Assembly: GCA_028690485.1 (NCBI GenBank)
Contig: JAQVBD010000006.1
Coordinates: forward strand, 1 to 64,000
Source of the DNA: Endomicrobiaceae bacterium
Lineage (GTDB): Bacteria > Elusimicrobiota > Endomicrobiia > Endomicrobiales > Endomicrobiaceae
Direction of reading: 5' to 3'
DNA length: 64,000 nucleotides
Every line of letters starts with the position of its first letter. Position 1 is the stretch's first letter. The position numbers and the translations under genes are program-made. The notes beneath the pieces were generated by a model. The model was not told the DNA's origin and ran no database searches. It saw only the letters and a list, made by a program, of their open reading frames with translations. Positions 1 through 64,000 of this stretch are shown one piece after another.

Positions 1-3000
1 TGGATGCATATCCAAGTACAGAAGTAAATTATGCAGAAGTAAAGACAAATATAGCAGCAGATGCGAAAGCAAGTGCATTATTTTTAAGCAGATACGGATA
101 CAGTATAAATGATGCAACAGAAGCACAGTTGAAAGCAATATTTCCGGATGGAGCAAGTATAGATCAGTTCTTTATGGATGCATATCCAAGTACAAATGAA
201 ACAGTAAATGCATTAGTAGATGGATTAATGAGTTATTTTGGAATAAGCAAAGCAACAGCAATGGGCATTATATTTCCTGAATGGAAAGATGCTGATGGAA
301 ACACCCAGAGTGAAGATAGAAGCGGATGGACATTAGCCCAATTAAAAGCAGCATATCAATCATATTTAGATCAACAAGCAAAAGATGCGAAAGTAAATGC
401 ATTAGTAGATGGATTAATGAGTTATTTTGGAATAAGCAAAGCAACAGCAATGGGCATTATATTTCCTGAATGGAAAGATGCTGATGGAAACACCCAGAGT
501 GAAGATAGAAGCGGATGGACATTAGCCCAATTAAAAGCAGCATATCAATCATATTTAGATCAACAAGCAAAAGATGCGAAAGTAAATGCATTAGTAGATG
601 GATTAATGAGTTATTTTGGAATAAGCAAAGCAACAGCAATGGGCATTATATTTCCTGAATGGAAAGATGCTGATGGAAACACCCAGAGTGAAGATAGAAG
701 CGGATGGACATTATCCCAATTAAAAGCAGCATATCAGTCATATTTAGATCAACAAGCAAAAGATGCGAAAGTAAATGCATTAGTAAGTGGATTAATGAGT
801 TATTTTGGAATAAGCAAAGCAACAGCAATGGGCATTATATTCCCTGAATGGAAAGATGCTGATGGGAAAACCCAGAGTGAAGATAGAAGCGGATGGACAT
901 TATCCCAATTAAAAGCAGCATACCAGTCATATTTGGATCAACAAGCAAAAGATGCGAAAGTAAATGCATTAGTAAGTGGATTAATGAGTTATTTTGGAAT
1001 AAGCAAAGCAACAGCAATGGGCATTATATTTCCGGAATGGAAAGATGACGATGGGAAAACCCAGAGTGAAGATAGAAGCGGATGGACATTATCCCAATTA
1101 AAAGCAGCATATCAGTCATATTTAGATCAACAAGCAAAAGATGCGAAAGTAAATGCATTAGTAAGTGGATTAATGAGTTATTTTGGAATAAGCAAAGCAA
1201 CAGCAATGGGCATTATATTCCCTGAATGGAAAGATGCTGATGGGAAAACCCAGAGTGAAGATAGAAGCGGATGGACATTATCCCAATTAAAAGCAGCATA
1301 CCAGTCATATTTGGATCAACAAGCAAAAGATGCGAAAGTAAATGCATTAGTAGATGGATTAATGAGTTATTTTGGAATAAGTAAAGAAATAGCAATGGGA
1401 ATTATATTTCCTGAATGGAAAGATGCTGATGGAAAAACTCAGAGTGAAGATAGAAGCGGATGGACATTAGCCCAATTAAAAGCAGCATATCAGTCATATT
1501 TAGATCAACAAGCAAAAGATGCGAAAGTAAATGCATTAGTAGATGGATTAATGAGTTATTTTGGAATAAGTAAAGAAACAGCAATGGGAATTATATTTCC
1601 TGAATGGAAAGATGCTGATGGAAAAACCCAGAGTGAAGATAGAAGCGGATGGACATTTGCCCAATTAAAAGCAGCATATCAGTCATATTTAGATCAACAA
1701 GCAAAAGATAAAGCATACAATCAAAGATTAAATGAATTGGAACAAAAATTAAAAGAAGCTGGTTATACAGTATCAAGAAGAGGAACAGAAAATATATATT
1801 TTGAAGTATCAAATAATAGTGGTTTAGTACTCAAAGTATATTTAGAAGATTTTAAAGATATAGAATCAATAAATAAAATATTTGATACATATGCACAATT
1901 AAAAGCAATAACAGGTGCAACTGTAACATATAAAGCAGATTCCAATGGTAATTGGTATTTTGAAGTAAAAACATCAGATTGCACATTAAGTGTGTATCCA
2001 TTTGATAAATCAGGTAATTATACATTTGATGTTAATAAAACAAAACAAATAATTGAATTGTACAGTAAATTTAAAGAATTAGATTCTAAAATTTATAATG
2101 TTACTATTAAAACAGATGAAAATGGATATATGTATTTTGAAGTAACTAAGAATAATGTAACAGTTAAAATATATCCATTTGATGAAGCAGGTAATGTTGT
2201 TAGCATATTTAATGCTTATTCTATACAGCAGATAGTTGATGTGTATATGTATAATAAGTTAGGAGAAGATAATTTTGGTACAGATGGTACCGGCTTTATG
2301 CAGAAAAGATTAGATGTCAGATTAGATGAAGCTAAAGCATATTTTGATCAATTAAATAAAAACAAAGAAACTTCTCAAAGTAGTACTGTTACATCTGAAG
2401 AAGGAACAACTACAACTACGACAACAAAATTGACATTTTGGGATAAAATTTCAAATTTCTTTGTAAGTATTTGGAACTGGGTTCGTTCATTATTTGGGTT
2501 GGATCCATTAGCATTAAAAGAAGAGACAACAACAACATCATCATCACCAACTGAGTCAACAGAAGTTTCAGAAAATACTGCTACAGAGAGTAATGTTTAC
2601 TCTTACGAAGAAAATGGTATAAAAGTAGAAATTAAACAAACTGATACTTATGATATTAATGGTCAAAAAGCAACAGTTTATGTAAAAGTGTTTTATGATG
2701 CAGAAGGTAACTATCTTGGTGTAGAAGAATTTTTAAATTATAACAATGAATTTTATAATAGATATATTTCTAATGAAGATGGAAAAGTTTTTTCTATTGA
2801 GTCAAGTATTGTAGATGAACAAGAGGATATCTCTTTTGTTTACTCAGAAAATAATATTAAAACTTTGTCCGGTGCATTGGTATCTTCTTTGGTTGAATCA
2901 AAATTAAAAGAAAATAACTATGAAGTCATTGGTAATATTGTATATGCGGTTTCAAATAATAAATCATTAACACAAATTGGTATTGGTACAGTTAGAATTA

Positions 3001-6000
3001 ATGGTAGCGATACAGCTGTTTTTATAGCTGATCCTAAACTTAATGCTGATGGTACATATTCTTTAAGTATTGTAACAGAGGAAGGGAAAGTAATAGCAAA
3101 AGTAGATTCATTGAAAATAATGAATAGCTATGGGAATATAACGACAGATGATATTGAATATATGCTTTCTAATGCTACTAAAATTAATAATGAAGAATAT
3201 TATTCATTTGTTGTAAGAAATTATGATGAAAATTTAGAAAACAATTCAAAATACGAGATACATATTGATACAGATGGTAATATTTATTATACATATGACG
3301 GACGAAAAGTAAATATTAATTATGGTGAATTTTATGCTATAAAAAATGCAGAAGCAAAAGCATTTAATGTCACAGCAAGTGGACAAATTTCTCCGGTAAG
3401 AATTTTTGTTGGTGAAAATGTTGTTCTTCATATATCTGATAATGAAACGATAACAGTCAATACTTCGTTATTGGAAAAATATATCCAAGGTAGTACAACA
3501 AAAATAACTGGTAAAAACCAAAATGGACAAACAGTTACATTAACAACAGCTAACTTAAACAAAATGGTTTCTAGCTTTAAAGAAATGGGTTTAAGTAAAG
3601 AAGGTGATATTTGGGTTTCTTCAAGTAATGTTAAATTTAGTTTTACAGATGAGAGTAAAACAAATGGAATATTAAGTGTCCAATCATCAGAAAATGAATA
3701 TTCAAATACTAAGAATTATGTAGCAACTATTGTTGGCTATAAAGATGGTTTGCCAATATACCAAACAGAAAAAACACCTGTTAGCCAAACTTTTGGTATG
3801 GGGTATAAAGATATGTTGGCTGATTCGGGCTTTAGTTATAAAGTAGCCAATATTGAAGGATTATTCGGCGAAATTAAAGATTATTGCGGTTATAATTTAT
3901 CAGAACTTACATGGTCTAAGACAGAAGTCCTTTCAGAAACCGGCGAAGTAATCCAGACAAGTTGGGCTGCTTATTCTGATAGTTCAACACCTGTTATAAA
4001 AATTACTCCTGATGGATATATAGATTTTTCAATTAACTATGAATATGCAGGTACTGTGTCTAGTTATAAGGGACAAAAATTAGATTGTGGTATAAGATAT
4101 AATTTGTTAAATGATGATGTTAATCAAGATCCAATGAACCTTGTTTCTATAACAGGAGTTGGAACAGTTGTTTTGGATTTATATAAAGGTTATGCATTTA
4201 TAGAAGATAGAACAGCTGATGGGTATTTGACAAGTAAATATTATATTACAATGGAAGATTCATCAAAATTATTTTCATATGAAGATGATAGTATAACTTG
4301 GCAAATGACATTAGATACGTATTTTGCTGATTGGATGAAAATTTCTAATAGTAGTGATATGGAAAATTTAATTACATCAGTTAATTCTTTAGGCGAAGGA
4401 AATATTTGGAGTGTTACAAGAGTAGAAAAATTTGCATATTATCTTGAAGATTGTAACTTAGAAAATTTAACAGATGAAGAAAAATCAAAATTAAAAACAG
4501 TATCAGATGAATACAGCGGAGCTTTGCTATCATTTTTGGGTATACCATTACAAACTCAAACATATTTAGTAGATGCAGATGGCAAAATAACAGAAAGTCT
4601 AATAAGTGAAAGCTTTTTTAACGGTATAGATTGGGAAAAACAAAGAATACATAGCTATGAAATCATTGATACACAAATTGAAAATGAAACTGTCCAATTT
4701 AGAAAGTATGAGAGAGAAACAGATTTTAGAGGGAACGTATTACAACAATATGAAATAGAAAATGGACAATATGTTTCCGGTGTTATAGTTCCGGAATATG
4801 ATCAATATGGAATCGGTTTAAAATCATATGCTGTTGTTTTTGAAGATGGAAAGGCTTATGTTACAAGCTCTACTAACTTTAATGGAAGAATAAGTGCTAA
4901 TACAATAGTTTATGAAAATAATGTAAATACTGTATTATTTGCACATGAAAGAACTCAAATTGAAGATCTTAATCCGTTGGGAATTTCTGATGATATGTTG
5001 GATGTTACAACTGGGAATATGTTCTCATTGGAAGAGTTATTGTTGACAGAAGATGGTGATTTAAAAGATACAGATAAAATTCAATCTGAAAAGTCTTATA
5101 TTTTAAATAATGCTGAAGGTAGAAATGTTATAACATTATCAAACTTGATGGTAGATGAGAATGGAAGTATTATAAAAGCAGAATCTGAGTCAGATGCAAC
5201 CGATTTTGAAAAACAATTTGGTTATCCATCAATTATTTCATACAGTAAATATTCACAAGAAGAAGTAACAATAGATAATGAACGCAGACAATTGAATATT
5301 GGTCATCCAACAGTTGTAGTTTCTTATGCATATAATGATTCTTTAAATTTTGATCAATATGGTGCAAAAGATAAGAATGGCAATTTAGTAACAGATGTAA
5401 CAGATGTTATTAATAACAGTAATTATATATCCAAAATGAACAATTTACAGATAGTTAATACAGGTACTGAAGCTAATAAGGTTATATCATTAGTTTATAC
5501 TGTTTATACTAACCCAAATTTTAATATGGATAATGCTTTTGATGGTTTAGTAAGAAGATTTCAAATAAATAATGATTCTGTTTTTAATGAACAGAAAGCA
5601 ACAGTTGCAAAATATATATCACAGATGTCTGGTTTGAAGGCTGTTTCTTTTAAAAGCGACGGATTAAAGTATTTTGAAATCTATGATTATATGGCATCAC
5701 AAACTGTTTTTGGCAGCATAAATATGAATACTTATGAGGTTAATGTTCTTAACAGAATGGGAAGAGCGCAGTATGGTTACCTTATAAATAACGATAATAC
5801 TAATTTTGTTAAAGATAGTGAAAGAAAAGATTGGGCAGAATTTATTGACGATTTGTCAGTTGTTGATAATACTGTAACATCAATAGAAAATGAAAACAAT
5901 AGTTCTTTAGCAGAACTAGTTTCTGATGTAAAAACAAGAAATTTAGTTCCTTTTGATAAAAATGGAATTCGTATAAGTAGAGTTTGGTCAGATATGTATA

Positions 6001-9000
6001 TATCTTATGAAAATGGAACAAGATATGTAAATCATAATTATTATGAAGTTAACCATTTAAATACTGGTGACAACCCAGCGATGACAAGATTTAGATATAT
6101 ATATGATGACAATGGTGTTCTTGTAAGAAAAGAGCAGAGCGAAATTTTTTCAGATTGGTTTGGTGAATTTAATAAATTTTGGGTTGGTTTACAAAGCTTT
6201 TATGCTCAAAATAAAGTTTTAGCTACAATCATTTTTACTATTATTCCTGTTTTGGGTATTGCATTTACATTTAAACTTGCAAGTGCAAAAAGAGAATATA
6301 AGAAAAAGAAAAAAATGATAATGGATTCATTGAATGCACCAAGAATATCAGGACCAGAAGCATCATCAACATTGGCGCAACCAAAGATAATTAGTCCTGA
6401 ATTAAAACAATCAGCATCTGATCTAATATTGGATAAATATGAAAAATTGTGGGGAGTCAGAAATGATTATTTAAAACGTGCAATTAATTCAACATTTATA
6501 TCAAGATTTATCAAAAATGATAGCGGTATTACTAATACTACAGACAACTTAACAGATGCAATTAGCAAATCTTTATTAAGTACTGGGAATGTTGATCAAG
6601 TAATGTTTGATGATTATCGTTGGTGGATAAGAAATGTTATGTCTCAAACAATACAAGTAGGTAATAGAGATAATTTCATAAAAGAAAATACCGGGTCATT
6701 TACACAAGAAGATTTAGTACTGTTTTATTATATATACATTGCAACTATGAACATGAGACAAGATGATATGGCATTTAGAAATATGTTGTTTTTCAATGCG
6801 AAAAAAATGATTCAAGAAGGAAAAACAAATCAAATTGGTCTTATGATAGATACGGAATCAGCAAGATTTTTGAATATTGTTGAAAACGGTCTCAGCATTC
6901 AACAACAAGTTGGACAAATGGAAGCGATGAATGCCGTTAAATCTAATAAAAAACTTCAAAAAGCAATAGCTTTCTACAAAAAAAATAAAGCAGAAATTGA
7001 TGAGCTGGAATCAAAATATAAAAAAGCTGGTGCAGATGATGCAAATTTTGAAAAGCTTACAGATGTAATGGATGGCTATTTTAAAAAGTATGGTTTTAGA
7101 ACATTGTTTGGTGTTAAGGGTGCAGGTGGCAGAGGTAAAATGAAACCTGATGAAACTTTAACATATTATGATATAGATGCAATATTTAGAAAGCCGGCTT
7201 ATGTAAATGCTTACAATAATATGATTTCGAATTATGTTGAAAGTGGAGAATATCAGAGAGTTAATTCTAATAATACAGATGCAAGAAAATTATCATTTGA
7301 ACCAAAAATGTTACCTTTTAGAGCATATATACCTCATTCTGGTAATCTGTTTGGTATTACAAATTTATTGGGACTTTCTCAAGCATTAACTAATCTTAAG
7401 GGCGTTGTTGTTATGTGGCTTACCAATTTATCTCTTGTTGGTGGAATTATTACATTTATGCAAGTACTCGGTTCAGTTGGAGTATTGAGCGCAATTGGCT
7501 TTGGAGGACTTTTTATAGTTGCAGGTTTAGCGCTTACAGGGTTGGTTTATGGCGGACTTGTAATAATTGGAAAAGCACTTCAAAAGAATACAGTAAATGA
7601 ATTCTATGGAAAAACAGTTGATAATTCACAAGATAGAGGATTAGAAAGTAAAGATAGAGATGATATAAAAACAGCTAAAAAAGCTATGGTTAAACGTTGG
7701 GCTGGAGTTCTTTCTGTTAAAACTATCTGGGAAGTATTTTTATTAAATACAGTAGTATCATCTATAATAACAACATTAGGTGGTTTTTCATCAATAACCG
7801 CAATGTCGTTAACTGGTATAGGCTTGATGTCTTTGGTAAATCCAGTCCTATTGTTTGCTGTTATTTCTTTGTTAGGAATATCAACATATATAGGTTTAAT
7901 ACGTCCAATGACTAAACGTGTGAATAAATGGTTTACAGATATAAAGACTGGGAAAATCAAAGAAACATCGTTCACTAAAAAATATCCTAAATTAGCAGAT
8001 ATTACAATGAAAGCATTACCACATGTTTTAGCAATAGGAACTACAGTCGCTATGATATCAGGATTTTATGGACTTTTCTCTATTGCAACAGGATTTGTAT
8101 TTATTGGTTTGTTAATTTTGCCATTTGTTTTATTTACATTTTTGGATTTCTTTGGGTTCTGGGATGTATTTAAAGCTATTAGTATTTTGATTACAAGACA
8201 AAAAGCTGGATATTTTGTTGGAAAACAATGGCAATCATTTCAGAAGTTTTTAGGTGCAGTTGGAACAGCAGATATTAATACAAATATTGAAAAAATACAA
8301 AATAGTGAGTTCTTTAAAGAATGGGAAAGTACTTTCTTACCTGAAAATGTTGCAGTTAAATTATCAGAAAACCAAAAGATGGTTATTTTTGCAAAATATT
8401 TCAATCAGATTATCATGTCATATTACAGAACCGGCAAGATATCTGCTGATGAATATGCAAAATATGTATTTGATTTTTCTGAATATAATGGTGGGAATAG
8501 TTTTGACAGAGAAATTACAAAAGTTCCGGATTTAAGTACAGCACCAAAAGCATTTGGCGCAAGAGAACTTTTCTATAGATTACACCAAGAAACAAGTGCA
8601 AGAGCAATACAAGGATTTAGAAATCCAAATTTAAAAGATATAAGTATATCAGCATTAATTCCTACTTTTGATGAAGGTGTTACATATTTACTTGATGTTA
8701 AAGAAGGAAAAACTGGTGAAAAATTAAATAGTGATACTCTGAATCCTGATGGTAATACTTTGCTTACACACTTAATGAATGTTTATGAAGGTGAATTTGC
8801 AAATATGATAACCAGAGTAGAAAATGGAATTGATTTCAGAGGACGTGCAAAAACTTTAACTGAAGATGATAAAGAAGTTATTGAACAAATGAAAGGTATG
8901 TTTGATTCAACTGGTAATGTTATAAAAGGGAAAAAACTTAGAAGAGCAGATGGTACAGAATTACCTGATTGTTGGGTAAAACAAGAAATCAGCAGATGGG

Positions 9001-12000
9001 CTGATGAAAAATTACAACCTTTAAGTCCAACTCAATTAGGAATTCTTAATCTTAGAGAGGCATTGGATTTCTTGGCTGAAGTAGAATTTAGTTCTGAAAG
9101 AAACGGGATGAATGATCAAGACTGGAACAAATATATTCATGGATTGGCTAATAATTCATTTGAGTTTATTTCCGGTTATCAAAATTTCGGAGCTGTTTAT
9201 AAAGATGGAGATAGTTCTAAAGCAGGAGAAGGTATTAATGATAGCAGAATTATAGGTTTGTTTGAAAATATTAAGGAAAACAGAGATATAATCGTTCCTG
9301 TAATGCATCAGCAAGAGTATGATTTCAAAAAATATAAAGCTCTTAAAGATATACAAAAAAGAAATCTTGCTTCGTCTTATGATTTAACATTGATTTCAGA
9401 AATAGAGAAAACAGATATTGGTAAAGACTGGTTAGCAACAGATACAGATAATGGCAAAAAATTCAAATTAACGTCGTTTAGACATTTAAAAGCTGAAGAT
9501 GTTTCTTATGCTAAATATGTTGAATTAAAAAATAAAATTGAAAAAAACAATGCAACAATAGCTGAAAAAGCTTTATTTGACGCTATTAATGCAGAAATTG
9601 CAAAAGAAAAAGTAAAATATGAAAAATGGGAAAAAACAGGACGAGAAAAATCAATAGTTGAAGGGTTTAAGAACAATGGTATAAAAGCCATTTTTGATAA
9701 TAATAATGGTATATTAACAACAGTTGTATTTGATGACAGCGGAACTACAATTTCTCCTTTCCATGGAGTAATGGGCATGGGAAAAGTTGACCATCATACA
9801 CATCTAGAAGGAGATGTTTCAAAAGATTTCCTATTGCAAATGGATATGAATCAAAATTTATTTGTTCAAAGTGCTTTGACATTTTTTGGAGCATTGCAGC
9901 CATTATTGCAAGATGAAGAAGTTTATAATGTTAGCTTGTTAGAGCAAATACCAACAAAGAGATTAACATCTGTTGGTGCTAAAGGTGCAAGTGCAGAAGA
10001 AGGGTTTAATGCTTCTCATAAAGATATGAATGAATTGTGGCAGTTACATATGTATGGACATCCAAATTTATTGAGAACTCGCTTTATACAGTCATTTTCA
10101 GGACAAAGTAAAGGTCTTGTCAGTGAAGATGCTACTGCTGGAAAATCTGCAAAAGTAAAAGGTGGCAAAACAGTTGCTTTAGATGGTTATGTTGTTGAAA
10201 AAACCAGAGAAGCCGAAGTTCCATCATTTACTGGAATGTTTACAAAGTTTTCAAGTGGTTCAGCAGAAATGAATCAGTCATCATATATATATGAATATAA
10301 TAAAGCTTTGAGAAAAGGTTTTGGCTTTATTGGCGGACTTACAGCTGAAGCAACAGATTTTATTGCCGGTCCGGGATTCTATGCTAAAGAAAGATTAGTA
10401 ACAATTACGGTAAAAGTATTCCTTAGTGCAATATTATTACTTGGTATAAGCGGTTTTTCTGGCTTTAATTTCGCATTTTTACTTGCTTTAATTGGTATTA
10501 CATTATCCCAAACAAGTGCTTTAACCGGTATGGTTAAAGATTTATATACTTTCGGCGAAAGTTTTAAAAAGTGGGCAGGTAAACTTATTACAAACTTTAG
10601 TTATTTCGTTACACAAATACAAACTCACAGCTATGGTTATGATGCTGGTTTAGCTGGAAGATCTGCTCATGTTAACACAGGAAGAGGCAGTGGAACGATG
10701 TTCTCCCAAATATTGCCAAGTATGATAACTGAAAAAGTTGGTGTAGCAGCTAGTGATGAAGTTAAGTCAAAAGCAAAGGAAAAAGCATTGGCTTCTGCAA
10801 AAAAAGAAGGTAAAAATGGAATAGCAATGTTTGATTCTCATCTTACAACATCTGTTTCAAATATATTAATAATAGCTTCAGCAATTTTACTTTCAGCAAG
10901 TTCTAGTTTTGCTCTTTCTATATTATATATTTTAATACCTTTTGGAGTTATATTAGGGCAAACACAACTTAAACAAGGTTTTAATATTTTCCAATATGAT
11001 TCTAAAGTAGTTTTTAGTAATATGGTAAAAGAATTTAAGAGATGGCTTGATATTAGTTTTTCTCCAAATATTAAAGAAGTAACAAATGATGAAGGCGAAA
11101 CATCATTTGTAGTAAGGCCAGAAATGTCAAGAGTATTAGCATTTATCGTAGGTGGTATTACTTTATCAGTACTTTTTGCAGCTAATACATTAGGATTTTT
11201 AATTAAGTCAGTTAATAAGATCGGTTATAAAATAGGGCAATATTTTGCTAAAACAAAAAATGGTTACAAAAATACACTTTATGGTTTTAGTCCTTTTGTT
11301 ATTATTTTAGTTATTTTAGCATTACCATTGATTCCTAGTATTATATCTGGATATAAAGAGCAAAAGAAAATTATTAATGATAATAAAGAAAAAATTAAAA
11401 CATTAAAAGCAGAAGTAGAATCATTAATAGCAGGTTCAGAAGAAACAAATGAAGAATTGACAATCAAGAAACAAGAATTAGAAAGTGTAATGCTTACATC
11501 ATATACTAGGTCAAAAATAGAAGAACTATTGAAAAAATATGATGTAAAAGCAAAAACCGAAGAGATATCAAAGACAGAAGAAGGGACAGTACAAACAACA
11601 GATATCAAAATAAATATAAATGATGAAGCAGCAGTAAATGCATTGATAGAGAAAGTAATATCAGAGCAAGGTTCAAAATGGGATGATGCAAGTAAATCAA
11701 TTTTCAGATCTACAAGAAAAGAATATATTAAACAATTGAGAGAAAAGGCAAGAGGAGCAAAAACACAACAATTGGTTATAGGAGAAAATTTTGAGGCATT
11801 GAGCAGATTGGCATCAAAAGATTTCAGTGAAGTCAATTTCGAACAGTTGGAAAATATATTAAATAATAAAGAATATACAGAAGAGGCAAGACAAACATTA
11901 GTAGATGTATGTCTGATGAATGGTGGATTAGGCTCTTCAATAGCTAGAAATGATTTAATAGCAGCAGTAAAAGTATATGAATCTGCATATAAAGAAGCAA

Positions 12001-15000
12001 TGAAAATCGAGGATAAAACAAGAAGAGAAAAAGCAATACAAGAATTAAGAAATAGTTTAATGGATGGAACATTCTTAGATAAAGATTTCAGCGGGATAAA
12101 AGTTCAATATGGTGCAAAAGCTGATGATTTATTCTTTGTAGTAAAAGATAAAGATGGTAAAGCAGAATTAAAGAGTATAATGCAAATTAAGTTAGAAAAG
12201 CTATTGGCAGAGAAGAACAGTGGAATATATAAAGGCATCCAAATAGCTATGTTAGTCAGTCCGGAGTCAGAAGAATTAGTAACTGCATTATATGATAACA
12301 ATGAAGGTAAGATAAACGGAGTAAAAGAAGGGAAAACATTAAAAGATGTGATCAGTACAGGTATGGAAAGACAGGATATGTATCCTGTTCTTCAATATAA
12401 TGAAGAAACAAATGAAATCAATTTTGTAACAACAGCAGAAGGACAGGCTGTTGATGGCGCAAAACCGGCACCTGGAGGACATGGAGTTTGGTTAGCGACT
12501 GTAGTTAAGAGAATATTAAATAGAACAACGAATGCAGTAGAAAAAGCAGTAACAATAATAGGTAATTCGGACGCTTTGGCAAGTGGACCAATAGCACAGT
12601 TGATAGGTTACATGACAAAGAATAAAGTAGGAATAGTAATAGTATCAGTAGACAGAGAATCAATAGATAGAAAGGGTGGAGTATTCGGCTTAATGACTAA
12701 AGAAGTATTGAATGAAAAGGGTGAAGTAATAAAAGTTATAAAAGTTCCAACGATATTAGAATTAGCTCAAGCAAAAGCAGCAAATCAAGCAGCATTATTT
12801 GAAGAATTAGGCTTATTACCAGAGAAAGAAGGTGAAGAAGTATTGCCTCAGCCATTTAATTCAAATACAGTATTTGTTAATGATGTAATTATGAAAAAAT
12901 TACATGATGGATTATTAAAATTAGGTATGACTGAAGAAGAGTTTGATAAATTAATGTTGCCTGATTTAATGGGTAATACAAAGAAAGGATATACGAAGAT
13001 AGAAGGAGCATTAGGTTCATCAACATTGAACATGAATGCAAACTTAGAAGTATTAAGAATACAAAATCCAAAAGTAAATGCATTAATGAATTCTATATTA
13101 GGTAAAGATCAACAGTTAGTGAAGATAGTAAATGCAAAAAAAGAACTTAGAGATATAGTATTTACTCCGGTAAAATTTGCAACAGATTTCTGGATACAAT
13201 TTACAAACGGAGAAATCAAAAATGGAGTGTGGAGAAGTAAATCACCGGAAGGTCACGGAGCAGTTAATGTAGAAGCGATAAATAATGTAAAAGAAAAACA
13301 ATATACTGATGTGTCATACTTCTTAAAGAATTGGAGAGGAGTAGATATTACAAGATTGTCAAATTTACATGTAAACGGTGATGATATAAAATTCAATGAT
13401 GTTACAATGCAAGGAGATGTAACTGTAACAAATAAGACAAAGAATAATTTGATTGTAAGAAATGCAGCTTTAAATAATTTATCAATAATTGTAAATGATG
13501 ATGGTTTTACAATTTCTGATAAAGATGGCAAATCAGTAGCTAATAATTTTATTCAAGTAATTGATGGTAATAATATTATAATTGAGCAAGTAAAATCTGA
13601 TGAAGGTGTAGTTGAATCAGAAGCTAAAGCAGAACAAGAATCTGAAGAATTATTAGCTGTAGCAGGTGATTCAGTAGTAAAAGCTGTAAATCCAATAAAA
13701 TCAATACAAGAAATAGCAGTAAAAGTTGTTGAACAAACAGATAGTAAAGTAAGTATTTCTGATGAAGCAGCAGTAAATGCATTAGTTGAAAAAATTGTAA
13801 CTGAAAAAGGTAAAGATTGGTCAGAAGCAGGCAAAGCTATATTTAGAAGAACTATATCTAAATATGTAGAACAATTAAATAATGAAGCAAAGGGTTTAAA
13901 ATCAAGTAAATTAGTTATAGGTGAAAATTTCCGTCCGTTTGCTATTGTTAAAGGTAAAATAGCAAGTTTAGTTCAATTAGCTAACATATTAAAAAATGAT
14001 GCTTATGAAAAAGAAGCTCAAAAAGTTAATGTAGATGTTGACTTAATGAATGGAGGAATTGGTTCATCGATAGTTAGAGATGGTTTAATTGTAGCAGTTC
14101 GTTTGTTTAATGAAGAATTAGCAAAAGCAGGACAAATTAAAAACGAAAAAGAAAAACAAGCAAAAATTGCTGAATTACAAGAACAGTTAAAAACTTTAAC
14201 TTTCATGGATAAAGTTAATTCTGATGCTAAAGCAAAATACGGAGCAAAAGCAGACGACTTGTATTTTGTTACAGTTGATGATGATGGCAAATATGAATTA
14301 AAGAGCATAATGGAAGCAAAATTAGAACATATATTATCTGCTAAAAATAGTGGTACCTATGCTAATGTTAGAATGGTTATGTTAGTTAGTCCTGAATCAA
14401 AACCTTTAGTAGAGGACTTATACAAGAAAAATGCCCCTGGTTCTGACAAGAGTATTAAGACAGCATTAGAAGCAGATATGGAACAACAAGATATGTATCC
14501 TGTTGTGCAATATGATAAAGATGCTCAGAAAATTAATTTCTTGGTAAATGATACAGATCCAAAAGCACCAGGCGGACATGGAGTATGGTTAGCAACATTA
14601 ATGAAGAGAATTTTGAATAAAAAATTAAATGGTGCAAAATCTGTATCAATTATAGGTAACTCGGATGCAATGGCAAGTGGACCTATATCAAGGCTTATAG
14701 GTTATATGTCAAAAGAAAAAGTTGGTATGGTAATAATATCAGTTGACAGAGAGTCAATAGATAGAAAGGGTGGAGTATTTGGATTATTGGAAAAAGAAGT
14801 TAGAGATACAAATGGTAAAGTTATTGATACTGTTCAAGTCCCAACAATATTAGAACTTGCTCAGGCAAAAGCAGCAGAGCAAGCCGGATTATTTGAACAG
14901 TTAGGCTTTAGAGCAACAGATAATGCACAACCATTTAATTCAAATACTGTTTTTATTAATGATGCTATAATGCAGCAGTTACATGAAGGTTTAATATCAA

Positions 15001-18000
15001 TTTTTATGCAACAAAATATGACACAGGAACAGGCTGAAATTACGTTCGAGAACTTGATGTTGCCTGATTTAATAACAAACCAGAAAGAAAAAGATGGTGT
15101 AAAATATACACAATTAGAAGGAGCATTGGGTTCATCAACATTGAACATGAATGCAGGTTTAGAAGTTTTGAGAAGACAAAATCCGGCAGTTAATAATTTA
15201 ATGAATAGTATCCTAGGACAGAATAAACCGCTAGTACAAATAGTAAATGCAAATACAGGTCTTAGAGATATGGTATTTACACCGGTCAAATTTGCAACAG
15301 ATTTCTGGATACAATTTACAAATGGTCAAGTTAAAAATGGTGTATGGACAAGTAAATCATCAAAAGGTCACGGTGCAGTTAATGTTGCAGCTGAAGGGAA
15401 ATCATATAAAGATGTATCTTATATGTTAAAGTACTGGAGAGATTGTTTAATTACAGGACTTTCTAACCTTTATGTAAATTCTCAATTATCAAAAGATAAA
15501 GATGGAAAAGTATCAGGATTAGAAAATGATGAAAAGATTGATAATGCAGATAAACAGGGTATTGTTAAGATGAAAAACGTTGTATTGAAATCTGATGTAA
15601 CAATTAACAATAGAACTGATAAAGAATTACTATTAAGACCTGACTTAATGTCATTATGCGGATTCCCTGTCGAAAACGGGAAAACAGTGTTAGAAAATGT
15701 TAAAGTAGTTGCATTCGAAAAGACAGACGGAAGCATATCTTTATCCGTTGTTAAGTATAAAAAATCAGAAGATGGAAGTTTAAGAGAAGATACAGTTAAG
15801 TCTTATTCAACAGGATTAGTAAGTGCTGATGAATTCGGAGAAAATAATATGTATATTGTTCCATTTGAAGTTTCTTCTTCTGAAGCAACTCCAAATGTTG
15901 ATGATACAAGAAAAAATTCATCATCAAAATCAGCACAAGATTATAATAAAGCATTAAATGAGATAGCATCTCTTACAAATGCAAAATATCATCTTGATAT
16001 AACAATTTCAGGTGAAGAATATGAAAAGAGATTAATGCAGGATATAGAAAGAATAAAAGAAGAAACTAAAAAAATAGTTGAATCACCGGTTAGAGCAGAT
16101 ACCGAGAGATTAATAAATGAGTTAAGACAGGCAAAAATATTAGCAGAAAAAGCTCAAGAAAAAGCTTGGAGAGAACAAGTTATTTTTAAATCAACTAATA
16201 ATAAAAAAGGTGAAGATTTAATTAACAGAGCTAATTATGTATTTGGTTTAGCGGAAAAAGAAATGGGTAATTATCCTTCTGCAATAGCTCTTTATAGAAT
16301 ATCACAAAAACAATATGAAGAAGCTGTATCTGCATATAATATTTTATTGTTGCCTGAAGCAGATAAATCATCAATAGTAACAACAGCTAAAACATCTACA
16401 AAAGAAACAGCAAAAGTAACAGTAAAACCATATGCATTGGCAACAGGAATATCACAAGAAATAGCAAATGTTTCTTTTGGTACAAGAACTTTGCCGGATA
16501 CATTAAAAATTACTCCTCAACTTGTTGTAGATGCTGATATGAATGGCTATAAGAAATTGTTTGCTATACCAATTAGAATCTCTGGTAAGATACTTAAAGT
16601 TGATGCAAATATGTCAGTATCTGATGATGGTGAAATATCAGTTCTATTTAGTCTTAATGCAAAATCAAAAGATATGTTTGAAGCTATGTTAAAAGGTAAA
16701 TCATCAGAAGAAATTCAAAAGATCACACAAGAAATTACAGATATGTATACCGTAGCTTATTATGGAAGACTTAATTCTGATGGCTTTGCAAGACAGAAAT
16801 TTTTGAAGTATGTATTAGGTGGAAAATTTACATTCAGTTTCTTCAATAATACTGATATTGCAAAGTTTAAAGCTGATATAGAAAAAGCATATAGAGAATC
16901 AATAGAGAATATCGGTAAATACAGCGATGATGCTTTATTTAAAGAGTTTATAGAAACTGAAATTAATCAGTCAGTAATACCTGCAGGAAGAAAAGAAGTG
17001 GATGTTAAAATGACAAAATTATCAAATTTAATTAAAACATTGGAACATTCAAGAAATTCAGGTGTAACAGCAATAAATCTTGATGCTGAAGGTTTATCAC
17101 AAGCAGATACTATAACAGCAATTAGAATAATAAGAGATTATGGTCTTGATGTTAACATTATAATCAATATTCAAAATGTTACTGATATAAATACTGAAAT
17201 AGAAAAAATTAATGCTATGAAGGGTTTAACAGGTGTAAGATTTATTTCGGACGGTTCTATCTCTCAAATAGAACAAATGGTACCGGAATTTAATTTTGCA
17301 TTAGTTCCAAATATTTCAGTAGATTTCGGGGAAAATATTAATTCAAAAGAAGTAGAAAAAGCAAAAGGCTATGTAGAGTTCATAAAAGCAAAAGGTTATG
17401 AACTAGTACTTAATTTGGATACATTATCTCCTGAAATCACAAAAACTGTTAAAGATATTGAAATGTTCATGACTTCATTAGGAATCACAGAACTTATAGA
17501 GAATGGGAAATTTATTCCTAAATTTAATTCTGATAAAACAATTAAGAGTAATGCTATTGCTCAAAGATTCCTACAAGGCAGAAATATAATTGCTGTTGCT
17601 GTTGAAACTTCAATGGCTAAGTATTCTGATATAACAAAACAAATAATTTTTGGTGATAAAATAAAACAAAGTTATAACAGAGGAATGTCAGTTGAATTAT
17701 ATGATGCATTTAATGCAAATACTGATTTTACATCATATGCAAAAATATTAGGAGATAAGACATTATCTTTTGGAAAATTAAAAGAAATGTATAAGAATGA
17801 TGTTCGTCAACAACTTACAGAAATTGCAAAAAATGCTGTTGAATCAATACTTTATACAGAAGCTGAAGAAAATTTGACAGATGCTCAAAAAACTGAAAAA
17901 GTATCAATGGTAAGACAATTATTAAGTGGTATGATTAGCTCATATGTAGAAAGAGAAGTATTTTCAAAATTGTTAAGTGAAAGAGAAATTAATATCAGCG

Positions 18001-18350
18001 AAATGAATACATCTGATAGAAAGTATATCAGATATTTAACAACACAACTTTTAATTTCCGGTATATCAGTAGAAGATATAATAAACAGATTGGAAAATAT
18101 TCAACATAGTAAAACATTATCTTTGACTGAGATAAAACAAGCATTAAAATTTGACATAACAAGAGTATTAAAAGATCTTAATGTATCAGACATAATAATT
18201 GAGCCTGTTGCTAAAGCACAAGTAGCAAAGACATTGGAAAATATAGATACGATTCTTGCATCAACAGATAGGTTGTTAGATGTAAATGCTTTAAATAAGA
18301 GCTTGTCAGTATCTGTAGATGGAGTAAAAGGTATATTAAGTGCAGCATAG
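1..18350 (+). CDS. Giant membrane polysaccharide synthase: repeats + GT48-like glucan synthase + two UDP-glucose pyrophosphorylase domains (5' partial)
   Basis: The frame is already open at base 3, so the start lies upstream; at least 6115 residues are visible. Order: tandem repeats (3-1715), three YFEV-type repeats (about 1740-2240), Ser/Thr-rich linkers around an amphipathic Trp-rich helix (2360-2600), a long beta-rich probably extracytoplasmic part (2600-6180), a first membrane helix (about 6210-6275), a GT48-like core with two membrane clusters (6300-11350), two UDPGP domains (11610-15900), a TPR-like helical part (15930-16350) and a C-terminal region ending ILSAA. GT48 enzymes polymerise UDP-glucose into beta-1,3-glucan, and UDPGP enzymes make UDP-glucose from UTP and glucose-1-phosphate. 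I infer a self-supplying glucan synthase in the inner membrane. Domain calls rest on remembered family motifs; the linkage made and the activity of either UDPGP copy are unproven. Confidence 0.85.
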   Translation, partial: DAYPSTEVNYAEVKTNIAADAKASALFLSRYGYSINDATEAQLKAIFPDGASIDQFFMDAYPSTNETVNALVDGLMSYFGISKATAMGIIFPEWKDADGNTQSEDRSGWTLAQLKAAYQSYLDQQAKDAKVNALVDGLMSYFGISKATAMGIIFPEWKDADGNTQSEDRSGWTLAQLKAAYQSYLDQQAKDAKVNALVDGLMSYFGISKATAMGIIFPEWKDADGNTQSEDRSGWTLSQLKAAYQSYLDQQAKDAKVNALVSGLMSYFGISKATAMGIIFPEWKDADGKTQSEDRSGWTLSQLKAAYQSYLDQQAKDAKVNALVSGLMSYFGISKATAMGIIFPEWKDDDGKTQSEDRSGWTLSQLKAAYQSYLDQQAKDAKVNALVSGLMSYFGISKATAMGIIFPEWKDADGKTQSEDRSGWTLSQLKAAYQSYLDQQAKDAKVNALVDGLMSYFGISKEIAMGIIFPEWKDADGKTQSEDRSGWTLAQLKAAYQSYLDQQAKDAKVNALVDGLMSYFGISKETAMGIIFPEWKDADGKTQSEDRSGWTFAQLKAAYQSYLDQQAKDKAYNQRLNELEQKLKEAGYTVSRRGTENIYFEVSNNSGLVLKVYLEDFKDIESINKIFDTYAQLKAITGATVTYKADSNGNWYFEVKTSDCTLSVYPFDKSGNYTFDVNKTKQIIELYSKFKELDSKIYNVTIKTDENGYMYFEVTKNNVTVKIYPFDEAGNVVSIFNAYSIQQIVDVYMYNKLGEDNFGTDGTGFMQKRLDVRLDEAKAYFDQLNKNKETSQSSTVTSEEGTTTTTTTKLTFWDKISNFFVSIWNWVRSLFGLDPLALKEETTTTSSSPTESTEVSENTATESNVYSYEENGIKVEIKQTDTYDINGQKATVYVKVFYDAEGNYLGVEEFLNYNNEFYNRYISNEDGKVFSIESSIVDEQEDISFVYSENNIKTLSGALVSSLVESKLKENNYEVIGNIVYAVSNNKSLTQIGIGTVRINGSDTAVFIADPKLNADGTYSLSIVTEEGKVIAKVDSLKIMNSYGNITTDDIEYMLSNATKINNEEYYSFVVRNYDENLENNSKYEIHIDTDGNIYYTYDGRKVNINYGEFYAIKNAEAKAFNVTASGQISPVRIFVGENVVLHISDNETITVNTSLLEKYIQGSTTKITGKNQNGQTVTLTTANLNKMVSSFKEMGLSKEGDIWVSSSNVKFSFTDESKTNGILSVQSSENEYSNTKNYVATIVGYKDGLPIYQTEKTPVSQTFGMGYKDMLADSGFSYKVANIEGLFGEIKDYCGYNLSELTWSKTEVLSETGEVIQTSWAAYSDSSTPVIKITPDGYIDFSINYEYAGTVSSYKGQKLDCGIRYNLLNDDVNQDPMNLVSITGVGTVVLDLYKGYAFIEDRTADGYLTSKYYITMEDSSKLFSYEDDSITWQMTLDTYFADWMKISNSSDMENLITSVNSLGEGNIWSVTRVEKFAYYLEDCNLENLTDEEKSKLKTVSDEYSGALLSFLGIPLQTQTYLVDADGKITESLISESFFNGIDWEKQRIHSYEIIDTQIENETVQFRKYERETDFRGNVLQQYEIENGQYVSGVIVPEYDQYGIGLKSYAVVFEDGKAYVTSSTNFNGRISANTIVYENNVNTVLFAHERTQIEDLNPLGISDDMLDVTTGNMFSLEELLLTEDGDLKDTDKIQSEKSYILNNAEGRNVITLSNLMVDENGSIIKAESESDATDFEKQFGYPSIISYSKYSQEEVTIDNERRQLNIGHPTVVVSYAYNDSLNFDQYGAKDKNGNLVTDVTDVINNSNYISKMNNLQIVNTGTEANKVISLVYTVYTNPNFNMDNAFDGLVRRFQINNDSVFNEQKATVAKYISQMSGLKAVSFKSDGLKYFEIYDYMASQTVFGSINMNTYEVNVLNRMGRAQYGYLINNDNTNFVKDSERKDWAEFIDDLSVVDNTVTSIENENNSSLAELVSDVKTRNLVPFDKNGIRISRVWSDMYISYENGTRYVNHNYYEVNHLNTGDNPAMTRFRYIYDDNGVLVRKEQSEIFSDWFGEFNKFWVGLQSFYAQNKVLATIIFTIIPVLGIAFTFKLASAKREYKKKKKMIMDSLNAPRISGPEASSTLAQPKIISPELKQSASDLILDKYEKLWGVRNDYLKRAINSTFISRFIKNDSGITNTTDNLTDAISKSLLSTGNVDQVMFDDYRWWIRNVMSQTIQVGNRDNFIKENTGSFTQEDLVLFYYIYIATMNMRQDDMAFRNMLFFNAKKMIQEGKTNQIGLMIDTESARFLNIVENGLSIQQQVGQMEAMNAVKSNKKLQKAIAFYKKNKAEIDELESKYKKAGADDANFEKLTDVMDGYFKKYGFRTLFGVKGAGGRGKMKPDETLTYYDIDAIFRKPAYVNAYNNMISNYVESGEYQRVNSNNTDARKLSFEPKMLPFRAYIPHSGNLFGITNLLGLSQALTNLKGVVVMWLTNLSLVGGIITFMQVLGSVGVLSAIGFGGLFIVAGLALTGLVYGGLVIIGKALQKNTVNEFYGKTVDNSQDRGLESKDRDDIKTAKKAMVKRWAGVLSVKTIWEVFLLNTVVSSIITTLGGFSSITAMSLTGIGLMSLVNPVLLFAVISLLGISTYIGLIRPMTKRVNKWFTDIKTGKIKETSFTKKYPKLADITMKALPHVLAIGTTVAMISGFYGLFSIATGFVFIGLLILPFVLFTFLDFFGFWDVFKAISILITRQKAGYFVGKQWQSFQKFLGAVGTADINTNIEKIQNSEFFKEWESTFLPENVAVKLSENQKMVIFAKYFNQIIMSYYRTGKISADEYAKYVFDFSEYNGGNSFDREITKVPDLSTAPKAFGARELFYRLHQETSARAIQGFRNPNLKDISISALIPTFDEGVTYLLDVKEGKTGEKLNSDTLNPDGNTLLTHLMNVYEGEFANMITRVENGIDFRGRAKTLTEDDKEVIEQMKGMFDSTGNVIKGKKLRRADGTELPDCWVKQEISRWADEKLQPLSPTQLGILNLREALDFLAEVEFSSERNGMNDQDWNKYIHGLANNSFEFISGYQNFGAVYKDGDSSKAGEGINDSRIIGLFENIKENRDIIVPVMHQQEYDFKKYKALKDIQKRNLASSYDLTLISEIEKTDIGKDWLATDTDNGKKFKLTSFRHLKAEDVSYAKYVELKNKIEKNNATIAEKALFDAINAEIAKEKVKYEKWEKTGREKSIVEGFKNNGIKAIFDNNNGILTTVVFDDSGTTISPFHGVMGMGKVDHHTHLEGDVSKDFLLQMDMNQNLFVQSALTFFGALQPLLQDEEVYNVSLLEQIPTKRLTSVGAKGASAEEGFNASHKDMNELWQLHMYGHPNLLRTRFIQSFSGQSKGLVSEDATAGKSAKVKGGKTVALDGYVVEKTREAEVPSFTGMFTKFSSGSAEMNQSSYIYEYNKALRKGFGFIGGLTAEATDFIAGPGFYAKERLVTITVKVFLSAILLLGISGFSGFNFAFLLALIGITLSQTSALTGMVKDLYTFGESFKKWAGKLITNFSYFVTQIQTHSYGYDAGLAGRSAHVNTGRGSGTMFSQILPSMITEKVGVAASDEVKSKAKEKALASAKKEGKNGIAMFDSHLTTSVSNILIIASAILLSASSSFALSILYILIPFGVILGQTQLKQGFNIFQYDSKVVFSNMVKEFKRWLDISFSPNIKEVTNDEGETSFVVRPEMSRVLAFIVGGITLSVLFAANTLGFLIKSVNKIGYKIGQYFAKTKNGYKNTLYGFSPFVIILVILALPLIPSIISGYKEQKKIINDNKEKIKTLKAEVESLIAGSEETNEELTIKKQELESVMLTSYTRSKIEELLKKYDVKAKTEEISKTEEGTVQTTDIKININDEAAVNALIEKVISEQGSKWDDASKSIFRSTRKEYIKQLREKARGAKTQQLVIGENFEALSRLASKDFSEVNFEQLENILNNKEYTEEARQTLVDVCLMNGGLGSSIARNDLIAAVKVYESAYKEAMKIEDKTRREKAIQELRNSLMDGTFLDKDFSGIKVQYGAKADDLFFVVKDKDGKAELKSIMQIKLEKLLAEKNSGIYKGIQIAMLVSPESEELVTALYDNNEGKINGVKEGKTLKDVISTGMERQDMYPVLQYNEETNEINFVTTAEGQAVDGAKPAPGGHGVWLATVVKRILNRTTNAVEKAVTIIGNSDALASGPIAQLIGYMTKNKVGIVIVSVDRESIDRKGGVFGLMTKEVLNEKGEVIKVIKVPTILELAQAKAANQAALFEELGLLPEKEGEEVLPQPFNSNTVFVNDVIMKKLHDGLLKLGMTEEEFDKLMLPDLMGNTKKGYTKIEGALGSSTLNMNANLEVLRIQNPKVNALMNSILGKDQQLVKIVNAKKELRDIVFTPVKFATDFWIQFTNGEIKNGVWRSKSPEGHGAVNVEAINNVKEKQYTDVSYFLKNWRGVDITRLSNLHVNGDDIKFNDVTMQGDVTVTNKTKNNLIVRNAALNNLSIIVNDDGFTISDKDGKSVANNFIQVIDGNNIIIEQVKSDEGVVESEAKAEQESEELLAVAGDSVVKAVNPIKSIQEIAVKVVEQTDSKVSISDEAAVNALVEKIVTEKGKDWSEAGKAIFRRTISKYVEQLNNEAKGLKSSKLVIGENFRPFAIVKGKIASLVQLANILKNDAYEKEAQKVNVDVDLMNGGIGSSIVRDGLIVAVRLFNEELAKAGQIKNEKEKQAKIAELQEQLKTLTFMDKVNSDAKAKYGAKADDLYFVTVDDDGKYELKSIMEAKLEHILSAKNSGTYANVRMVMLVSPESKPLVEDLYKKNAPGSDKSIKTALEADMEQQDMYPVVQYDKDAQKINFLVNDTDPKAPGGHGVWLATLMKRILNKKLNGAKSVSIIGNSDAMASGPISRLIGYMSKEKVGMVIISVDRESIDRKGGVFGLLEKEVRDTNGKVIDTVQVPTILELAQAKAAEQAGLFEQLGFRATDNAQPFNSNTVFINDAIMQQLHEGLISIFMQQNMTQEQAEITFENLMLPDLITNQKEKDGVKYTQLEGALGSSTLNMNAGLEVLRRQNPAVNNLMNSILGQNKPLVQIVNANTGLRDMVFTPVKFATDFWIQFTNGQVKNGVWTSKSSKGHGAVNVAAEGKSYKDVSYMLKYWRDCLITGLSNLYVNSQLSKDKDGKVSGLENDEKIDNADKQGIVKMKNVVLKSDVTINNRTDKELLLRPDLMSLCGFPVENGKTVLENVKVVAFEKTDGSISLSVVKYKKSEDGSLREDTVKSYSTGLVSADEFGENNMYIVPFEVSSSEATPNVDDTRKNSSSKSAQDYNKALNEIASLTNAKYHLDITISGEEYEKRLMQDIERIKEETKKIVESPVRADTERLINELRQAKILAEKAQEKAWREQVIFKSTNNKKGEDLINRANYVFGLAEKEMGNYPSAIALYRISQKQYEEAVSAYNILLLPEADKSSIVTTAKTSTKETAKVTVKPYALATGISQEIANVSFGTRTLPDTLKITPQLVVDADMNGYKKLFAIPIRISGKILKVDANMSVSDDGEISVLFSLNAKSKDMFEAMLKGKSSEEIQKITQEITDMYTVAYYGRLNSDGFARQKFLKYVLGGKFTFSFFNNTDIAKFKADIEKAYRESIENIGKYSDDALFKEFIETEINQSVIPAGRKEVDVKMTKLSNLIKTLEHSRNSGVTAINLDAEGLSQADTITAIRIIRDYGLDVNIIINIQNVTDINTEIEKINAMKGLTGVRFISDGSISQIEQMVPEFNFALVPNISVDFGENINSKEVEKAKGYVEFIKAKGYELVLNLDTLSPEITKTVKDIEMFMTSLGITELIENGKFIPKFNSDKTIKSNAIAQRFLQGRNIIAVAVETSMAKYSDITKQIIFGDKIKQSYNRGMSVELYDAFNANTDFTSYAKILGDKTLSFGKLKEMYKNDVRQQLTEIAKNAVESILYTEAEENLTDAQKTEKVSMVRQLLSGMISSYVEREVFSKLLSEREINISEMNTSDRKYIRYLTTQLLISGISVEDIINRLENIQHSKTLSLTEIKQALKFDITRVLKDLNVSDIIIEPVAKAQVAKTLENIDTILASTDRLLDVNALNKSLSVSVDGVKGILSAA
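3..203 (+). repeat. 58-residue (174 bp) repeat unit preceding the main repeat array
   Basis: DAYPST is encoded at base 3 and again at base 177, a period of 174 bp or 58 residues. The window therefore opens inside a second, older repeat type. The unit shares a skeleton with the 63-residue repeats that follow (a hydrophobic helix, an S-x-x-x-AT motif, IFP, then a Leu/Phe-rich helix), so the two repeat types probably share an ancestor. The number of copies upstream cannot be seen. Confidence 0.7.
204..1715 (+). repeat. Eight tandem 189-bp (63-aa) repeats
   Basis: Units start at 204, 393, 582, 771, 960, 1149, 1338 and 1527, in frame with the giant gene. Each encodes VNALVDGLMSYFGISKATAM, then an IIFPEW motif, an acidic loop with SEDRSGWT and a helix ending in LDQQAKDAK. 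Copies 1 and 2 look identical at DNA level, as do copies 4 and 6, while copy 5 between them differs (for example a DD pair in the acidic loop). Copies 7 and 8 are the most diverged, and copy 8 ends in KDKAYNQ. This points to recent unequal recombination and probably variable copy number. The role is unknown; a stalk or binding array outside the cell is plausible. Confidence 0.95.
1740..2240 (+). repeat. Three degenerate YFEV-type protein repeats
   Basis: The codons for YFEV recur at 1797, 1956 and 2133 (spacings of 53 and 59 residues). Each is followed by a strand with a VY or IYPFD-like motif and then by a helix (IFDTYAQLKAI, IIELYSKFKEL, IVDVYMYNKL). The units are too diverged to align at DNA level, unlike the neighbouring 189-bp repeats. 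They probably form small alpha/beta modules between the repeat stalk and the Ser/Thr-rich linker. Confidence 0.65.
6300..11350 (+). other. GT48-like (FKS1/callose synthase) glucan synthase core within the giant protein
   Basis: Two membrane clusters (about 7340-8200 and 10395-11345) flank a soluble block (8200-10390), the FKS/callose synthase plan. Motifs in GT48 order are: TYYDIDAIFRKP (about 7165-7200; FKS1 has YDDVNQLFWYP); SALIPTFDEG (about 8650; SVLTPHY); a DMNQN motif after KVDHHTHLEG (9785-9860; KSDNQNH then DANQDNY); HMYGHPNLLRTRF followed by SEDATAG (10045-10140; HYGHPDF then NEDIYAG); YNKALRKGFGF (about 10300; KGRDLGF); AGPGFYAKERL (about 10365-10400; GMGEQMLSRE); a loop with NTGRGSGT (about 10675; IGTGRGF). 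A cytoplasmic active site using UDP-glucose is expected from the family. I compared against remembered fungal and plant sequences, so the linkage made remains uncertain. Confidence 0.8.
11610..13540 (+). other. First UDP-glucose pyrophosphorylase (UDPGP) domain in the giant protein
   Basis: It follows the last membrane helix and so probably lies in the cytoplasm. Motifs match eukaryotic-type UGPase (UGP2) in order: MNGGLGSS (about 11920; UGP2 has LNGGLGTS), PGGHGVWLA (about 12470; PPGHGD), IGNSDALASG (about 12560; SNIDNLGAT), RKGGVFG (about 12670; KGG), FNSNTVFVN (about 12855; FNTNNLW), KIEGALGSS (about 13000; LETAVGAA) and FTPVKFATDFW (about 13160; LPVKTTSDL, whose Lys is conserved). A beta-strand-rich tail follows (SNLHVNG..MQGDVTV), like the UGP2 C-terminal beta-helix. 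The usual CKGPKS stretch after the glycine loop is not seen here, so activity needs proof. Confidence 0.8.
13750..15900 (+). other. Second UDP-glucose pyrophosphorylase (UDPGP) domain in the giant protein
   Basis: This is a diverged tandem copy of the preceding domain: both open with ISDEAAVNAL or INDEAAVNAL and share MNGG(L/I)GSS (about 14045), APGGHGVWLAT (about 14570), IGNSDA(L/M)ASG (about 14658), SVDRESIDRKGGVFG (about 14740), FNSNTVF, GALGSSTLNMNA (about 15118) and FTPVKFATDFWIQF (about 15280). All the main motifs survive in both copies, so neither looks like a dead remnant. DNA-level divergence is large, so the duplication is old. It carries an insertion around LISIFMQQNMTQEQAE and a longer linker after the beta-helix. 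Either copy could prefer another UDP-sugar, or the pair could act as an internal dimer. Confidence 0.8.
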
Positions 18351-18364
18351 AATATTTGCTAAAA

Positions 18365-18392
18365 ATGATGGAGCCAGTAATGGCTCCATCAT
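18365..18392 (+). terminator. Hairpin after giant gene 1
   Basis: A perfect 12-bp stem (atgatggagcca / tggctccatcat) with a GTAA loop sits 15 bases after the stop. No T-run follows, so it may be an mRNA 3' stabiliser or a weak terminator rather than a classical intrinsic one. Confidence 0.6.
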
Positions 18393-18442
18393 ACAGAGTA
18401 ATTCAAAAATGATAAAAATCTTTTATTAGGTGGTAAAGAATC

Positions 18443-21400
18443 TTGCTAAAAATTAACAAACAACAAATAAAAAAAATGTGTGCGATAATAACGGCAACAT
18501 GTTTTTCTATTACAATAGTAAGTAATAATATATTGGGTAGTACACAAATTGATACTCAAAATGTTAAAGATAATTATTTTTTATCACAAAATAGCATAAA
18601 TACTAAAAGTATAGTATCAGAAAAATATGGTAAAGTTACTTCATTTAATGATGCAAATAGTGATACTGTTGTTATTAATATACAAGATTTACATTGTGAT
18701 TACGGTGTGCAAAAAAATATATCAGCCTTAATAAAAGAATTAAATAAGCAAAATTTTGTTCAAAATGTATATGTTGAAGGCGGGGTAGGAAATATAGATA
18801 CAGGTTTCCTGTCAAATTTAAATGTAGATTATAAAGAAAGAATTTTAGAAAATCTTCTAAAAATGGGCAGTCTTACAGGAGCAGAATATTATTCAATAAT
18901 AAATAATAAAGAAGGATTTTTAAAAGGTGTAGAAAATAAGGACTTGCATAGAGAAAATATAGCAAGGTTAGTTAATGTATTAAATAATAAAAGTAAAAAT
19001 TTAAAATATTTATCAAAGATTAATAGCGAAATAGATTTTTTAAAAGCAAAAAATTTAAGTTCAAATAATAAAAAATTTAATAAATTAATATCAAAATATG
19101 AACAAGGGAAAATAACACAGGATCAATATTTCAGATATTTAATTTCTTATTTAAAAGAAAGTAAAATAAGTATAAATAAATACCCTAATTTATCTATATA
19201 TTTAGGATTATCACAAGATAGTAAAGGACTAGATTTTAATAAAGTAACAAATCAATTAGAAAAAATAGTTCAAACAATAAAAAGTACAGTTAGTTACGAA
19301 GAATATACGAGATTTTTAAAGATGACAGATAATATGTCGAATGTACAAACTTTAAAAGGCAGTATAGAAGCATTTTGTAATGTAGAAAATATTGTATTAA
19401 AAAACAAATACCCGGATTTATATAGTTTCTTGTCTTTAAGAAATAAAGTGGTAAATTTTAATCCAATAGAATTGGTTAAAGAAGAAAGAGAACTAGTAGA
19501 TGTTGTAAGAACTTATTTATCTGAAGACAAAGTAGATTTAGAAGTTGCATATTTAAGTGATTTTCAAAAATATTTTTCAGGATATTTAACAACAAATTTA
19601 ACGGCTGCCCAATGGAGATATTTCCAAATAGGTATAAATAAGTTTAAAGAATTATATGCAAAATATTCGATATCAAATGATGTTGCAAAATTAAACAAAG
19701 AATTTGAACAATTAAATAAATTTTATGAAATAAATACATACAGAAATGAAATATTTGTAGAAAATATGCATTTGGGATCTAAGAATCAAATTCAAAATGA
19801 ACAAGAAAAAAGATCACCATTTGAAATTTTACAGAATGCTAAAAATATAGTAATTTTGGTAGCTGGCGGTTATCATACTGTCGGTGTTAATAAAATATTA
19901 AATGAAAAAAATATTAGTAATATTACAATAACTCCTAGTGTATTGAATTCGACAGAACAATCAAAACAAAATTATGAATTTATAGCAAAACAGCAGTCAA
20001 TACAGGGTCAAACAATAGCTTTAGGCTTATTGGCAAATGCAACACAAAAAGAACAAATCCAACAGATAGTTCAATCTTTATTTTTAGGTCAGAAATTAGA
20101 TGGTATAAATATTTCAATTTTAGTTGAACAGTTAAATCAGGTTTTTGATCAGAAAATAAAAATAAAAAATTTAATTGAAGAAAATAAATTAGAGTTTACA
20201 CTGGAAGACGGGAATGTTTATAAAATAGATATAAATCAAGATATATCTAGACTTGTTAATGAACAAGAAGTAAAAGAAATGCCATCTTCTGTCTTAACAC
20301 AAGTAACAGATGAAAAACTAAAAGATATTACAAATTTAGTTTTAAGAACGACATTTAATATGGGGCAAGAAATATTTGCACCACAGATATATCAAATAAG
20401 TAAAGAAGTTTGTGTATTTATGGTTGAAAATAAATGGTATTTAGGCAATGGTGCAATATGGAATATAGCAAATTCACAATATAATGGACAAAATTTAGAT
20501 GGTGTTGAACCGGTAATATATGAATATATGCCTGAAACAATGCAGTCAGCTCTTTTAGAAAAAGAACAAAATAATAATTTAAATACTTCAGCTAAAAAAG
20601 ATAAACAATCTTTTGGACAAATAGTTCAAAAAACGATGAGAACTATTGTTTTGCCTTTGTTACTGATTTTTATTATGTTGTCATCAACAGCTTGCAGTAT
20701 TTTTACGGATCAAAATGATCCGACTTCACAGGTGCAGATAGGACAAACAATAACTCTTACCGATTCAGAAAAACAGTTTCAGGAAAATATAGAAGAACAA
20801 TTAGAAGATTATTATGCCGGTAATGGTGGGTATAAATCTTTTATTTATGAAGATATGAGTTCTGAGAATCAGTCAGTGCTGTCTTTTGATCAGAGACTTG
20901 CATTACAAAAATTACAAAATTTATATGACCAGTCATTGGTTGCATTAAGTTATATGCAGATGGGAGAGATTGATGAAGCTGAGAAAGTTTTAACAGCAAT
21001 AAATGGCAACAAAGTATTGTATAAATCAAATTTGGAAGACATTCAGTCAACCGGAGAAGTTATCTGGGTTGGTATAGCGGCAGAACAATATAAAATATTA
21101 ACAGGCAGTGATAAGTTTGATGATTTAATAGCTAGAGTTGATAAGTTTTTATATTCAGTTTCAGTGCAGGGTGGGGGTTATGTAGGGCAGAAAGGAAATG
21201 CATTATGGGTATCGACAGAACATATACTTGATGTTATTGCTTATTATAATTTAAAAACTGTTTATGATTCTTCAGATGAAACAAAGCAAAAACTTACAGA
21301 ATCTTCTCAATATTTGTACAATAATTTGTATATCGAAAGTGAAGGTAGATTTAGAAGAGGATTTGAGGATAATAATTCAGTTTTAGATACATGTGCTTGG

Positions 21401-24295
21401 GGTATACAAGTATTAACATCAATTAAGGAAATGAATCCTGATATTTATAAAAGTTCAGGACTTAATAATATTGATTTAGACAAATTGGTGGAATATGTTG
21501 AGAATAATTTCAGTGTAAAAGTTACACATAATGGCGTTGTATATAATAATTTATACAGATGGAGCAATGAAAGTTCAAGTCCTGTCAGTTTTGAGTGGAC
21601 GATGCAGATGGCGGTATCATATAACTTGTTAGGTAATTCAGAAAAAGCGAATGCTATATTGTCAGATGTAAAAGCATATTCAAAGGCTTTGGGTTTTGAA
21701 GATGATATTCCATATACTGATGTAAATAATACTACTAATTACAAAAATTATGGATGGGATGTTTTTGTTGTCCCTTCATTATGTACAACTGTAGGGCAGG
21801 CAATGCAAATAGAATTTGGCAGTTTCTTTTTCCCGATAACGAAAATAGAAAATGTTGATTATACGGCATCAGAATATGATGGTAACAATATATTTATAAA
21901 AAATGAAGGAATTAATTGGAGAACATATTCTTCAGCTCAAATGGTAAATATGGAAAATTTTAAAGAGATTACATTCAAAATAAAGCTTCTAAATAATGAG
22001 AATATAAAAGAAATAATACAATTCCAATTTCTTCCGGGGAATAAAGGAGATGGTTCAGATTATGGAGTTCAACAAAAAGATTATTATTTTGATTCCGATG
22101 GAAATTTAACTGTAACAATTACAAAAGAAGATTTTCTTGAAAATTCTATATATGATATTGATTTTAAATCTATAAAGCTGATTGTTATAGCTGGCAAAGC
22201 ATCTTTTGGACGTGAAATAAACAGTAAAAGTTTGAACTTAGATATTATGGAAGTAAATATTGTTTATAATGATGGTACGACAAAAGAAGTTTTACAAGTG
22301 CCGGACAATAAAACTGACACTTCTGGCAGTACCGAACAACAAAGTTCTTCTCCTAGTTCAATTCTCCCTTCAACTTTAGGGGCAATAAATAAACTTATAG
22401 AGCAAGGTAAAGTTTCAACGAAAAGTATTTTGAGAGAAATATTAAATAAAGAAACAAAATTTTCAATATTACATCCGATAAAATTTGTTTTTGAACACAA
22501 AACACAATCAGGCAAAAAAGGTGCCGCCGCAGTTATATATTCAGCAGCTATTGCAATATTTGTAATGTTTAATGTTTTGTTATTAACGACATTGCCATTG
22601 ATTGTAATAACAGTAATTAGTTTGATAGTTGGTTTATTAGCAAATATAACAACACACACAATAATAGATTATTTCTATTTAAAATCAACAGGATTACAAG
22701 AATCAATAAGACTTTATGGCTCTAATGTATCTTTGTTAGAAAATGGGCAAGTCAATGTAGCTGATTTTGAAAAATCAGTTCCAATGTATGTAATAAATGA
22801 TAAACCATCAAATTATAAAGAATTTGATTTTAAACCAATATCAGTTAAGTTTAAATCAAAAGACGGGAATAATGTAAAAGGCTGGTTAGGTAGATATCAA
22901 GGCGCATCAGTTTTGTTTGTAGATGGAGCTAATTATGAAGATATAGTTAACAATTTTAGACAAACAAGACAGTTTAATATATCAAATAATAGAATTAGTT
23001 CAAATATAGACATAATAGAAGTAGATTTAAATAATCCAAATGCAGAAATGACATATTCTAAGAGCGGAAATCCATTAATAGGAATTAATACTGTAAAGAC
23101 AAATAATATTATTGATATACAAAAAGAAATGGCATTATTGAGTAACAAGAAAGTAGAGGCTATAACAATTAATCAAAATATAGCAGTATTTATTGATGAT
23201 GATATAAATAATATAACATCATATAATGATTTGCTATCGTCAATAGATTTATATATAAAAAATGATAATTTAGGAGTAGATTCTAAAATATTGTTTACCG
23301 ATAAATATATTGATAAAATTTTGCAACTAATAAGAGAAGAAGTATCAAAAGAAATAACATCAGAACAAGAAATAGATAATTTAGTCACAGATAAATTTAT
23401 AGAAATTATTCAAGCAAGCAAAAATAAAAATAAAAACATTTCAGTTGTATTTGAACAAGCAGATACAAATACGGATTTAAAGAAGTATTTTAAGTATGGA
23501 ATTTTTTCTTATGTTGTTAATGGCAAATATATAGATACTGTAGCAGGAACGGATGTTAATACAAAGATCATTACAAATTTAGACCAAGTACAAGGTTTTG
23601 ACGGATCAATATCTATAATAAAAGTAAGCTCATTTAAAGATGAAATTGCAAGTTCATCAGGGATATTTACATTTTTAAATTCTGCAATGAATATAAAAGA
23701 AATGTTAGAAAAAAGGAATATAGATTTTATAATACAAGTAGCAAAGAATTTTGATTTCAATCAAATGCCAGAGATATCAAATGATATTATCATTGGAATA
23801 ATAAAATCTGAGGATATTAATAAATATAGTGTTTTATCAAAATATATAAATGATACAAGTTCAATTTCAATGTATTATAACGGTTTAAAAAATGACAAAG
23901 AAAAAGAAATTTTTGTTAAAACTATTTTAGAAAGAATGTTAGCAGTTAATTTGTTAAGAGCAAATGAAGCATATAACGGATTAAAAGACCATAGATTAGA
24001 AGAAATATTGGCAAAAGCGCTTTTAATTAAATATCAAAATAATATTGATCCTAATATTAGATATACAGATGGTTTTAGTATAGATGATACAATAATGGCA
24101 TCAGAGGTTGAACAAAAACTATTAGAAAGAATATTGGTATTGACAGATGAAGCATTTAATAAAAATACTCCACAGGCTATAAATGAAATCATAGAAATAT
24201 TACCTTTGTATGCAGATAGAAATACAGAACTTAGAACATCAAAGGTAGAAGTTATGAATGTTCAAAATATTAGAGGTATTTTGAGTGCAGCTTAG
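18443..24295 (+). CDS. Giant secreted/lipid-anchored multidomain protein, ChaN-like plus (alpha/alpha)-barrel domain
   Basis: It starts at TTG, with AGGTGG ten bases upstream, and encodes 1950 aa. An N-terminal signal-like helix (residues 8-32) is followed by a domain with IQDLHCDYGVQKN, VEGG and, about 390 residues later, VAGGYHTVGV and ITPS. This resembles the ChaN/TraB/EreA-type fold and is shared with the third giant gene. Around residue 735-752 there is an internal signal-like helix ending in a lipobox (LSSTACS). Next is an (alpha/alpha)-barrel-like domain (about 20750-21830; GEVIWVGIA, WVSTEHILDV, CAWGIQ), recalling sugar-active six-hairpin enzymes, then a jelly-roll-like domain (21840-22270) that may bind carbohydrate. 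Two or three membrane helices (about 22530-22670) and a helical C-terminal part ending RGILSAA complete it. Function is unknown; I infer polysaccharide handling at the envelope. Confidence 0.75.
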   Translation: MLKINKQQIKKMCAIITATCFSITIVSNNILGSTQIDTQNVKDNYFLSQNSINTKSIVSEKYGKVTSFNDANSDTVVINIQDLHCDYGVQKNISALIKELNKQNFVQNVYVEGGVGNIDTGFLSNLNVDYKERILENLLKMGSLTGAEYYSIINNKEGFLKGVENKDLHRENIARLVNVLNNKSKNLKYLSKINSEIDFLKAKNLSSNNKKFNKLISKYEQGKITQDQYFRYLISYLKESKISINKYPNLSIYLGLSQDSKGLDFNKVTNQLEKIVQTIKSTVSYEEYTRFLKMTDNMSNVQTLKGSIEAFCNVENIVLKNKYPDLYSFLSLRNKVVNFNPIELVKEERELVDVVRTYLSEDKVDLEVAYLSDFQKYFSGYLTTNLTAAQWRYFQIGINKFKELYAKYSISNDVAKLNKEFEQLNKFYEINTYRNEIFVENMHLGSKNQIQNEQEKRSPFEILQNAKNIVILVAGGYHTVGVNKILNEKNISNITITPSVLNSTEQSKQNYEFIAKQQSIQGQTIALGLLANATQKEQIQQIVQSLFLGQKLDGINISILVEQLNQVFDQKIKIKNLIEENKLEFTLEDGNVYKIDINQDISRLVNEQEVKEMPSSVLTQVTDEKLKDITNLVLRTTFNMGQEIFAPQIYQISKEVCVFMVENKWYLGNGAIWNIANSQYNGQNLDGVEPVIYEYMPETMQSALLEKEQNNNLNTSAKKDKQSFGQIVQKTMRTIVLPLLLIFIMLSSTACSIFTDQNDPTSQVQIGQTITLTDSEKQFQENIEEQLEDYYAGNGGYKSFIYEDMSSENQSVLSFDQRLALQKLQNLYDQSLVALSYMQMGEIDEAEKVLTAINGNKVLYKSNLEDIQSTGEVIWVGIAAEQYKILTGSDKFDDLIARVDKFLYSVSVQGGGYVGQKGNALWVSTEHILDVIAYYNLKTVYDSSDETKQKLTESSQYLYNNLYIESEGRFRRGFEDNNSVLDTCAWGIQVLTSIKEMNPDIYKSSGLNNIDLDKLVEYVENNFSVKVTHNGVVYNNLYRWSNESSSPVSFEWTMQMAVSYNLLGNSEKANAILSDVKAYSKALGFEDDIPYTDVNNTTNYKNYGWDVFVVPSLCTTVGQAMQIEFGSFFFPITKIENVDYTASEYDGNNIFIKNEGINWRTYSSAQMVNMENFKEITFKIKLLNNENIKEIIQFQFLPGNKGDGSDYGVQQKDYYFDSDGNLTVTITKEDFLENSIYDIDFKSIKLIVIAGKASFGREINSKSLNLDIMEVNIVYNDGTTKEVLQVPDNKTDTSGSTEQQSSSPSSILPSTLGAINKLIEQGKVSTKSILREILNKETKFSILHPIKFVFEHKTQSGKKGAAAVIYSAAIAIFVMFNVLLLTTLPLIVITVISLIVGLLANITTHTIIDYFYLKSTGLQESIRLYGSNVSLLENGQVNVADFEKSVPMYVINDKPSNYKEFDFKPISVKFKSKDGNNVKGWLGRYQGASVLFVDGANYEDIVNNFRQTRQFNISNNRISSNIDIIEVDLNNPNAEMTYSKSGNPLIGINTVKTNNIIDIQKEMALLSNKKVEAITINQNIAVFIDDDINNITSYNDLLSSIDLYIKNDNLGVDSKILFTDKYIDKILQLIREEVSKEITSEQEIDNLVTDKFIEIIQASKNKNKNISVVFEQADTNTDLKKYFKYGIFSYVVNGKYIDTVAGTDVNTKIITNLDQVQGFDGSISIIKVSSFKDEIASSSGIFTFLNSAMNIKEMLEKRNIDFIIQVAKNFDFNQMPEISNDIIIGIIKSEDINKYSVLSKYINDTSSISMYYNGLKNDKEKEIFVKTILERMLAVNLLRANEAYNGLKDHRLEEILAKALLIKYQNNIDPNIRYTDGFSIDDTIMASEVEQKLLERILVLTDEAFNKNTPQAINEIIEILPLYADRNTELRTSKVEVMNVQNIRGILSAA

Positions 24296-24322
24296 AAGAT
24301 ATTAATAAAAGAAAGGTTCTTG

Positions 24323-24366
24323 ATTTGGATGGGGAGATTAAAACATTTTCCCATCCAAATTTTTAT
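24323..24366 (+). terminator. Intrinsic terminator after giant gene 2
   Basis: An 11-bp perfect stem (atttggatggg at 24323-24333 / cccatccaaat at 24350-24360) is followed directly by a T-rich run. It separates the giant gene from the ftsH-like promoter. Confidence 0.85.
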
Positions 24367-24394
24367 TTGATAATAGTGATAAATATACTATAAT
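24367..24394 (+). promoter_or_regulatory. Sigma70-type promoter of the ftsH-like operon
   Basis: TTGATA (24367-24372), a 16-base spacer and TATAAT (24389-24394). The expected start near 24401 leaves a leader of about 30 bases with AGGGGCG just before the ATG at 24432. Confidence 0.75.
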
Positions 24395-24431
24395 ATAAAA
24401 AGTATATTTAATAATTTTTAAGGGGCGATTA

Positions 24432-26096
24432 ATGAGGAAACTTAGAATATTTTTTATGGATAATTGGGGAAAGATATTAGTAACAGTATCAATACTTCTT
24501 TTGATATTGCTTACTTTATGGGGACTTAGCAAACTTGAGTCATTTTATAGAAATATGACCGTTGCAACATTACCAATGCAGATACTTATTGGTGGTATGC
24601 ATGCAATGGTTTTTGTTGGAGCATATTTGTTTTTTATGAAAGGTGGTTTCGGTAAGATAACAAAGAAAAGTATTAAAGCTTCTGATATTAATGTTAAATT
24701 TAGTGATGTTATAGGTCTTGATGGTGCGAAAAGAGAGGCTATGGAAGTTGTTCAACTTATAAAAGATGGTGCAAGAGTTAAAAAAATTGGTGGTAAAATA
24801 GTTAAAGGTATTATTCTTATGGGCCCTCCTGGATGTGGGAAAACATTGCTTGCCAAAGCAATTGCAACAGAATCAAAGATGCCTTTTTTATCAATATCCG
24901 GAAGTGAATTTGTAGAAGTTTTTGTCGGAGTCGGAGCTTCAAGAGTCAGACAATTGTTTCAAAAAGCAAGGAAACTGGCTTATGCAGAGGGAGCTTGTAT
25001 TGTTTTTATAGATGAAATTGAGGTTATAGGTAGAGGTAGAACTTTTTCATATATGGGTGGAGGGGAAGAAACAAATAGCACTCAAAATCAATTGCTTGTT
25101 GAACTTGATGGTCTTGATAGTAAAAGACATAATATAGTTGTTATTGGTGCTACTAATGCCAATGAAAGTGTTATGGATAAAGCTCTCTTAAGACCGGGAC
25201 GATTTGACAGAAAAATATATATCAATTTGCCTAATCTTAAAGAAAGAGAAGAATTATTTAAATTTTATCTTAAAAAAGTTAAAGCTGATCCAAATATAGA
25301 TGTTGTAAAGTTAGCTAAAAAAGCTGTTTATAAATCACCGGCTGAAATTGAAAATATAATAAAAGAATCTGCACTTATAGCTACAAGAAATAATAAAGAT
25401 ATTATTGATATAGATGATATATCAGATGCAATTGATAGAATAGATTTAGGTTTGGAAAGTCATATTTGTATGACTGACAAAGAAAAAGAAATGACAGCAT
25501 ATCATGAAGCAGGTCATGCAACAACATTATATTTTTTACATCCGACAGATGATGTTTTTAAAGCTACAATAAAATCCAGAGGAGATGCTTTAGGCTTAGT
25601 TTCTCACAATCCTAAAGAAGAATTGCATACACAAAATAAAGAAAAATTAATAGCAGATATTATTGTTAGTTTAGCAGGATATAGTTCTGAAAAAATAAAA
25701 TATGGTACAACTTCAACAGGTGTATCCTCTGATTTTAAGAAGGCAATGGCAATAGCTAATGCAATGGTATGGCAATTTGGAATGGGAGAAGAAGGCTTTA
25801 TAGGTGATTTTACAGTTATTCCAAAAGAAAATATGTCTTCCAGTTTAAAAGAAAAATTAAATCAGCAAACAATGAAAATTTTAGATTCTTGTTTAAAAGC
25901 TGTAAATGATTGTTTAACTGACCAATGGGTTATCGTTGATGAAATGGCAAAAGCATTGGTTGAAAGAGAAGAACTTGATTATGATGATATAGATGAAATT
26001 TTTGCAAAATATGGTAAAAACAAAGATAAGTCTTATATTAATACTAACATTTCTCAAAAGGATGCTGCCAAACAGTTGGAAACACCAAATGCTTAA
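24432..26096 (+). CDS. ftsH: FtsH-family membrane AAA+ zinc protease, short periplasmic loop
   Basis: This ATP-dependent protease extracts and degrades membrane and cytosolic substrates. It has two N-terminal membrane helices (residues about 17-34 and 51-67), Walker A GPPGCGKT (131-138), Walker B FIDEIE, an arginine-finger region with LLRPGRFDR, and the peptidase motif HEAGH (358-362). An Asp (SSDFKKA) stands where the third zinc ligand is expected. At 554 aa it is shorter than typical FtsH (about 600-650), mainly because the loop between the membrane helices is only about 17 residues instead of 70 or more, and because the C-terminus is short. It may therefore be a specialised paralogue rather than the housekeeping copy. 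The ATG follows AGGGGCG. The lipoprotein gene downstream overlaps its end by 8 bases, so the two are co-translated. Confidence 0.9.
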
Positions 26097-26865
26097 ATTG
26101 TTTTTTTATTGTTTTTTTATTGTTTTTTTATTTTCTTCTTGTACTCCTAGTTATCCAAAAGAGACATTGCTTACAGATATAAAAAAACTTGTGAAAAAGG
26201 AGTCCGGTCAAGATTGTGAATTGTCAAAGATAAACGATACGATTTATCTTGATATGCAAACGGAAGGACTTACTTCAACAAACACTAAAGTTGTGAATGA
26301 GGCAATAGTAAATTTGCAAAATGCAGTTTTTGCTATAACAAGGGTTGCTTTAAGCTCAGATGCTGATATAAAAATAATGGTAATTACAGCCCATGATCCT
26401 AATTATAATATTGCTTTAAGAATGTTTCAGAATATAGATGATGTCAAAAGCTATTTTTATCAGCGGATTTCAAGAGGGGATTACGAACAGAGGCAATTGT
26501 TGGAATTTGAAGGTCCTGAAACAGCAGAAATATCAGTTATGGATAGGCATCATATTACAGAAGAAGAGTATGTTGCAAGGCTTGTTATTTCTCAAATCAA
26601 TATGATTGGACGAAAAAATCAAGTGCTAGGTCCTTTGATATCTACATTAGGATTACGATATGGATATATAAAATATGGAAATATTTATATTTTATCTAAA
26701 AAATCTAACAATGTTGGAACAGAGGATTTGTTGAAAAAAATTATATTTGATGAAGTTGTGAAAAATTTGCAAAAATACAAGCTTTTTGCAATAAAATCAG
26801 TTATAATATTAGATAGCAAAGGCTCTATTGTTTTTGAAGTTCCTATTGATATAAATAAAAGGTAA
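26089..26865 (+). CDS. Predicted lipoprotein of unknown function
   Basis: I do not recognise the family. The start at 26089 is chosen because it gives a compact lipoprotein signal ([18 protein letters not shown], cysteine at residue 18) and overlaps the ftsH-like stop by 8 bases; a longer open frame upstream lies inside ftsH. The 258-aa product has a mixed alpha/beta body with a KIMVITAHDPNYN stretch and a histidine pair (DRHHITEEEY), and no membrane segment after the signal. It is encoded between an inner-membrane protease and a small secreted protein, so it may be an envelope cofactor or substrate adaptor of that protease; this is inference from position only. Confidence 0.75.
   Translation: MLKLFFYCFFIVFLFSSCTPSYPKETLLTDIKKLVKKESGQDCELSKINDTIYLDMQTEGLTSTNTKVVNEAIVNLQNAVFAITRVALSSDADIKIMVITAHDPNYNIALRMFQNIDDVKSYFYQRISRGDYEQRQLLEFEGPETAEISVMDRHHITEEEYVARLVISQINMIGRKNQVLGPLISTLGLRYGYIKYGNIYILSKKSNNVGTEDLLKKIIFDEVVKNLQKYKLFAIKSVIILDSKGSIVFEVPIDINKR
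26098..26131 (+). repeat. Three 11-bp ATTGTTTTTTT direct repeats in a signal-peptide coding region
   Basis: The unit attgttttttt occurs three times head to tail and encodes the hydrophobic core of the lipoprotein signal peptide. Each unit has a run of seven T, so both polymerase slippage and gain or loss of an 11-bp unit would shift the frame. Confidence 0.8.
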
Positions 26866-26867
26866 AT

Positions 26868-27329
26868 ATGAAAAGAATATTAATCTGTTTTATTATTTCT
26901 TTACTTTTTTTTAATTTATCTGCAAGTTTGTTTGCAAAAACTTTGCAGTCTAATTGTAATATAAATAATTTTGATTTTGATAAATTTTCTATTGAGCAAG
27001 TTCAAAAAACATTTTCATCAACATTAGCTGACGGATCAACTGCACAAAAGACACAACAGCAATCAGAAAATCATAATTTTTATTTTTGTGACATGAATTT
27101 TTGTTTACAGTCTATTAATAATAATCAAATAGATACTGTTAAATTAAATAATTTATTTAATAGTATTAGTATTGCTGAGGATTCTTTAAAGATCTTTCTG
27201 TATGATTTTAATTTTGTTTTACTTCAAAGAGGTTTGACGGTATATAGGGTTAATTTAAATTCATATATATCAAAAATTGTACCAAATGATGATTATATTA
27301 TTGCCAAAAATGAAAATATTAAAGACTGA
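26868..27329 (+). CDS. Small predicted exported protein
   Basis: Function is not recognised. It encodes 153 aa. An N-terminal signal peptide is clear: KR, then a hydrophobic core (ILICFIISLLFFNL), and a cleavage-like SLFA-K site near residue 24. The mature part is Asn-, Gln- and Ser-rich, with three or so cysteines (NCNI, YFCDMNFC) that could pair outside the cytoplasm. It starts two bases after the lipoprotein gene, so it belongs to the ftsH-like operon and ends it: its stop codon lies inside the terminator stem at 27321-27352. Confidence 0.65.
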   Translation: MKRILICFIISLLFFNLSASLFAKTLQSNCNINNFDFDKFSIEQVQKTFSSTLADGSTAQKTQQQSENHNFYFCDMNFCLQSINNNQIDTVKLNNLFNSISIAEDSLKIFLYDFNFVLLQRGLTVYRVNLNSYISKIVPNDDYIIAKNENIKD

Positions 27330-27352
27330 CAATGTTTTGTCAGTCTTTTTAT
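27321..27352 (+). terminator. Intrinsic terminator of the ftsH-like operon
   Basis: A perfect 12-bp stem (aaagactgacaa / ttgtcagtcttt) with a TGTT loop, followed by T's. The stem overlaps the stop codon of the small exported protein. The next gene starts only 14 bases further on, so read-through could feed it. Confidence 0.9.
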
Positions 27353-27365
27353 TTTGGAGGATAGC

Positions 27366-30300
27366 ATGATAATAGTGAAAAAAATTCTTTCGGTTGTTAT
27401 ATCATTTTCTTTATTTGTAACACTTCTGCCAATAAATTTATTATCCGCTTCAATAACTCCAAATTTTTATAATTTCAATAGTTTTGGCAAAATTACCTCT
27501 GCTAATTTTTATGATACAGATACAATAGTTATTAATATACAGGATTTACATAACAATAAAGAAGTACAGGAAAATACTTATAAGTTTCTCACATCATTAA
27601 ACAATCGATATAAAAATATAGAAGTTTATATTGAAGGTGCTTCAAAAAATGTTGAATTTAGTAATTTTATAAAATCAGTTGGTAAAGATAATGCTAACGA
27701 ATTTATTGAAGCATTGTATGAAAAATCAAATATTACCGGAGCAGAATATTTTGGATATAAAAATAATAAAACTTTAAATCCTATAGAACAAAAAGATATA
27801 TATGAAAATGGTATAAATCAAATTGCTACTTTGATACAGAACAAAAGCACTATTGAACAATTGTTAAGGTTTAAGTATTTGAATGTAAAAAAACTCTCTA
27901 ATAAATATCTTACAGGCAATCAAAAAAAAGTTCTAAGATTATATAATAAGTATATAGACAAAAAAATAACATCAGCAGAGTTTTATAAGAAGATTACAGC
28001 CGAACTTGAAAGAGCAAATATAAACCCTAGCAAATATGTTAATTCGACTCTTTATAAGACTATTCTTGCTGAAAGTATAAAAACAGATCAAAACAAAGTA
28101 AAAAAACAATTACAACATTTACTTTCAACATTAAAAGGAACAATCCCTTTTCAAGAATATTCAAATTTAATTAAAGAATCTGATAATTTTTTTAATATCG
28201 ATGTTGTTTTTTCATATATTAATGCAAAAATTAGTCCGGAAGATAAATATAAAAAATATCCTGATTTGTTTAGATTGATTAAATTAAAAGAGATGGCATC
28301 TTTAATAGAACCATTAGATTTGGTTCATGAAGAAAAAGAGATGGTTAGTGATGTTTTATTATCATACTCTAAATATTCTGCAAATAAAGATATCGTTTTT
28401 TTAAATATGTTTCTTCCAATATATAGAAATTTGTTAATGGCAAATATTAGCTTTAACGAATATGAATACTATAAGAATAATATTCGTTTATTTTATAAAT
28501 TATATTCTAAATATATACAAAATGATGATTTTTTTGAACTATATAAATATTCAACTACAGCTGAGAGTTTTAATAATTTAAATATTGAAAGAAATAATTT
28601 ATTTGCAAAAACTTTACTAGAAGATAATAAAAATGTTTCAACAAAAAGTAATAAGATATTTGGCAGGTATGCAAATATAAATGCAATATTGAATTCACTT
28701 CCAAAAGCAAAGAAAATCAAAGTTATTGTCGCGGGCGGATTTCACACATCTGGTGTAAATTATCTTTTAGATAATAACAAAGTTTCATATATCACAATAA
28801 CTCCTAACATAAAAAGTGAAGATGATCAATATGAACAACATTATCTTGATTCTATTTTAATACAGGCAGAAGTCGATAAGAATGCAATAGCCGGTGAACC
28901 TTTGCTTGAACAAAAAGCCCCTTTATTTTCTAGTAATTTAGCATCAGTTCTTAAAAATTATAGAAATGCAGGGTATAGTTGGGAAAAGATATCAACATAT
29001 ATCAATAATATTATTAAGGCAAATAATTTTCAAGATTCAATAGAATTTGTTGTTTCGGATAATGGGGCAATGTTTAAAGTTGATAGTGACGGTGGAAAAT
29101 ATCAAATTGAATATAATAACGGTGAAATTTCTATAAATAAATATAATAATAACAACAATAGTAAACAATCAACAGCACTTGGAAAAAATATAAAGTTGCT
29201 TATTAAAGAAGCTTTAAATCTTTCTTCAGTATCACGTATGTTGGGTATTTCAGTGAGAGATGAAATAGAAAAAATAAGTAACAATGAAAATGTAAATGAA
29301 AATCAAGCTGCAGCAGATTTATTAAGAAAACATAATATTTTGCTTCCAGAGTTTGCCGATAAGTTTTTTGCTTCTTTATTTAGAGTTTCTGCTAAAGTGA
29401 AATCTAACGAACGCTTAAAAAAATTGCTGGCTGATGTTCTTCGCGATTCTGGTCAGGAAGAATTTAAAGATGCAAAAATTGTTGTAGGAACTTCCCCTAA
29501 ACTTGTAGGTGCAAAAGCTGACGGATACGGAGGGACGCAGGATTACGGGTGTTTGGTCTATGTCTCACGGGAAATGGATGGTAAAGGTATTTATCATGCG
29601 AAAGAATTTTTTATAGCAGATGTTTTAATACAAAAACTGGAAGGTAGAAATGATGATGAAATTTTAGGTTTTTTTGAAGCATTGCTTAACCATGAAAGGC
29701 TTGAATCAATTGCTTTGCAGGGAGAAAGTGATATTTTTAATTCATATATTAAAATTAATAATAAATCGAAAAATACTGGAACTTTTCATGAATTTGTAAA
29801 TTCAACGAATTTTAACGATTTTCTGAAAGAACAGGGGTATTCTCAGGAACATTACGCTGTTCAGGTAGAATTATTGGATATTTTGGATAAAATTATTCAG
29901 GAAATAAATGACAGCAATTCTGAATATTCAAATGTTATTTCTGTAAGCGAATTAGCCGAAAAGAAAGATTATTCTTCGGATAAAATCAGGGACTTTTTAA
30001 ACGTCAGAATAGGAGTTCAGGAAGTTACCAGACAATATATCAATGAACTTGCAGATAAAATCATAAAACAGATTGAAAAAGAGCAAAGAATCCAAATAAA
30101 TAAAAATTCAGATATAAAAAAAGTATCGGAAGTATTGGATGAATATGTTATTGCTTACAGACAGTCTGACGGCGAAAGATATATGAGAGATATAGCCGAT
30201 TCTGTGAAAAGCAGACTTGAAAATTTAATAATACATCGTATGGAGCTTGACCAGACTTCAGAAAACGCTAAAAATATAAAAATAAAAATAACAATAATCC

Positions 30301-33300
30301 GCGAGAATTTGGAAAATACAGGATATGAGGATAAATTCTTTCTAGATGATCCGAAAACAGTACAGAACAGGAATATATTGTTTGTTGATGATATTATGTC
30401 AAAACAAAGCGATACTTTTAACAGAATTTATGATTTACTGATGAAATTAAAATCAAATAAGGTGCAGGGATGTGTATTTTTCGATTTATCAAAGGAATCA
30501 GAGCAAAATTTATTATCTAACATGGTATATGAGTTAATACTGAAACCTCAGGATGACGATAATAAATCATCAATTCTCGATAATATAATAAATGATTTAA
30601 ACGGAAATGTTTCGAAATATATTGTTCCTTGGCTTATACGTCTTGTATCAGAAAACAAAGATGTTTTTGAAAAAATAATTGACGGTTTGAACGACTCGTC
30701 TAAAAAACAGTTAATAAAAAGCATATATACTATTTTGGAACAGAAGCAGAATATAAAAAATGTTTCCTCTTATGAAGTTTTTTATCTTCTTATGTGTTTG
30801 TCAAATAAAGAAATATTAAATGATGATAATAAAGATAAAATATTGGAAGTATATAAAAAAAGCGATTTGGAAAATCTGGTAAAAGAAAAGAAAGACGGTA
30901 AAGGTTTGCTTATGGAAGCTAAATATGATAATTGGAGAGATAATGTTCCTTTCCTTATCTTATATGCTTCTCTTCAGGGATATTCTATAATAGATCTTTC
31001 AGGAATAAGCACGCTTAATTTCCAGGAAAGAAAATCGATATCAAAATATGCAAATAAATATAACATTACTATAGTTGATAAAAAAACAAAATCAAAACAT
31101 GAATATGCATCTAAGTTGAATGAACAGGGACTTAACGAAGCTATAACTGTTTTGAAGTCAAAAGTTGACGGATACAGAAGCATTTTTAATGAAACGGTTA
31201 AAAAAATAAACAGCAATCAAAAATATTTTGATGAGACAGCGCTAGATAAAGCAAACAAAGAGTACAGTACAAATATAAGACTTGCAATGCAGGAAGCAAA
31301 GATATTAGCGTTGAATATATTGAAAAAAGATGGAATACCTATAGATGAAAGATTGTTTCTTATAATAGTAGGCGGGTCGTTGGTAAAGGGAAATATGATG
31401 GTTGATTCTGATATTTATTATGACATTATAGTGCCTGACGGATTTACAGCAAGATCTATAGAAGCTTACTTTACTCCTTTATATTTTTCTATATTGCAGA
31501 AAATGGGATTAAACAATTACCATGTTTTAAAATATTCTACAACACGTATAAGCAGAAGAAATATAAATACTTTTGTAGATGAAAAAGATGTGGCAGTGTT
31601 TTTGGATTATGAACCGATTGACGGCAATACAAATGATCCGCTCTACAGAAAATATATGGATAAAGTTATCGAAGAAGCTGTTTCCAGAGGGAAAGAAACA
31701 TCTGAAGATTTAGCTGTTGTAACGAGGCAATATTATCCTATTTCAAAAGAAGGACACGGAGAACTCGGAAATTCATTTATACAGTCGCATACCGGAAACG
31801 AATCATTCAGCAACAGATGGACTTTGATGGCTTTTGAATCTAAATTAAAAGAAATGATTTTTAAATATATATACGATAATCGCGATGAGAAAGAAATTGA
31901 TATGACGAAAATTCCTAGAAGCGTTGAGGAACAAATTAATTTTATTAAGAAAAATATTGTAAGAAGCGCTGCTGAAAATCAGCAAATTGACCAATTATAT
32001 AAAGCATGGATGCTATTGTCCGGATACAGATATGTCAAAACAAACAACACTTGGACTGATTCTACTGAAGAAGAAAAACAGCAGAGAGAATTAATAAATG
32101 AATTTGTTAAGCCTGAGACATCAAAAACAAATTTTAGACCGATCCAAAAAATCGGAAAAAAAGCAGCGAATTATGGAGATGTTTTATCAATAATTGAAAA
32201 ATTCTTTTACGATAATGTTTCCTCTGTCGATATATACAGAAAAGGTTACGACAGTTATTCTCATATATCAAAATGGATGACACATAATTTAAAAGCAGAT
32301 AAAGAACAGAGTCATGAAATATGGAATAAAGCTAAAATAATATCTCTGCTGCTTGAAATTGATAATGATGAAATAAGAAATAAATTAAAAAATATATCCT
32401 ATATAAATTCATATACAGATGATATTTTCGAAAGTTTGGACAATATAAAGAAAATAGACAGCGATTTTCCGGGATATTCAAAACTTGACGGAGAAAGATC
32501 TCTGCAGAATTACTGGAATGCCATTATAACGACTGCAAAAACCCCTGATACAATGCTTGCTCTTCTTGCTTATAAACTTACTAAGGCACAGTATTCGGAA
32601 AATCAGGATGATAAAAAGCTCATATATACTGTTTATTTGCCTTTGTCAAAGAGATTTGGACAGAGTGAAATATATGAATATATAAGAAATACATTATTTG
32701 AATTTGATTATCCTAAAGAATATTTAAATTTATTAAGCATAATTAAAAGCTTATATGGAAAAACTTATTCTGAAATAAACAATATCAATGAAACAATTTA
32801 TAAACAATTTGGGAGATATTTACGAGCTGAAAATGTAACAATAAAATTCAGAACAAAATCTTTATACAGCATATACGAAAAAATAAATTCAAAAAGAGTA
32901 CATGAAGAAGAAATAAAACCTGTAACACAAACTGAAAAAGATTTCATAACATTTATACTTAAAGACAGAAAAACTTTTCTTGAAAATGACAGAGAACTTA
33001 AAGAATATAGCGATATGCTTGTTGATATGATAAAGAGTGTTTACTATGAAAAATTTTCTTACACAGATAATTATGAAAAAATGAAAGAAGATATTATATC
33101 TGTTTTAAATAAGAGATTTTCTTCCCAGAGTGATAAAGAAAAAGAATTTTGTCATGCTTTAGTGAAAAATTTAAAACTGCAAATATTTCAGAATCCGCAG
33201 TTTGTCGAGTTTATATCACTAATGATACAAAAAGCTGAAAATGAAAAATCAAAAGACGACAATAATAAAAATCAGACTTTGAGAGATTATTTGTTATCAA

Positions 33301-36300
33301 GTCAAGAATCATTAAAAAATAAATATTCTGTATGTATATGGTTGTTTGATTTGTTCGGAGAAAGTCTTAAAGATTTGGTTGGTCTTCATATAATTGCTGA
33401 GGATGATAAATATCAAAAGGTTGAAGAAATGCTTGGAAAATATAAAAATAAAACAATATTTTCTGATCTTAAAGTTAATTCTAATAATATGCAAAGCAGA
33501 TTAAAAATGAACGGACTTATAAAAGGGGAAAGGCTTCTTATCCCTTCTGAAATTTGTTTGTATAAAGAGACCGATTACAATAATGAAACTTATGGATTAT
33601 ATAACAGCGGAAAGATATCGGCTTCGCATTACATATATAAAATGGGTGCCGGATGGGAAGCAAATTATATGGAAAATATTTTTGCGCATACGGTTGATTT
33701 AAACTATATGTATTCTCCTTCAGAAGATGCTCAGGAATCTAAAAGATTTATTTTTACTTCCGATAATTTCGTTCCTACATACGATGTATCTGACAATTTT
33801 GAAAAAATCGCTTCACAGTTTGATAATGTGGTAACGTGTTTCGTTGAATATAACGATAAAGTATATATTCAGGTCTTGCCTAAAGGTTCTACAGTATACG
33901 ATTTAGGAATGTTCAAAGAATTTTCAGACAAAGGGGAAGTTGCTGTTTATGATGAGTATGGTGACTCTTTAGAAGCGGATGCTAAAGTTGAAAATATAAA
34001 AAGATATAAAATATTCAAAGATAATATAGGTATGAAAATTCCTCAGGAACAGGAAGATTTTCATACTACGAGATCAAAACTTCAATATGAAAGAAGAAAT
34101 TCTTCTAAAAATCAAACAGATGACATCAGTACATTAAATGAATTAAGGAAAAAAATGAAATCGTCGGATATTATCAAGTTATCTTCAATTCTTTTAAATA
34201 ATACAGAATTAATAGATATGAAAGAATTGACTGTAAAAGAAATAGCGGCACAGATTATGGTTAAGGAAAATATGGACCAAAAAAATAAACAAAAATTTCA
34301 GGATAACTTAGAAATATTTATTACTATGCTAAGACATTTTTTAAAAACTTATGGATTGGATAAAATAAATATTTCTCATTTCCTAATTAAATCTATAGAT
34401 ATTGCAAATCATTATAAACTTGCAAATGTAGTTGAATTATATGAAAGTGTGGCATACGGTATTATACAGCTTGATTCAATAAAAGCATATTTCTATACGT
34501 TTGTTAACATTGAGACTAATGATTTTACAGGTATTATCGACAAAATTAATAAAGTTATGAGGATAAAAGAGTTGTCTGATATTTCGCAGTATAGCAGAAA
34601 TAAAATAGTTTTTAATATAAAAGATGCTGATGGTAAAGTAATAAATGTAAAAACATATACTTTAGAATCTTCTTTGATAGATTCAGAGATAATAAAAAGA
34701 TTGTTTTCAATAGAAGGAATAAAAAATATATCTTCAAGAAAAAACAAAAATGAAACAGGAACATTTGTCAGTTTGGAATCGGTTAGAGCAAAAGATGCAC
34801 TTCCTCTTATGTCTTTGGGAAACAATATTGAAGAACTTGTTCGTTATGCAGCACAATTCCATTCTCAATTAATTCCGGAAATATTACTTGGAACAGAATT
34901 GATGAGTAAACAGGCAATTAACAATGAAAATTTAAATGAAGAGACATTAACATCTTTGTTGAATGAATATCCAGTTCTTTTAACACAGATATTGTTGAGT
35001 CTGTATGAACAAAGCGAATATGATGAAGGAGAACTTTTATCTAAGGAAACACCTTTGTTAACACAAGCAGAAGTAAATAATATGAAAACTGAAATTCAAG
35101 ATAAATTAAATATTTCTAATGTTAATATTAAAATCTCACAGAATTTAGATTTGGTATTAGATGATGACACATATTCTTTTGCAACATTAAATGTTCAAAA
35201 TAACGAAGTAACTCTTTATATAAGTGAAATGTTTTTAAAAGCACTTGAAAGTATTCCAGATAAGAGAAGTCAAATGTTAAGTGAATTAATATTTCATGAA
35301 ACAAGTGAATATATTGCATTAAGCAGTGAAAAAGTATCAGATTATAAAAAATTCCATGAGCAAATTAAAGATAATATAAATCAACAAGAATTGCTTGATT
35401 TCGTGAGTGGAATAGCAAAACAAATAGCGTTGACAAAAAAACAAAATGCACTATTTGAAATGGCATATTTCTTGTCGCAATCAGAAGACTTGAAAGAAAA
35501 GTTAGATGCTTTAATTATTTGTGGAAATGATGATTTTTCAACATTCAGAAAAGCTTTTGATTTATACAAAAATGGTAAGGCAAAAAAGCTTATAATAACT
35601 GGCGGACATGGCAGATTAACAATGCCTTTAATTGAAAATCTTAGGGAAAAACAGCAAGAAAGATCAGAAAAATTAAAGAGGACAATAAATAATGTTGATG
35701 ATTTGATCTCATTAAGTGAATCAGAATTTAAAAAATTACAAGACATGGATGATTTACAAAGGAAACAAATTATACAAGTATCAGAGGCAGATATTATAAA
35801 ATATATTATTCTAGATATGGCAAAACAAGAGAAAGTTGAAATATCTGAAAATGATATTATTTTAGAAACTCAGTCAACAAATACTCCTGAAAATTTTAGA
35901 AATGTATTAAAACTTAAAGCTTTCAATGATATTTTATCTAATACAGATAAAAGTGTTAGGATAGGCTTTATTCAAACGCCTTTATCTCAATTTAGGGCAT
36001 TTTCTACTATGAATAAAGAGTTTGGAAACCTAATATCAAGTGATAAAATTATACCATATAGTATTTCTGTTAATAATATTTACCAAAATAAAGATGCAGA
36101 AAATGTTTTAAAAAATTCTGTAAGTGAAATCGCAAGGTTGATAGCTTATACATTGAGTGGAGATATTAATCCAATATTAAATAGTAAACAGGGATTGACA
36201 GCTATACCTGTTGAAATTTTTAAGTCAATGTTGATTTCTATATCTGATATGACTAATGAAGATAAAATCACTATTTATAAATTGTTTGAATCTATAAAAA

Positions 36301-36551
36301 ATAGAGGGAATGCAAATTTCGAATCAAAAGAGACGGTTATGACAGCTTTAAATAAATTGGTTCAAAATGATTCTGAAGCTAACAAGTATCAATATATTTT
36401 ATCTCAAATTATAGAACAAATTTATTCTATTCAAGATATACAACAAACAAAAAATGTATTAGAAGAAATTCCAGTTATTGAGTTGGATAAGAATATTACA
36501 GATACAAAGATTTCTTTGGAAAGAACTCGCAATATTTTGTCAGCAGCATAA
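27366..36551 (+). CDS. Giant secreted multidomain protein: ChaN-like, GlnD-like, RelA/SpoT-like and DUF218 modules
   Basis: 3061 aa from the ATG at 27366, chosen over an upstream TTG because GGAGG (27356-27360) is well spaced and a clean signal peptide follows. Domains: a ChaN/TraB-like domain paralogous to that of giant 2 (INIQDLHNNKEVQEN, IEGA, later VAGGFHTSGV and ITPN); a block with LLNHERLE and a VDD PRTase-like motif (ILFVDDIMSKQSDT, about 30377-30420); a nucleotidyltransferase-like motif GGSLVKGNMMVDSD (about 31370); a RelA/SpoT-like stretch (about 32290-33990) with VYLPLSKRFGQ, YSIYEKINSKRV, SEICLYKET, HYIYKMG and a TGS-like VYIQVLPKGSTVYDLGM; then FHETSEY and a DUF218/YdcF-like domain (about 35506-36060; DALIICGND, ITGGHG). 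The RSH part lacks the HD box and the NGYQS motif, so it is probably inactive as a (p)ppGpp enzyme. It ends RNILSAA. Confidence 0.75.
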   Translation: MIIVKKILSVVISFSLFVTLLPINLLSASITPNFYNFNSFGKITSANFYDTDTIVINIQDLHNNKEVQENTYKFLTSLNNRYKNIEVYIEGASKNVEFSNFIKSVGKDNANEFIEALYEKSNITGAEYFGYKNNKTLNPIEQKDIYENGINQIATLIQNKSTIEQLLRFKYLNVKKLSNKYLTGNQKKVLRLYNKYIDKKITSAEFYKKITAELERANINPSKYVNSTLYKTILAESIKTDQNKVKKQLQHLLSTLKGTIPFQEYSNLIKESDNFFNIDVVFSYINAKISPEDKYKKYPDLFRLIKLKEMASLIEPLDLVHEEKEMVSDVLLSYSKYSANKDIVFLNMFLPIYRNLLMANISFNEYEYYKNNIRLFYKLYSKYIQNDDFFELYKYSTTAESFNNLNIERNNLFAKTLLEDNKNVSTKSNKIFGRYANINAILNSLPKAKKIKVIVAGGFHTSGVNYLLDNNKVSYITITPNIKSEDDQYEQHYLDSILIQAEVDKNAIAGEPLLEQKAPLFSSNLASVLKNYRNAGYSWEKISTYINNIIKANNFQDSIEFVVSDNGAMFKVDSDGGKYQIEYNNGEISINKYNNNNNSKQSTALGKNIKLLIKEALNLSSVSRMLGISVRDEIEKISNNENVNENQAAADLLRKHNILLPEFADKFFASLFRVSAKVKSNERLKKLLADVLRDSGQEEFKDAKIVVGTSPKLVGAKADGYGGTQDYGCLVYVSREMDGKGIYHAKEFFIADVLIQKLEGRNDDEILGFFEALLNHERLESIALQGESDIFNSYIKINNKSKNTGTFHEFVNSTNFNDFLKEQGYSQEHYAVQVELLDILDKIIQEINDSNSEYSNVISVSELAEKKDYSSDKIRDFLNVRIGVQEVTRQYINELADKIIKQIEKEQRIQINKNSDIKKVSEVLDEYVIAYRQSDGERYMRDIADSVKSRLENLIIHRMELDQTSENAKNIKIKITIIRENLENTGYEDKFFLDDPKTVQNRNILFVDDIMSKQSDTFNRIYDLLMKLKSNKVQGCVFFDLSKESEQNLLSNMVYELILKPQDDDNKSSILDNIINDLNGNVSKYIVPWLIRLVSENKDVFEKIIDGLNDSSKKQLIKSIYTILEQKQNIKNVSSYEVFYLLMCLSNKEILNDDNKDKILEVYKKSDLENLVKEKKDGKGLLMEAKYDNWRDNVPFLILYASLQGYSIIDLSGISTLNFQERKSISKYANKYNITIVDKKTKSKHEYASKLNEQGLNEAITVLKSKVDGYRSIFNETVKKINSNQKYFDETALDKANKEYSTNIRLAMQEAKILALNILKKDGIPIDERLFLIIVGGSLVKGNMMVDSDIYYDIIVPDGFTARSIEAYFTPLYFSILQKMGLNNYHVLKYSTTRISRRNINTFVDEKDVAVFLDYEPIDGNTNDPLYRKYMDKVIEEAVSRGKETSEDLAVVTRQYYPISKEGHGELGNSFIQSHTGNESFSNRWTLMAFESKLKEMIFKYIYDNRDEKEIDMTKIPRSVEEQINFIKKNIVRSAAENQQIDQLYKAWMLLSGYRYVKTNNTWTDSTEEEKQQRELINEFVKPETSKTNFRPIQKIGKKAANYGDVLSIIEKFFYDNVSSVDIYRKGYDSYSHISKWMTHNLKADKEQSHEIWNKAKIISLLLEIDNDEIRNKLKNISYINSYTDDIFESLDNIKKIDSDFPGYSKLDGERSLQNYWNAIITTAKTPDTMLALLAYKLTKAQYSENQDDKKLIYTVYLPLSKRFGQSEIYEYIRNTLFEFDYPKEYLNLLSIIKSLYGKTYSEINNINETIYKQFGRYLRAENVTIKFRTKSLYSIYEKINSKRVHEEEIKPVTQTEKDFITFILKDRKTFLENDRELKEYSDMLVDMIKSVYYEKFSYTDNYEKMKEDIISVLNKRFSSQSDKEKEFCHALVKNLKLQIFQNPQFVEFISLMIQKAENEKSKDDNNKNQTLRDYLLSSQESLKNKYSVCIWLFDLFGESLKDLVGLHIIAEDDKYQKVEEMLGKYKNKTIFSDLKVNSNNMQSRLKMNGLIKGERLLIPSEICLYKETDYNNETYGLYNSGKISASHYIYKMGAGWEANYMENIFAHTVDLNYMYSPSEDAQESKRFIFTSDNFVPTYDVSDNFEKIASQFDNVVTCFVEYNDKVYIQVLPKGSTVYDLGMFKEFSDKGEVAVYDEYGDSLEADAKVENIKRYKIFKDNIGMKIPQEQEDFHTTRSKLQYERRNSSKNQTDDISTLNELRKKMKSSDIIKLSSILLNNTELIDMKELTVKEIAAQIMVKENMDQKNKQKFQDNLEIFITMLRHFLKTYGLDKINISHFLIKSIDIANHYKLANVVELYESVAYGIIQLDSIKAYFYTFVNIETNDFTGIIDKINKVMRIKELSDISQYSRNKIVFNIKDADGKVINVKTYTLESSLIDSEIIKRLFSIEGIKNISSRKNKNETGTFVSLESVRAKDALPLMSLGNNIEELVRYAAQFHSQLIPEILLGTELMSKQAINNENLNEETLTSLLNEYPVLLTQILLSLYEQSEYDEGELLSKETPLLTQAEVNNMKTEIQDKLNISNVNIKISQNLDLVLDDDTYSFATLNVQNNEVTLYISEMFLKALESIPDKRSQMLSELIFHETSEYIALSSEKVSDYKKFHEQIKDNINQQELLDFVSGIAKQIALTKKQNALFEMAYFLSQSEDLKEKLDALIICGNDDFSTFRKAFDLYKNGKAKKLIITGGHGRLTMPLIENLREKQQERSEKLKRTINNVDDLISLSESEFKKLQDMDDLQRKQIIQVSEADIIKYIILDMAKQEKVEISENDIILETQSTNTPENFRNVLKLKAFNDILSNTDKSVRIGFIQTPLSQFRAFSTMNKEFGNLISSDKIIPYSISVNNIYQNKDAENVLKNSVSEIARLIAYTLSGDINPILNSKQGLTAIPVEIFKSMLISISDMTNEDKITIYKLFESIKNRGNANFESKETVMTALNKLVQNDSEANKYQYILSQIIEQIYSIQDIQQTKNVLEEIPVIELDKNITDTKISLERTRNILSAA
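29400..34100 (+). other. GC-richer insert inside giant gene 3
   Basis: Hand counts give 32 G/C in 60 at 29521-29580 and 25 in 60 at 31741-31800, against 11 in 60 at 28561-28620 in the same gene. Glutamine is often CAG here but mostly CAA in the flanks. The GC-rich part covers the GlnD-like and RSH-like modules but not the ChaN-like or DUF218 ends. Edges are approximate. It looks like a module acquired from a source of different composition and inserted in frame. Confidence 0.6.
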
Positions 36552-36558
36552 CAAGTGT

Positions 36559-36587
36559 TTGAAAAAAAAGGGTTAAATTGTTAGAAT
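36559..36587 (+). promoter_or_regulatory. Promoter of the YbaB/EbfC gene
   Basis: TTGAAA (36559-36564), a 17-base spacer and TAGAAT (36582-36587), with GGAGAT eight bases before the ATG at 36616. Confidence 0.55.
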
Positions 36588-36615
36588 TAATAAAATTTAT
36601 TTGGAGATAACTATT

Positions 36616-36915
36616 ATGGAACTTTTTAAAATGGCCAAAGAAGCAATGTCAATGAAAAGCAAATTAAAAGAAATGGAAAAAGTATTAAAGGCAAAAGTTA
36701 TAGATGTCAATTATAAAGGTATACTGATTAAAATGAATGCTAAAAATGAAATAATTGATTTTAAATTACCAGAAGATATTATGCAAAAATCAGTAAAAGA
36801 TATAGAAAAACTTATGTTGTCAGCTTTCCAAGAAGCTATAAAAAAATCTCAAGATGCTATGGCTGAAGAATCAAAGAAACTTATGGGTGGAATGAATTTT
36901 CCAGGTTTAAACTGA
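36616..36915 (+). CDS. YbaB/EbfC family DNA-binding protein
   Basis: A 99-aa nucleoid-associated protein of the YbaB/EbfC family, which forms dimers that bind and bend DNA. It shows the family order: a charged N-terminal helix (KMAKEAMSMKSKLKEMEK), a small beta sheet (GILIKMNAKNEIIDFKLP) and a long C-terminal helix ending in a Met/Gly-rich tail (LMGGMNFPGL). The ATG at 36616 is preferred because GGAGAT lies just upstream and the product matches the usual length of about 100 aa. The usual neighbours dnaX and recR are absent here; it stands between a giant gene and the lptFG pair. Confidence 0.8.
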   Translation: MELFKMAKEAMSMKSKLKEMEKVLKAKVIDVNYKGILIKMNAKNEIIDFKLPEDIMQKSVKDIEKLMLSAFQEAIKKSQDAMAEESKKLMGGMNFPGLN

Positions 36916-37009
36916 TATTTATTAGAGCAGTTGTTTGTTTTTACCAGAATTTTATGTATTTCAAATGCTTTTAGCTTTTGAAAATGGTTTTGTATTTTAA
37001 TGATTAAAG

Positions 37010-37015
37010 TATAAT
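37010..37015 (+). promoter_or_regulatory. -10 box (TATAAT) almost abutting lptF: possible leaderless start
   Basis: A perfect TATAAT ends five bases before the lptF ATG at 37021, so transcription would begin at or near the ATG. No Shine-Dalgarno sequence is visible. The -35 region is weak (TTGTAT at 36990, with only a 14-base spacer). Confidence 0.4.
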
Positions 37016-37020
37016 AAAAG

Positions 37021-38160
37021 ATGATAAAAATATTACATAGATATATTGTTAAAGAATTTGTAAGTTCATTTATATTTGGGCTTACAGTTTTTTCGGCTAT
37101 ATTATTGCTTGACCAAATTTTCCAATTGATAGATTTGTTTTTATCTAAAGGTGTAGGCTTTTTTCTTATATTTCAATTATTTATACTGATAATACCAAAC
37201 ATTTTATCACTCACAATTCCAATGGCAATTTTATTTGGAGTATTGTTAAGTTATGGAAGACTTTCTGAAGACAATGAAATTACTGTAATGAAAGCAACAG
37301 GGATAAATTATAAAACTTTATCCATGCCAATAATTGTTTTTGTAATGTTTATAAGTATTGGGCTTATTTATTTTAACCATTCTTTATCACCATCAACACA
37401 TATGTATTTTAGAACATTGTATAAACAAATTCTTACAAAAACACCATTAGCTAAATTCGATGAAAAAACTATAACAGATATAGGTGGGTATAGGATATAT
37501 GCACATAAAGTAAATTCTAAGAATAATACTTTATCAGGGGTTAATATTTATAAATTTGTTAATGATAAAAAAAATGATAATAAAAAAGATATTAAAAGTG
37601 ATAAAAAAAATGAAGAAAGTGTTCCATGGCGAATTGCTTCATCGTCAGCTACTGTATCAGTTGAAAAAAATGTAGTTATTTTAAAATTATATGATGGTTA
37701 TTGGCAAAGATCAGATCCAAATAAACTTGGCAGTATGATACATATGAATTTTAGTACATATAAATTTGCCATCCCTTTTGGAGATACTGTAGATTTTGAT
37801 GATGTTTCTTTGAGGGAAATGACATCAAAAAAATTGAGAGCAAAAATTAAAACTTTTCAAGATAATGATACTCAGATATACACATACAATAATGAATATT
37901 GGTTTAGGTGGGTGCTTGCTGTTGCTCCTATTATTTTTGCAATTATTGCTATACCTATAGGTATAATGGCGGGTAAAGGTGGAAAAGCAATAGGTTTTGG
38001 AATGAGTTTGGGAGTAATATTTGTTTATTATATGCTTTTAGTTGTGGCATTAAATATTGGAGAAAAAGGTTATATTCCCTCTTGCTACATAATGTGGTTG
38101 CCTAACTTTGTAATTGCTAGTATTGGTCTTATTTTGTTTAGAAAAATGGGTAAAAAATAA
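37021..38160 (+). CDS. lptF: LptF-type permease of the lipopolysaccharide transport ABC complex
   Basis: One of the two inner-membrane permeases that, with the LptB ATPase, lift lipopolysaccharide out of the inner membrane and pass it to LptC/LptA. The 379-aa protein shows the YjgP/YjgQ plan: three N-terminal membrane helices, a large periplasmic beta-jellyroll (about residues 120-280, with a Lys/Asn-rich insertion around KNDNKKDIKSDKKNEES) and three C-terminal helices. The N-terminus (LHRYIVKEFVSSFIFGL) and LSYGRLSEDNEITVMKATGI are family hallmarks. The next gene starts immediately after its stop. It implies a diderm cell with LPS or a similar glycolipid. F versus G is assigned from gene order only. 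Confidence 0.85.
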   Translation: MIKILHRYIVKEFVSSFIFGLTVFSAILLLDQIFQLIDLFLSKGVGFFLIFQLFILIIPNILSLTIPMAILFGVLLSYGRLSEDNEITVMKATGINYKTLSMPIIVFVMFISIGLIYFNHSLSPSTHMYFRTLYKQILTKTPLAKFDEKTITDIGGYRIYAHKVNSKNNTLSGVNIYKFVNDKKNDNKKDIKSDKKNEESVPWRIASSSATVSVEKNVVILKLYDGYWQRSDPNKLGSMIHMNFSTYKFAIPFGDTVDFDDVSLREMTSKKLRAKIKTFQDNDTQIYTYNNEYWFRWVLAVAPIIFAIIAIPIGIMAGKGGKAIGFGMSLGVIFVYYMLLVVALNIGEKGYIPSCYIMWLPNFVIASIGLILFRKMGKK

Positions 38161-39246
38161 ATGAAAATAATATATTGGTATATTGCTCGAAGATTTTTAA
38201 AACCATTATTCTTTGCTACTTTTGCATTTGGTTTTATCGTAATGATTTCTGAATTTTTTAGAGAAATGAGTTTTTATATGGAACAAAAAACTCCATTCTT
38301 AACAATTTTAGAATATCTGTTTTTAAGTTTGCCTTGGTGGATTATAGATGTTTTTGCAGTTTCTGTATTGCTTGCATTATTGTTTTCTTTAGGAGAGCTT
38401 GCTAAAAGAAATGAAATAACAGCAATTAAAGCTGCCGGTGTTAATACATGGAGGATAATTTGTTTTTTTATAGTTTTGGGTTTTGTGATAGGTGTAATAG
38501 ATTTTTCTGCTAGAGAATTTATTATTCCAAAAACTGTAGTAAAAGCAGAATATATAAAAAATATAAAAATAAAAAAGAAAAAAACAGATAACATAATAAA
38601 TGAATATTATAATTTCATAGTTGCACTACCTAATAATTCAAGAATGTCTATAGGCTACCTTAATATCAAAGACGGATACATGAGAAATATTATTATTGAC
38701 AAATATGATGATAATTTTTATTTAAAAAAAAATATAATAGTTGGTGAAGCATACTATAGACATGGTGGTTGGCTATTTAAAAATGGAGTAGAAAGAGTTT
38801 TTAATAAAGAAAAGGATTGGCATGAAATATATTTTGAAAGTAGAATTTTTGGTTTAACTGTAAAACCAAGTGATTTTGTAATCCAAAATACAAGATATGA
38901 GCAAATGAATTTAAAAACTTTTAAAGAATATATTCAAAAAAAACAAATGCTAGGAGAAAATACTTTAAAAGCACAAATAAAATATGACATGAGATTTGCA
39001 AATGTTTTTTGTCATATAATAGTGATGATGATTGGTATACCTTTTGCATTAGGGTTAGGTAATAAATTTGGGAAAATTATTAGTTTTACTTTTGCATTAA
39101 TATTTTCATTCATATATTGGAGTGTGCAGGCTATTTGTGTATCACTTGGTGAAAATCAAATTTTAAATGTTTGGCTTGCAGCATGGTTATCAAACATTAT
39201 ATTTGGTTTTGTCGGTATTTATCTTATGTCAAGAATTAAAAAATAG
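38161..39246 (+). CDS. lptG: LptG-type permease of the lipopolysaccharide transport ABC complex
   Basis: Partner of the preceding permease, starting on the base after its stop codon, which suggests coupled translation and a 1:1 heterodimer. 361 aa with the same YjgP/YjgQ plan: N-terminal helices (about residues 12-34, 50-80, 98-118), a periplasmic domain, and three C-terminal helices. The cytoplasmic coupling motif LGELAKRNEITAIKAAGV matches the segment that contacts LptB. The periplasmic domain is Lys- and Tyr-rich. No lptB, lptC or lptA lies in this window. The F/G assignment could be swapped. Confidence 0.85.
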   Translation: MKIIYWYIARRFLKPLFFATFAFGFIVMISEFFREMSFYMEQKTPFLTILEYLFLSLPWWIIDVFAVSVLLALLFSLGELAKRNEITAIKAAGVNTWRIICFFIVLGFVIGVIDFSAREFIIPKTVVKAEYIKNIKIKKKKTDNIINEYYNFIVALPNNSRMSIGYLNIKDGYMRNIIIDKYDDNFYLKKNIIVGEAYYRHGGWLFKNGVERVFNKEKDWHEIYFESRIFGLTVKPSDFVIQNTRYEQMNLKTFKEYIQKKQMLGENTLKAQIKYDMRFANVFCHIIVMMIGIPFALGLGNKFGKIISFTFALIFSFIYWSVQAICVSLGENQILNVWLAAWLSNIIFGFVGIYLMSRIKK

Positions 39247-39278
39247 TTGTTTTAGTCTATATATTATCTAAAATTTTA

Positions 39279-39307
39279 TTGAATTTTCTATATAAAAGAT
39301 GTAAAAT
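39279..39307 (+). promoter_or_regulatory. Promoter of secA with extended -10
   Basis: TTGAAT (39279-39284), a 17-base spacer and TAAAAT (39302-39307) preceded by TG (extended -10). This gives a leader of about 30 bases carrying GGAG before the ATG at 39344. Confidence 0.7.
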
Positions 39308-39343
39308 CATAAAGATAAATTATTAATTTTATGGAGTTGTATA

Positions 39344-41944
39344 ATGATTAAATCATTAATAGGTGCGATTTTTGGTTCACAGAATGAGAGAGATATAAAA
39401 AAAATAAAACCGATAGTTGATCAAATAAATTCATTTGAATCTGCAATAGAAAAACTTTCCGATGACGAATTAAAATTAAAAACACAGGAATTTAAGAAAA
39501 GGCTTAGTGAAGGTGCTGTATTAGATTCTTTATTGCCGGAAGCATTTGCTTGTGTTAGAGAGGCTTCAAAGAGAACATTAGGACTTAGACATTTTGATGT
39601 CCAGATGATTGGCGGTTATATTCTTCATCAAGGTAAAATTGCAGAAATGAAAACAGGTGAAGGTAAAACTTTGGTTGCCACATTAGCTGTATATTTGAAT
39701 GCTTTAGAAGAGAAAGGTGTCCATGTTGTTACAGTTAATGATTATCTTGCAAAAAGAGATAAAGAATGGATGGAACCTGTATACAATGCTCTTGGTATGA
39801 CAGTTGGAAGTGTTTTTCATGATGTCTCAAATGATGAAAGGCAAAAAGCATATAATAGTGATATAACATATGTAACAAATAATGAATTAGGTTTTGATTA
39901 CTTAAGAGATAATATGGTTGTATCAAAATCTCAAAGAGTTTTAAGACCATTACATTATGCTATCATAGATGAAGTTGACTCTATTTTAATAGATGAAGCA
40001 AGAACACCTCTTATCATTTCAGGAGCAGGCGAAAAATCTACTGACAAATACTATGTCTCAAATAAAATTGTTCCGATGTTAAATGGTCGTCATATAACAG
40101 AATCTGAAGAGATAAAAGCAAAGTATGACGGTATAGATTTGTCAAAAGGATATGATTATTTAATAGATGAAAAAAATCATACCGTTGTTCTAACTGAGCC
40201 GGGTGTACAAAAAGCAGAAAAAGTTTTAGGTTTAAAAAATATATATGAAGATATGCAGTCTGAATGGGTTCATCATTTAACACAAGCTATAAGAGCACAT
40301 GAACTTTATAAAAGAGATGTTGCTTATGTTGTAAAAAACGGTGAAGTTATTATCGTTGATGAATTCACAGGAAGACTTATGCCTGGAAGAAGATGGTCTG
40401 ACGGTTTACATCAAGCTATAGAAGCCAAAGAAAATTTACAAATAGCAGAAGAAAATCAAACTCTTGCAACTATAACATTTCAGAATTTTTTTAGAATGTA
40501 TAAAAAAATTGCAGGTATGACTGGTACAGCATTGACAGAAGCAGGTGAATTCTGGGAAATTTATAAGTTAGAAGTTGTTGAAGTTCCTACAAATAATCCG
40601 ATGGTTAGAAAGGATTATCCGGATGTAATATATAGAACAGAAAAAGAAAAATATAATGCAATAGTTGATGACATTGAACAGTGTTGGAAAGCAGGGCAAC
40701 CAGTTTTAGTTGGTACAAGATCTATTGAAAAGTCAGAAAAAGTTGCCGATGTTTTAAGAAAAAAAGGTATTCCACATCAAGTTCTTAATGCTAAATTTCA
40801 TGAATTGGAAGCACAAATTATAGCACAAGCAGGTGCAAAAAATGCAGTAACAATTGCAACTAATATGGCAGGTAGAGGTACAGACATAGTTTTAGGTGCA
40901 GGAGATACAGAAAATAATGAGTTTGTTAAAAAAGCCGGTGGATTATATATTATTGGCACAGAAAGACATGAATCAAGAAGAATTGATAATCAGTTAAGAG
41001 GTAGATCCGGTAGACAGGGTGATCCGGGAGCTTCAAGGTTTTATCTTTCTATGCAAGATGAGTTAATGAGACTTTTTGGTTCTGACAGAATGGCAGTTTT
41101 GATGCAGAAACTTGGACTTAAAGAAGGAGATGATATTCAACATCCTTGGATATCAAAAGCAGTAGAAAATGCACAAAAAAAAGTTGAAGGAATGAATTTT
41201 GATATAAGAAAGCAACTTATAGATTTTGATAATGTTATGAATAAGCAAAGAGAAGCTATTTATAGTTTGAGAAATGAAATTTTAGAAGGTGAAGATATTT
41301 CTACAACGATACAAGATATGTTACTTGAATCTGTAGAAGAAAAGATAGATTTATGGGCTCCGGCAAAAGCTTATCCTGAACAATGGGAATGGCAAAATTT
41401 TTATGCATGGATGATGAGATCTTTTTCAATAAATTTTGAAATGAATAATCCTGATGAATTAAATTATCTTACAAGAGAAGCGCTAAAAGACATATTGTCA
41501 GAGAAAATAAATGAAGCTTATAATAAGAGAAAAGAAGAATTAGGTGTTGAATTGTTAGGTCAGATAGAAAGAATGGTACTATTGCAAATGATTGATGTTG
41601 CTTGGAAAGAAAATCTTTATGAATTAGACCAATTAAAAAAAGGTATAGGTTATAGAGCCTATGCTCAAAAAGATCCTAAAATTGAGTATCAAAAAGAATC
41701 ATTCATTCTTTTTGATGGAATGATGAAAAGAATTAGAGAAGCTACAATAGAATATGTTTTCAAAGTTCAAGTTAATGTATCACCTAGACCAGCACAAAGA
41801 CAAGAAGTTGATTCAAATAAGATATCTGCAAGTAATGATAAATCAAAAGTTAGTGTAAAAGATATTAAGAAAATCGGTAGAAATGATTTGTGTCCTTGTG
41901 GAAGTGGTAAAAAATATAAGAAATGTTGTGGAGTAAATAATTAA
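39344..41944 (+). CDS. secA: Preprotein translocase ATPase SecA
   Basis: The motor that drives unfolded preproteins through SecYEG. At 866 aa it is of usual length. It shows the Q-motif region (RHFDVQMIGGYILHQGKIAEM), Walker A with GEGKT (near residue 105), DEVDSILIDEARTP, the preprotein-binding domain, TNMAGRGTDI, a GRSGRQGDPG arginine-finger motif, the helical wing and scaffold, and a C-terminal SEC-C zinc motif (CPCGSGKKYKKCC) that contacts SecB or ribosomes. GGAG precedes the ATG. It has its own promoter; Lnt follows 23 bases downstream. The giant exported proteins in this window are likely clients. Confidence 0.97.
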   Translation: MIKSLIGAIFGSQNERDIKKIKPIVDQINSFESAIEKLSDDELKLKTQEFKKRLSEGAVLDSLLPEAFACVREASKRTLGLRHFDVQMIGGYILHQGKIAEMKTGEGKTLVATLAVYLNALEEKGVHVVTVNDYLAKRDKEWMEPVYNALGMTVGSVFHDVSNDERQKAYNSDITYVTNNELGFDYLRDNMVVSKSQRVLRPLHYAIIDEVDSILIDEARTPLIISGAGEKSTDKYYVSNKIVPMLNGRHITESEEIKAKYDGIDLSKGYDYLIDEKNHTVVLTEPGVQKAEKVLGLKNIYEDMQSEWVHHLTQAIRAHELYKRDVAYVVKNGEVIIVDEFTGRLMPGRRWSDGLHQAIEAKENLQIAEENQTLATITFQNFFRMYKKIAGMTGTALTEAGEFWEIYKLEVVEVPTNNPMVRKDYPDVIYRTEKEKYNAIVDDIEQCWKAGQPVLVGTRSIEKSEKVADVLRKKGIPHQVLNAKFHELEAQIIAQAGAKNAVTIATNMAGRGTDIVLGAGDTENNEFVKKAGGLYIIGTERHESRRIDNQLRGRSGRQGDPGASRFYLSMQDELMRLFGSDRMAVLMQKLGLKEGDDIQHPWISKAVENAQKKVEGMNFDIRKQLIDFDNVMNKQREAIYSLRNEILEGEDISTTIQDMLLESVEEKIDLWAPAKAYPEQWEWQNFYAWMMRSFSINFEMNNPDELNYLTREALKDILSEKINEAYNKRKEELGVELLGQIERMVLLQMIDVAWKENLYELDQLKKGIGYRAYAQKDPKIEYQKESFILFDGMMKRIREATIEYVFKVQVNVSPRPAQRQEVDSNKISASNDKSKVSVKDIKKIGRNDLCPCGSGKKYKKCCGVNN

Positions 41945-41967
41945 AAACTAAAATAATCGGATTAAAT

Positions 41968-43455
41968 GTGAGAAAATTTAGGTTTAAATACTTTTTTCTG
42001 TCAATCTTATCTGGTTTATTAATAGCACTATCATTCCCAAAAATTAATGCTTTTTATTTAGCATGGATATCTTTTATTCCTCTAATATATTGTTCATTAA
42101 GGAATTGTGTAAGAAATTCATTAATATACGGTTTTATATCAGGCATAGTTTGTTATGCTGTTTCGTTATATTGGATTTTTCCTTTTTTACAATATAATAC
42201 AAATTCATATTTACAATCACTTGTTGCATCAAGTCTTTTATGGACTTATTTAGCCTTGTATTTATCATTATGGTCTGGCTTTTTAAGTTTTTCAAGAAGA
42301 CATTTCCATCCAATTTTATCATCATGTTTTGCAGCTAGCGCTTGGGTAATGCTAGAAATTATAAGAACATATTTTTTAACAGGTTTTGGTTGGAATTCGC
42401 TGGGATATTCACAATCTTCGTTTATTTATATAATTCAAATCGCAGATATTGTTGGAGTTTATGGTGTATCATTTATAATAATTTTTATTAATATGTTATT
42501 GTATTATTGGATACAAGATTCAAGAAATAAACGGTATTTAATTTTATCTGTATTAGTGTTTATTATTTTGATAGGTTATGGGATTGTTAGAATTAATAAA
42601 TATTCTCAAATATATGGTGAAAAAATATCGGTTGGTGTTGTTCAGCCAAGTATTGACCAATATAAAAAATGGAATGATTCTTATATAGAATATATTTTGC
42701 AAACTTTAGAAAATAATGCCAAATATTTTAAAGATAAAGATATCGATTTAATTGTTTATCCGGAAACTGTTTTGCCAGGATATTTACAAAGTGATATTAA
42801 GTTGCAAAAAGTTGTTAGTGTCCTTTCTGCTTCTTCTAAGTTAAGTTTAATTGGTGCCCCGGGTTTCTATAATGAATTGATTTATAATTCAATTTTTGCG
42901 ATAAAACAAGATGGTACAATATTGAACATACATAATAAAAATCATTTAGTTGTTTTTGGCGAATACATACCTTTTAGAAATTTATTAGCAAAATATTTTG
43001 GAGTTTTAAATTCACTAGGAGATTTCTCAAAAGGTAAAGCTATGCAAATTTTTAGATATAATAATCTTGTTGTCGGGGCTACAATATGTTCGGAAAATTT
43101 CTTTCCTAATTTATCAAGAAAATTAGTTGTTAATGGTTCAAAAATATTAACTAATCATACAAATGATGCATGGTTTTTTGATTCGTTTGCTCCATATCAA
43201 CATTTTGTTATGAATATTTTCAGAGCAGTAGAAAACAGAAAAAATATTATTGTTTCAGCTAATACAGGTTTATCCGCAGTAATAGATGCAAGTGGTAATG
43301 TTGTGATAAAGACAGAAATAAATCAAAATATTAGTTTTATGAGTGATGCATACCAAAATGAAGACATAACAATTTATGACAAAATAGGTGATATTTTTGC
43401 ATATATGTGCATTGTTTTTACAGTATTTGTTATAGTCTTAGTTTTTATTTTATAG
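41968..43455 (+). CDS. lnt: Apolipoprotein N-acyltransferase Lnt
   Basis: Transfers the third acyl chain onto the N-terminal cysteine of lipoproteins in the inner membrane. The 495-aa product starts at GTG 41968; the ATG two bases earlier runs straight into TGA. About six N-terminal membrane helices precede a periplasmic nitrilase-like domain (about 220-465) with the catalytic triad in place: Glu266 (VYPETVLPG), Lys324 (NKNHLVVFGEYIPF) and Cys374 (GATICSENFF). A final membrane helix (about 473-495) closes it. The cysteine context is ICSE rather than the common ICYE. Its presence fits the lipobox proteins at 26089, 60403 and inside giant 2, and a diderm envelope. Confidence 0.9.
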   Translation: MRKFRFKYFFLSILSGLLIALSFPKINAFYLAWISFIPLIYCSLRNCVRNSLIYGFISGIVCYAVSLYWIFPFLQYNTNSYLQSLVASSLLWTYLALYLSLWSGFLSFSRRHFHPILSSCFAASAWVMLEIIRTYFLTGFGWNSLGYSQSSFIYIIQIADIVGVYGVSFIIIFINMLLYYWIQDSRNKRYLILSVLVFIILIGYGIVRINKYSQIYGEKISVGVVQPSIDQYKKWNDSYIEYILQTLENNAKYFKDKDIDLIVYPETVLPGYLQSDIKLQKVVSVLSASSKLSLIGAPGFYNELIYNSIFAIKQDGTILNIHNKNHLVVFGEYIPFRNLLAKYFGVLNSLGDFSKGKAMQIFRYNNLVVGATICSENFFPNLSRKLVVNGSKILTNHTNDAWFFDSFAPYQHFVMNIFRAVENRKNIIVSANTGLSAVIDASGNVVIKTEINQNISFMSDAYQNEDITIYDKIGDIFAYMCIVFTVFVIVLVFIL

Positions 43456-43464
43456 GAGTTTATA

Positions 43465-44551
43465 ATGCTTACTAAATTGAAAGAAAAAATAGATGTTTTA
43501 AGGAGGTCTCTTTGACATTAATACAAAAATCAAAGAGATTCAAGAATTAGATAAAGTTGTTGTAGCAGCTGATTTTTGGTTAGACCAAAATAAAGCAAAA
43601 TCAATAATGTCAAAATTAGATGAGCTTAAAGGACTCGTTAACCATTGGCAAGATTTATATAATAGAACAGAAAGTTTGTTGGAAATTGAACAGTTAATAG
43701 AGCATGAGCAAGAAGATGATTTAAAGAAAGAATTAGAACAAGATATAAAAGAATTAGAAACAGATATAAAAGAATTAGAAGTTAAAACAAAGCTTTCTGG
43801 TCAACATGACAAAAGCAATGCTATTATTTCAATACATGCAGGTGCCGGTGGAACAGAATCGTGTGACTGGGCTCAAATGTTAGTCAGGATGTATTCCAGA
43901 TGGATAGAAAATAAAGGATTTCAAATTAACATAGTTGATATATTGGACGGTGATGAAGCTGGAATAAAAAGTATTACTTTTATGATTAAAGGTGAATATG
44001 CTTATGGTCTTTTGCAAGCAGAAATTGGTGTTCATAGATTAGTAAGGATTTCACCTTTTGATGCAAATAAGAGAAGACATACATCTTTTGCTTCAGTTGA
44101 CGTTATACCGGAAGTTGATGATGATATTGAGATTGTAATAGAAGAAAAAGATATTAGAATTGATACTTACAGAGCAAGTGGTGCAGGTGGACAACATGTT
44201 AATACCACAGATTCGGCAATTAGAATTACACATTTGCCTACAAATATTGTTGCACAGTCACAAACAGAAAGATCTCAAATAAAAAATAGAGCAACGGCAA
44301 TGAAATTATTGAAATCAAGACTTTACGAATATGAGCAAGATAAAAAAAGAAAATCTTATGAAAAACATTACGATGAGAAAGGTGCGATAGGTTGGGGAAG
44401 TCAAATAAGATCTTATGTTTTTATGCCATACCAATTAGTTAAAGACCATAGAACAGAGTATGAAACATCTCAAGTAGATAAGGTTATGGATGGAGATATT
44501 GATGAATTTATTAGTCAATATCTAAATTGGAAATTGGGACAAAAAATATAA
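43465..44551 (+). CDS. prfB: Peptide chain release factor 2 (programmed +1 frameshift)
   Basis: Recognises UGA and UAA stop codons and triggers peptide release. Translation starts at ATG 43465 (GGAG upstream) and reaches an in-frame TGA at 43513-43515; reading continues by skipping T43513, so the coding parts are 43465-43512 and 43514-44551, giving 361 aa. The anticodon-mimic SPF (VRISPFDANKRR), the GGQ loop (44186-44194) and the C-terminal helix are all present. The site has the classical AGGAGG, TCT, CTT TGA C layout, so RF2 shortage raises its own synthesis. The window's other genes end in TAA, TAG and TGA, so TGA is a true stop. It sits 9 bases after lnt. Confidence 0.95.
43501..43516 (+). 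promoter_or_regulatory. prfB +1 frameshift signal
   Basis: An internal Shine-Dalgarno AGGAGG (43501-43506), three bases (TCT), the slippery CTT and the TGA stop followed by C. Spacing and sequence match the conserved autoregulatory recoding element of prfB. Confidence 0.95.
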
Positions 44552-44568
44552 TTTCTTGGGGGTCTATT

Positions 44569-46140
44569 GTGCAACAATTTAAGTTGTTTATTGATGGTAA
44601 GGATGTTGACACTGGAAAATATGAGTATTTCCCTTATGCAGATCAAGTAATTCTGGATTTTAAAAAAACCTACCAAGTTATTACCAAATTAAAGAAAGGT
44701 GAATTCGTAGAAGATGTTGATAAATATATTTATGCGAGATATTGTATAGGTGATAATGAACTTAATAAAAAAGCAATAGAATCAGCATATGAAGCAAGTA
44801 AAATTTTTAGAAAATTTTCTATATCAAAAAGGAGAAAGATACTTTACGATATACATAAATATCTTGTATTAAATAAAGATAATATAATCAAATTATTGTC
44901 AATAGAGGGGCATCCTTATCAACTTGCAAAATGGGAATATTCTGCTATGGACAATGCTTTTTGTAAAACCACATTAGATCTTTTTAAAGATAGTGTATGG
45001 GATGAGGTTGGCAGTGTTGGTAAAGAAAAATTGTATTTGGTTAGAAAACCTGATGGTGTTGTTGCTCTTGTCCCTCCAAAAAATGCATCTGCTAGTAATT
45101 CTTTATCAGCGGCTTATTGCTTTTTGGCTGGGAATGCTGTTATTGTAAAAGCTCCATTAAAAGCTCCTCTTGCTACAATTTTTGTATGGAAAAATATTGT
45201 TGCTAAAGCGTTAAAAGAAAATAATGCTCCAGAAGGTATTATGAGTATAATTGTTGGGAATTCAAAGATTATTATGGATGAATGGATGATTAATCCAAAA
45301 ATCAATGATATTTTCTTTTTTGGTGAAAGTGAAAATGGTTTAGAAATAGGGAAACGAGCATATATTAATGGCAAAAAAGCAATACTTGAACTGTCTGGGA
45401 AAGACAATTTATTTGTTTGGGAAGGATGTGACCTTGAAGGTGCTACAAATTCAGCTGTTGATGCTTTTCTCGGTTCAACACAAATATGTATGTTACCAAA
45501 AACATTGGTTGTTCATGAGAAAATTTATGATAAATTTAAAGAAAAAATGTTGCAAAAAATTGCTAATTTAAAATTTGGACTTCCTTCAACAGAAACTACT
45601 TTTTTTACTCCTGTTGTTAAAATGAAAGAATGTCAAGAGTTTTTAGCAGAAGCATTATGTAAAGGAGGGAAATTGTTATGTGGTGGAAAAAAAGTTGATT
45701 ATAATGGTAATGAAAATGATAGAGGTATATATTTTCAACCAACATTAGTAGAAATTGATACAGAAAATTCGGAATTAGATAATATTAGACTTATAAAAGA
45801 AGAAAATTTTTTCCCTGTAATACCAATAATAAAAGTTAAGTCATCAAAAGATAGTAAAAAAGATAGAGATAACGATATTTTTAATAAAATGTTAGAATTT
45901 TCACAAAAGAATGAATATGGATTAAGAGCATCTGTATGGGTTAAATCAGCTTATTACACAAGACAATTTATGAAACATATTGATAAATGTGCTCTTTTAA
46001 GAATAAATTCACAACATATTGCATTCTCATTATATTTGCCAGGTCAAGGTGGAGTTGGCAAAACTGGTGGTCCATTTGGAGAAGCAAGTTACCTTTTGCA
46101 AAAAACTACACATTTGCAAGGAGTTAGTCTTACGAGATGA
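44569..46140 (+). CDS. Aldehyde dehydrogenase family protein
   Basis: An NAD(P)-dependent oxidoreductase of the ALDH superfamily. The substrate is not evident. The start is set at GTG 44569, after GGGGG at 44558-44562; the longer frame from 44527 runs inside prfB. The 523-aa product has the cofactor-binding fold (VVALVPPKNASASNSLS, then GNAVIVKAPLKAP), the general base Glu274 (LELSGKD) and the nucleophile Cys307 (STQICMLPK). Their spacing of 33 fits the family. The usual PWNFP is replaced by PPKNASAS, and the C-terminal part has GGVGKTGGPFGE. It might be a CoA-acylating or a special-aldehyde enzyme. It follows prfB and precedes a histidine kinase. Confidence 0.8.
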   Translation: MQQFKLFIDGKDVDTGKYEYFPYADQVILDFKKTYQVITKLKKGEFVEDVDKYIYARYCIGDNELNKKAIESAYEASKIFRKFSISKRRKILYDIHKYLVLNKDNIIKLLSIEGHPYQLAKWEYSAMDNAFCKTTLDLFKDSVWDEVGSVGKEKLYLVRKPDGVVALVPPKNASASNSLSAAYCFLAGNAVIVKAPLKAPLATIFVWKNIVAKALKENNAPEGIMSIIVGNSKIIMDEWMINPKINDIFFFGESENGLEIGKRAYINGKKAILELSGKDNLFVWEGCDLEGATNSAVDAFLGSTQICMLPKTLVVHEKIYDKFKEKMLQKIANLKFGLPSTETTFFTPVVKMKECQEFLAEALCKGGKLLCGGKKVDYNGNENDRGIYFQPTLVEIDTENSELDNIRLIKEENFFPVIPIIKVKSSKDSKKDRDNDIFNKMLEFSQKNEYGLRASVWVKSAYYTRQFMKHIDKCALLRINSQHIAFSLYLPGQGGVGKTGGPFGEASYLLQKTTHLQGVSLTR

Positions 46141-46148
46141 GATATTAA

Positions 46149-48347
46149 ATGAATTATTATGCATTATTTCCAACAATTGTTGCGGTCTTAATCGGTCTAA
46201 TGGGCTTTTTTGTTTTGTATAAAAACAGAACAAATAGATTAGGTATAACTTACTTTTTCCTTTCCAGTTCTCTATTTATATGGTTAATGTGTTTTTCTCT
46301 TATGTATTGGAATACAAATGATTATGAATTTTCATATTTTATTGCAAAGATAGGTTTTATAGGAGTTATTTGTACTCCTGTTTGTGCATTGCATTTTATA
46401 TTGGAATTTTTAAATAGTCGATATAAAAAGTACATAGTATACATTTATATATCTGTATTACCAGCCATAATTGTTAATTTTTTATCAAAATTAATATATG
46501 TTGGACTAAGTAATAATTTTTGGGGATATTATCCAATTGCTGGGAAATTATATTTTATTGCTTTAGCTCAATTTATGATTATTTTTTCTGTTTGTGTATA
46601 TATTCTTTTTAAAAACTTGCATAATACCAATTTTAGTGCGATAAAACAATTACAAACAAAATATTTAGTGGTTGCTTTTGCTATTGCTGTTTTAGGATCT
46701 GGGGATTATATAATTAAATATCCTTTTATTAAATTTTATCCATTTGCATACATTGTTGTTATTTTCTTTAGTGGTATAATTGCGTTATGTATTATAAAGA
46801 CGAATTTAATGGATATTAAGTTAGCCGTAACTAAAACAGTCATTTTTATAATTTTATATTTATGTGTTTTAGGTTTGCCATTGTTTATTGGTTTTAAAAC
46901 TAATCAATGGATTATATCATCATTGATTTTATTTATTCTTTCAACAATTGGACCTATGATTATACGTTATTTCCAGCATAAAGCAGAAAAAATTTTATTA
47001 GCGGAACAAGAAACATATCAACAATTATTAGTACAAGCTTCAAAAGGAATGGTGGATCAACAAGATTTAACCAAGTTATCAAAGCTTATAGTAAGAATTA
47101 TAAATAAAAATGTTAAAGTTAAATTTGTAAGTTTGTTTATAAAAAATGAAGATAAAGATAAATTTTATTGTATATCAAGTAGAGGAATATTAACAATAAA
47201 CAATGGTAAAGAAATTCATTCTGATGATAAAATAATTAAATATATGAAAAAAATAAAAAAACCATTCTTTTTTTCTAATATAATAGATGATTTGCAGGAA
47301 GTATTTACTTCAATCTCTGATGGAATAAATATGATAGTTCCTTCTATTTTAAGAGATGAATTAATAGGGTTTTTAATTTTAGGAGATAAACTTAATCAAA
47401 CAGTTTACTCATCACAAGATATAGAAGTATTTAAGACATTATCAAATCAAGCAGGTCTTGCAATAGAAAATTGTTATTTCTTAGAAAAATCAAAAAAACA
47501 ACAAGAACGATTATTTGAAGCAGAGAAATTAGCCTCTATAGGTGGAATGGCTGATGGAATGGCACATCAAATAAAAAACAGATTACATCAATTTTCTATG
47601 GTAGGTGGCGAACTTAGAATGGAAGTAGAGAATTTTGAAAATAATTATAAATCATTTGTTTGTCAAGAACCTAAAGTTGAAGAAATGGTTAGATATTTAA
47701 AAGAAATATCAGATTCAATTGGTGTGAATGTTAAAAAAACTAATAATGTTTTACAGGGGATATTGAATTTTGCAAAAACAACAGAAAAAGATACATATTT
47801 TTCATTTTTTTCATTGAAAGAAATAGTTGAACAGTCATTAGAATTAGTAAAGGTAAAACACCAAAAAGACAATATTCCTTTGGTTTTGGAATTACCGGAA
47901 GGAGAAAAACTTTATGGTGTTAAGTCACAAGTACAAGAAGTAATTTTTAATTGCATAGACAATTCTGTTGAAGCTATTTCAGAAAAAGAAGAGCATTTAA
48001 CAAATTCTCTTTTGTCGGATTTTAAAGATGAGAAAAATAATATTAATTTTAATCCTGAAATCAAAATTACTTTACAGTATGTTAATAAAAGTGCAAGAAT
48101 ATATATAAAAGATAATGGTATAGGTATAAAAACAGAAAATCAACCTAAAATATTTTCAGCTTTTTTTACAACAAAACCTTCAAGCAGATCAGGTTCCGGT
48201 ATAGGTTCTTATGTAGTAAAAAGAATGATAGTAGAAAATCATAAAGGAGATATTTCTTTTAGATCTCAATATGGCATTGGAACAACATTTGTGATAAATT
48301 TACCGATGTCAAAAAATGTACAAGAAGTGGAAATATTAAGTAATTAA
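46149..48347 (+). CDS. Membrane sensor histidine kinase (7TM + GAF)
   Basis: A two-component sensor of 732 aa. The N-terminal part (1-285) has about seven or eight membrane helices, like the his-kinase 7TM sensor module. A GAF-like domain (about 290-445; VKFVSLFIKNEDKDKFYCISS) follows, then the H-box with His473 (GMAHQIKNRLHQ), and the ATPase lid with N (FNCIDNSVEAI), G1 (KDNGIGI) and G2 (SGSGIGSYVVKRM) boxes. The order 7TM-GAF-kinase recalls PrsK-type kinases linked to exopolysaccharide or PEP-CTERM systems. No response regulator gene is adjacent, so the partner is unknown. It starts 8 bases after the aldehyde dehydrogenase gene. Confidence 0.85.
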   Translation: MNYYALFPTIVAVLIGLMGFFVLYKNRTNRLGITYFFLSSSLFIWLMCFSLMYWNTNDYEFSYFIAKIGFIGVICTPVCALHFILEFLNSRYKKYIVYIYISVLPAIIVNFLSKLIYVGLSNNFWGYYPIAGKLYFIALAQFMIIFSVCVYILFKNLHNTNFSAIKQLQTKYLVVAFAIAVLGSGDYIIKYPFIKFYPFAYIVVIFFSGIIALCIIKTNLMDIKLAVTKTVIFIILYLCVLGLPLFIGFKTNQWIISSLILFILSTIGPMIIRYFQHKAEKILLAEQETYQQLLVQASKGMVDQQDLTKLSKLIVRIINKNVKVKFVSLFIKNEDKDKFYCISSRGILTINNGKEIHSDDKIIKYMKKIKKPFFFSNIIDDLQEVFTSISDGINMIVPSILRDELIGFLILGDKLNQTVYSSQDIEVFKTLSNQAGLAIENCYFLEKSKKQQERLFEAEKLASIGGMADGMAHQIKNRLHQFSMVGGELRMEVENFENNYKSFVCQEPKVEEMVRYLKEISDSIGVNVKKTNNVLQGILNFAKTTEKDTYFSFFSLKEIVEQSLELVKVKHQKDNIPLVLELPEGEKLYGVKSQVQEVIFNCIDNSVEAISEKEEHLTNSLLSDFKDEKNNINFNPEIKITLQYVNKSARIYIKDNGIGIKTENQPKIFSAFFTTKPSSRSGSGIGSYVVKRMIVENHKGDISFRSQYGIGTTFVINLPMSKNVQEVEILSN

Positions 48348-48366
48348 AAAAAAATATATAGTTTTA

Positions 48367-48395
48367 TTGAATTTATAGACTAAAAAATATACAAT
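48367..48395 (+). promoter_or_regulatory. Promoter of the purine-pyrimidine operon
   Basis: TTGAAT (48367-48372), a 17-base spacer and TACAAT (48390-48395), with GGGGC just before the ATG at 48407. The expected leader is only a few bases long, which leaves no room for a purine riboswitch. Confidence 0.6.
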
Positions 48396-48406
48396 AAGGG
48401 GCAATT

Positions 48407-49285
48407 ATGATAGGATCAAACGAAATTTCAGAATGTAAGTTGTTTCATAGAGGAAAGGTAAGAGATGTCTTTAGCTATAAAGACGATTTTCTTATCGTTG
48501 CTACTGACAGAATTTCTGCTTTTGACTATGTTTTAGGTTCACTTCTTCCTGATAAAGGAAAAATTCTTCACAAATTATCAATGTTTTGGTTTGATTTTGT
48601 GCAGGGAGTAATACCGAATCATATCATTACAGGTAATTTTGATAATTTCCCTGAAGAACTTAAAAAATATGAATTCTTAAGAGATAGGGCTATGATTGTA
48701 AAAAAAGCTCAAAGAATAGATGTAGAGTGTATTGTCAGAGGATATCTTGCAGGTTCAGGTTGGAAAGAATATCAAAAAACGCAAACAGTTTGTGGTATTA
48801 AACTTCCTGCCGGACTTAAAGAATCATCACAGTTACCGAAACCAATTTTTACTCCTTCAAGTAAAGAAGAAGGTGGAAAACATGATGAAAATATTTCTTT
48901 CGAAGAAACAGCCAAAAGAATAGGCGATGATTTAGCAGCACAGTTAAGTGAAGTTTCAATAACACTTTATAAGAAAGTTAGTCAGTATTGCCTTTCAAGA
49001 GGAATAATACTTGCAGATACAAAACTTGAATTTGGAATTTATAATGGCAAATTAATTTTGATAGATGAAATTTTTACACCAGATTCTTCAAGGTTTTGGG
49101 AGGAAAATAAGTATGCAGTAGGTACTTCGCAAGATAGTTTGGATAAACAATTTGTTAGAGATTATTTAGAAAAAATAAAGTGGGATAAACAACCTCCGGT
49201 TCCATCATTACCGGAAGATGTAATAAACAAGACAAAAGCAAAATATATAGAAGCTTATGAAAAAATAACAGGTAGGGCTTTTTAA
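48407..49285 (+). CDS. purC: SAICAR synthetase PurC
   Basis: Joins aspartate to CAIR with ATP to make SAICAR, step eight of purine synthesis. 292 aa, the longer form of the enzyme. Hallmarks are HRGKVRDVF at the N-terminus (ATP site), ATDRISAFD, the IDVECIVRGYLAGSGW block, and LIDEIFTPDSSRFW near the C-terminus. AGGGGC precedes the ATG at 48407. It is the first gene of the operon, and purS starts on the next base after its stop. Confidence 0.95.
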   Translation: MIGSNEISECKLFHRGKVRDVFSYKDDFLIVATDRISAFDYVLGSLLPDKGKILHKLSMFWFDFVQGVIPNHIITGNFDNFPEELKKYEFLRDRAMIVKKAQRIDVECIVRGYLAGSGWKEYQKTQTVCGIKLPAGLKESSQLPKPIFTPSSKEEGGKHDENISFEETAKRIGDDLAAQLSEVSITLYKKVSQYCLSRGIILADTKLEFGIYNGKLILIDEIFTPDSSRFWEENKYAVGTSQDSLDKQFVRDYLEKIKWDKQPPVPSLPEDVINKTKAKYIEAYEKITGRAF

Positions 49286-49750
49286 ATGGTATTCGAAATT
49301 GAAATTAAATCAAAAAAAGGATTTTTAGATCCTCATGGTATTCATACTGTGTCAGATATTGAAGGTATTGGAATCAAAGGTGTAAAGTCAGTTGATTATA
49401 TTGCAGTATATAGAGTTTCAGGTAATATAACTGTAAAACAAGCAAAAATAATAGCTTCAGAATTGTTAAGTGATAAAATAACTGAAGACTTTTATATTAA
49501 AGAATATGAAACATTAGAACAAAAGAGAATAGAAAATAATTCCATAGAAGTATGGTTTAAATCAGGTGTTACTGATACTGTTAGTGAAAGTGTTGTTAAG
49601 GCTATCAAGGATTTAGGAATAGAAGAGGATGTTGTAGTTAAAACCGGTAAAAAATATTGTTTAAAAGGGGAACTGAATTCAAAGAAATTAGACAAAATTG
49701 CAACAGGATTATTAGCAAATACTTTGATTCAGGAATATTTAATAAAATGA
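49286..49750 (+). CDS. purS: PurS with two tandem domains (FGAM synthase subunit)
   Basis: PurS bridges PurL and PurQ in the formylglycinamidine ribonucleotide synthase complex. Usual PurS is about 80 aa and works as a dimer. Here 154 aa hold two copies: residues 3-75 (EIEIKSKKGFLDPHGIHTVS..GVKSVDYIAVYRVSG) and 84-154 (IEVWFKSGVTDTVSESVVKAI..EEDVVVKTGKKYCLKG). Both end in a DFYIKEY or EYLIK strand. The fusion would give a covalent pseudo-dimer with two non-identical halves. The stop overlaps the purL start (ATGA), so the two are translationally coupled. The first copy keeps the GFLDPHG motif better than the second. Confidence 0.85.
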   Translation: MVFEIEIKSKKGFLDPHGIHTVSDIEGIGIKGVKSVDYIAVYRVSGNITVKQAKIIASELLSDKITEDFYIKEYETLEQKRIENNSIEVWFKSGVTDTVSESVVKAIKDLGIEEDVVVKTGKKYCLKGELNSKKLDKIATGLLANTLIQEYLIK

Positions 49751-52149
49751 ATGTAAATATAATAGAAATAATAAATCTTAGCGATAAACAATTAATGGAA
49801 CTTAGTAAAGCAAATGTACTTTCACTTTCTTTAGTGGAAATGAAAGAAGTTCAAAAATATTTTAAAAATATTAAAAGGAATCCTACAGATGTAGAGCTTG
49901 AAACAATAGCTCAAACATGGAGTGAGCATTGTAAACATAAAACACTTACAGGTAATATTGAATATTGTGAACATAAAAACGGTAAAAAAACTGTTAAAAA
50001 ATATAAAAACTTACTAAAAGAAACAATTTTTAGAGCAACTGTGGAACTAAATAAAAAATGGTGTATATCTGTTTTTAAAGATAATGCAGGTGTTATTGAT
50101 TTTGATAAAACAAATGGAGTTGCATTTAAAGTTGAAACACATAATCATCCGTCGGCACTAGAACCTTATGGAGGTTCTGCAACAGGGATAGGTGGAGTTA
50201 TTAGAGATATTTTAGGAGTAGGACTTGGGGCAAAACCATTGGCAAATACAGATGTGTTTTGTTTTGGTCTTCCTGATACAAAATCTTCAGAAGTTCCTGA
50301 AGGAATGCATCATCCTAAAAGAATAGCAAAAGGTGTTGTTTCAGGTGTAAGAGATTATGGTAATAGAATGGGTATTCCTACAGTAAATGGAGGAGTATTC
50401 TTCGATAAAGGGTATATGGCTAATCCTTTAGTTTATTGTGGAACTATGGGAATAATACCTAAAAATAAAACGGATAAAGAAGTCAAATCCGGTGATTTAG
50501 TTTTAGTTGTCGGTGGAAGAACAGGAAGAGATGGAATTCACGGTGCAACCTTTTCATCTGTTGAGTTAGATAAAGAATCTGATGTAAGTGCAGTTCAAAT
50601 AGGAAATCCTATTGTAGAAAAAAAAGTTTTAGATACAATGCTTAAAGCTAGAGATTTAAAATTATATAGAGGTGTTACTGATTGTGGAGCCGGCGGACTT
50701 TCAAGTGCTGTTGGTGAACTTGGCGAAAAAACAGGTGTTATTGTAGAACTTGATAAAGTTCCTTTAAAATATAAAGGTTTGAAACCTTGGGAAATTTGGA
50801 TTTCAGAAGCACAGGAAAGAATGGTTTTTGCTGTTCCTGCTAAGAATAAAAAGAAAATTTTAGATTTGTTTAAAAAAGAAAATGTGGAAGCAACTTTTAT
50901 TGGTAAATTTACAAATGATCAAAAATTAACATTAACTTATGAAGGTAAACAAGTTGCTTGTATGGAAATGGCATTTTTGCATGACGGAGTTCCAAAACCA
51001 ACAAGGCAGGCAATGTGGAAAGAACAAAATATTAAGAAACAGAGTTCATTAAAAGTATCTAATGCTACATTGTCATCTGATATAAAAAATGTTTTATCTG
51101 ATATAAATGTTTGTTCAAGAGATTGTATTATTAGGCAGTATGATCACGAAGTTCAAGGACAGACTGTTATTAAGCCTCTGCAGGGTAATTCAATAACAAA
51201 TTCAGGTCCGTCAGATGCAGCAGTTATTTGGCCTTATACAATCGTAAAAAATACGAAGAAAGCAATTGTTTTATCAAATGGTATTAATCCGGAATATGGG
51301 AAAATTGACACATACAAAATGGCAGCTTCAGCAATAGAAGAAGCTATGAGAAATGCTGTTTGTGTCGGAGCTGATCCGGAAAAACTTTCTTTATTAGATA
51401 ATTTTTGTTGGGGTAATCCAAATAAGCCTGAAATTTTAGGAAGTTTAGTCAGAGCTAGTCAGGCTTGTTATGATTTATCAAAAGGTTTTAGCATTCCTTT
51501 TATTTCCGGTAAAGATAGTTTGTATAATGAATATACTATAGCAGGTAAAACTTATTCTATACCTCCTGCACTTTTAATTTCAGCTATGGGAGTAATAGAA
51601 GATGTTAACCATACAATTACAATGAATTTAAAAGATGTTGGTAATGATATATATATACTTGGTATAACAAAAAACGAATTAGGTGGATCTATTTATTCAA
51701 AAGTTAAAAACTTTAAAGGCGGATTAGTTCCGAGTCTTGATATAAAAGTTTCAAAAGATTTAATGAAAAAAATTAATACAGCAATAACAAAAGGTCTTAT
51801 TGAATCTTGCCATGATTGTTCAGAAGGGGGACTTATTACATCTATTTCTGAAATGGCATTTGCAGGTGAAAAAGGTATAAATATAGATGCAGATTTAATA
51901 AAAACAGATGATAAAAAAATGACATTAGCAGAAATTTTATTTTCTGAATCAAATACAAGATTTATTGTTGAAGTAAAACCTGAGAATGTTTCCGGTTTTG
52001 AACAAATATTGAAAGGTCATATATTTTCAAAAATTGGACAAGTATCAAATGATAAAAATTTAACGTTGATATCTAAAAAATCAAAAGTTTTAATTAAAGA
52101 AAATATAACAAATTTACAAAAGGCATGGCAAAAAACTTTGCAATGGTAA
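49747..52149 (+). CDS. purL: FGAM synthase subunit PurL
   Basis: ATP-dependent amidation of FGAR to FGAM, using ammonia delivered by PurQ. The start is set at ATG 49747, which overlaps the purS stop by four bases; the open frame further upstream is inside purS. The 800-aa product belongs to the small, multi-subunit PurL type. It has TWSEHCKHKT, ETHNHPSALEPYGGSATGIGG, the two AIRS-type ATP domains with GGRTGRDGIHGATF, DCGAGGLSSAVGE, and later SGKDSLYNEY and HDCSEGGL. It is some 60 residues longer than Bacillus PurL. Confidence 0.95.
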   Translation: MNVNIIEIINLSDKQLMELSKANVLSLSLVEMKEVQKYFKNIKRNPTDVELETIAQTWSEHCKHKTLTGNIEYCEHKNGKKTVKKYKNLLKETIFRATVELNKKWCISVFKDNAGVIDFDKTNGVAFKVETHNHPSALEPYGGSATGIGGVIRDILGVGLGAKPLANTDVFCFGLPDTKSSEVPEGMHHPKRIAKGVVSGVRDYGNRMGIPTVNGGVFFDKGYMANPLVYCGTMGIIPKNKTDKEVKSGDLVLVVGGRTGRDGIHGATFSSVELDKESDVSAVQIGNPIVEKKVLDTMLKARDLKLYRGVTDCGAGGLSSAVGELGEKTGVIVELDKVPLKYKGLKPWEIWISEAQERMVFAVPAKNKKKILDLFKKENVEATFIGKFTNDQKLTLTYEGKQVACMEMAFLHDGVPKPTRQAMWKEQNIKKQSSLKVSNATLSSDIKNVLSDINVCSRDCIIRQYDHEVQGQTVIKPLQGNSITNSGPSDAAVIWPYTIVKNTKKAIVLSNGINPEYGKIDTYKMAASAIEEAMRNAVCVGADPEKLSLLDNFCWGNPNKPEILGSLVRASQACYDLSKGFSIPFISGKDSLYNEYTIAGKTYSIPPALLISAMGVIEDVNHTITMNLKDVGNDIYILGITKNELGGSIYSKVKNFKGGLVPSLDIKVSKDLMKKINTAITKGLIESCHDCSEGGLITSISEMAFAGEKGINIDADLIKTDDKKMTLAEILFSESNTRFIVEVKPENVSGFEQILKGHIFSKIGQVSNDKNLTLISKKSKVLIKENITNLQKAWQKTLQW

Positions 52150-52154
52150 AGAAT

Positions 52155-52934
52155 ATGAAAAAAATAAAAGTAATTATTATAAGAACAGCCGGAACAAATT
52201 GTGATTATGAATTGCAATCTGCATTTGAGTTGTGTGGTGCTAATGTAGATAGAGTTCATATAAATGAATTAATAAGTAATAAAAACAAGATTTTATCTTA
52301 TGATATTTTAGCTGTACCTGGTGGATTCTCTTATGGAGATGATATAGCTTCAGGTAAAATTCTATCAAATGAATTAAAAAATAAATTAGGCGATAATATC
52401 AAAAAATTTGCTTTAAGTAATAAGCCTATTATTGGGATATGTAATGGTTTCCAAGTGCTTGTAAAAATGGGTCTTTTACCTAAGCCGAATGATTTCCAAC
52501 AAATAACTACATTGTCTTATAATGATTCAAATAAATTTGAATGCAGATGGGTATATTTGAAAACAGAAAAGAAAAAAGAAAAATCATTATGTATTTGGAC
52601 AAAAGATTTGCCGGAAGTTATTTCATTACCGGTAGCTCATGGTGAAGGAAAGTTCATTGCTGATGAAAAAACTCTTGCTCAAATAGAAAAAAACTCGCAA
52701 ATTGTTTTTAGGTATTGTGATAAAAATGGACAGTCAACAAGTTATCCTTTAGATCCAAATGGTTCTTTAAATGCAATTGCAGGTATATGTAATGAACAGG
52801 GCAATGTTTTTGGTCTTATGCCTCATCCTGAAAGATATGTTTATTGTTTGCAGCATCCGGCAAGAGAAGGGTATGACGGTACTTACGGATGGGGTAAAAA
52901 AATATTTCAAAATGCAATAGAATATTTAAAATAA
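52155..52934 (+). CDS. purQ: FGAM synthase glutaminase subunit PurQ
   Basis: Class I glutamine amidotransferase that supplies ammonia to PurL. The start at ATG 52155 (MKKIKVIIIRTAGTNCDYEL) matches the family N-terminus and follows a GGTAAAG element; earlier in-frame starts lie inside purL. The 259 aa contain the nucleophile Cys96 (GICNGFQVL), PGGFSYGDDI and the C-terminal HPERY. Five bases separate it from purL. It is longer than the Bacillus form (about 227 aa), with an insertion around LKTEKKKEKSL. Confidence 0.93.
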   Translation: MKKIKVIIIRTAGTNCDYELQSAFELCGANVDRVHINELISNKNKILSYDILAVPGGFSYGDDIASGKILSNELKNKLGDNIKKFALSNKPIIGICNGFQVLVKMGLLPKPNDFQQITTLSYNDSNKFECRWVYLKTEKKKEKSLCIWTKDLPEVISLPVAHGEGKFIADEKTLAQIEKNSQIVFRYCDKNGQSTSYPLDPNGSLNAIAGICNEQGNVFGLMPHPERYVYCLQHPAREGYDGTYGWGKKIFQNAIEYLK

Positions 52935-52953
52935 TTTTAAGGCGGTATATAAA

Positions 52954-53256
52954 ATGAAAAGTTGTATTACTTGTTTTTATCAGGGTGATAATAATGTTGA
53001 TGTTAATGGAGAAGGGAAGGTTTTTTGTATGGTTGATTGTAAGTGGAGAAAAGAGCAGGACTTCTGTTCTAAATTTGTAGATTATGCAGATTTAAGTAAA
53101 GAAATCAGATGTAAGTATGCAATGAAAGAAAATGGCGAAAATAATAGTATAACATCAATAATTAAGGCTAATTGGTATGTTATGATTGCAACGTTTATAA
53201 TTGCTTTTTTAACATTTTTAGTAGTTGTTAAGTTTTTTGACAGGTATATTTTTTAA
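52954..53256 (+). CDS. Small cysteine-rich membrane protein of unknown function
   Basis: I do not recognise this family. The 100-aa product has seven cysteines in its first 55 residues (SCITCFY, FCMVDC, FCSKF, RCKY), arranged like a metal or iron-sulfur binding domain, followed by one membrane helix (about residues 72-95) and a short basic tail. AAGGCGG lies well placed before the ATG. It is embedded between purQ and purD in the same orientation with 19- and 15-base gaps, so it is transcribed with them. A membrane anchor or redox-sensing role for the purine enzymes is conceivable but unsupported. Confidence 0.7.
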   Translation: MKSCITCFYQGDNNVDVNGEGKVFCMVDCKWRKEQDFCSKFVDYADLSKEIRCKYAMKENGENNSITSIIKANWYVMIATFIIAFLTFLVVVKFFDRYIF

Positions 53257-53271
53257 TATTGGAGTATTTTA

Positions 53272-54555
53272 ATGAAAGTCCTGGTAATTGGCAATGGCGG
53301 GAGAGAACATTCTATAGTTTGGAAACTTTCTAAAAGTCCAAATGTTGAAAAAATTTATTGTACAATTGGGAATGCAGGTATATTTAAGCAAGCAGAGATA
53401 CTGAATATTGATGCTAGCGATTTTATTTCTTTGTCGTATTTTGTAATACAAAATAAAATTGATTATACATTTGTTGGACCTGAAGTTCCTTTAGCTAAAG
53501 GGATTGTAGATTATTTTCATAGTAAAAATCTGAAGATATTTGGACCATCAAAAAAAGCAGCTTTACTTGAGTCAAGTAAAAGTTTTGCTAAAGATTTTAT
53601 GAAAAATTATTCTATACCTACCGCAAAATATTTTGCATTTGACGATTTTAAATTAGCTCAGGATTTTTTAAAAACTTGTTGGGAAGATAACAAAAAAATA
53701 GTAGTAAAAGCAGATGGACTTGCTGCAGGAAAAGGTGTAGTAATGTGCCAGAATAAAGAAGAAGCTGAAATTGCTATTAAAGAAATGATGCAAGATAAAG
53801 CTTTTGGAGATGCCGGTGAAAAAATAGTTTTTGAGGAATGGTTAGAAGGGGAAGAAGTTTCTGTCTTATCTTTTACAGATGGAAAATCTTTTTCGATAAT
53901 GCCTCCTGCACAAGACCATAAAAGAGTAGGTGATGGCGATACAGGGCTTAATACAGGTGGTATGGGCGCTTATGCTCCGGCACCAATTGCTACACCTGAG
54001 TTAATGAAAAATATTAAGGCTGATATTCTCCCAAAAATTTTGACAGGGTTCCAAAAAGAGAATATTGATTATAAAGGTATATTATATATTGGTTTTATGA
54101 TTGTTAAAGGGCAACCTTATGTTCTTGAATTTAATTGTAGATTTGGAGACCCTGAAACAGAAGTAATTTTACCTCTTTTAGAAACAGATTTATCAGATAT
54201 TGTTGTACATATACTTGAAGGGAAATTGAATGAAATTGATATAAAATGGTCTAATAAATATGCAGTTTGTGTTGTGTTATCTTCAGGCGGGTATCCTGAA
54301 AAATATGATACAGGGATTCCAATATATGGGTTAGATAAAATTTCTGAAGATGAGGCTATTATTTTTCATGCAGGTACAGCAAAAGATTTAGAGAATGAAC
54401 CTTTGACTGCGGGAGGAAGAGTTTTAGTATTAACATCTGTTGCAGATAGTATAAAATTAGCAATAGATAAAGTGTATAAATCAGTTGAAAAAGTTAAATT
54501 TCTGAAGATGCATTATAGAAAAGATATAGCACAGAGGGCACTAAAAAATGGATAA
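53272..54555 (+). CDS. purD: Phosphoribosylamine-glycine ligase PurD
   Basis: Couples phosphoribosylamine and glycine with ATP to form GAR, step two of purine synthesis. 427 aa, normal length. It has the N-terminal VIGNGGREHSIVWKL, the ATP-grasp domain with VKADGLAAGKGVVMC, a QDHKRVGDGDTGLNTGGMGAY stretch and EFNCRFGDPETEVILPLL. The ATG follows TTGGAG. It overlaps purE by 8 bases. Confidence 0.96.
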   Translation: MKVLVIGNGGREHSIVWKLSKSPNVEKIYCTIGNAGIFKQAEILNIDASDFISLSYFVIQNKIDYTFVGPEVPLAKGIVDYFHSKNLKIFGPSKKAALLESSKSFAKDFMKNYSIPTAKYFAFDDFKLAQDFLKTCWEDNKKIVVKADGLAAGKGVVMCQNKEEAEIAIKEMMQDKAFGDAGEKIVFEEWLEGEEVSVLSFTDGKSFSIMPPAQDHKRVGDGDTGLNTGGMGAYAPAPIATPELMKNIKADILPKILTGFQKENIDYKGILYIGFMIVKGQPYVLEFNCRFGDPETEVILPLLETDLSDIVVHILEGKLNEIDIKWSNKYAVCVVLSSGGYPEKYDTGIPIYGLDKISEDEAIIFHAGTAKDLENEPLTAGGRVLVLTSVADSIKLAIDKVYKSVEKVKFLKMHYRKDIAQRALKNG

Positions 54556-55081
54556 GAAAATAGAAGTAGCTGTTCTGATAGGTTCAGATTCTGATTTACC
54601 TATAGTTTCAGAAACTTTGAAATTATTTGAACAATTCAGTGTTTCATATTCTGTTAATGTTGCATCAGCACACAGAACACCGTTATTTGTCAGAGATTCT
54701 GTTAAACAAGCTGTTTCAAGAGGAGCTAAGGTTTTTATAGCAGCTGCAGGAATGTCAGCAGCATTACCCGGAGTTATTGCTTCAGAAACAATTTTGCCTG
54801 TTATAGGGATACCAATTGATGGCAAAAACTTGTCAGGTATGGATTCTCTTTTTTCTATTGTTCAAATGCCGCCGTCAATACCTGTAGCATGTGTTTCTAT
54901 CGGAAAAGCAGGAGCAATAAATGCGGCTGTTTTAGCTTTACAGATGCTCGCTATAAGTGATAAGGCAATTGCAAAGAAATTAGAAAAATATAGAGTAAAT
55001 ATTGCAAAAACAATTCTAGAAAAAGATGAAAAATTAAATAAGATAGGTTATGTAAAATACATAGAGGGAATGAAAAAATAA
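54548..55081 (+). CDS. purE: N5-CAIR mutase PurE (class I)
   Basis: Moves the carboxylate of N5-CAIR to give CAIR, the substrate of PurC. The 177-aa product shows GSDSDLPIVSETLKLFE, the SAHRTP active-site loop with its histidine, AAGMSAALPGVIAS and GMDSLFSIVQMPPSIPVA, which mark the class I bacterial form. Class I PurE normally needs PurK, which is not in this window. It begins inside the end of purD (8-base overlap), which suggests coupled translation. Confidence 0.95.
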   Translation: MDKKIEVAVLIGSDSDLPIVSETLKLFEQFSVSYSVNVASAHRTPLFVRDSVKQAVSRGAKVFIAAAGMSAALPGVIASETILPVIGIPIDGKNLSGMDSLFSIVQMPPSIPVACVSIGKAGAINAAVLALQMLAISDKAIAKKLEKYRVNIAKTILEKDEKLNKIGYVKYIEGMKK

Positions 55082-55082
55082 G

Positions 55083-55625
55083 ATGGCAGATATAAATAAA
55101 AAGATTATTTTAGATTCAAAACATATACAATTATCAATTACTAAATTAGCAAAAGATATTTTGTCAAAAAATATTGATATTTCTGAAATTGCAATTGTAG
55201 GTATACAAACAAGAGGAGTTTATTTAGCGAAAAGATTGTTAAAAGAACTTCTTTCAATAAAAAAAATAGATATAGAAATACCTTTTGGTATTTTGGATAT
55301 TACTTTGTATAGAGACGATTTAGGAGAAATGGGAGCAGATATTCCTACAATTAAAGATACTAATATTCCTTTTGATATAAATGCTAAAAATATTATTTTA
55401 GTAGATGATGTTTTATACACAGGTAGAACAATTCGTTGTGCATTAGATGTTCTAAAAGATTACGGAAGACCAAAATCTATACAATTAGCGGTTTTAATTG
55501 ATAGAGGGTATAGAGAGCTCCCGATACAAGCAAATTTTGTTGGTTTATCTTATTATACAAAAGAGCAAGTTTGTGTTGAATTAACTGAAGTTGACGGACA
55601 AGATGTCGCTTATTGTTGTGATTAA
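55083..55625 (+). CDS. pyrR: PyrR: pyr regulator / uracil phosphoribosyltransferase
   Basis: PyrR proteins bind pyr mRNA in response to UMP or PRPP and many also make UMP from uracil. The 180-aa sequence has GIQTRGVYLAKRL near the N-terminus, the type I PRTase signature ILVDDVLYTGRTIRCAL and LIDRGYRELPI. It starts one base after purE and precedes pyrB by 28 bases. I see no attenuator-type hairpin between pyrR and pyrB, so any control by this protein must act elsewhere, or it may serve mainly as an enzyme. Confidence 0.9.
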   Translation: MADINKKIILDSKHIQLSITKLAKDILSKNIDISEIAIVGIQTRGVYLAKRLLKELLSIKKIDIEIPFGILDITLYRDDLGEMGADIPTIKDTNIPFDINAKNIILVDDVLYTGRTIRCALDVLKDYGRPKSIQLAVLIDRGYRELPIQANFVGLSYYTKEQVCVELTEVDGQDVAYCCD

Positions 55626-55653
55626 ATTATCTTTAATAATATAGAGAGGGTAT

Positions 55654-56607
55654 ATGCCTTTTAATAGGAAAGACCTTTTGGGTTTGCAAGATTTAGACAA
55701 AAAAGAAATTCAGACAATCATTGATTCTGTCAAGCCATTTAAAAGTTTATTTACAAGATCAATTAAAAAAGCACCTGCCTTAGTTGGTAAAACAGTTGTT
55801 AATCTATTCTATGAACCATCTACAAGAACAAGAACTTCTTTTGAAATTGCTGCCAAAAGACTTTCAGCTGATGTTGTTAATATTGCAACAGCTACTTCAA
55901 GTATTGTTAAAGGTGAAAGTTTAATAGACACAGGGAAAACTCTTGAAGCTATGAAAGCAGATATAATTATTATTAGACATAGTCTTGCCGGTTCTCCTGA
56001 AATATTAGCTAAAAATTTAAATGCTTCAATTATAAATGCAGGAGATGGCTTTCATGAACATCCTACTCAGGGGTTACTTGATCTTTATACAATTTATGAG
56101 AAGAAGAAAAAAATAGAAGGATTAAAAATTCTTTTAGTGGGTGATATTTTGCATAGCAGAGTTGCAAAATCAAATATATGGGCATTAACAAAAATGGGTG
56201 CAAAGCTCAGAGTTGCAGGACCGCCAACACTTATTCCTAAAAATATTACAGATTTGGGTGTAGAAGTTTTTTATGATCTTGATGAAGCAATAAAAGGTGT
56301 AGATGTTGTTAATATCTTAAGAATTCAAATGGAAAGACAACAAGAAAATTTATTTCCTTCAGTTCATGAATATGTTGAATTATATCAAGTGACATCCGAA
56401 AGATTAGCAAATGCAAAGCCTGATGTTTTAATTATGCATCCTGGTCCAATGAACAGAGGTATAGAAATATCTTCAAGTGTTGCAGATAGTACTTCAGCTG
56501 TTATTAATGAGCAAGTAACAAATGGTATTGCTGTGAGAATGGCAGTGTTGTATTTGTTAGCTGCTGCAAGAACTAAACAGGGGAAAAAACATGTCAATAC
56601 AAATTAA
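55654..56607 (+). CDS. pyrB: Aspartate carbamoyltransferase catalytic subunit PyrB
   Basis: Condenses carbamoyl phosphate with aspartate. 317 aa, with the carbamoyl-phosphate signature FYEPSTRTRTSFEIAAKRL, the KGESL loop, HPTQGLLDLYTI and a C-terminal HPGPMNRGIEI. GAGAGGG precedes the ATG at 55654. No pyrI regulatory subunit is present, so it is probably an unregulated trimer or a complex with PyrC. The pyrC start overlaps its end by 17 bases. Confidence 0.96.
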   Translation: MPFNRKDLLGLQDLDKKEIQTIIDSVKPFKSLFTRSIKKAPALVGKTVVNLFYEPSTRTRTSFEIAAKRLSADVVNIATATSSIVKGESLIDTGKTLEAMKADIIIIRHSLAGSPEILAKNLNASIINAGDGFHEHPTQGLLDLYTIYEKKKKIEGLKILLVGDILHSRVAKSNIWALTKMGAKLRVAGPPTLIPKNITDLGVEVFYDLDEAIKGVDVVNILRIQMERQQENLFPSVHEYVELYQVTSERLANAKPDVLIMHPGPMNRGIEISSSVADSTSAVINEQVTNGIAVRMAVLYLLAAARTKQGKKHVNTN

Positions 56608-57877
56608 AAATATAAGAATAATTGATCCATTGACAAAAACTGATAAAATTGGTGATATTTTTATTGAAAAAGGGAAAATAGTTTCTAAACTTTCTCAAGT
56701 TCCAAGCAAAGTTATTGATGGCAAAAATAAAATAGCCGTTCCGGGTCTTATTGATATACACTCTCATTTAAGAGAGCCAGGTCAAGAAGAAAAAGAAACC
56801 ATTGCTACCGGAACTAGGTCAGCTTGTAAGGGTGGAATAACTACAGTTTTTTGTATGCCTAATACAAAACCTGTAACAGATAATGCTCCATCTGTAGAAT
56901 ATATTTTAATGAAATCTCAAAAAGAAGGCAAAGTTAATGTGTTTCCTATAGGGTGCATAACAAAAAATTCACAAGGTGAAGAATTAGCTGAGATTGGAAT
57001 ATTAAAAAAAGCAGGAATTGTTGCTGTTTCAGATGATGGCTTACCTGTTAATAATTCTCAAATTATGAGAAGAGCACTTGAATATACAAAAATGTTTTCC
57101 ATACCGGTAATTGCTCATTGTGAAGATAAGGAATTATCTAAAAATGGTGTAATGAATGCAGGTAAGAATTCAATGATTTTAGGATTGAGAGGGATACCCA
57201 ACCAAAGTGAAGAAATTATGGTCGCAAGAGATATAATGCTTTCAGAACTAACAGCAGGTCATCTTCATATAGCACATGTATCAACAGCCGGTTCTGTTGA
57301 ACTTGTTAGACAGGCTAAGAAAAAAGGTTTAAGTGTTACTTGCGAAACTTGTCCGCATTATTTTAGTTTAACAGACGATGCAGTGAAAACTTATGATACA
57401 AATTATAAAATGAATCCGCCATTAAGAAGACAAGAAGATGTTGATGCAATAAAAGAAGGTCTTGCCGACGGGACAATTGATTGTATTGCAACAGATCATG
57501 CTCCTCATACATTTGAAGATAAAAATAAAGAATTTGATTTAGCACCATTTGGTATTATCGGTTTTGAAACATTACTGTCGCTTGTTTTAAATGAACTTGT
57601 TGATAAAAAAGTTTTATCATTACAAGATGCAATAGCTAAAATGACTATAAATCCTGCAAAAATATTTTCATTGAAACAAAGAGGAACTTTATCTGTAGGT
57701 TCCATAGCAGATATTACAATTATTGATACAGAATATAATTATGAATATAAGAAAGAAGATATTTTATCAAAGAGCAAAAACTCTCCTTTTATTGGCAGAA
57801 AATTTAAAGGTGGAGCTGTTATTACTATAGTCGGAGGCAAAATCGCTTGGTCAAAAAAAGATGGGATAATCAATTAG
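56591..57877 (+). CDS. pyrC: Dihydroorotase PyrC (class I)
   Basis: Closes carbamoyl aspartate into dihydroorotate. 428 aa with the zinc-binding HSHLREPG motif, the KGGITTVFCMPNTKPVTDN block, HCEDKEL, later zinc histidines (HIAHVSTAGS) and DHAPHTFEDK. This is the class I form that often associates with PyrB. The start ATG lies in the last bases of pyrB. The pyrK gene starts 31 bases before its stop. Confidence 0.95.
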   Translation: MSIQIKNIRIIDPLTKTDKIGDIFIEKGKIVSKLSQVPSKVIDGKNKIAVPGLIDIHSHLREPGQEEKETIATGTRSACKGGITTVFCMPNTKPVTDNAPSVEYILMKSQKEGKVNVFPIGCITKNSQGEELAEIGILKKAGIVAVSDDGLPVNNSQIMRRALEYTKMFSIPVIAHCEDKELSKNGVMNAGKNSMILGLRGIPNQSEEIMVARDIMLSELTAGHLHIAHVSTAGSVELVRQAKKKGLSVTCETCPHYFSLTDDAVKTYDTNYKMNPPLRRQEDVDAIKEGLADGTIDCIATDHAPHTFEDKNKEFDLAPFGIIGFETLLSLVLNELVDKKVLSLQDAIAKMTINPAKIFSLKQRGTLSVGSIADITIIDTEYNYEYKKEDILSKSKNSPFIGRKFKGGAVITIVGGKIAWSKKDGIIN

Positions 57878-58614
57878 AAATTAAAGAAAACAAAAAAATT
57901 TGTTTGAATTTTTATAAATTTATAGTTGTTTCAAAACAGATTGCTTCGGCAGCCGTTGCGGGTCAATTTTGTATGATAAAGTTAGAATCTGTTTATTTGA
58001 GAAGACCTTTAAGTATATACCATGTAAATAAAAAGACATCTGAAATATCTTTTCTTTATAAAGTAGTTGGTAAAGGAACAGATAGTCTTGCCTCACTATC
58101 AAAAGGAACAAAAATTAAAGTTTTAGGACCTTTGGGAAAAGGATATGATTTAAAAACTGTATTAAAAAAAGATTTAGAGCCTATCTTAGTTGCCGGTGGG
58201 ACAGGAATAGCTTCTATTTTTTGTTTGGCAAATAGCCTTAAAAAAACCGGCAAACTTTTTTATGGCGTAAAAACAAAAGAAGAGTTATTATGTATTTCTT
58301 TATTCAAAAAATTAGGATGGAAAGTCTTTGTTTCAACTGAAGATGGTTCTCAAGGTTATAAAGGATTCATAACTGATTTATTACAAAAAAAACTGACTAA
58401 GAATAATATAGTTTATACATGTGGTCCGACTCCTATGATGAAAAGAGTTATATCTATTACAAAAAATTTAAATTTATCCGGTTATGCTTCTCTTGAAGAA
58501 AAAATGGCTTGTGGAATTGGTAATTGTCAAGGTTGTGCTGTTAAAATTGGCAATGAATATAAGATGGTTTGTAAGGATGGACCGGTTTTCCCAATATCAG
58601 AGATTGTACTTTAA
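57847..58614 (+). CDS. pyrK: Dihydroorotate dehydrogenase electron-transfer subunit PyrK
   Basis: An FAD and [2Fe-2S] protein that passes electrons from class 1B dihydroorotate dehydrogenase to NAD. The 255-aa frame has no ATG near its start; TTG 57847 is chosen because GGAGG (57833-57837) stands nine bases upstream. It has the FAD motif YLRRPLSIY, a GGTGIAS nucleotide loop, and a C-terminal cysteine cluster with KMACGIGNCQGCAVK and a later Cys (MVCKDGP). The expected pyrD partner does not follow; the next gene is a polysaccharide enzyme, so pyrD must lie elsewhere. Confidence 0.9.
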   Translation: MVKKRWDNQLEIKENKKICLNFYKFIVVSKQIASAAVAGQFCMIKLESVYLRRPLSIYHVNKKTSEISFLYKVVGKGTDSLASLSKGTKIKVLGPLGKGYDLKTVLKKDLEPILVAGGTGIASIFCLANSLKKTGKLFYGVKTKEELLCISLFKKLGWKVFVSTEDGSQGYKGFITDLLQKKLTKNNIVYTCGPTPMMKRVISITKNLNLSGYASLEEKMACGIGNCQGCAVKIGNEYKMVCKDGPVFPISEIVL

Positions 58615-58706
58615 AATTTATAATAAAAAATATATTTAGCATATTAATATCAAAAATCAGCTGCAAAAAATCAGATAATGAAAGAATAAAAAGATTAAAT
58701 TATACA

Positions 58707-60350
58707 ATGGCTATATTTATATATATATTATTTGCAATATTAGTGTTTTTTGTTCCATTAAGTTTTGCGGCAACAGAACCTTGGGCATTTTTAGTTTTAC
58801 AGATAAGTTTATCATTTATTTTATTTTATTTGTTAGTTAAAAGACATTCTTTTGTATTCTCTTTGCCATCAAAGATAATAAGTGCCATTTTTGTTTTTCT
58901 TATTACAATATGTTGCATTCAGTTATTTAATCCTCATTCCATAACACAGCAATTTTCAATATTACCATTTACGGTATGTTCATTTTATACATTAAATGAA
59001 TTAGCAATTTTATTTACATATTTTATGGCATTTATTATTGTTACACAATTATTTGAAAGTTATAAAGAATTGGATAAACTTGTATTTATTATTTTTATTG
59101 CTGCAAGTGTTGTTATGATTCTTGCTGTTTGTTTCACAAAAGGAGAATATATTAAGTTTTTTTTGGGATCTGATATTTTTGGAACTTTTGGCCCTTTTGT
59201 AAATAGAAATAGTGCAGGTATGTTTTTATCTATGTCTTTTTTCATAGCTTTATCTTTTACAGTAAATAAATTTTTGGGATACAGAAAATATATACAACAA
59301 AATAAGAGGATAGAATTCATAATTCGTCAATCAATACAAATTTTATTTAGCATAGCTTTATTAATAAGTGTTGTATTAACTCGTTCTCGAGGAGCTATGT
59401 TTGCAACATTTCTTTCAATATTTTCATTTTTGTTAATAATCAGTTGTTACTTACCAACTGTATTTAAAACACGTATAAAATATATAATAATAATTTGTGT
59501 TCTATTCATAATATCATCATTTTATATTTATAAAAACATGGATATTATTAATGCTTATTCAGGAAGGGTTTCCGGTGACTTTTCTGAACAGGCACGTAAA
59601 ATGCTTTATACATCAGCATTGAATATGTTAGAAGATTATCCTTTAACTGGTGTTGGTATTGCAGCATTTCCGGTAGCAATAAATAAATATTTGCCAAAAT
59701 CTTTAGATGCTTATCCGGAGCATTTACATAATGATTGGTTAGAATTAATTTTAGGTATAGGTTATCCGGCAGGCATTGTTTTTATAATAGCAACAATGAT
59801 GTTGATTTATATATTTATTAGTAGAATTAAATTCTTGCGAAGTAATAAAAAAATTTATTTTATCGGGTTGTCAGCAGCAGCTTTATCTCTTTCTATAGGC
59901 AGCTTGGTTGACTTTCATTTACATATACCTGCGAATGCTTTTATGTTTTTTATTGTTTTAGGATTATTATCAGCTTCTTCTTTTTATAAAGATAAAGTGA
60001 AATATTTAAATATAAATTTGTATGTCAAAATATTTGTAACTATTATAATGATATATCTATTGTATTTTTCTATAAAGAATACACTCGCTTGGAAATATTT
60101 TGTTTTTGGGGAAAACTTATCATTACAATCTAAAATAATATATTATGAAAAAGGAGTTGATTTGACTAATAATCCTAGATATTTAGAAAAATTAATTTTT
60201 GTTTATTATAATACTTATTTTAATAAAGATTTTTCAGTTCAAGAAAAAAAGTATTACGGACAGAAAGCTAATATCTTATCAAAAGAGTTTTTACAAAAGT
60301 ATCCTTTTAATAAACAAATATCAATAATTTACCACTACACACAATCGTAA
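58707..60350 (+). CDS. O-antigen ligase / polymerase family membrane protein (Wzy_C)
   Basis: 547 aa with about ten to twelve membrane helices. The hallmark loop PEHLHNDWLELILGIGYPAG after a long run of helices, together with LTRSRGAMFATFLSIF, fits the Wzy_C/WaaL ligase-polymerase family, which joins lipid-linked glycans to an acceptor or extends them in the periplasm. The C-terminal tail (about 460-547) is soluble and helical. TATACA abuts the ATG at 58707, and no good Shine-Dalgarno sequence is seen. It leads a polysaccharide cluster with the Wza- and Wzc-like genes. Ligase versus polymerase cannot be decided here. Confidence 0.8.
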   Translation: MAIFIYILFAILVFFVPLSFAATEPWAFLVLQISLSFILFYLLVKRHSFVFSLPSKIISAIFVFLITICCIQLFNPHSITQQFSILPFTVCSFYTLNELAILFTYFMAFIIVTQLFESYKELDKLVFIIFIAASVVMILAVCFTKGEYIKFFLGSDIFGTFGPFVNRNSAGMFLSMSFFIALSFTVNKFLGYRKYIQQNKRIEFIIRQSIQILFSIALLISVVLTRSRGAMFATFLSIFSFLLIISCYLPTVFKTRIKYIIIICVLFIISSFYIYKNMDIINAYSGRVSGDFSEQARKMLYTSALNMLEDYPLTGVGIAAFPVAINKYLPKSLDAYPEHLHNDWLELILGIGYPAGIVFIIATMMLIYIFISRIKFLRSNKKIYFIGLSAAALSLSIGSLVDFHLHIPANAFMFFIVLGLLSASSFYKDKVKYLNINLYVKIFVTIIMIYLLYFSIKNTLAWKYFVFGENLSLQSKIIYYEKGVDLTNNPRYLEKLIFVYYNTYFNKDFSVQEKKYYGQKANILSKEFLQKYPFNKQISIIYHYTQS

Positions 60351-60364
60351 ATAAAAAATATAAA

Positions 60365-60393
60365 TTGAAGTTTTAATTCATTTTTTATAAAAT
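60365..60393 (+). promoter_or_regulatory. Promoter of wza-like gene, apparently leaderless
   Basis: TTGAAG (60365-60370), a 17-base spacer and TAAAAT (60388-60393). Transcription would start near 60400, within a few bases of the ATG at 60403, and no Shine-Dalgarno sequence is visible. Confidence 0.4.
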
Positions 60394-60402
60394 ATACCAA
60401 TT

Positions 60403-61068
60403 ATGAATAATATATTATTTAAATTGACAGTCTTTGTTTTTATAACTTGTTTGTTTTTTTCATGTGCATCAACATCTGTTAGAAATGATGAATCATTAGT
60501 TAAACAACAAAATCCGGAAGAAATAAAAGAACAGGTTTTAAACGATATTTCTCAGATACAGTGTTCAAATGACTATGTATTACAACCGGGTGATTTGCTG
60601 GAAATTACTGTTTTTATGGAAGATGGTATGAATAGGACTTTAAGAATTAGCGGTAATGGAACAATAACATTTCCTTTAATAGGTAATTTAAAAATAAGCG
60701 GATATTCTGTAGCACAAGCTGAAGTAGAACTTGTTAAGGCTCTTAAGCAATTTATAAAAAACCCTCAAATTTCTATGTTAATAAAAGAATATGGTAATAA
60801 AACTGTATATGTGCTTGGACAAGTGAAAAAGCCATCAGCAATACAAATTCCACCGGAAAAATCATTAACAATATTAGAGGCGATAACATCAGTTGGCGGT
60901 TTCACAGATATAGCTAATACTTCAAAAGTAAAAGTGTTAAGACTGGAAAAAGGGAAACAGAAAAGTATTGAGGTTGATGTAACTCAAATAACCAAACAAG
61001 GTAATAAATCTTTAGATATTTCTCTTATGCCTGGTGATGTAATTTTTGTTCCACAAAGTATGTTTTAG
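60403..61068 (+). CDS. Wza-like polysaccharide export lipoprotein
   Basis: Outer-membrane export protein of the OPX/Wza class, which forms the channel for capsule or exopolysaccharide. 221 aa, a short form. It has a lipoprotein signal (LFFSCAS, Cys near residue 21), a poly-export domain (about 48-130; YVLQPGDLLEITVF, NGTITFPLIGNLKISG) and an SLBB domain (about 133-215; KTVYVLGQVKKPSAIQI, AITSVGGFTDIAN), ending in GDVIFVPQS. It lacks the large C-terminal barrel region of E. coli Wza, so a separate outer-membrane partner may be required. Nine bases separate it from the Wzc-like gene. Confidence 0.88.
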   Translation: MNNILFKLTVFVFITCLFFSCASTSVRNDESLVKQQNPEEIKEQVLNDISQIQCSNDYVLQPGDLLEITVFMEDGMNRTLRISGNGTITFPLIGNLKISGYSVAQAEVELVKALKQFIKNPQISMLIKEYGNKTVYVLGQVKKPSAIQIPPEKSLTILEAITSVGGFTDIANTSKVKVLRLEKGKQKSIEVDVTQITKQGNKSLDISLMPGDVIFVPQSMF

Positions 61069-61077
61069 AGGATAAAT

Positions 61078-62805
61078 ATGTTACAAAATACAAATAATGT
61101 TAAAGATGATAGTGAACAAATAGATTTTTCTTATTATTTTTCAGTAGTATTAAAGCATGTTTGGGTATTATTAGGTATTATATGTATTGGGCTATTTGCT
61201 TCTATATTGGTAAATATTTTTATGCAGCCTGTTTATAAATCATCAGCTTTGATGATGATTGACAGAGAAGATTCCGGCAAGATTGATCCGACATCTTTTG
61301 GAGCTTGGTCAAGTGATGAAGATTATTACAGAACACAATATAAACTTCTAGAATCTCGTTCGTTACTGGAAAAAGTTTATAATGATATGAATTTAGATCA
61401 ATATCATGAATTTAAAAATCCTAATGGTTGGTTTAAATTAAAAAACAAAATAAACATAGTTCCAATAACAAGAAGTCGTTTATTAAATTTGGAAGTTAAA
61501 TCTTATGATAAAAATTTATCTGCTACAATAGCAAATACAATAGCAAAAACTTTTGTTGCAGATAATATTAATAATCGTATATCAATGGCTAAAGATGTTA
61601 TTGCTGCTTTAGAAACAACAGAAAGAAGTCCAAAACAACAAGAACTTCTAAATTCTATGCCACAAGTTGTAAATAGTGATTTTATAAAAGGGCTTAAAGA
61701 ACAAGAGATAGATTTATATAGTCAGTATGTTAAATTTATAGCAAAATATACTAAAAATCATCCGGATATTATTTCGATCCAAAATCAATTAGATGCAATA
61801 AGAACTAAAATCGATATAGAAACAAAGAGACTTGTCCAAAGTATAAAGATAGAGCTTTCCGGCCAATTTTCCGGTAATAATATTCGTATAATAGATGAAG
61901 CAATTGTTGCACAAGGTCCTTATAAACCAAATAAAATTATAAATTTGGCTATTGGTTTGGCTGGAGGGTTCGTTTTTGGGTTATTAATCGTTTTCTTTTT
62001 AGAATTTGTAGATAAAAGTATTAAAAGTTCAGAAGATTTAAAAGATAAATTGAAATTACCTTTCTTGGGTTTTATCCCTATGGATAAGAATAAAAAAGTT
62101 AAATCTGAATATGAAATAATGATAAAAGAAGGTAATTTCTTAATGGCGGAACAAGTTAGAAATGTCCGTACCATGTTAAATTTTGCATTATCTGATGATA
62201 GAAAAGCACCTATACTTATAGCAAGTTCTGTTCAAGGTGAAGGAAAAAGTCATCTGGCAGTAAATTTATCTGTAGCTATTTCACAGACAGATAAAAAAGT
62301 TTTATTAATTGATGGTGATCTTCGTCGTTCAAGGTTACATAAAACTTTCAAACTTTCAATAGAAAAGGGATTAAGTAATATATGGAATGCTGACGAAGAA
62401 AAATCAGATTTTGCTTACAATATTCAATCTACAGATGTTGAAAATCTTTTTGTTATGACTTCTGGGATGAGACCACCTAATCCTTCAGAATTGTTAAATA
62501 CACCGCTGCTCGAAGCTTTTATAAAATGGGCTTTACAAAATTATGATGCAGTCCTAGTTGATTGTCCGGCAGTCTTGCCTGTAAGTGATACTTTACTATG
62601 GGGTGGTTATATTAATAAAGCGATATTTGTTGTTAAATATGGACAAACTAACTCTAAAATGGCACAAAATGCTATTGAAAAAATGCAAAAAGTTGGAATA
62701 AAAATACTTGGCGGAGTAATTGCTCAATACCAACCAAAAGGTTTAACCTACGGTAAATATGGCTATTATAAGAGTTATAACTATTATAGCAGCGATAATA
62801 AATAA
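61078..62805 (+). CDS. Wzc-like chain-length regulator / bacterial tyrosine kinase
   Basis: Inner-membrane co-polymerase that controls export and chain length together with the Wza-like protein. 575 aa: a Wzz domain with two membrane helices (about residues 28-50 and 280-303) around a periplasmic coiled region, then a BY-kinase domain with Walker A QGEGKSHLAVNLS, Walker A' LLIDGDLRRSRL and Walker B AVLVDCPAV. The last 20 residues form a tyrosine cluster (seven Tyr, from LTYGKYGYYKSY to NYYSSDNK), the expected autophosphorylation tail. It is the last gene of the cluster on this strand. Confidence 0.9.
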   Translation: MLQNTNNVKDDSEQIDFSYYFSVVLKHVWVLLGIICIGLFASILVNIFMQPVYKSSALMMIDREDSGKIDPTSFGAWSSDEDYYRTQYKLLESRSLLEKVYNDMNLDQYHEFKNPNGWFKLKNKINIVPITRSRLLNLEVKSYDKNLSATIANTIAKTFVADNINNRISMAKDVIAALETTERSPKQQELLNSMPQVVNSDFIKGLKEQEIDLYSQYVKFIAKYTKNHPDIISIQNQLDAIRTKIDIETKRLVQSIKIELSGQFSGNNIRIIDEAIVAQGPYKPNKIINLAIGLAGGFVFGLLIVFFLEFVDKSIKSSEDLKDKLKLPFLGFIPMDKNKKVKSEYEIMIKEGNFLMAEQVRNVRTMLNFALSDDRKAPILIASSVQGEGKSHLAVNLSVAISQTDKKVLLIDGDLRRSRLHKTFKLSIEKGLSNIWNADEEKSDFAYNIQSTDVENLFVMTSGMRPPNPSELLNTPLLEAFIKWALQNYDAVLVDCPAVLPVSDTLLWGGYINKAIFVVKYGQTNSKMAQNAIEKMQKVGIKILGGVIAQYQPKGLTYGKYGYYKSYNYYSSDNK

Positions 62806-62819
62806 AACTTTTATTTATT
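62797..62819 (+). terminator. AT-only hairpin between convergent genes
   Basis: aataaataaaa (62797-62807), one base, then ttttatttatt (62809-62819). It overlaps the wzc-like stop and lies between converging genes, so it could serve both strands. The stem has no G-C pairs. Confidence 0.35.
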
Positions 62820-62832
62820 TTTAAATTAAAAA

Positions 62833-64000
62833 TTATTTATGATATTTAAACTTTTTAAATTTTTTTATGGTTGCTTTAACGATTTTTAATATTAAAAATC
62901 TCTCACCAAGCAAACTATTTATTAATTTATTTAAATTTTCTTTTTTATACCTTTCAAAGAATTCTTCCCTTTTATTATGGGGTTCATTTGATGTTAAAAA
63001 ACGAGGGTTGCTTTTTATAACTTGTTCATAATTTATAATTGTAAAAAATAAATTAGATTTGATTTTTTCAAATAAAAACTTCCCTTTTTCTGAGTTAATA
63101 TTTAATCCGGAAACACCATTGCTATCATATAGTTGAGGGGCTATATTGTTAACACCCCATAAATCATATACAGTTATGTCGCTATACCTTTCAGTTCCTT
63201 TAAAAACACATGTATGACAAGAAGGTCTTAGAAAAAGACTATATAAAAAACCTTTAAAGAAAGAAAGATAATAATAACGAGAAAAAAAATATTGAACAGA
63301 TAATAAATGTATTAAATATTTTTTATATTTATTTTTAAATTTTTTATAGAGAGTAACAAAATAATTTCTAGTTACTGTATGAATTTTTAAATAAAAATGA
63401 TCCCATCCAAATTCTTTATATCTAAAATTAATGAATATAATATTATTAGTGTCAAAATTTTGTTCTAAAAATATCTTCCATATCTTTGGAGAAGGGACAC
63501 CAAAACAAATGAAATCCATTGTATATAAGTTTGTATAATCTTTATTCAAAAAATTCTTTAACCCTGCAATTTGGCATGGAGTGCCACAAAATAAAACAAA
63601 TTTATTATTATCTAAAAACTCTTTTGACTGTTTATAGGTATTATTAATATCACTTTGTACATATTTTGATCTTCTTAGACTATCTAAATCGTCTTTTTTA
63701 TCTATAAATTTATGAATTACTTCCCATTTGTCATTATAACTTGCCCCAAATACAATACCATTATTATCTAATATATAATTTGCAAGTGATGTAAATATTC
63801 CACCGGATGAACTTGCTTTTTGTTCTTCAACATTTTTGTTTTTACATCCATATACTTCCGATAATTTAGTTTCTTTTTTATTGTTTAATATTGGACATAC
63901 TTTAATACATAAATTACATTTAACACATTTGTTATTGTCTATGATAGGATATAAAAACCCTTCAATATCTTCTTGCATAGAAATAGCTTTTTTAGGACAA
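62833..64000 (-). CDS. FrhB/FdhB-type iron-sulfur protein (N-terminus cut by window edge)
   Basis: The frame stays open through the window end: before the ATG at 63978 the codons read CPKKAIS, the end of a ferredoxin motif, so the true start lies beyond base 64000. At least 388 residues are visible. It has a second ferredoxin motif (CVKCNLCIKVCP), then the coenzyme F420 hydrogenase/dehydrogenase beta-subunit C-terminal domain (SSSGGIFTSLANYIL, FCGTPCQIAGLK, FICFGVPSP). Relatives occur in exopolysaccharide clusters beside polysaccharide pyruvyl transferases. Here it converges on the Wzc-like gene, so it may open a second, oppositely oriented polysaccharide operon. Confidence 0.8.
   Translation of the reverse strand, partial: CPKKAISMQEDIEGFLYPIIDNNKCVKCNLCIKVCPILNNKKETKLSEVYGCKNKNVEEQKASSSGGIFTSLANYILDNNGIVFGASYNDKWEVIHKFIDKKDDLDSLRRSKYVQSDINNTYKQSKEFLDNNKFVLFCGTPCQIAGLKNFLNKDYTNLYTMDFICFGVPSPKIWKIFLEQNFDTNNIIFINFRYKEFGWDHFYLKIHTVTRNYFVTLYKKFKNKYKKYLIHLLSVQYFFSRYYYLSFFKGFLYSLFLRPSCHTCVFKGTERYSDITVYDLWGVNNIAPQLYDSNGVSGLNINSEKGKFLFEKIKSNLFFTIINYEQVIKSNPRFLTSNEPHNKREEFFERYKKENLNKLINSLLGERFLILKIVKATIKKFKKFKYHK

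Follow-up and report, generated by a model that had tools for sequence, protein, structure and literature searches.

Analysis of the window (the whole 64,000-nucleotide stretch of DNA, contig 29 in the genome of a member of the Endomicrobiaceae, phylum Elusimicrobiota) revealed a giant open reading frame in which six transmembrane helices were followed by a GT48 catalytic domain, further helices and two UDP-glucose pyrophosphorylase (UGP) domains. This protein is probably a bacterial polysaccharide synthase of the GT48 family with a built-in supply of its donor. The papers available treat GT48 in eukaryotes (PMC12715860, PMC3797821, PMC7965971), and no description of GT48 with two UGPs in one bacterial protein was found there. 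The frame and its main features were as follows.

3..18350, + strand: giant ORF (6115 codons), truncated at its 5′ end where the contig begins, N-terminus absent; C-terminus ...GVKGILSAA
203..1709, + strand: tandem array of a 189-bp (63-aa) unit × 8, 97% matches
6216..6272, + strand: single transmembrane helix (aa 2072-2090), then a Lys/Arg-rich stretch, predicted from hydropathy and the positive-inside rule
7404..8156, + strand: six predicted transmembrane helices paired as three tight hairpins (aa 2468-2718), corresponding to FKS1 TM1-6 (AF2 model)
8373..10382, + strand: GT48 catalytic domain (aa 2791-3460)
10395..11351, + strand: second cluster of membrane helices (aa 3465-3783), about six in number
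11733..13472, + strand: UGP domain A (aa 3911-4490), with NGG, GAK, GHG, NSD, DRKGG, FNSN and FTPVK motifs
13872..15650, + strand: UGP domain B (aa 4624-5216), with motifs as in domain A
15651..18320, + strand: C-terminal region without known domain
18321..18347, + strand: C-terminal tail GVKGILSAA, of the ILxAA type common to most giants of the group

No internal stop was present between the contig start and 18350. Because this is one uninterrupted 6115-codon frame, the GT48, membrane and UGP features lie on a single predicted polypeptide, in agreement with the claim of one giant protein made in an earlier sequence-only reading, whose end coordinate of 15900 was also about right (UGP B ends at 15650). 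The contig begins within the 189 bp × 8 tandem repeat, and this array is the probable cause of the contig break. C82, a 7.2-kb contig of the same genome, terminates in the tandem repeats of the window and overlaps a further contig, C77, by exactly 127 bp; C77 encodes an N-terminal head domain. It is likely that C82 joins the window across the repeats, and C77, C82 and the window would together give a full protein of about 9000 aa. In the N-terminal part, Pfam matches to HTH_60, GP3_package, YqeY and others lay within or adjoined the 63-aa repeats. At the other end, the last ~600 aa of the C-terminal region were common to giants of the genomes G004, G031, G019 and G281. The chain may be cleaved.

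The GT48 domain of the window protein scored 47.9-49.3 bits against PF02364 (gathering cut-off 37.2). The matches formed two collinear stretches, 8649-9212 and 9942-10445, each of which on its own scored below the cut-off in a six-frame search; relatives of the domain matched PF02364 down to 5e-66. No GT2 family match was obtained for the domain. A single-sequence search of PDB recovered FKS1 weakly (E 0.0036), and a profile of 13 relatives matched FKS1/FKS2 only, collinearly and at E 1e-39; for GT48 and UGP alike, clear PDB matches came only with profiles of relatives. The AF2 model of the GT48 region had a pLDDT of 73.8 and a pTM of 0.73. When it was searched with Foldseek, the 13 best PDB matches were all Fks1/Fks2 (E 2e-17 to 3e-9) and the GT2 synthases trailed them at about 1e-5. 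The whole-query TM-scores against Fks1/Fks2 were 0.34-0.48, and the structural alignment gave about 13% identity to FKS1. The PF14288 (FKS1_dom1) match which the earlier reading had also proposed to look for was absent from the window protein at E<=1; an N-terminal region of ~375 aa is present. PF14288 lies outside the catalytic definition of GT48.

The FKS1 residues E851, K1082, D1102, N1104, E1221 and D1222 have been found to be of importance (PMC12715860). Their equivalents were kept in 13/13 homologs, and the following motifs were located in the window protein.

8673..8675, + strand: Glu (aa 2891), corresponding to E851 of FKS1; invariant in 13/13
9780..9785, + strand: GK motif (aa 3260-3261), K3261 equivalent to FKS1 K1082, Lys invariant
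9843..9851, + strand: D-M-N (aa 3281-3283), equivalent of FKS1 DAN 1102-1104, D3281 and N3283 invariant
10053-10064, + strand: YGHP, preceding the ED motif
10125..10130, + strand: ED (aa 3375-3376), corresponding to E1221-D1222 of FKS1; invariant
10677..10685, + strand: T-G-R (aa 3559-3561), like FKS1 STGRG

Two FKS1 positions were substituted, Y849 by F and N1085 by H. The sequence-only reading had described a GT48-like synthase with FKS/callose-synthase motifs in order between two membrane clusters. Each part of this description held: the motifs are present and the profile alignment is collinear, the PF02364 score, the FKS1/FKS2 matches and the Fks1/Fks2-like predicted fold agree with the invariant catalytic residues, and the domain is flanked by clusters at about 7404-8156 and 10395-11351. 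Hydropathy and the positive-inside rule placed the part upstream of the helix at aa 2072-2090 outside and the part downstream of it inside. From the charges of the loops, GT48 and the last C-flank are predicted to lie on the inner side. The UGPs would be inside only if the number of helices after GT48 is even; a loop between two of these helices is also Lys-rich, which counts against such a placement.

The two UGP domains shared about 58% identity. UGP B passed PF01704 alone (24.9 bits, cut-off 22) and UGP A gave no match, being recognised only via the profile of its relatives, so that the proposed PF01704 check came out positive for one copy and negative for the other. Of 11 UGP relatives, 7 matched PF01704 (best 2.7e-15). 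A single-sequence PDB search with a UGP domain gave an E of 1.1. The 11-relative profile found UTP-glucose-1-phosphate uridylyltransferases at best 8.9e-23, followed by 15 more UGP chains; the next PDB matches were all >0.1, with UAP at 0.16. In the 11 relatives K, H-G, N-x-D and D-x-KGG were invariant and FN-N and FTPxK nearly so, and both A and B contained the catalytic and binding motifs of UGP, not of UAP. As this profile found UGP enzymes alone with significance and both copies retain the catalytic motifs, the earlier claim of two UGP2-like domains stands. Alignment of the giant UGPs with Elusimicrobiota UDPGP sequences by hhalign was collinear over 224 columns and scored 42.5 (13-21 for shuffles; probability 57%). 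An AF2 model of the UGP domain built from five sequences reached a pLDDT of 41. Both GT48 and UDPGP profiles were matched, and the fold compared with FKS1, that of GT48, resembled it.

GT48 was found in 16/285 Elusimicrobiota genomes. In five of these, GT48 and UGP were on one reading frame; the five were scattered on the GT48 tree and carried several UGP subtypes. A UDPGP-type sequence was present in 12/16 genomes with GT48 and in 22/269 others, in a test that ignores phylogeny. The fusion and its gene order were repeated in independent assemblies from the rumen and other guts. UGP domains also occurred in giants without GT48 (for example G038:C11 and G025:C33), and GT48 giants with complete 3′ ends but without a detectable in-frame UGP were encoded by G013:C43, G031:C5 and G004:C67. 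The pairing of GT48 and UGP is therefore recurrent, not obligatory. A single-protein search of the genome contigs revealed no relative and a search with a closer alignment revealed six named relatives; there were none among phages, plasmids and viral contigs.

The giant is followed by two more, and these neighbours were as follows.

18443..24295, + strand: giant 2 (1950 aa), with the common head domain, ending NIRGILSAA; syntenic in relatives
24432..26096, + strand: FtsH-like AAA + M41 peptidase of 554 aa, conserved downstream of giant 2
27354..36551, + strand: giant 3 (3065 aa), with the head domain, ending RTRNILSAA

The giants share an N-terminal head domain, have signal-like N-termini and mostly end in an ILxAA tail.

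No GalU (TIGR01099) over the cut-off was found in 49 Endomicrobiaceae genomes, and the weaker GalU matches in the genome of the window did not include its UGP domains. All PF01704 matches in Endomicrobiaceae were within large frames. Given these two observations, a private source of UDP-glucose makes sense. In the favoured reading, the N-terminal part would be exported and anchored by the single helix, and the six helices, the cytosolic GT48 domain and the second helix bundle would form an FKS1-like synthase and channel. Two UGP domains on the cytosolic side would convert UTP and glucose-1-phosphate to UDP-glucose beside the active site, and the synthase would polymerise this and extrude the product, a glucan whose linkage is most likely beta-1,3. 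Such self-feeding, from UGP through UDP-glucose to GT48, is what we infer.

Modular shuffling without channelling would also bring the two together; the UGPs would then supply the whole cell and their proximity to GT48 would be incidental, in giants that carry many biosynthetic modules. Giants that have UGP modules but no GT48, or GT48 but no detectable UGP, suggest that the link may be of this kind, and in a family without GalU over the cut-off UGP may serve all UDP-glucose needs. Against this, UGP lies behind GT48 in the same frame in five genomes with different UGP subtypes, and the co-occurrence (phylogeny ignored) points the same way, leaving shuffling rather unlikely. That the protein is a GT48-related processive synthase of another beta-glycan, of other or mixed linkage, is likewise unlikely: linkage is not readable from sequence, the identity to FKS1 is low and Y849 and N1085 are substituted, but the DxN and ED motifs are retained and searches by sequence and by fold ranked FKS1/FKS2 above every GT2 synthase.

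It is improbable that the giant is an exported polyprotein in which signal peptide, head and tail mark export or assembly and cutting, and the domains are separate surface or effector proteins. The signal-like N-termini, common head domain, ILxAA tail and downstream FtsH-like M41 gene would fit this, as would the giant ORFs of Omnitrophota, which PMC10066038 discusses as surface or predation proteins. However, GT48 and UGP depend on UDP-glucose, UTP and glucose-1-phosphate from the cytosol, the charge pattern places both inside, and the catalytic residues are kept. The MAG-like draft assembly, with contigs broken at repeats, could suggest a chimera or eukaryotic contamination, but this is effectively refuted and very improbable, as the same fusion and gene order recur in independent rumen and other-gut assemblies and the contig also encodes LptF/LptG, SecA, Lnt and RF.

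A synthase with its own donor supply thus remains the preferred reading. More tentatively, it may belong to a bacterial GT48 branch found in 6000-12000-aa proteins with built-in UDP-glucose synthesis, within a wider Elusimicrobiota giant-protein system whose members share the exported head domain and mostly carry an ILxAA tail read by dedicated machinery. Echinocandin antifungals act on GT48, which also makes callose, and a divergent branch in bacteria would shed light on how the family arose. The fungal enzyme needs Rho1; a bacterial GT48 might serve as a simpler model of the enzyme. A polysaccharide synthase supplied with sugar nucleotide from within the same protein would be a natural example of substrate channelling. 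The reading also makes a definite biochemical prediction for two types of domain found in giant proteins of bacteria, in a lineage whose members live as gut symbionts of termites and ruminants.

The giant ORFs of Omnitrophota and Elusimicrobiota (PMC10066038, PMC11573180) are similarly very long, with membrane helices, poor annotation and small PVC-related genomes; the parts of these papers available report no GT48 or UGP content and do not mention the head domain or ILxAA tail. Eukaryotic-type UGP2 (PF01704) shares the UGP motif set and C-terminal region with the window domains, and PDB significance was limited to UGP enzymes; the window UGPs differ in a long insertion that separates NGGxG from the putative catalytic Lys, in being weak in single-sequence searches and in being two tandem copies that are not free-standing. 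GT2 curdlan synthase and BcsA are, as the giant would be, processive UDP-glucose GT-A synthases with a membrane channel; their fold match was far weaker than that of FKS1, and the window protein has DxN for DxD and no GT2 family match. FKS1, the best match in sequence and fold, has helices on either side of a cytosolic GT-A domain and shares the E851, K1082, DxN, ED, YGHP and TGR motifs. The window protein differs from it in its identity (about 13%), in lacking a detectable PF14288, in its smaller number of helices behind the GT domain, in the F and H at Y849 and N1085, and in that its GT48 is contained in a >6115-aa bacterial protein and fused to UGP.

Giant 1 was found to be one frame that is already open at the contig edge (base 3) and reaches its stop at position 18350 of the window, which is contig C29 of a 1.63 Mb genome (G000, 96.5% complete). 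The features considered here are as follows.

3-18350 (+): giant 1, 6115 codons, N-terminus cut
8373-10382: GT48 catalytic domain
11733-13472: UDP-glucose pyrophosphorylase (UGP) domain, copy A
13872-15650: UGP domain, copy B

The TTG at 129 was rejected as the true start, being merely the first start codon listed. The window contig begins inside a tandem array of 189 bp repeats (x 8). A second contig of G000, C82, is one open frame of 2406 codons whose terminal repeats are 98% identical to this array, and C82 overlaps contig C77, which codes for the head domain described below, by exactly 127 bp. Therefore, giant 1 is likely to be a protein of ~9000 aa spread over C77, C82 and the window, with C82 joined to the window via the repeats. 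The complete frames in relatives encode 10563, 10988 and 11689 aa.

The sequence-only reading placed a GT48-like glucan synthase and two UGPs on this polypeptide. PF02364 matched the window GT domain with 47.9 bits (cut-off 37.2) and matched 11 of 13 family members, the window included among the 13 (best 5e-66). A profile of the 13 members, searched against all PDB sequences, retrieved FKS1 and FKS2 at 1e-39 to 5e-38, with all others at 0.4 or above. In yeast Fks1, E851, K1082, D1102-x-N1104 and E1221-D1222 are catalytic or bind UDP-glucose (PMC12715860); the profile alignment showed these to correspond to E2891, K3261, D3281-x-N3283 and E3375-D3376 of the window protein, which were invariant in all 13 members. 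For an AlphaFold model of aa 2455-3654 (pLDDT 73.8, pTM 0.73; GT core mostly 85-95), the 13 top-ranked PDB matches were all Fks1/Fks2 (2e-17 to 3e-9), and synthases of hyaluronan, cellulose and chitin came next, at 1e-5 or weaker; TM-scores over the whole query were modest (0.34-0.48). In sequence, motifs and fold alike, the catalytic features that define GT48 are present in the synthase part, as had been claimed. PF14288, also proposed as a check, was not detected in the window protein by Pfam search.

The claim of two UGPs also held: the NGGxG, GAK, GHG, NSD, DRKGG, FNSN and FTPVK motifs were present in both copies, and copy B exceeded the PF01704 cut-off. A profile of 11 such domains reached 16 distinct UGP sequences at 8.9e-23 to 4e-12, with the rest at 0.1 or above and UDP-GlcNAc pyrophosphorylase first encountered at 0.16. 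Profiles and motifs thus predict both domains to be UGPs.

GT48 was patchily distributed: of the 285 Elusimicrobiota genomes with a completeness of 80% or more, 16 encode it, and it was not found in the sole other genome of the window's genus. Named relatives recovered with the GT domain were Endomicrobium sp., Ca. Endomicrobium neocapritermitis and Ca. Ruminimicrobiellum ovillum, together with Endomicrobia or Elusimicrobia MAGs from sheep rumen and red deer; kinship with such genomes points to an Endomicrobiaceae host (phylum Elusimicrobiota) for giant 1. UGP-type domains like those of the window were present in 17 genomes, and additional PF01704 matches exist. Loci L082-L090, in other Elusimicrobiota families, are genuine free-standing UDPGP-family enzymes (PF01704, ~360 aa).

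Genomes encoding GT48 and UGP in the same frame
G000 (the window's own): two UGP
G019: two UGP, nearly identical
G281: UGP
G029: UGP
G282: UGP, a clearly different UDPGP sequence

On the GT48 tree these five genomes require five state changes, so the association has been gained or lost repeatedly, although several rows lacking UGP are truncated contigs, which weakens the count. A UDPGP-type sequence occurred in 12/16 GT48 genomes versus 22/269 others (Fisher p 1.5e-9, kinship ignored). GalU did not exceed its equivalog cut-off in any of 49 Endomicrobiaceae genomes; because weaker nucleotidyltransferase matches do occur in these genomes, the absence of UDP-glucose synthesis elsewhere in them is no more than likely. 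Other domain combinations were observed: in a giant of G281 (L111, contig C83), a calcineurin-like phosphoesterase lies between GT48 and UGP along with a RamC_N match, and in a giant of genome G038 (L048:3-5552, contig C7), GT48 is followed by a match to the TIM barrel of glycosyl hydrolase family 2.

Giant 1 is the first gene of a cluster kept in G019, G281 and G282, and partly in G030 and G031; after it come, in order, giant 2 (about 2000 aa), an FtsH-like M41 peptidase, a protein of 290 aa and giant 3.

18443-24295: giant 2, 1950 aa
24432-26096: FtsH-like AAA/M41 peptidase, between giants 2 and 3, 64-68% identical in relatives
27354-36551: giant 3, 3065 aa
18500-20098 and 27363-28910: head domain
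C7, C11, C66, C67, C69, C72, C77, C81 and C97 (contigs of G000): head domain
18321-18347, 24266-24292 and 36522-36548: ILxAA-like tail, also in relatives

The head domain, common to the giants and found at 11 places in G000, spans about 520 aa and has conserved IQDLH and GGxHT motifs and a signal-like N-terminus; it had no Pfam match over cut-off and no PDB match. An [ILVM]LxAA C-terminal end was found in 23 of 30 stop-terminated ORFs of at least 1000 aa versus 0 of 298 frames of 150-999 aa, and this tail recalls a putative C-terminal recognition tag. The giant-protein system marked by head domain and tail may be the broader discovery. Other giants (L047 on G038:C7; L041-L043 on contig C13 of genome G013) contained a SecA-like P-loop segment, with PF21090 at E 8e-5, under cut-off, and a blastp match to the window SecA at 1e-8.

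In the likely scheme, the tethered UGP domains would convert UTP and glucose-1-phosphate to UDP-glucose, which the GT48 site would polymerise, the chain being extruded through the helix bundle; two UGPs per synthase would suit a fast polymerase. From charged loops, the GT48 domain and the region past the last helix are predicted to be cytosolic, and the part preceding the helix at 6216-6272 to lie outside.

Elusimicrobiota and Omnitrophota are already known to encode giant proteins (PMC10066038, PMC11573180); in the passages of this literature covered here no mention of GT48 or UGP within them was found, and a prior mention may exist. An Endomicrobia genome paper mentions neither glucan nor giant proteins. 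In the literature found, GT48 is reported from fungi, plants, green algae and stramenopiles. Compared with Fks1, the window GT48 has F at the Y849 position and H at the N1085 position; the YGHP and TGR motifs are retained. About six helices follow the GT48 domain in the window protein (about 10-12 in some distant members) and, as in FKS1, six helices lie N-terminal of it.
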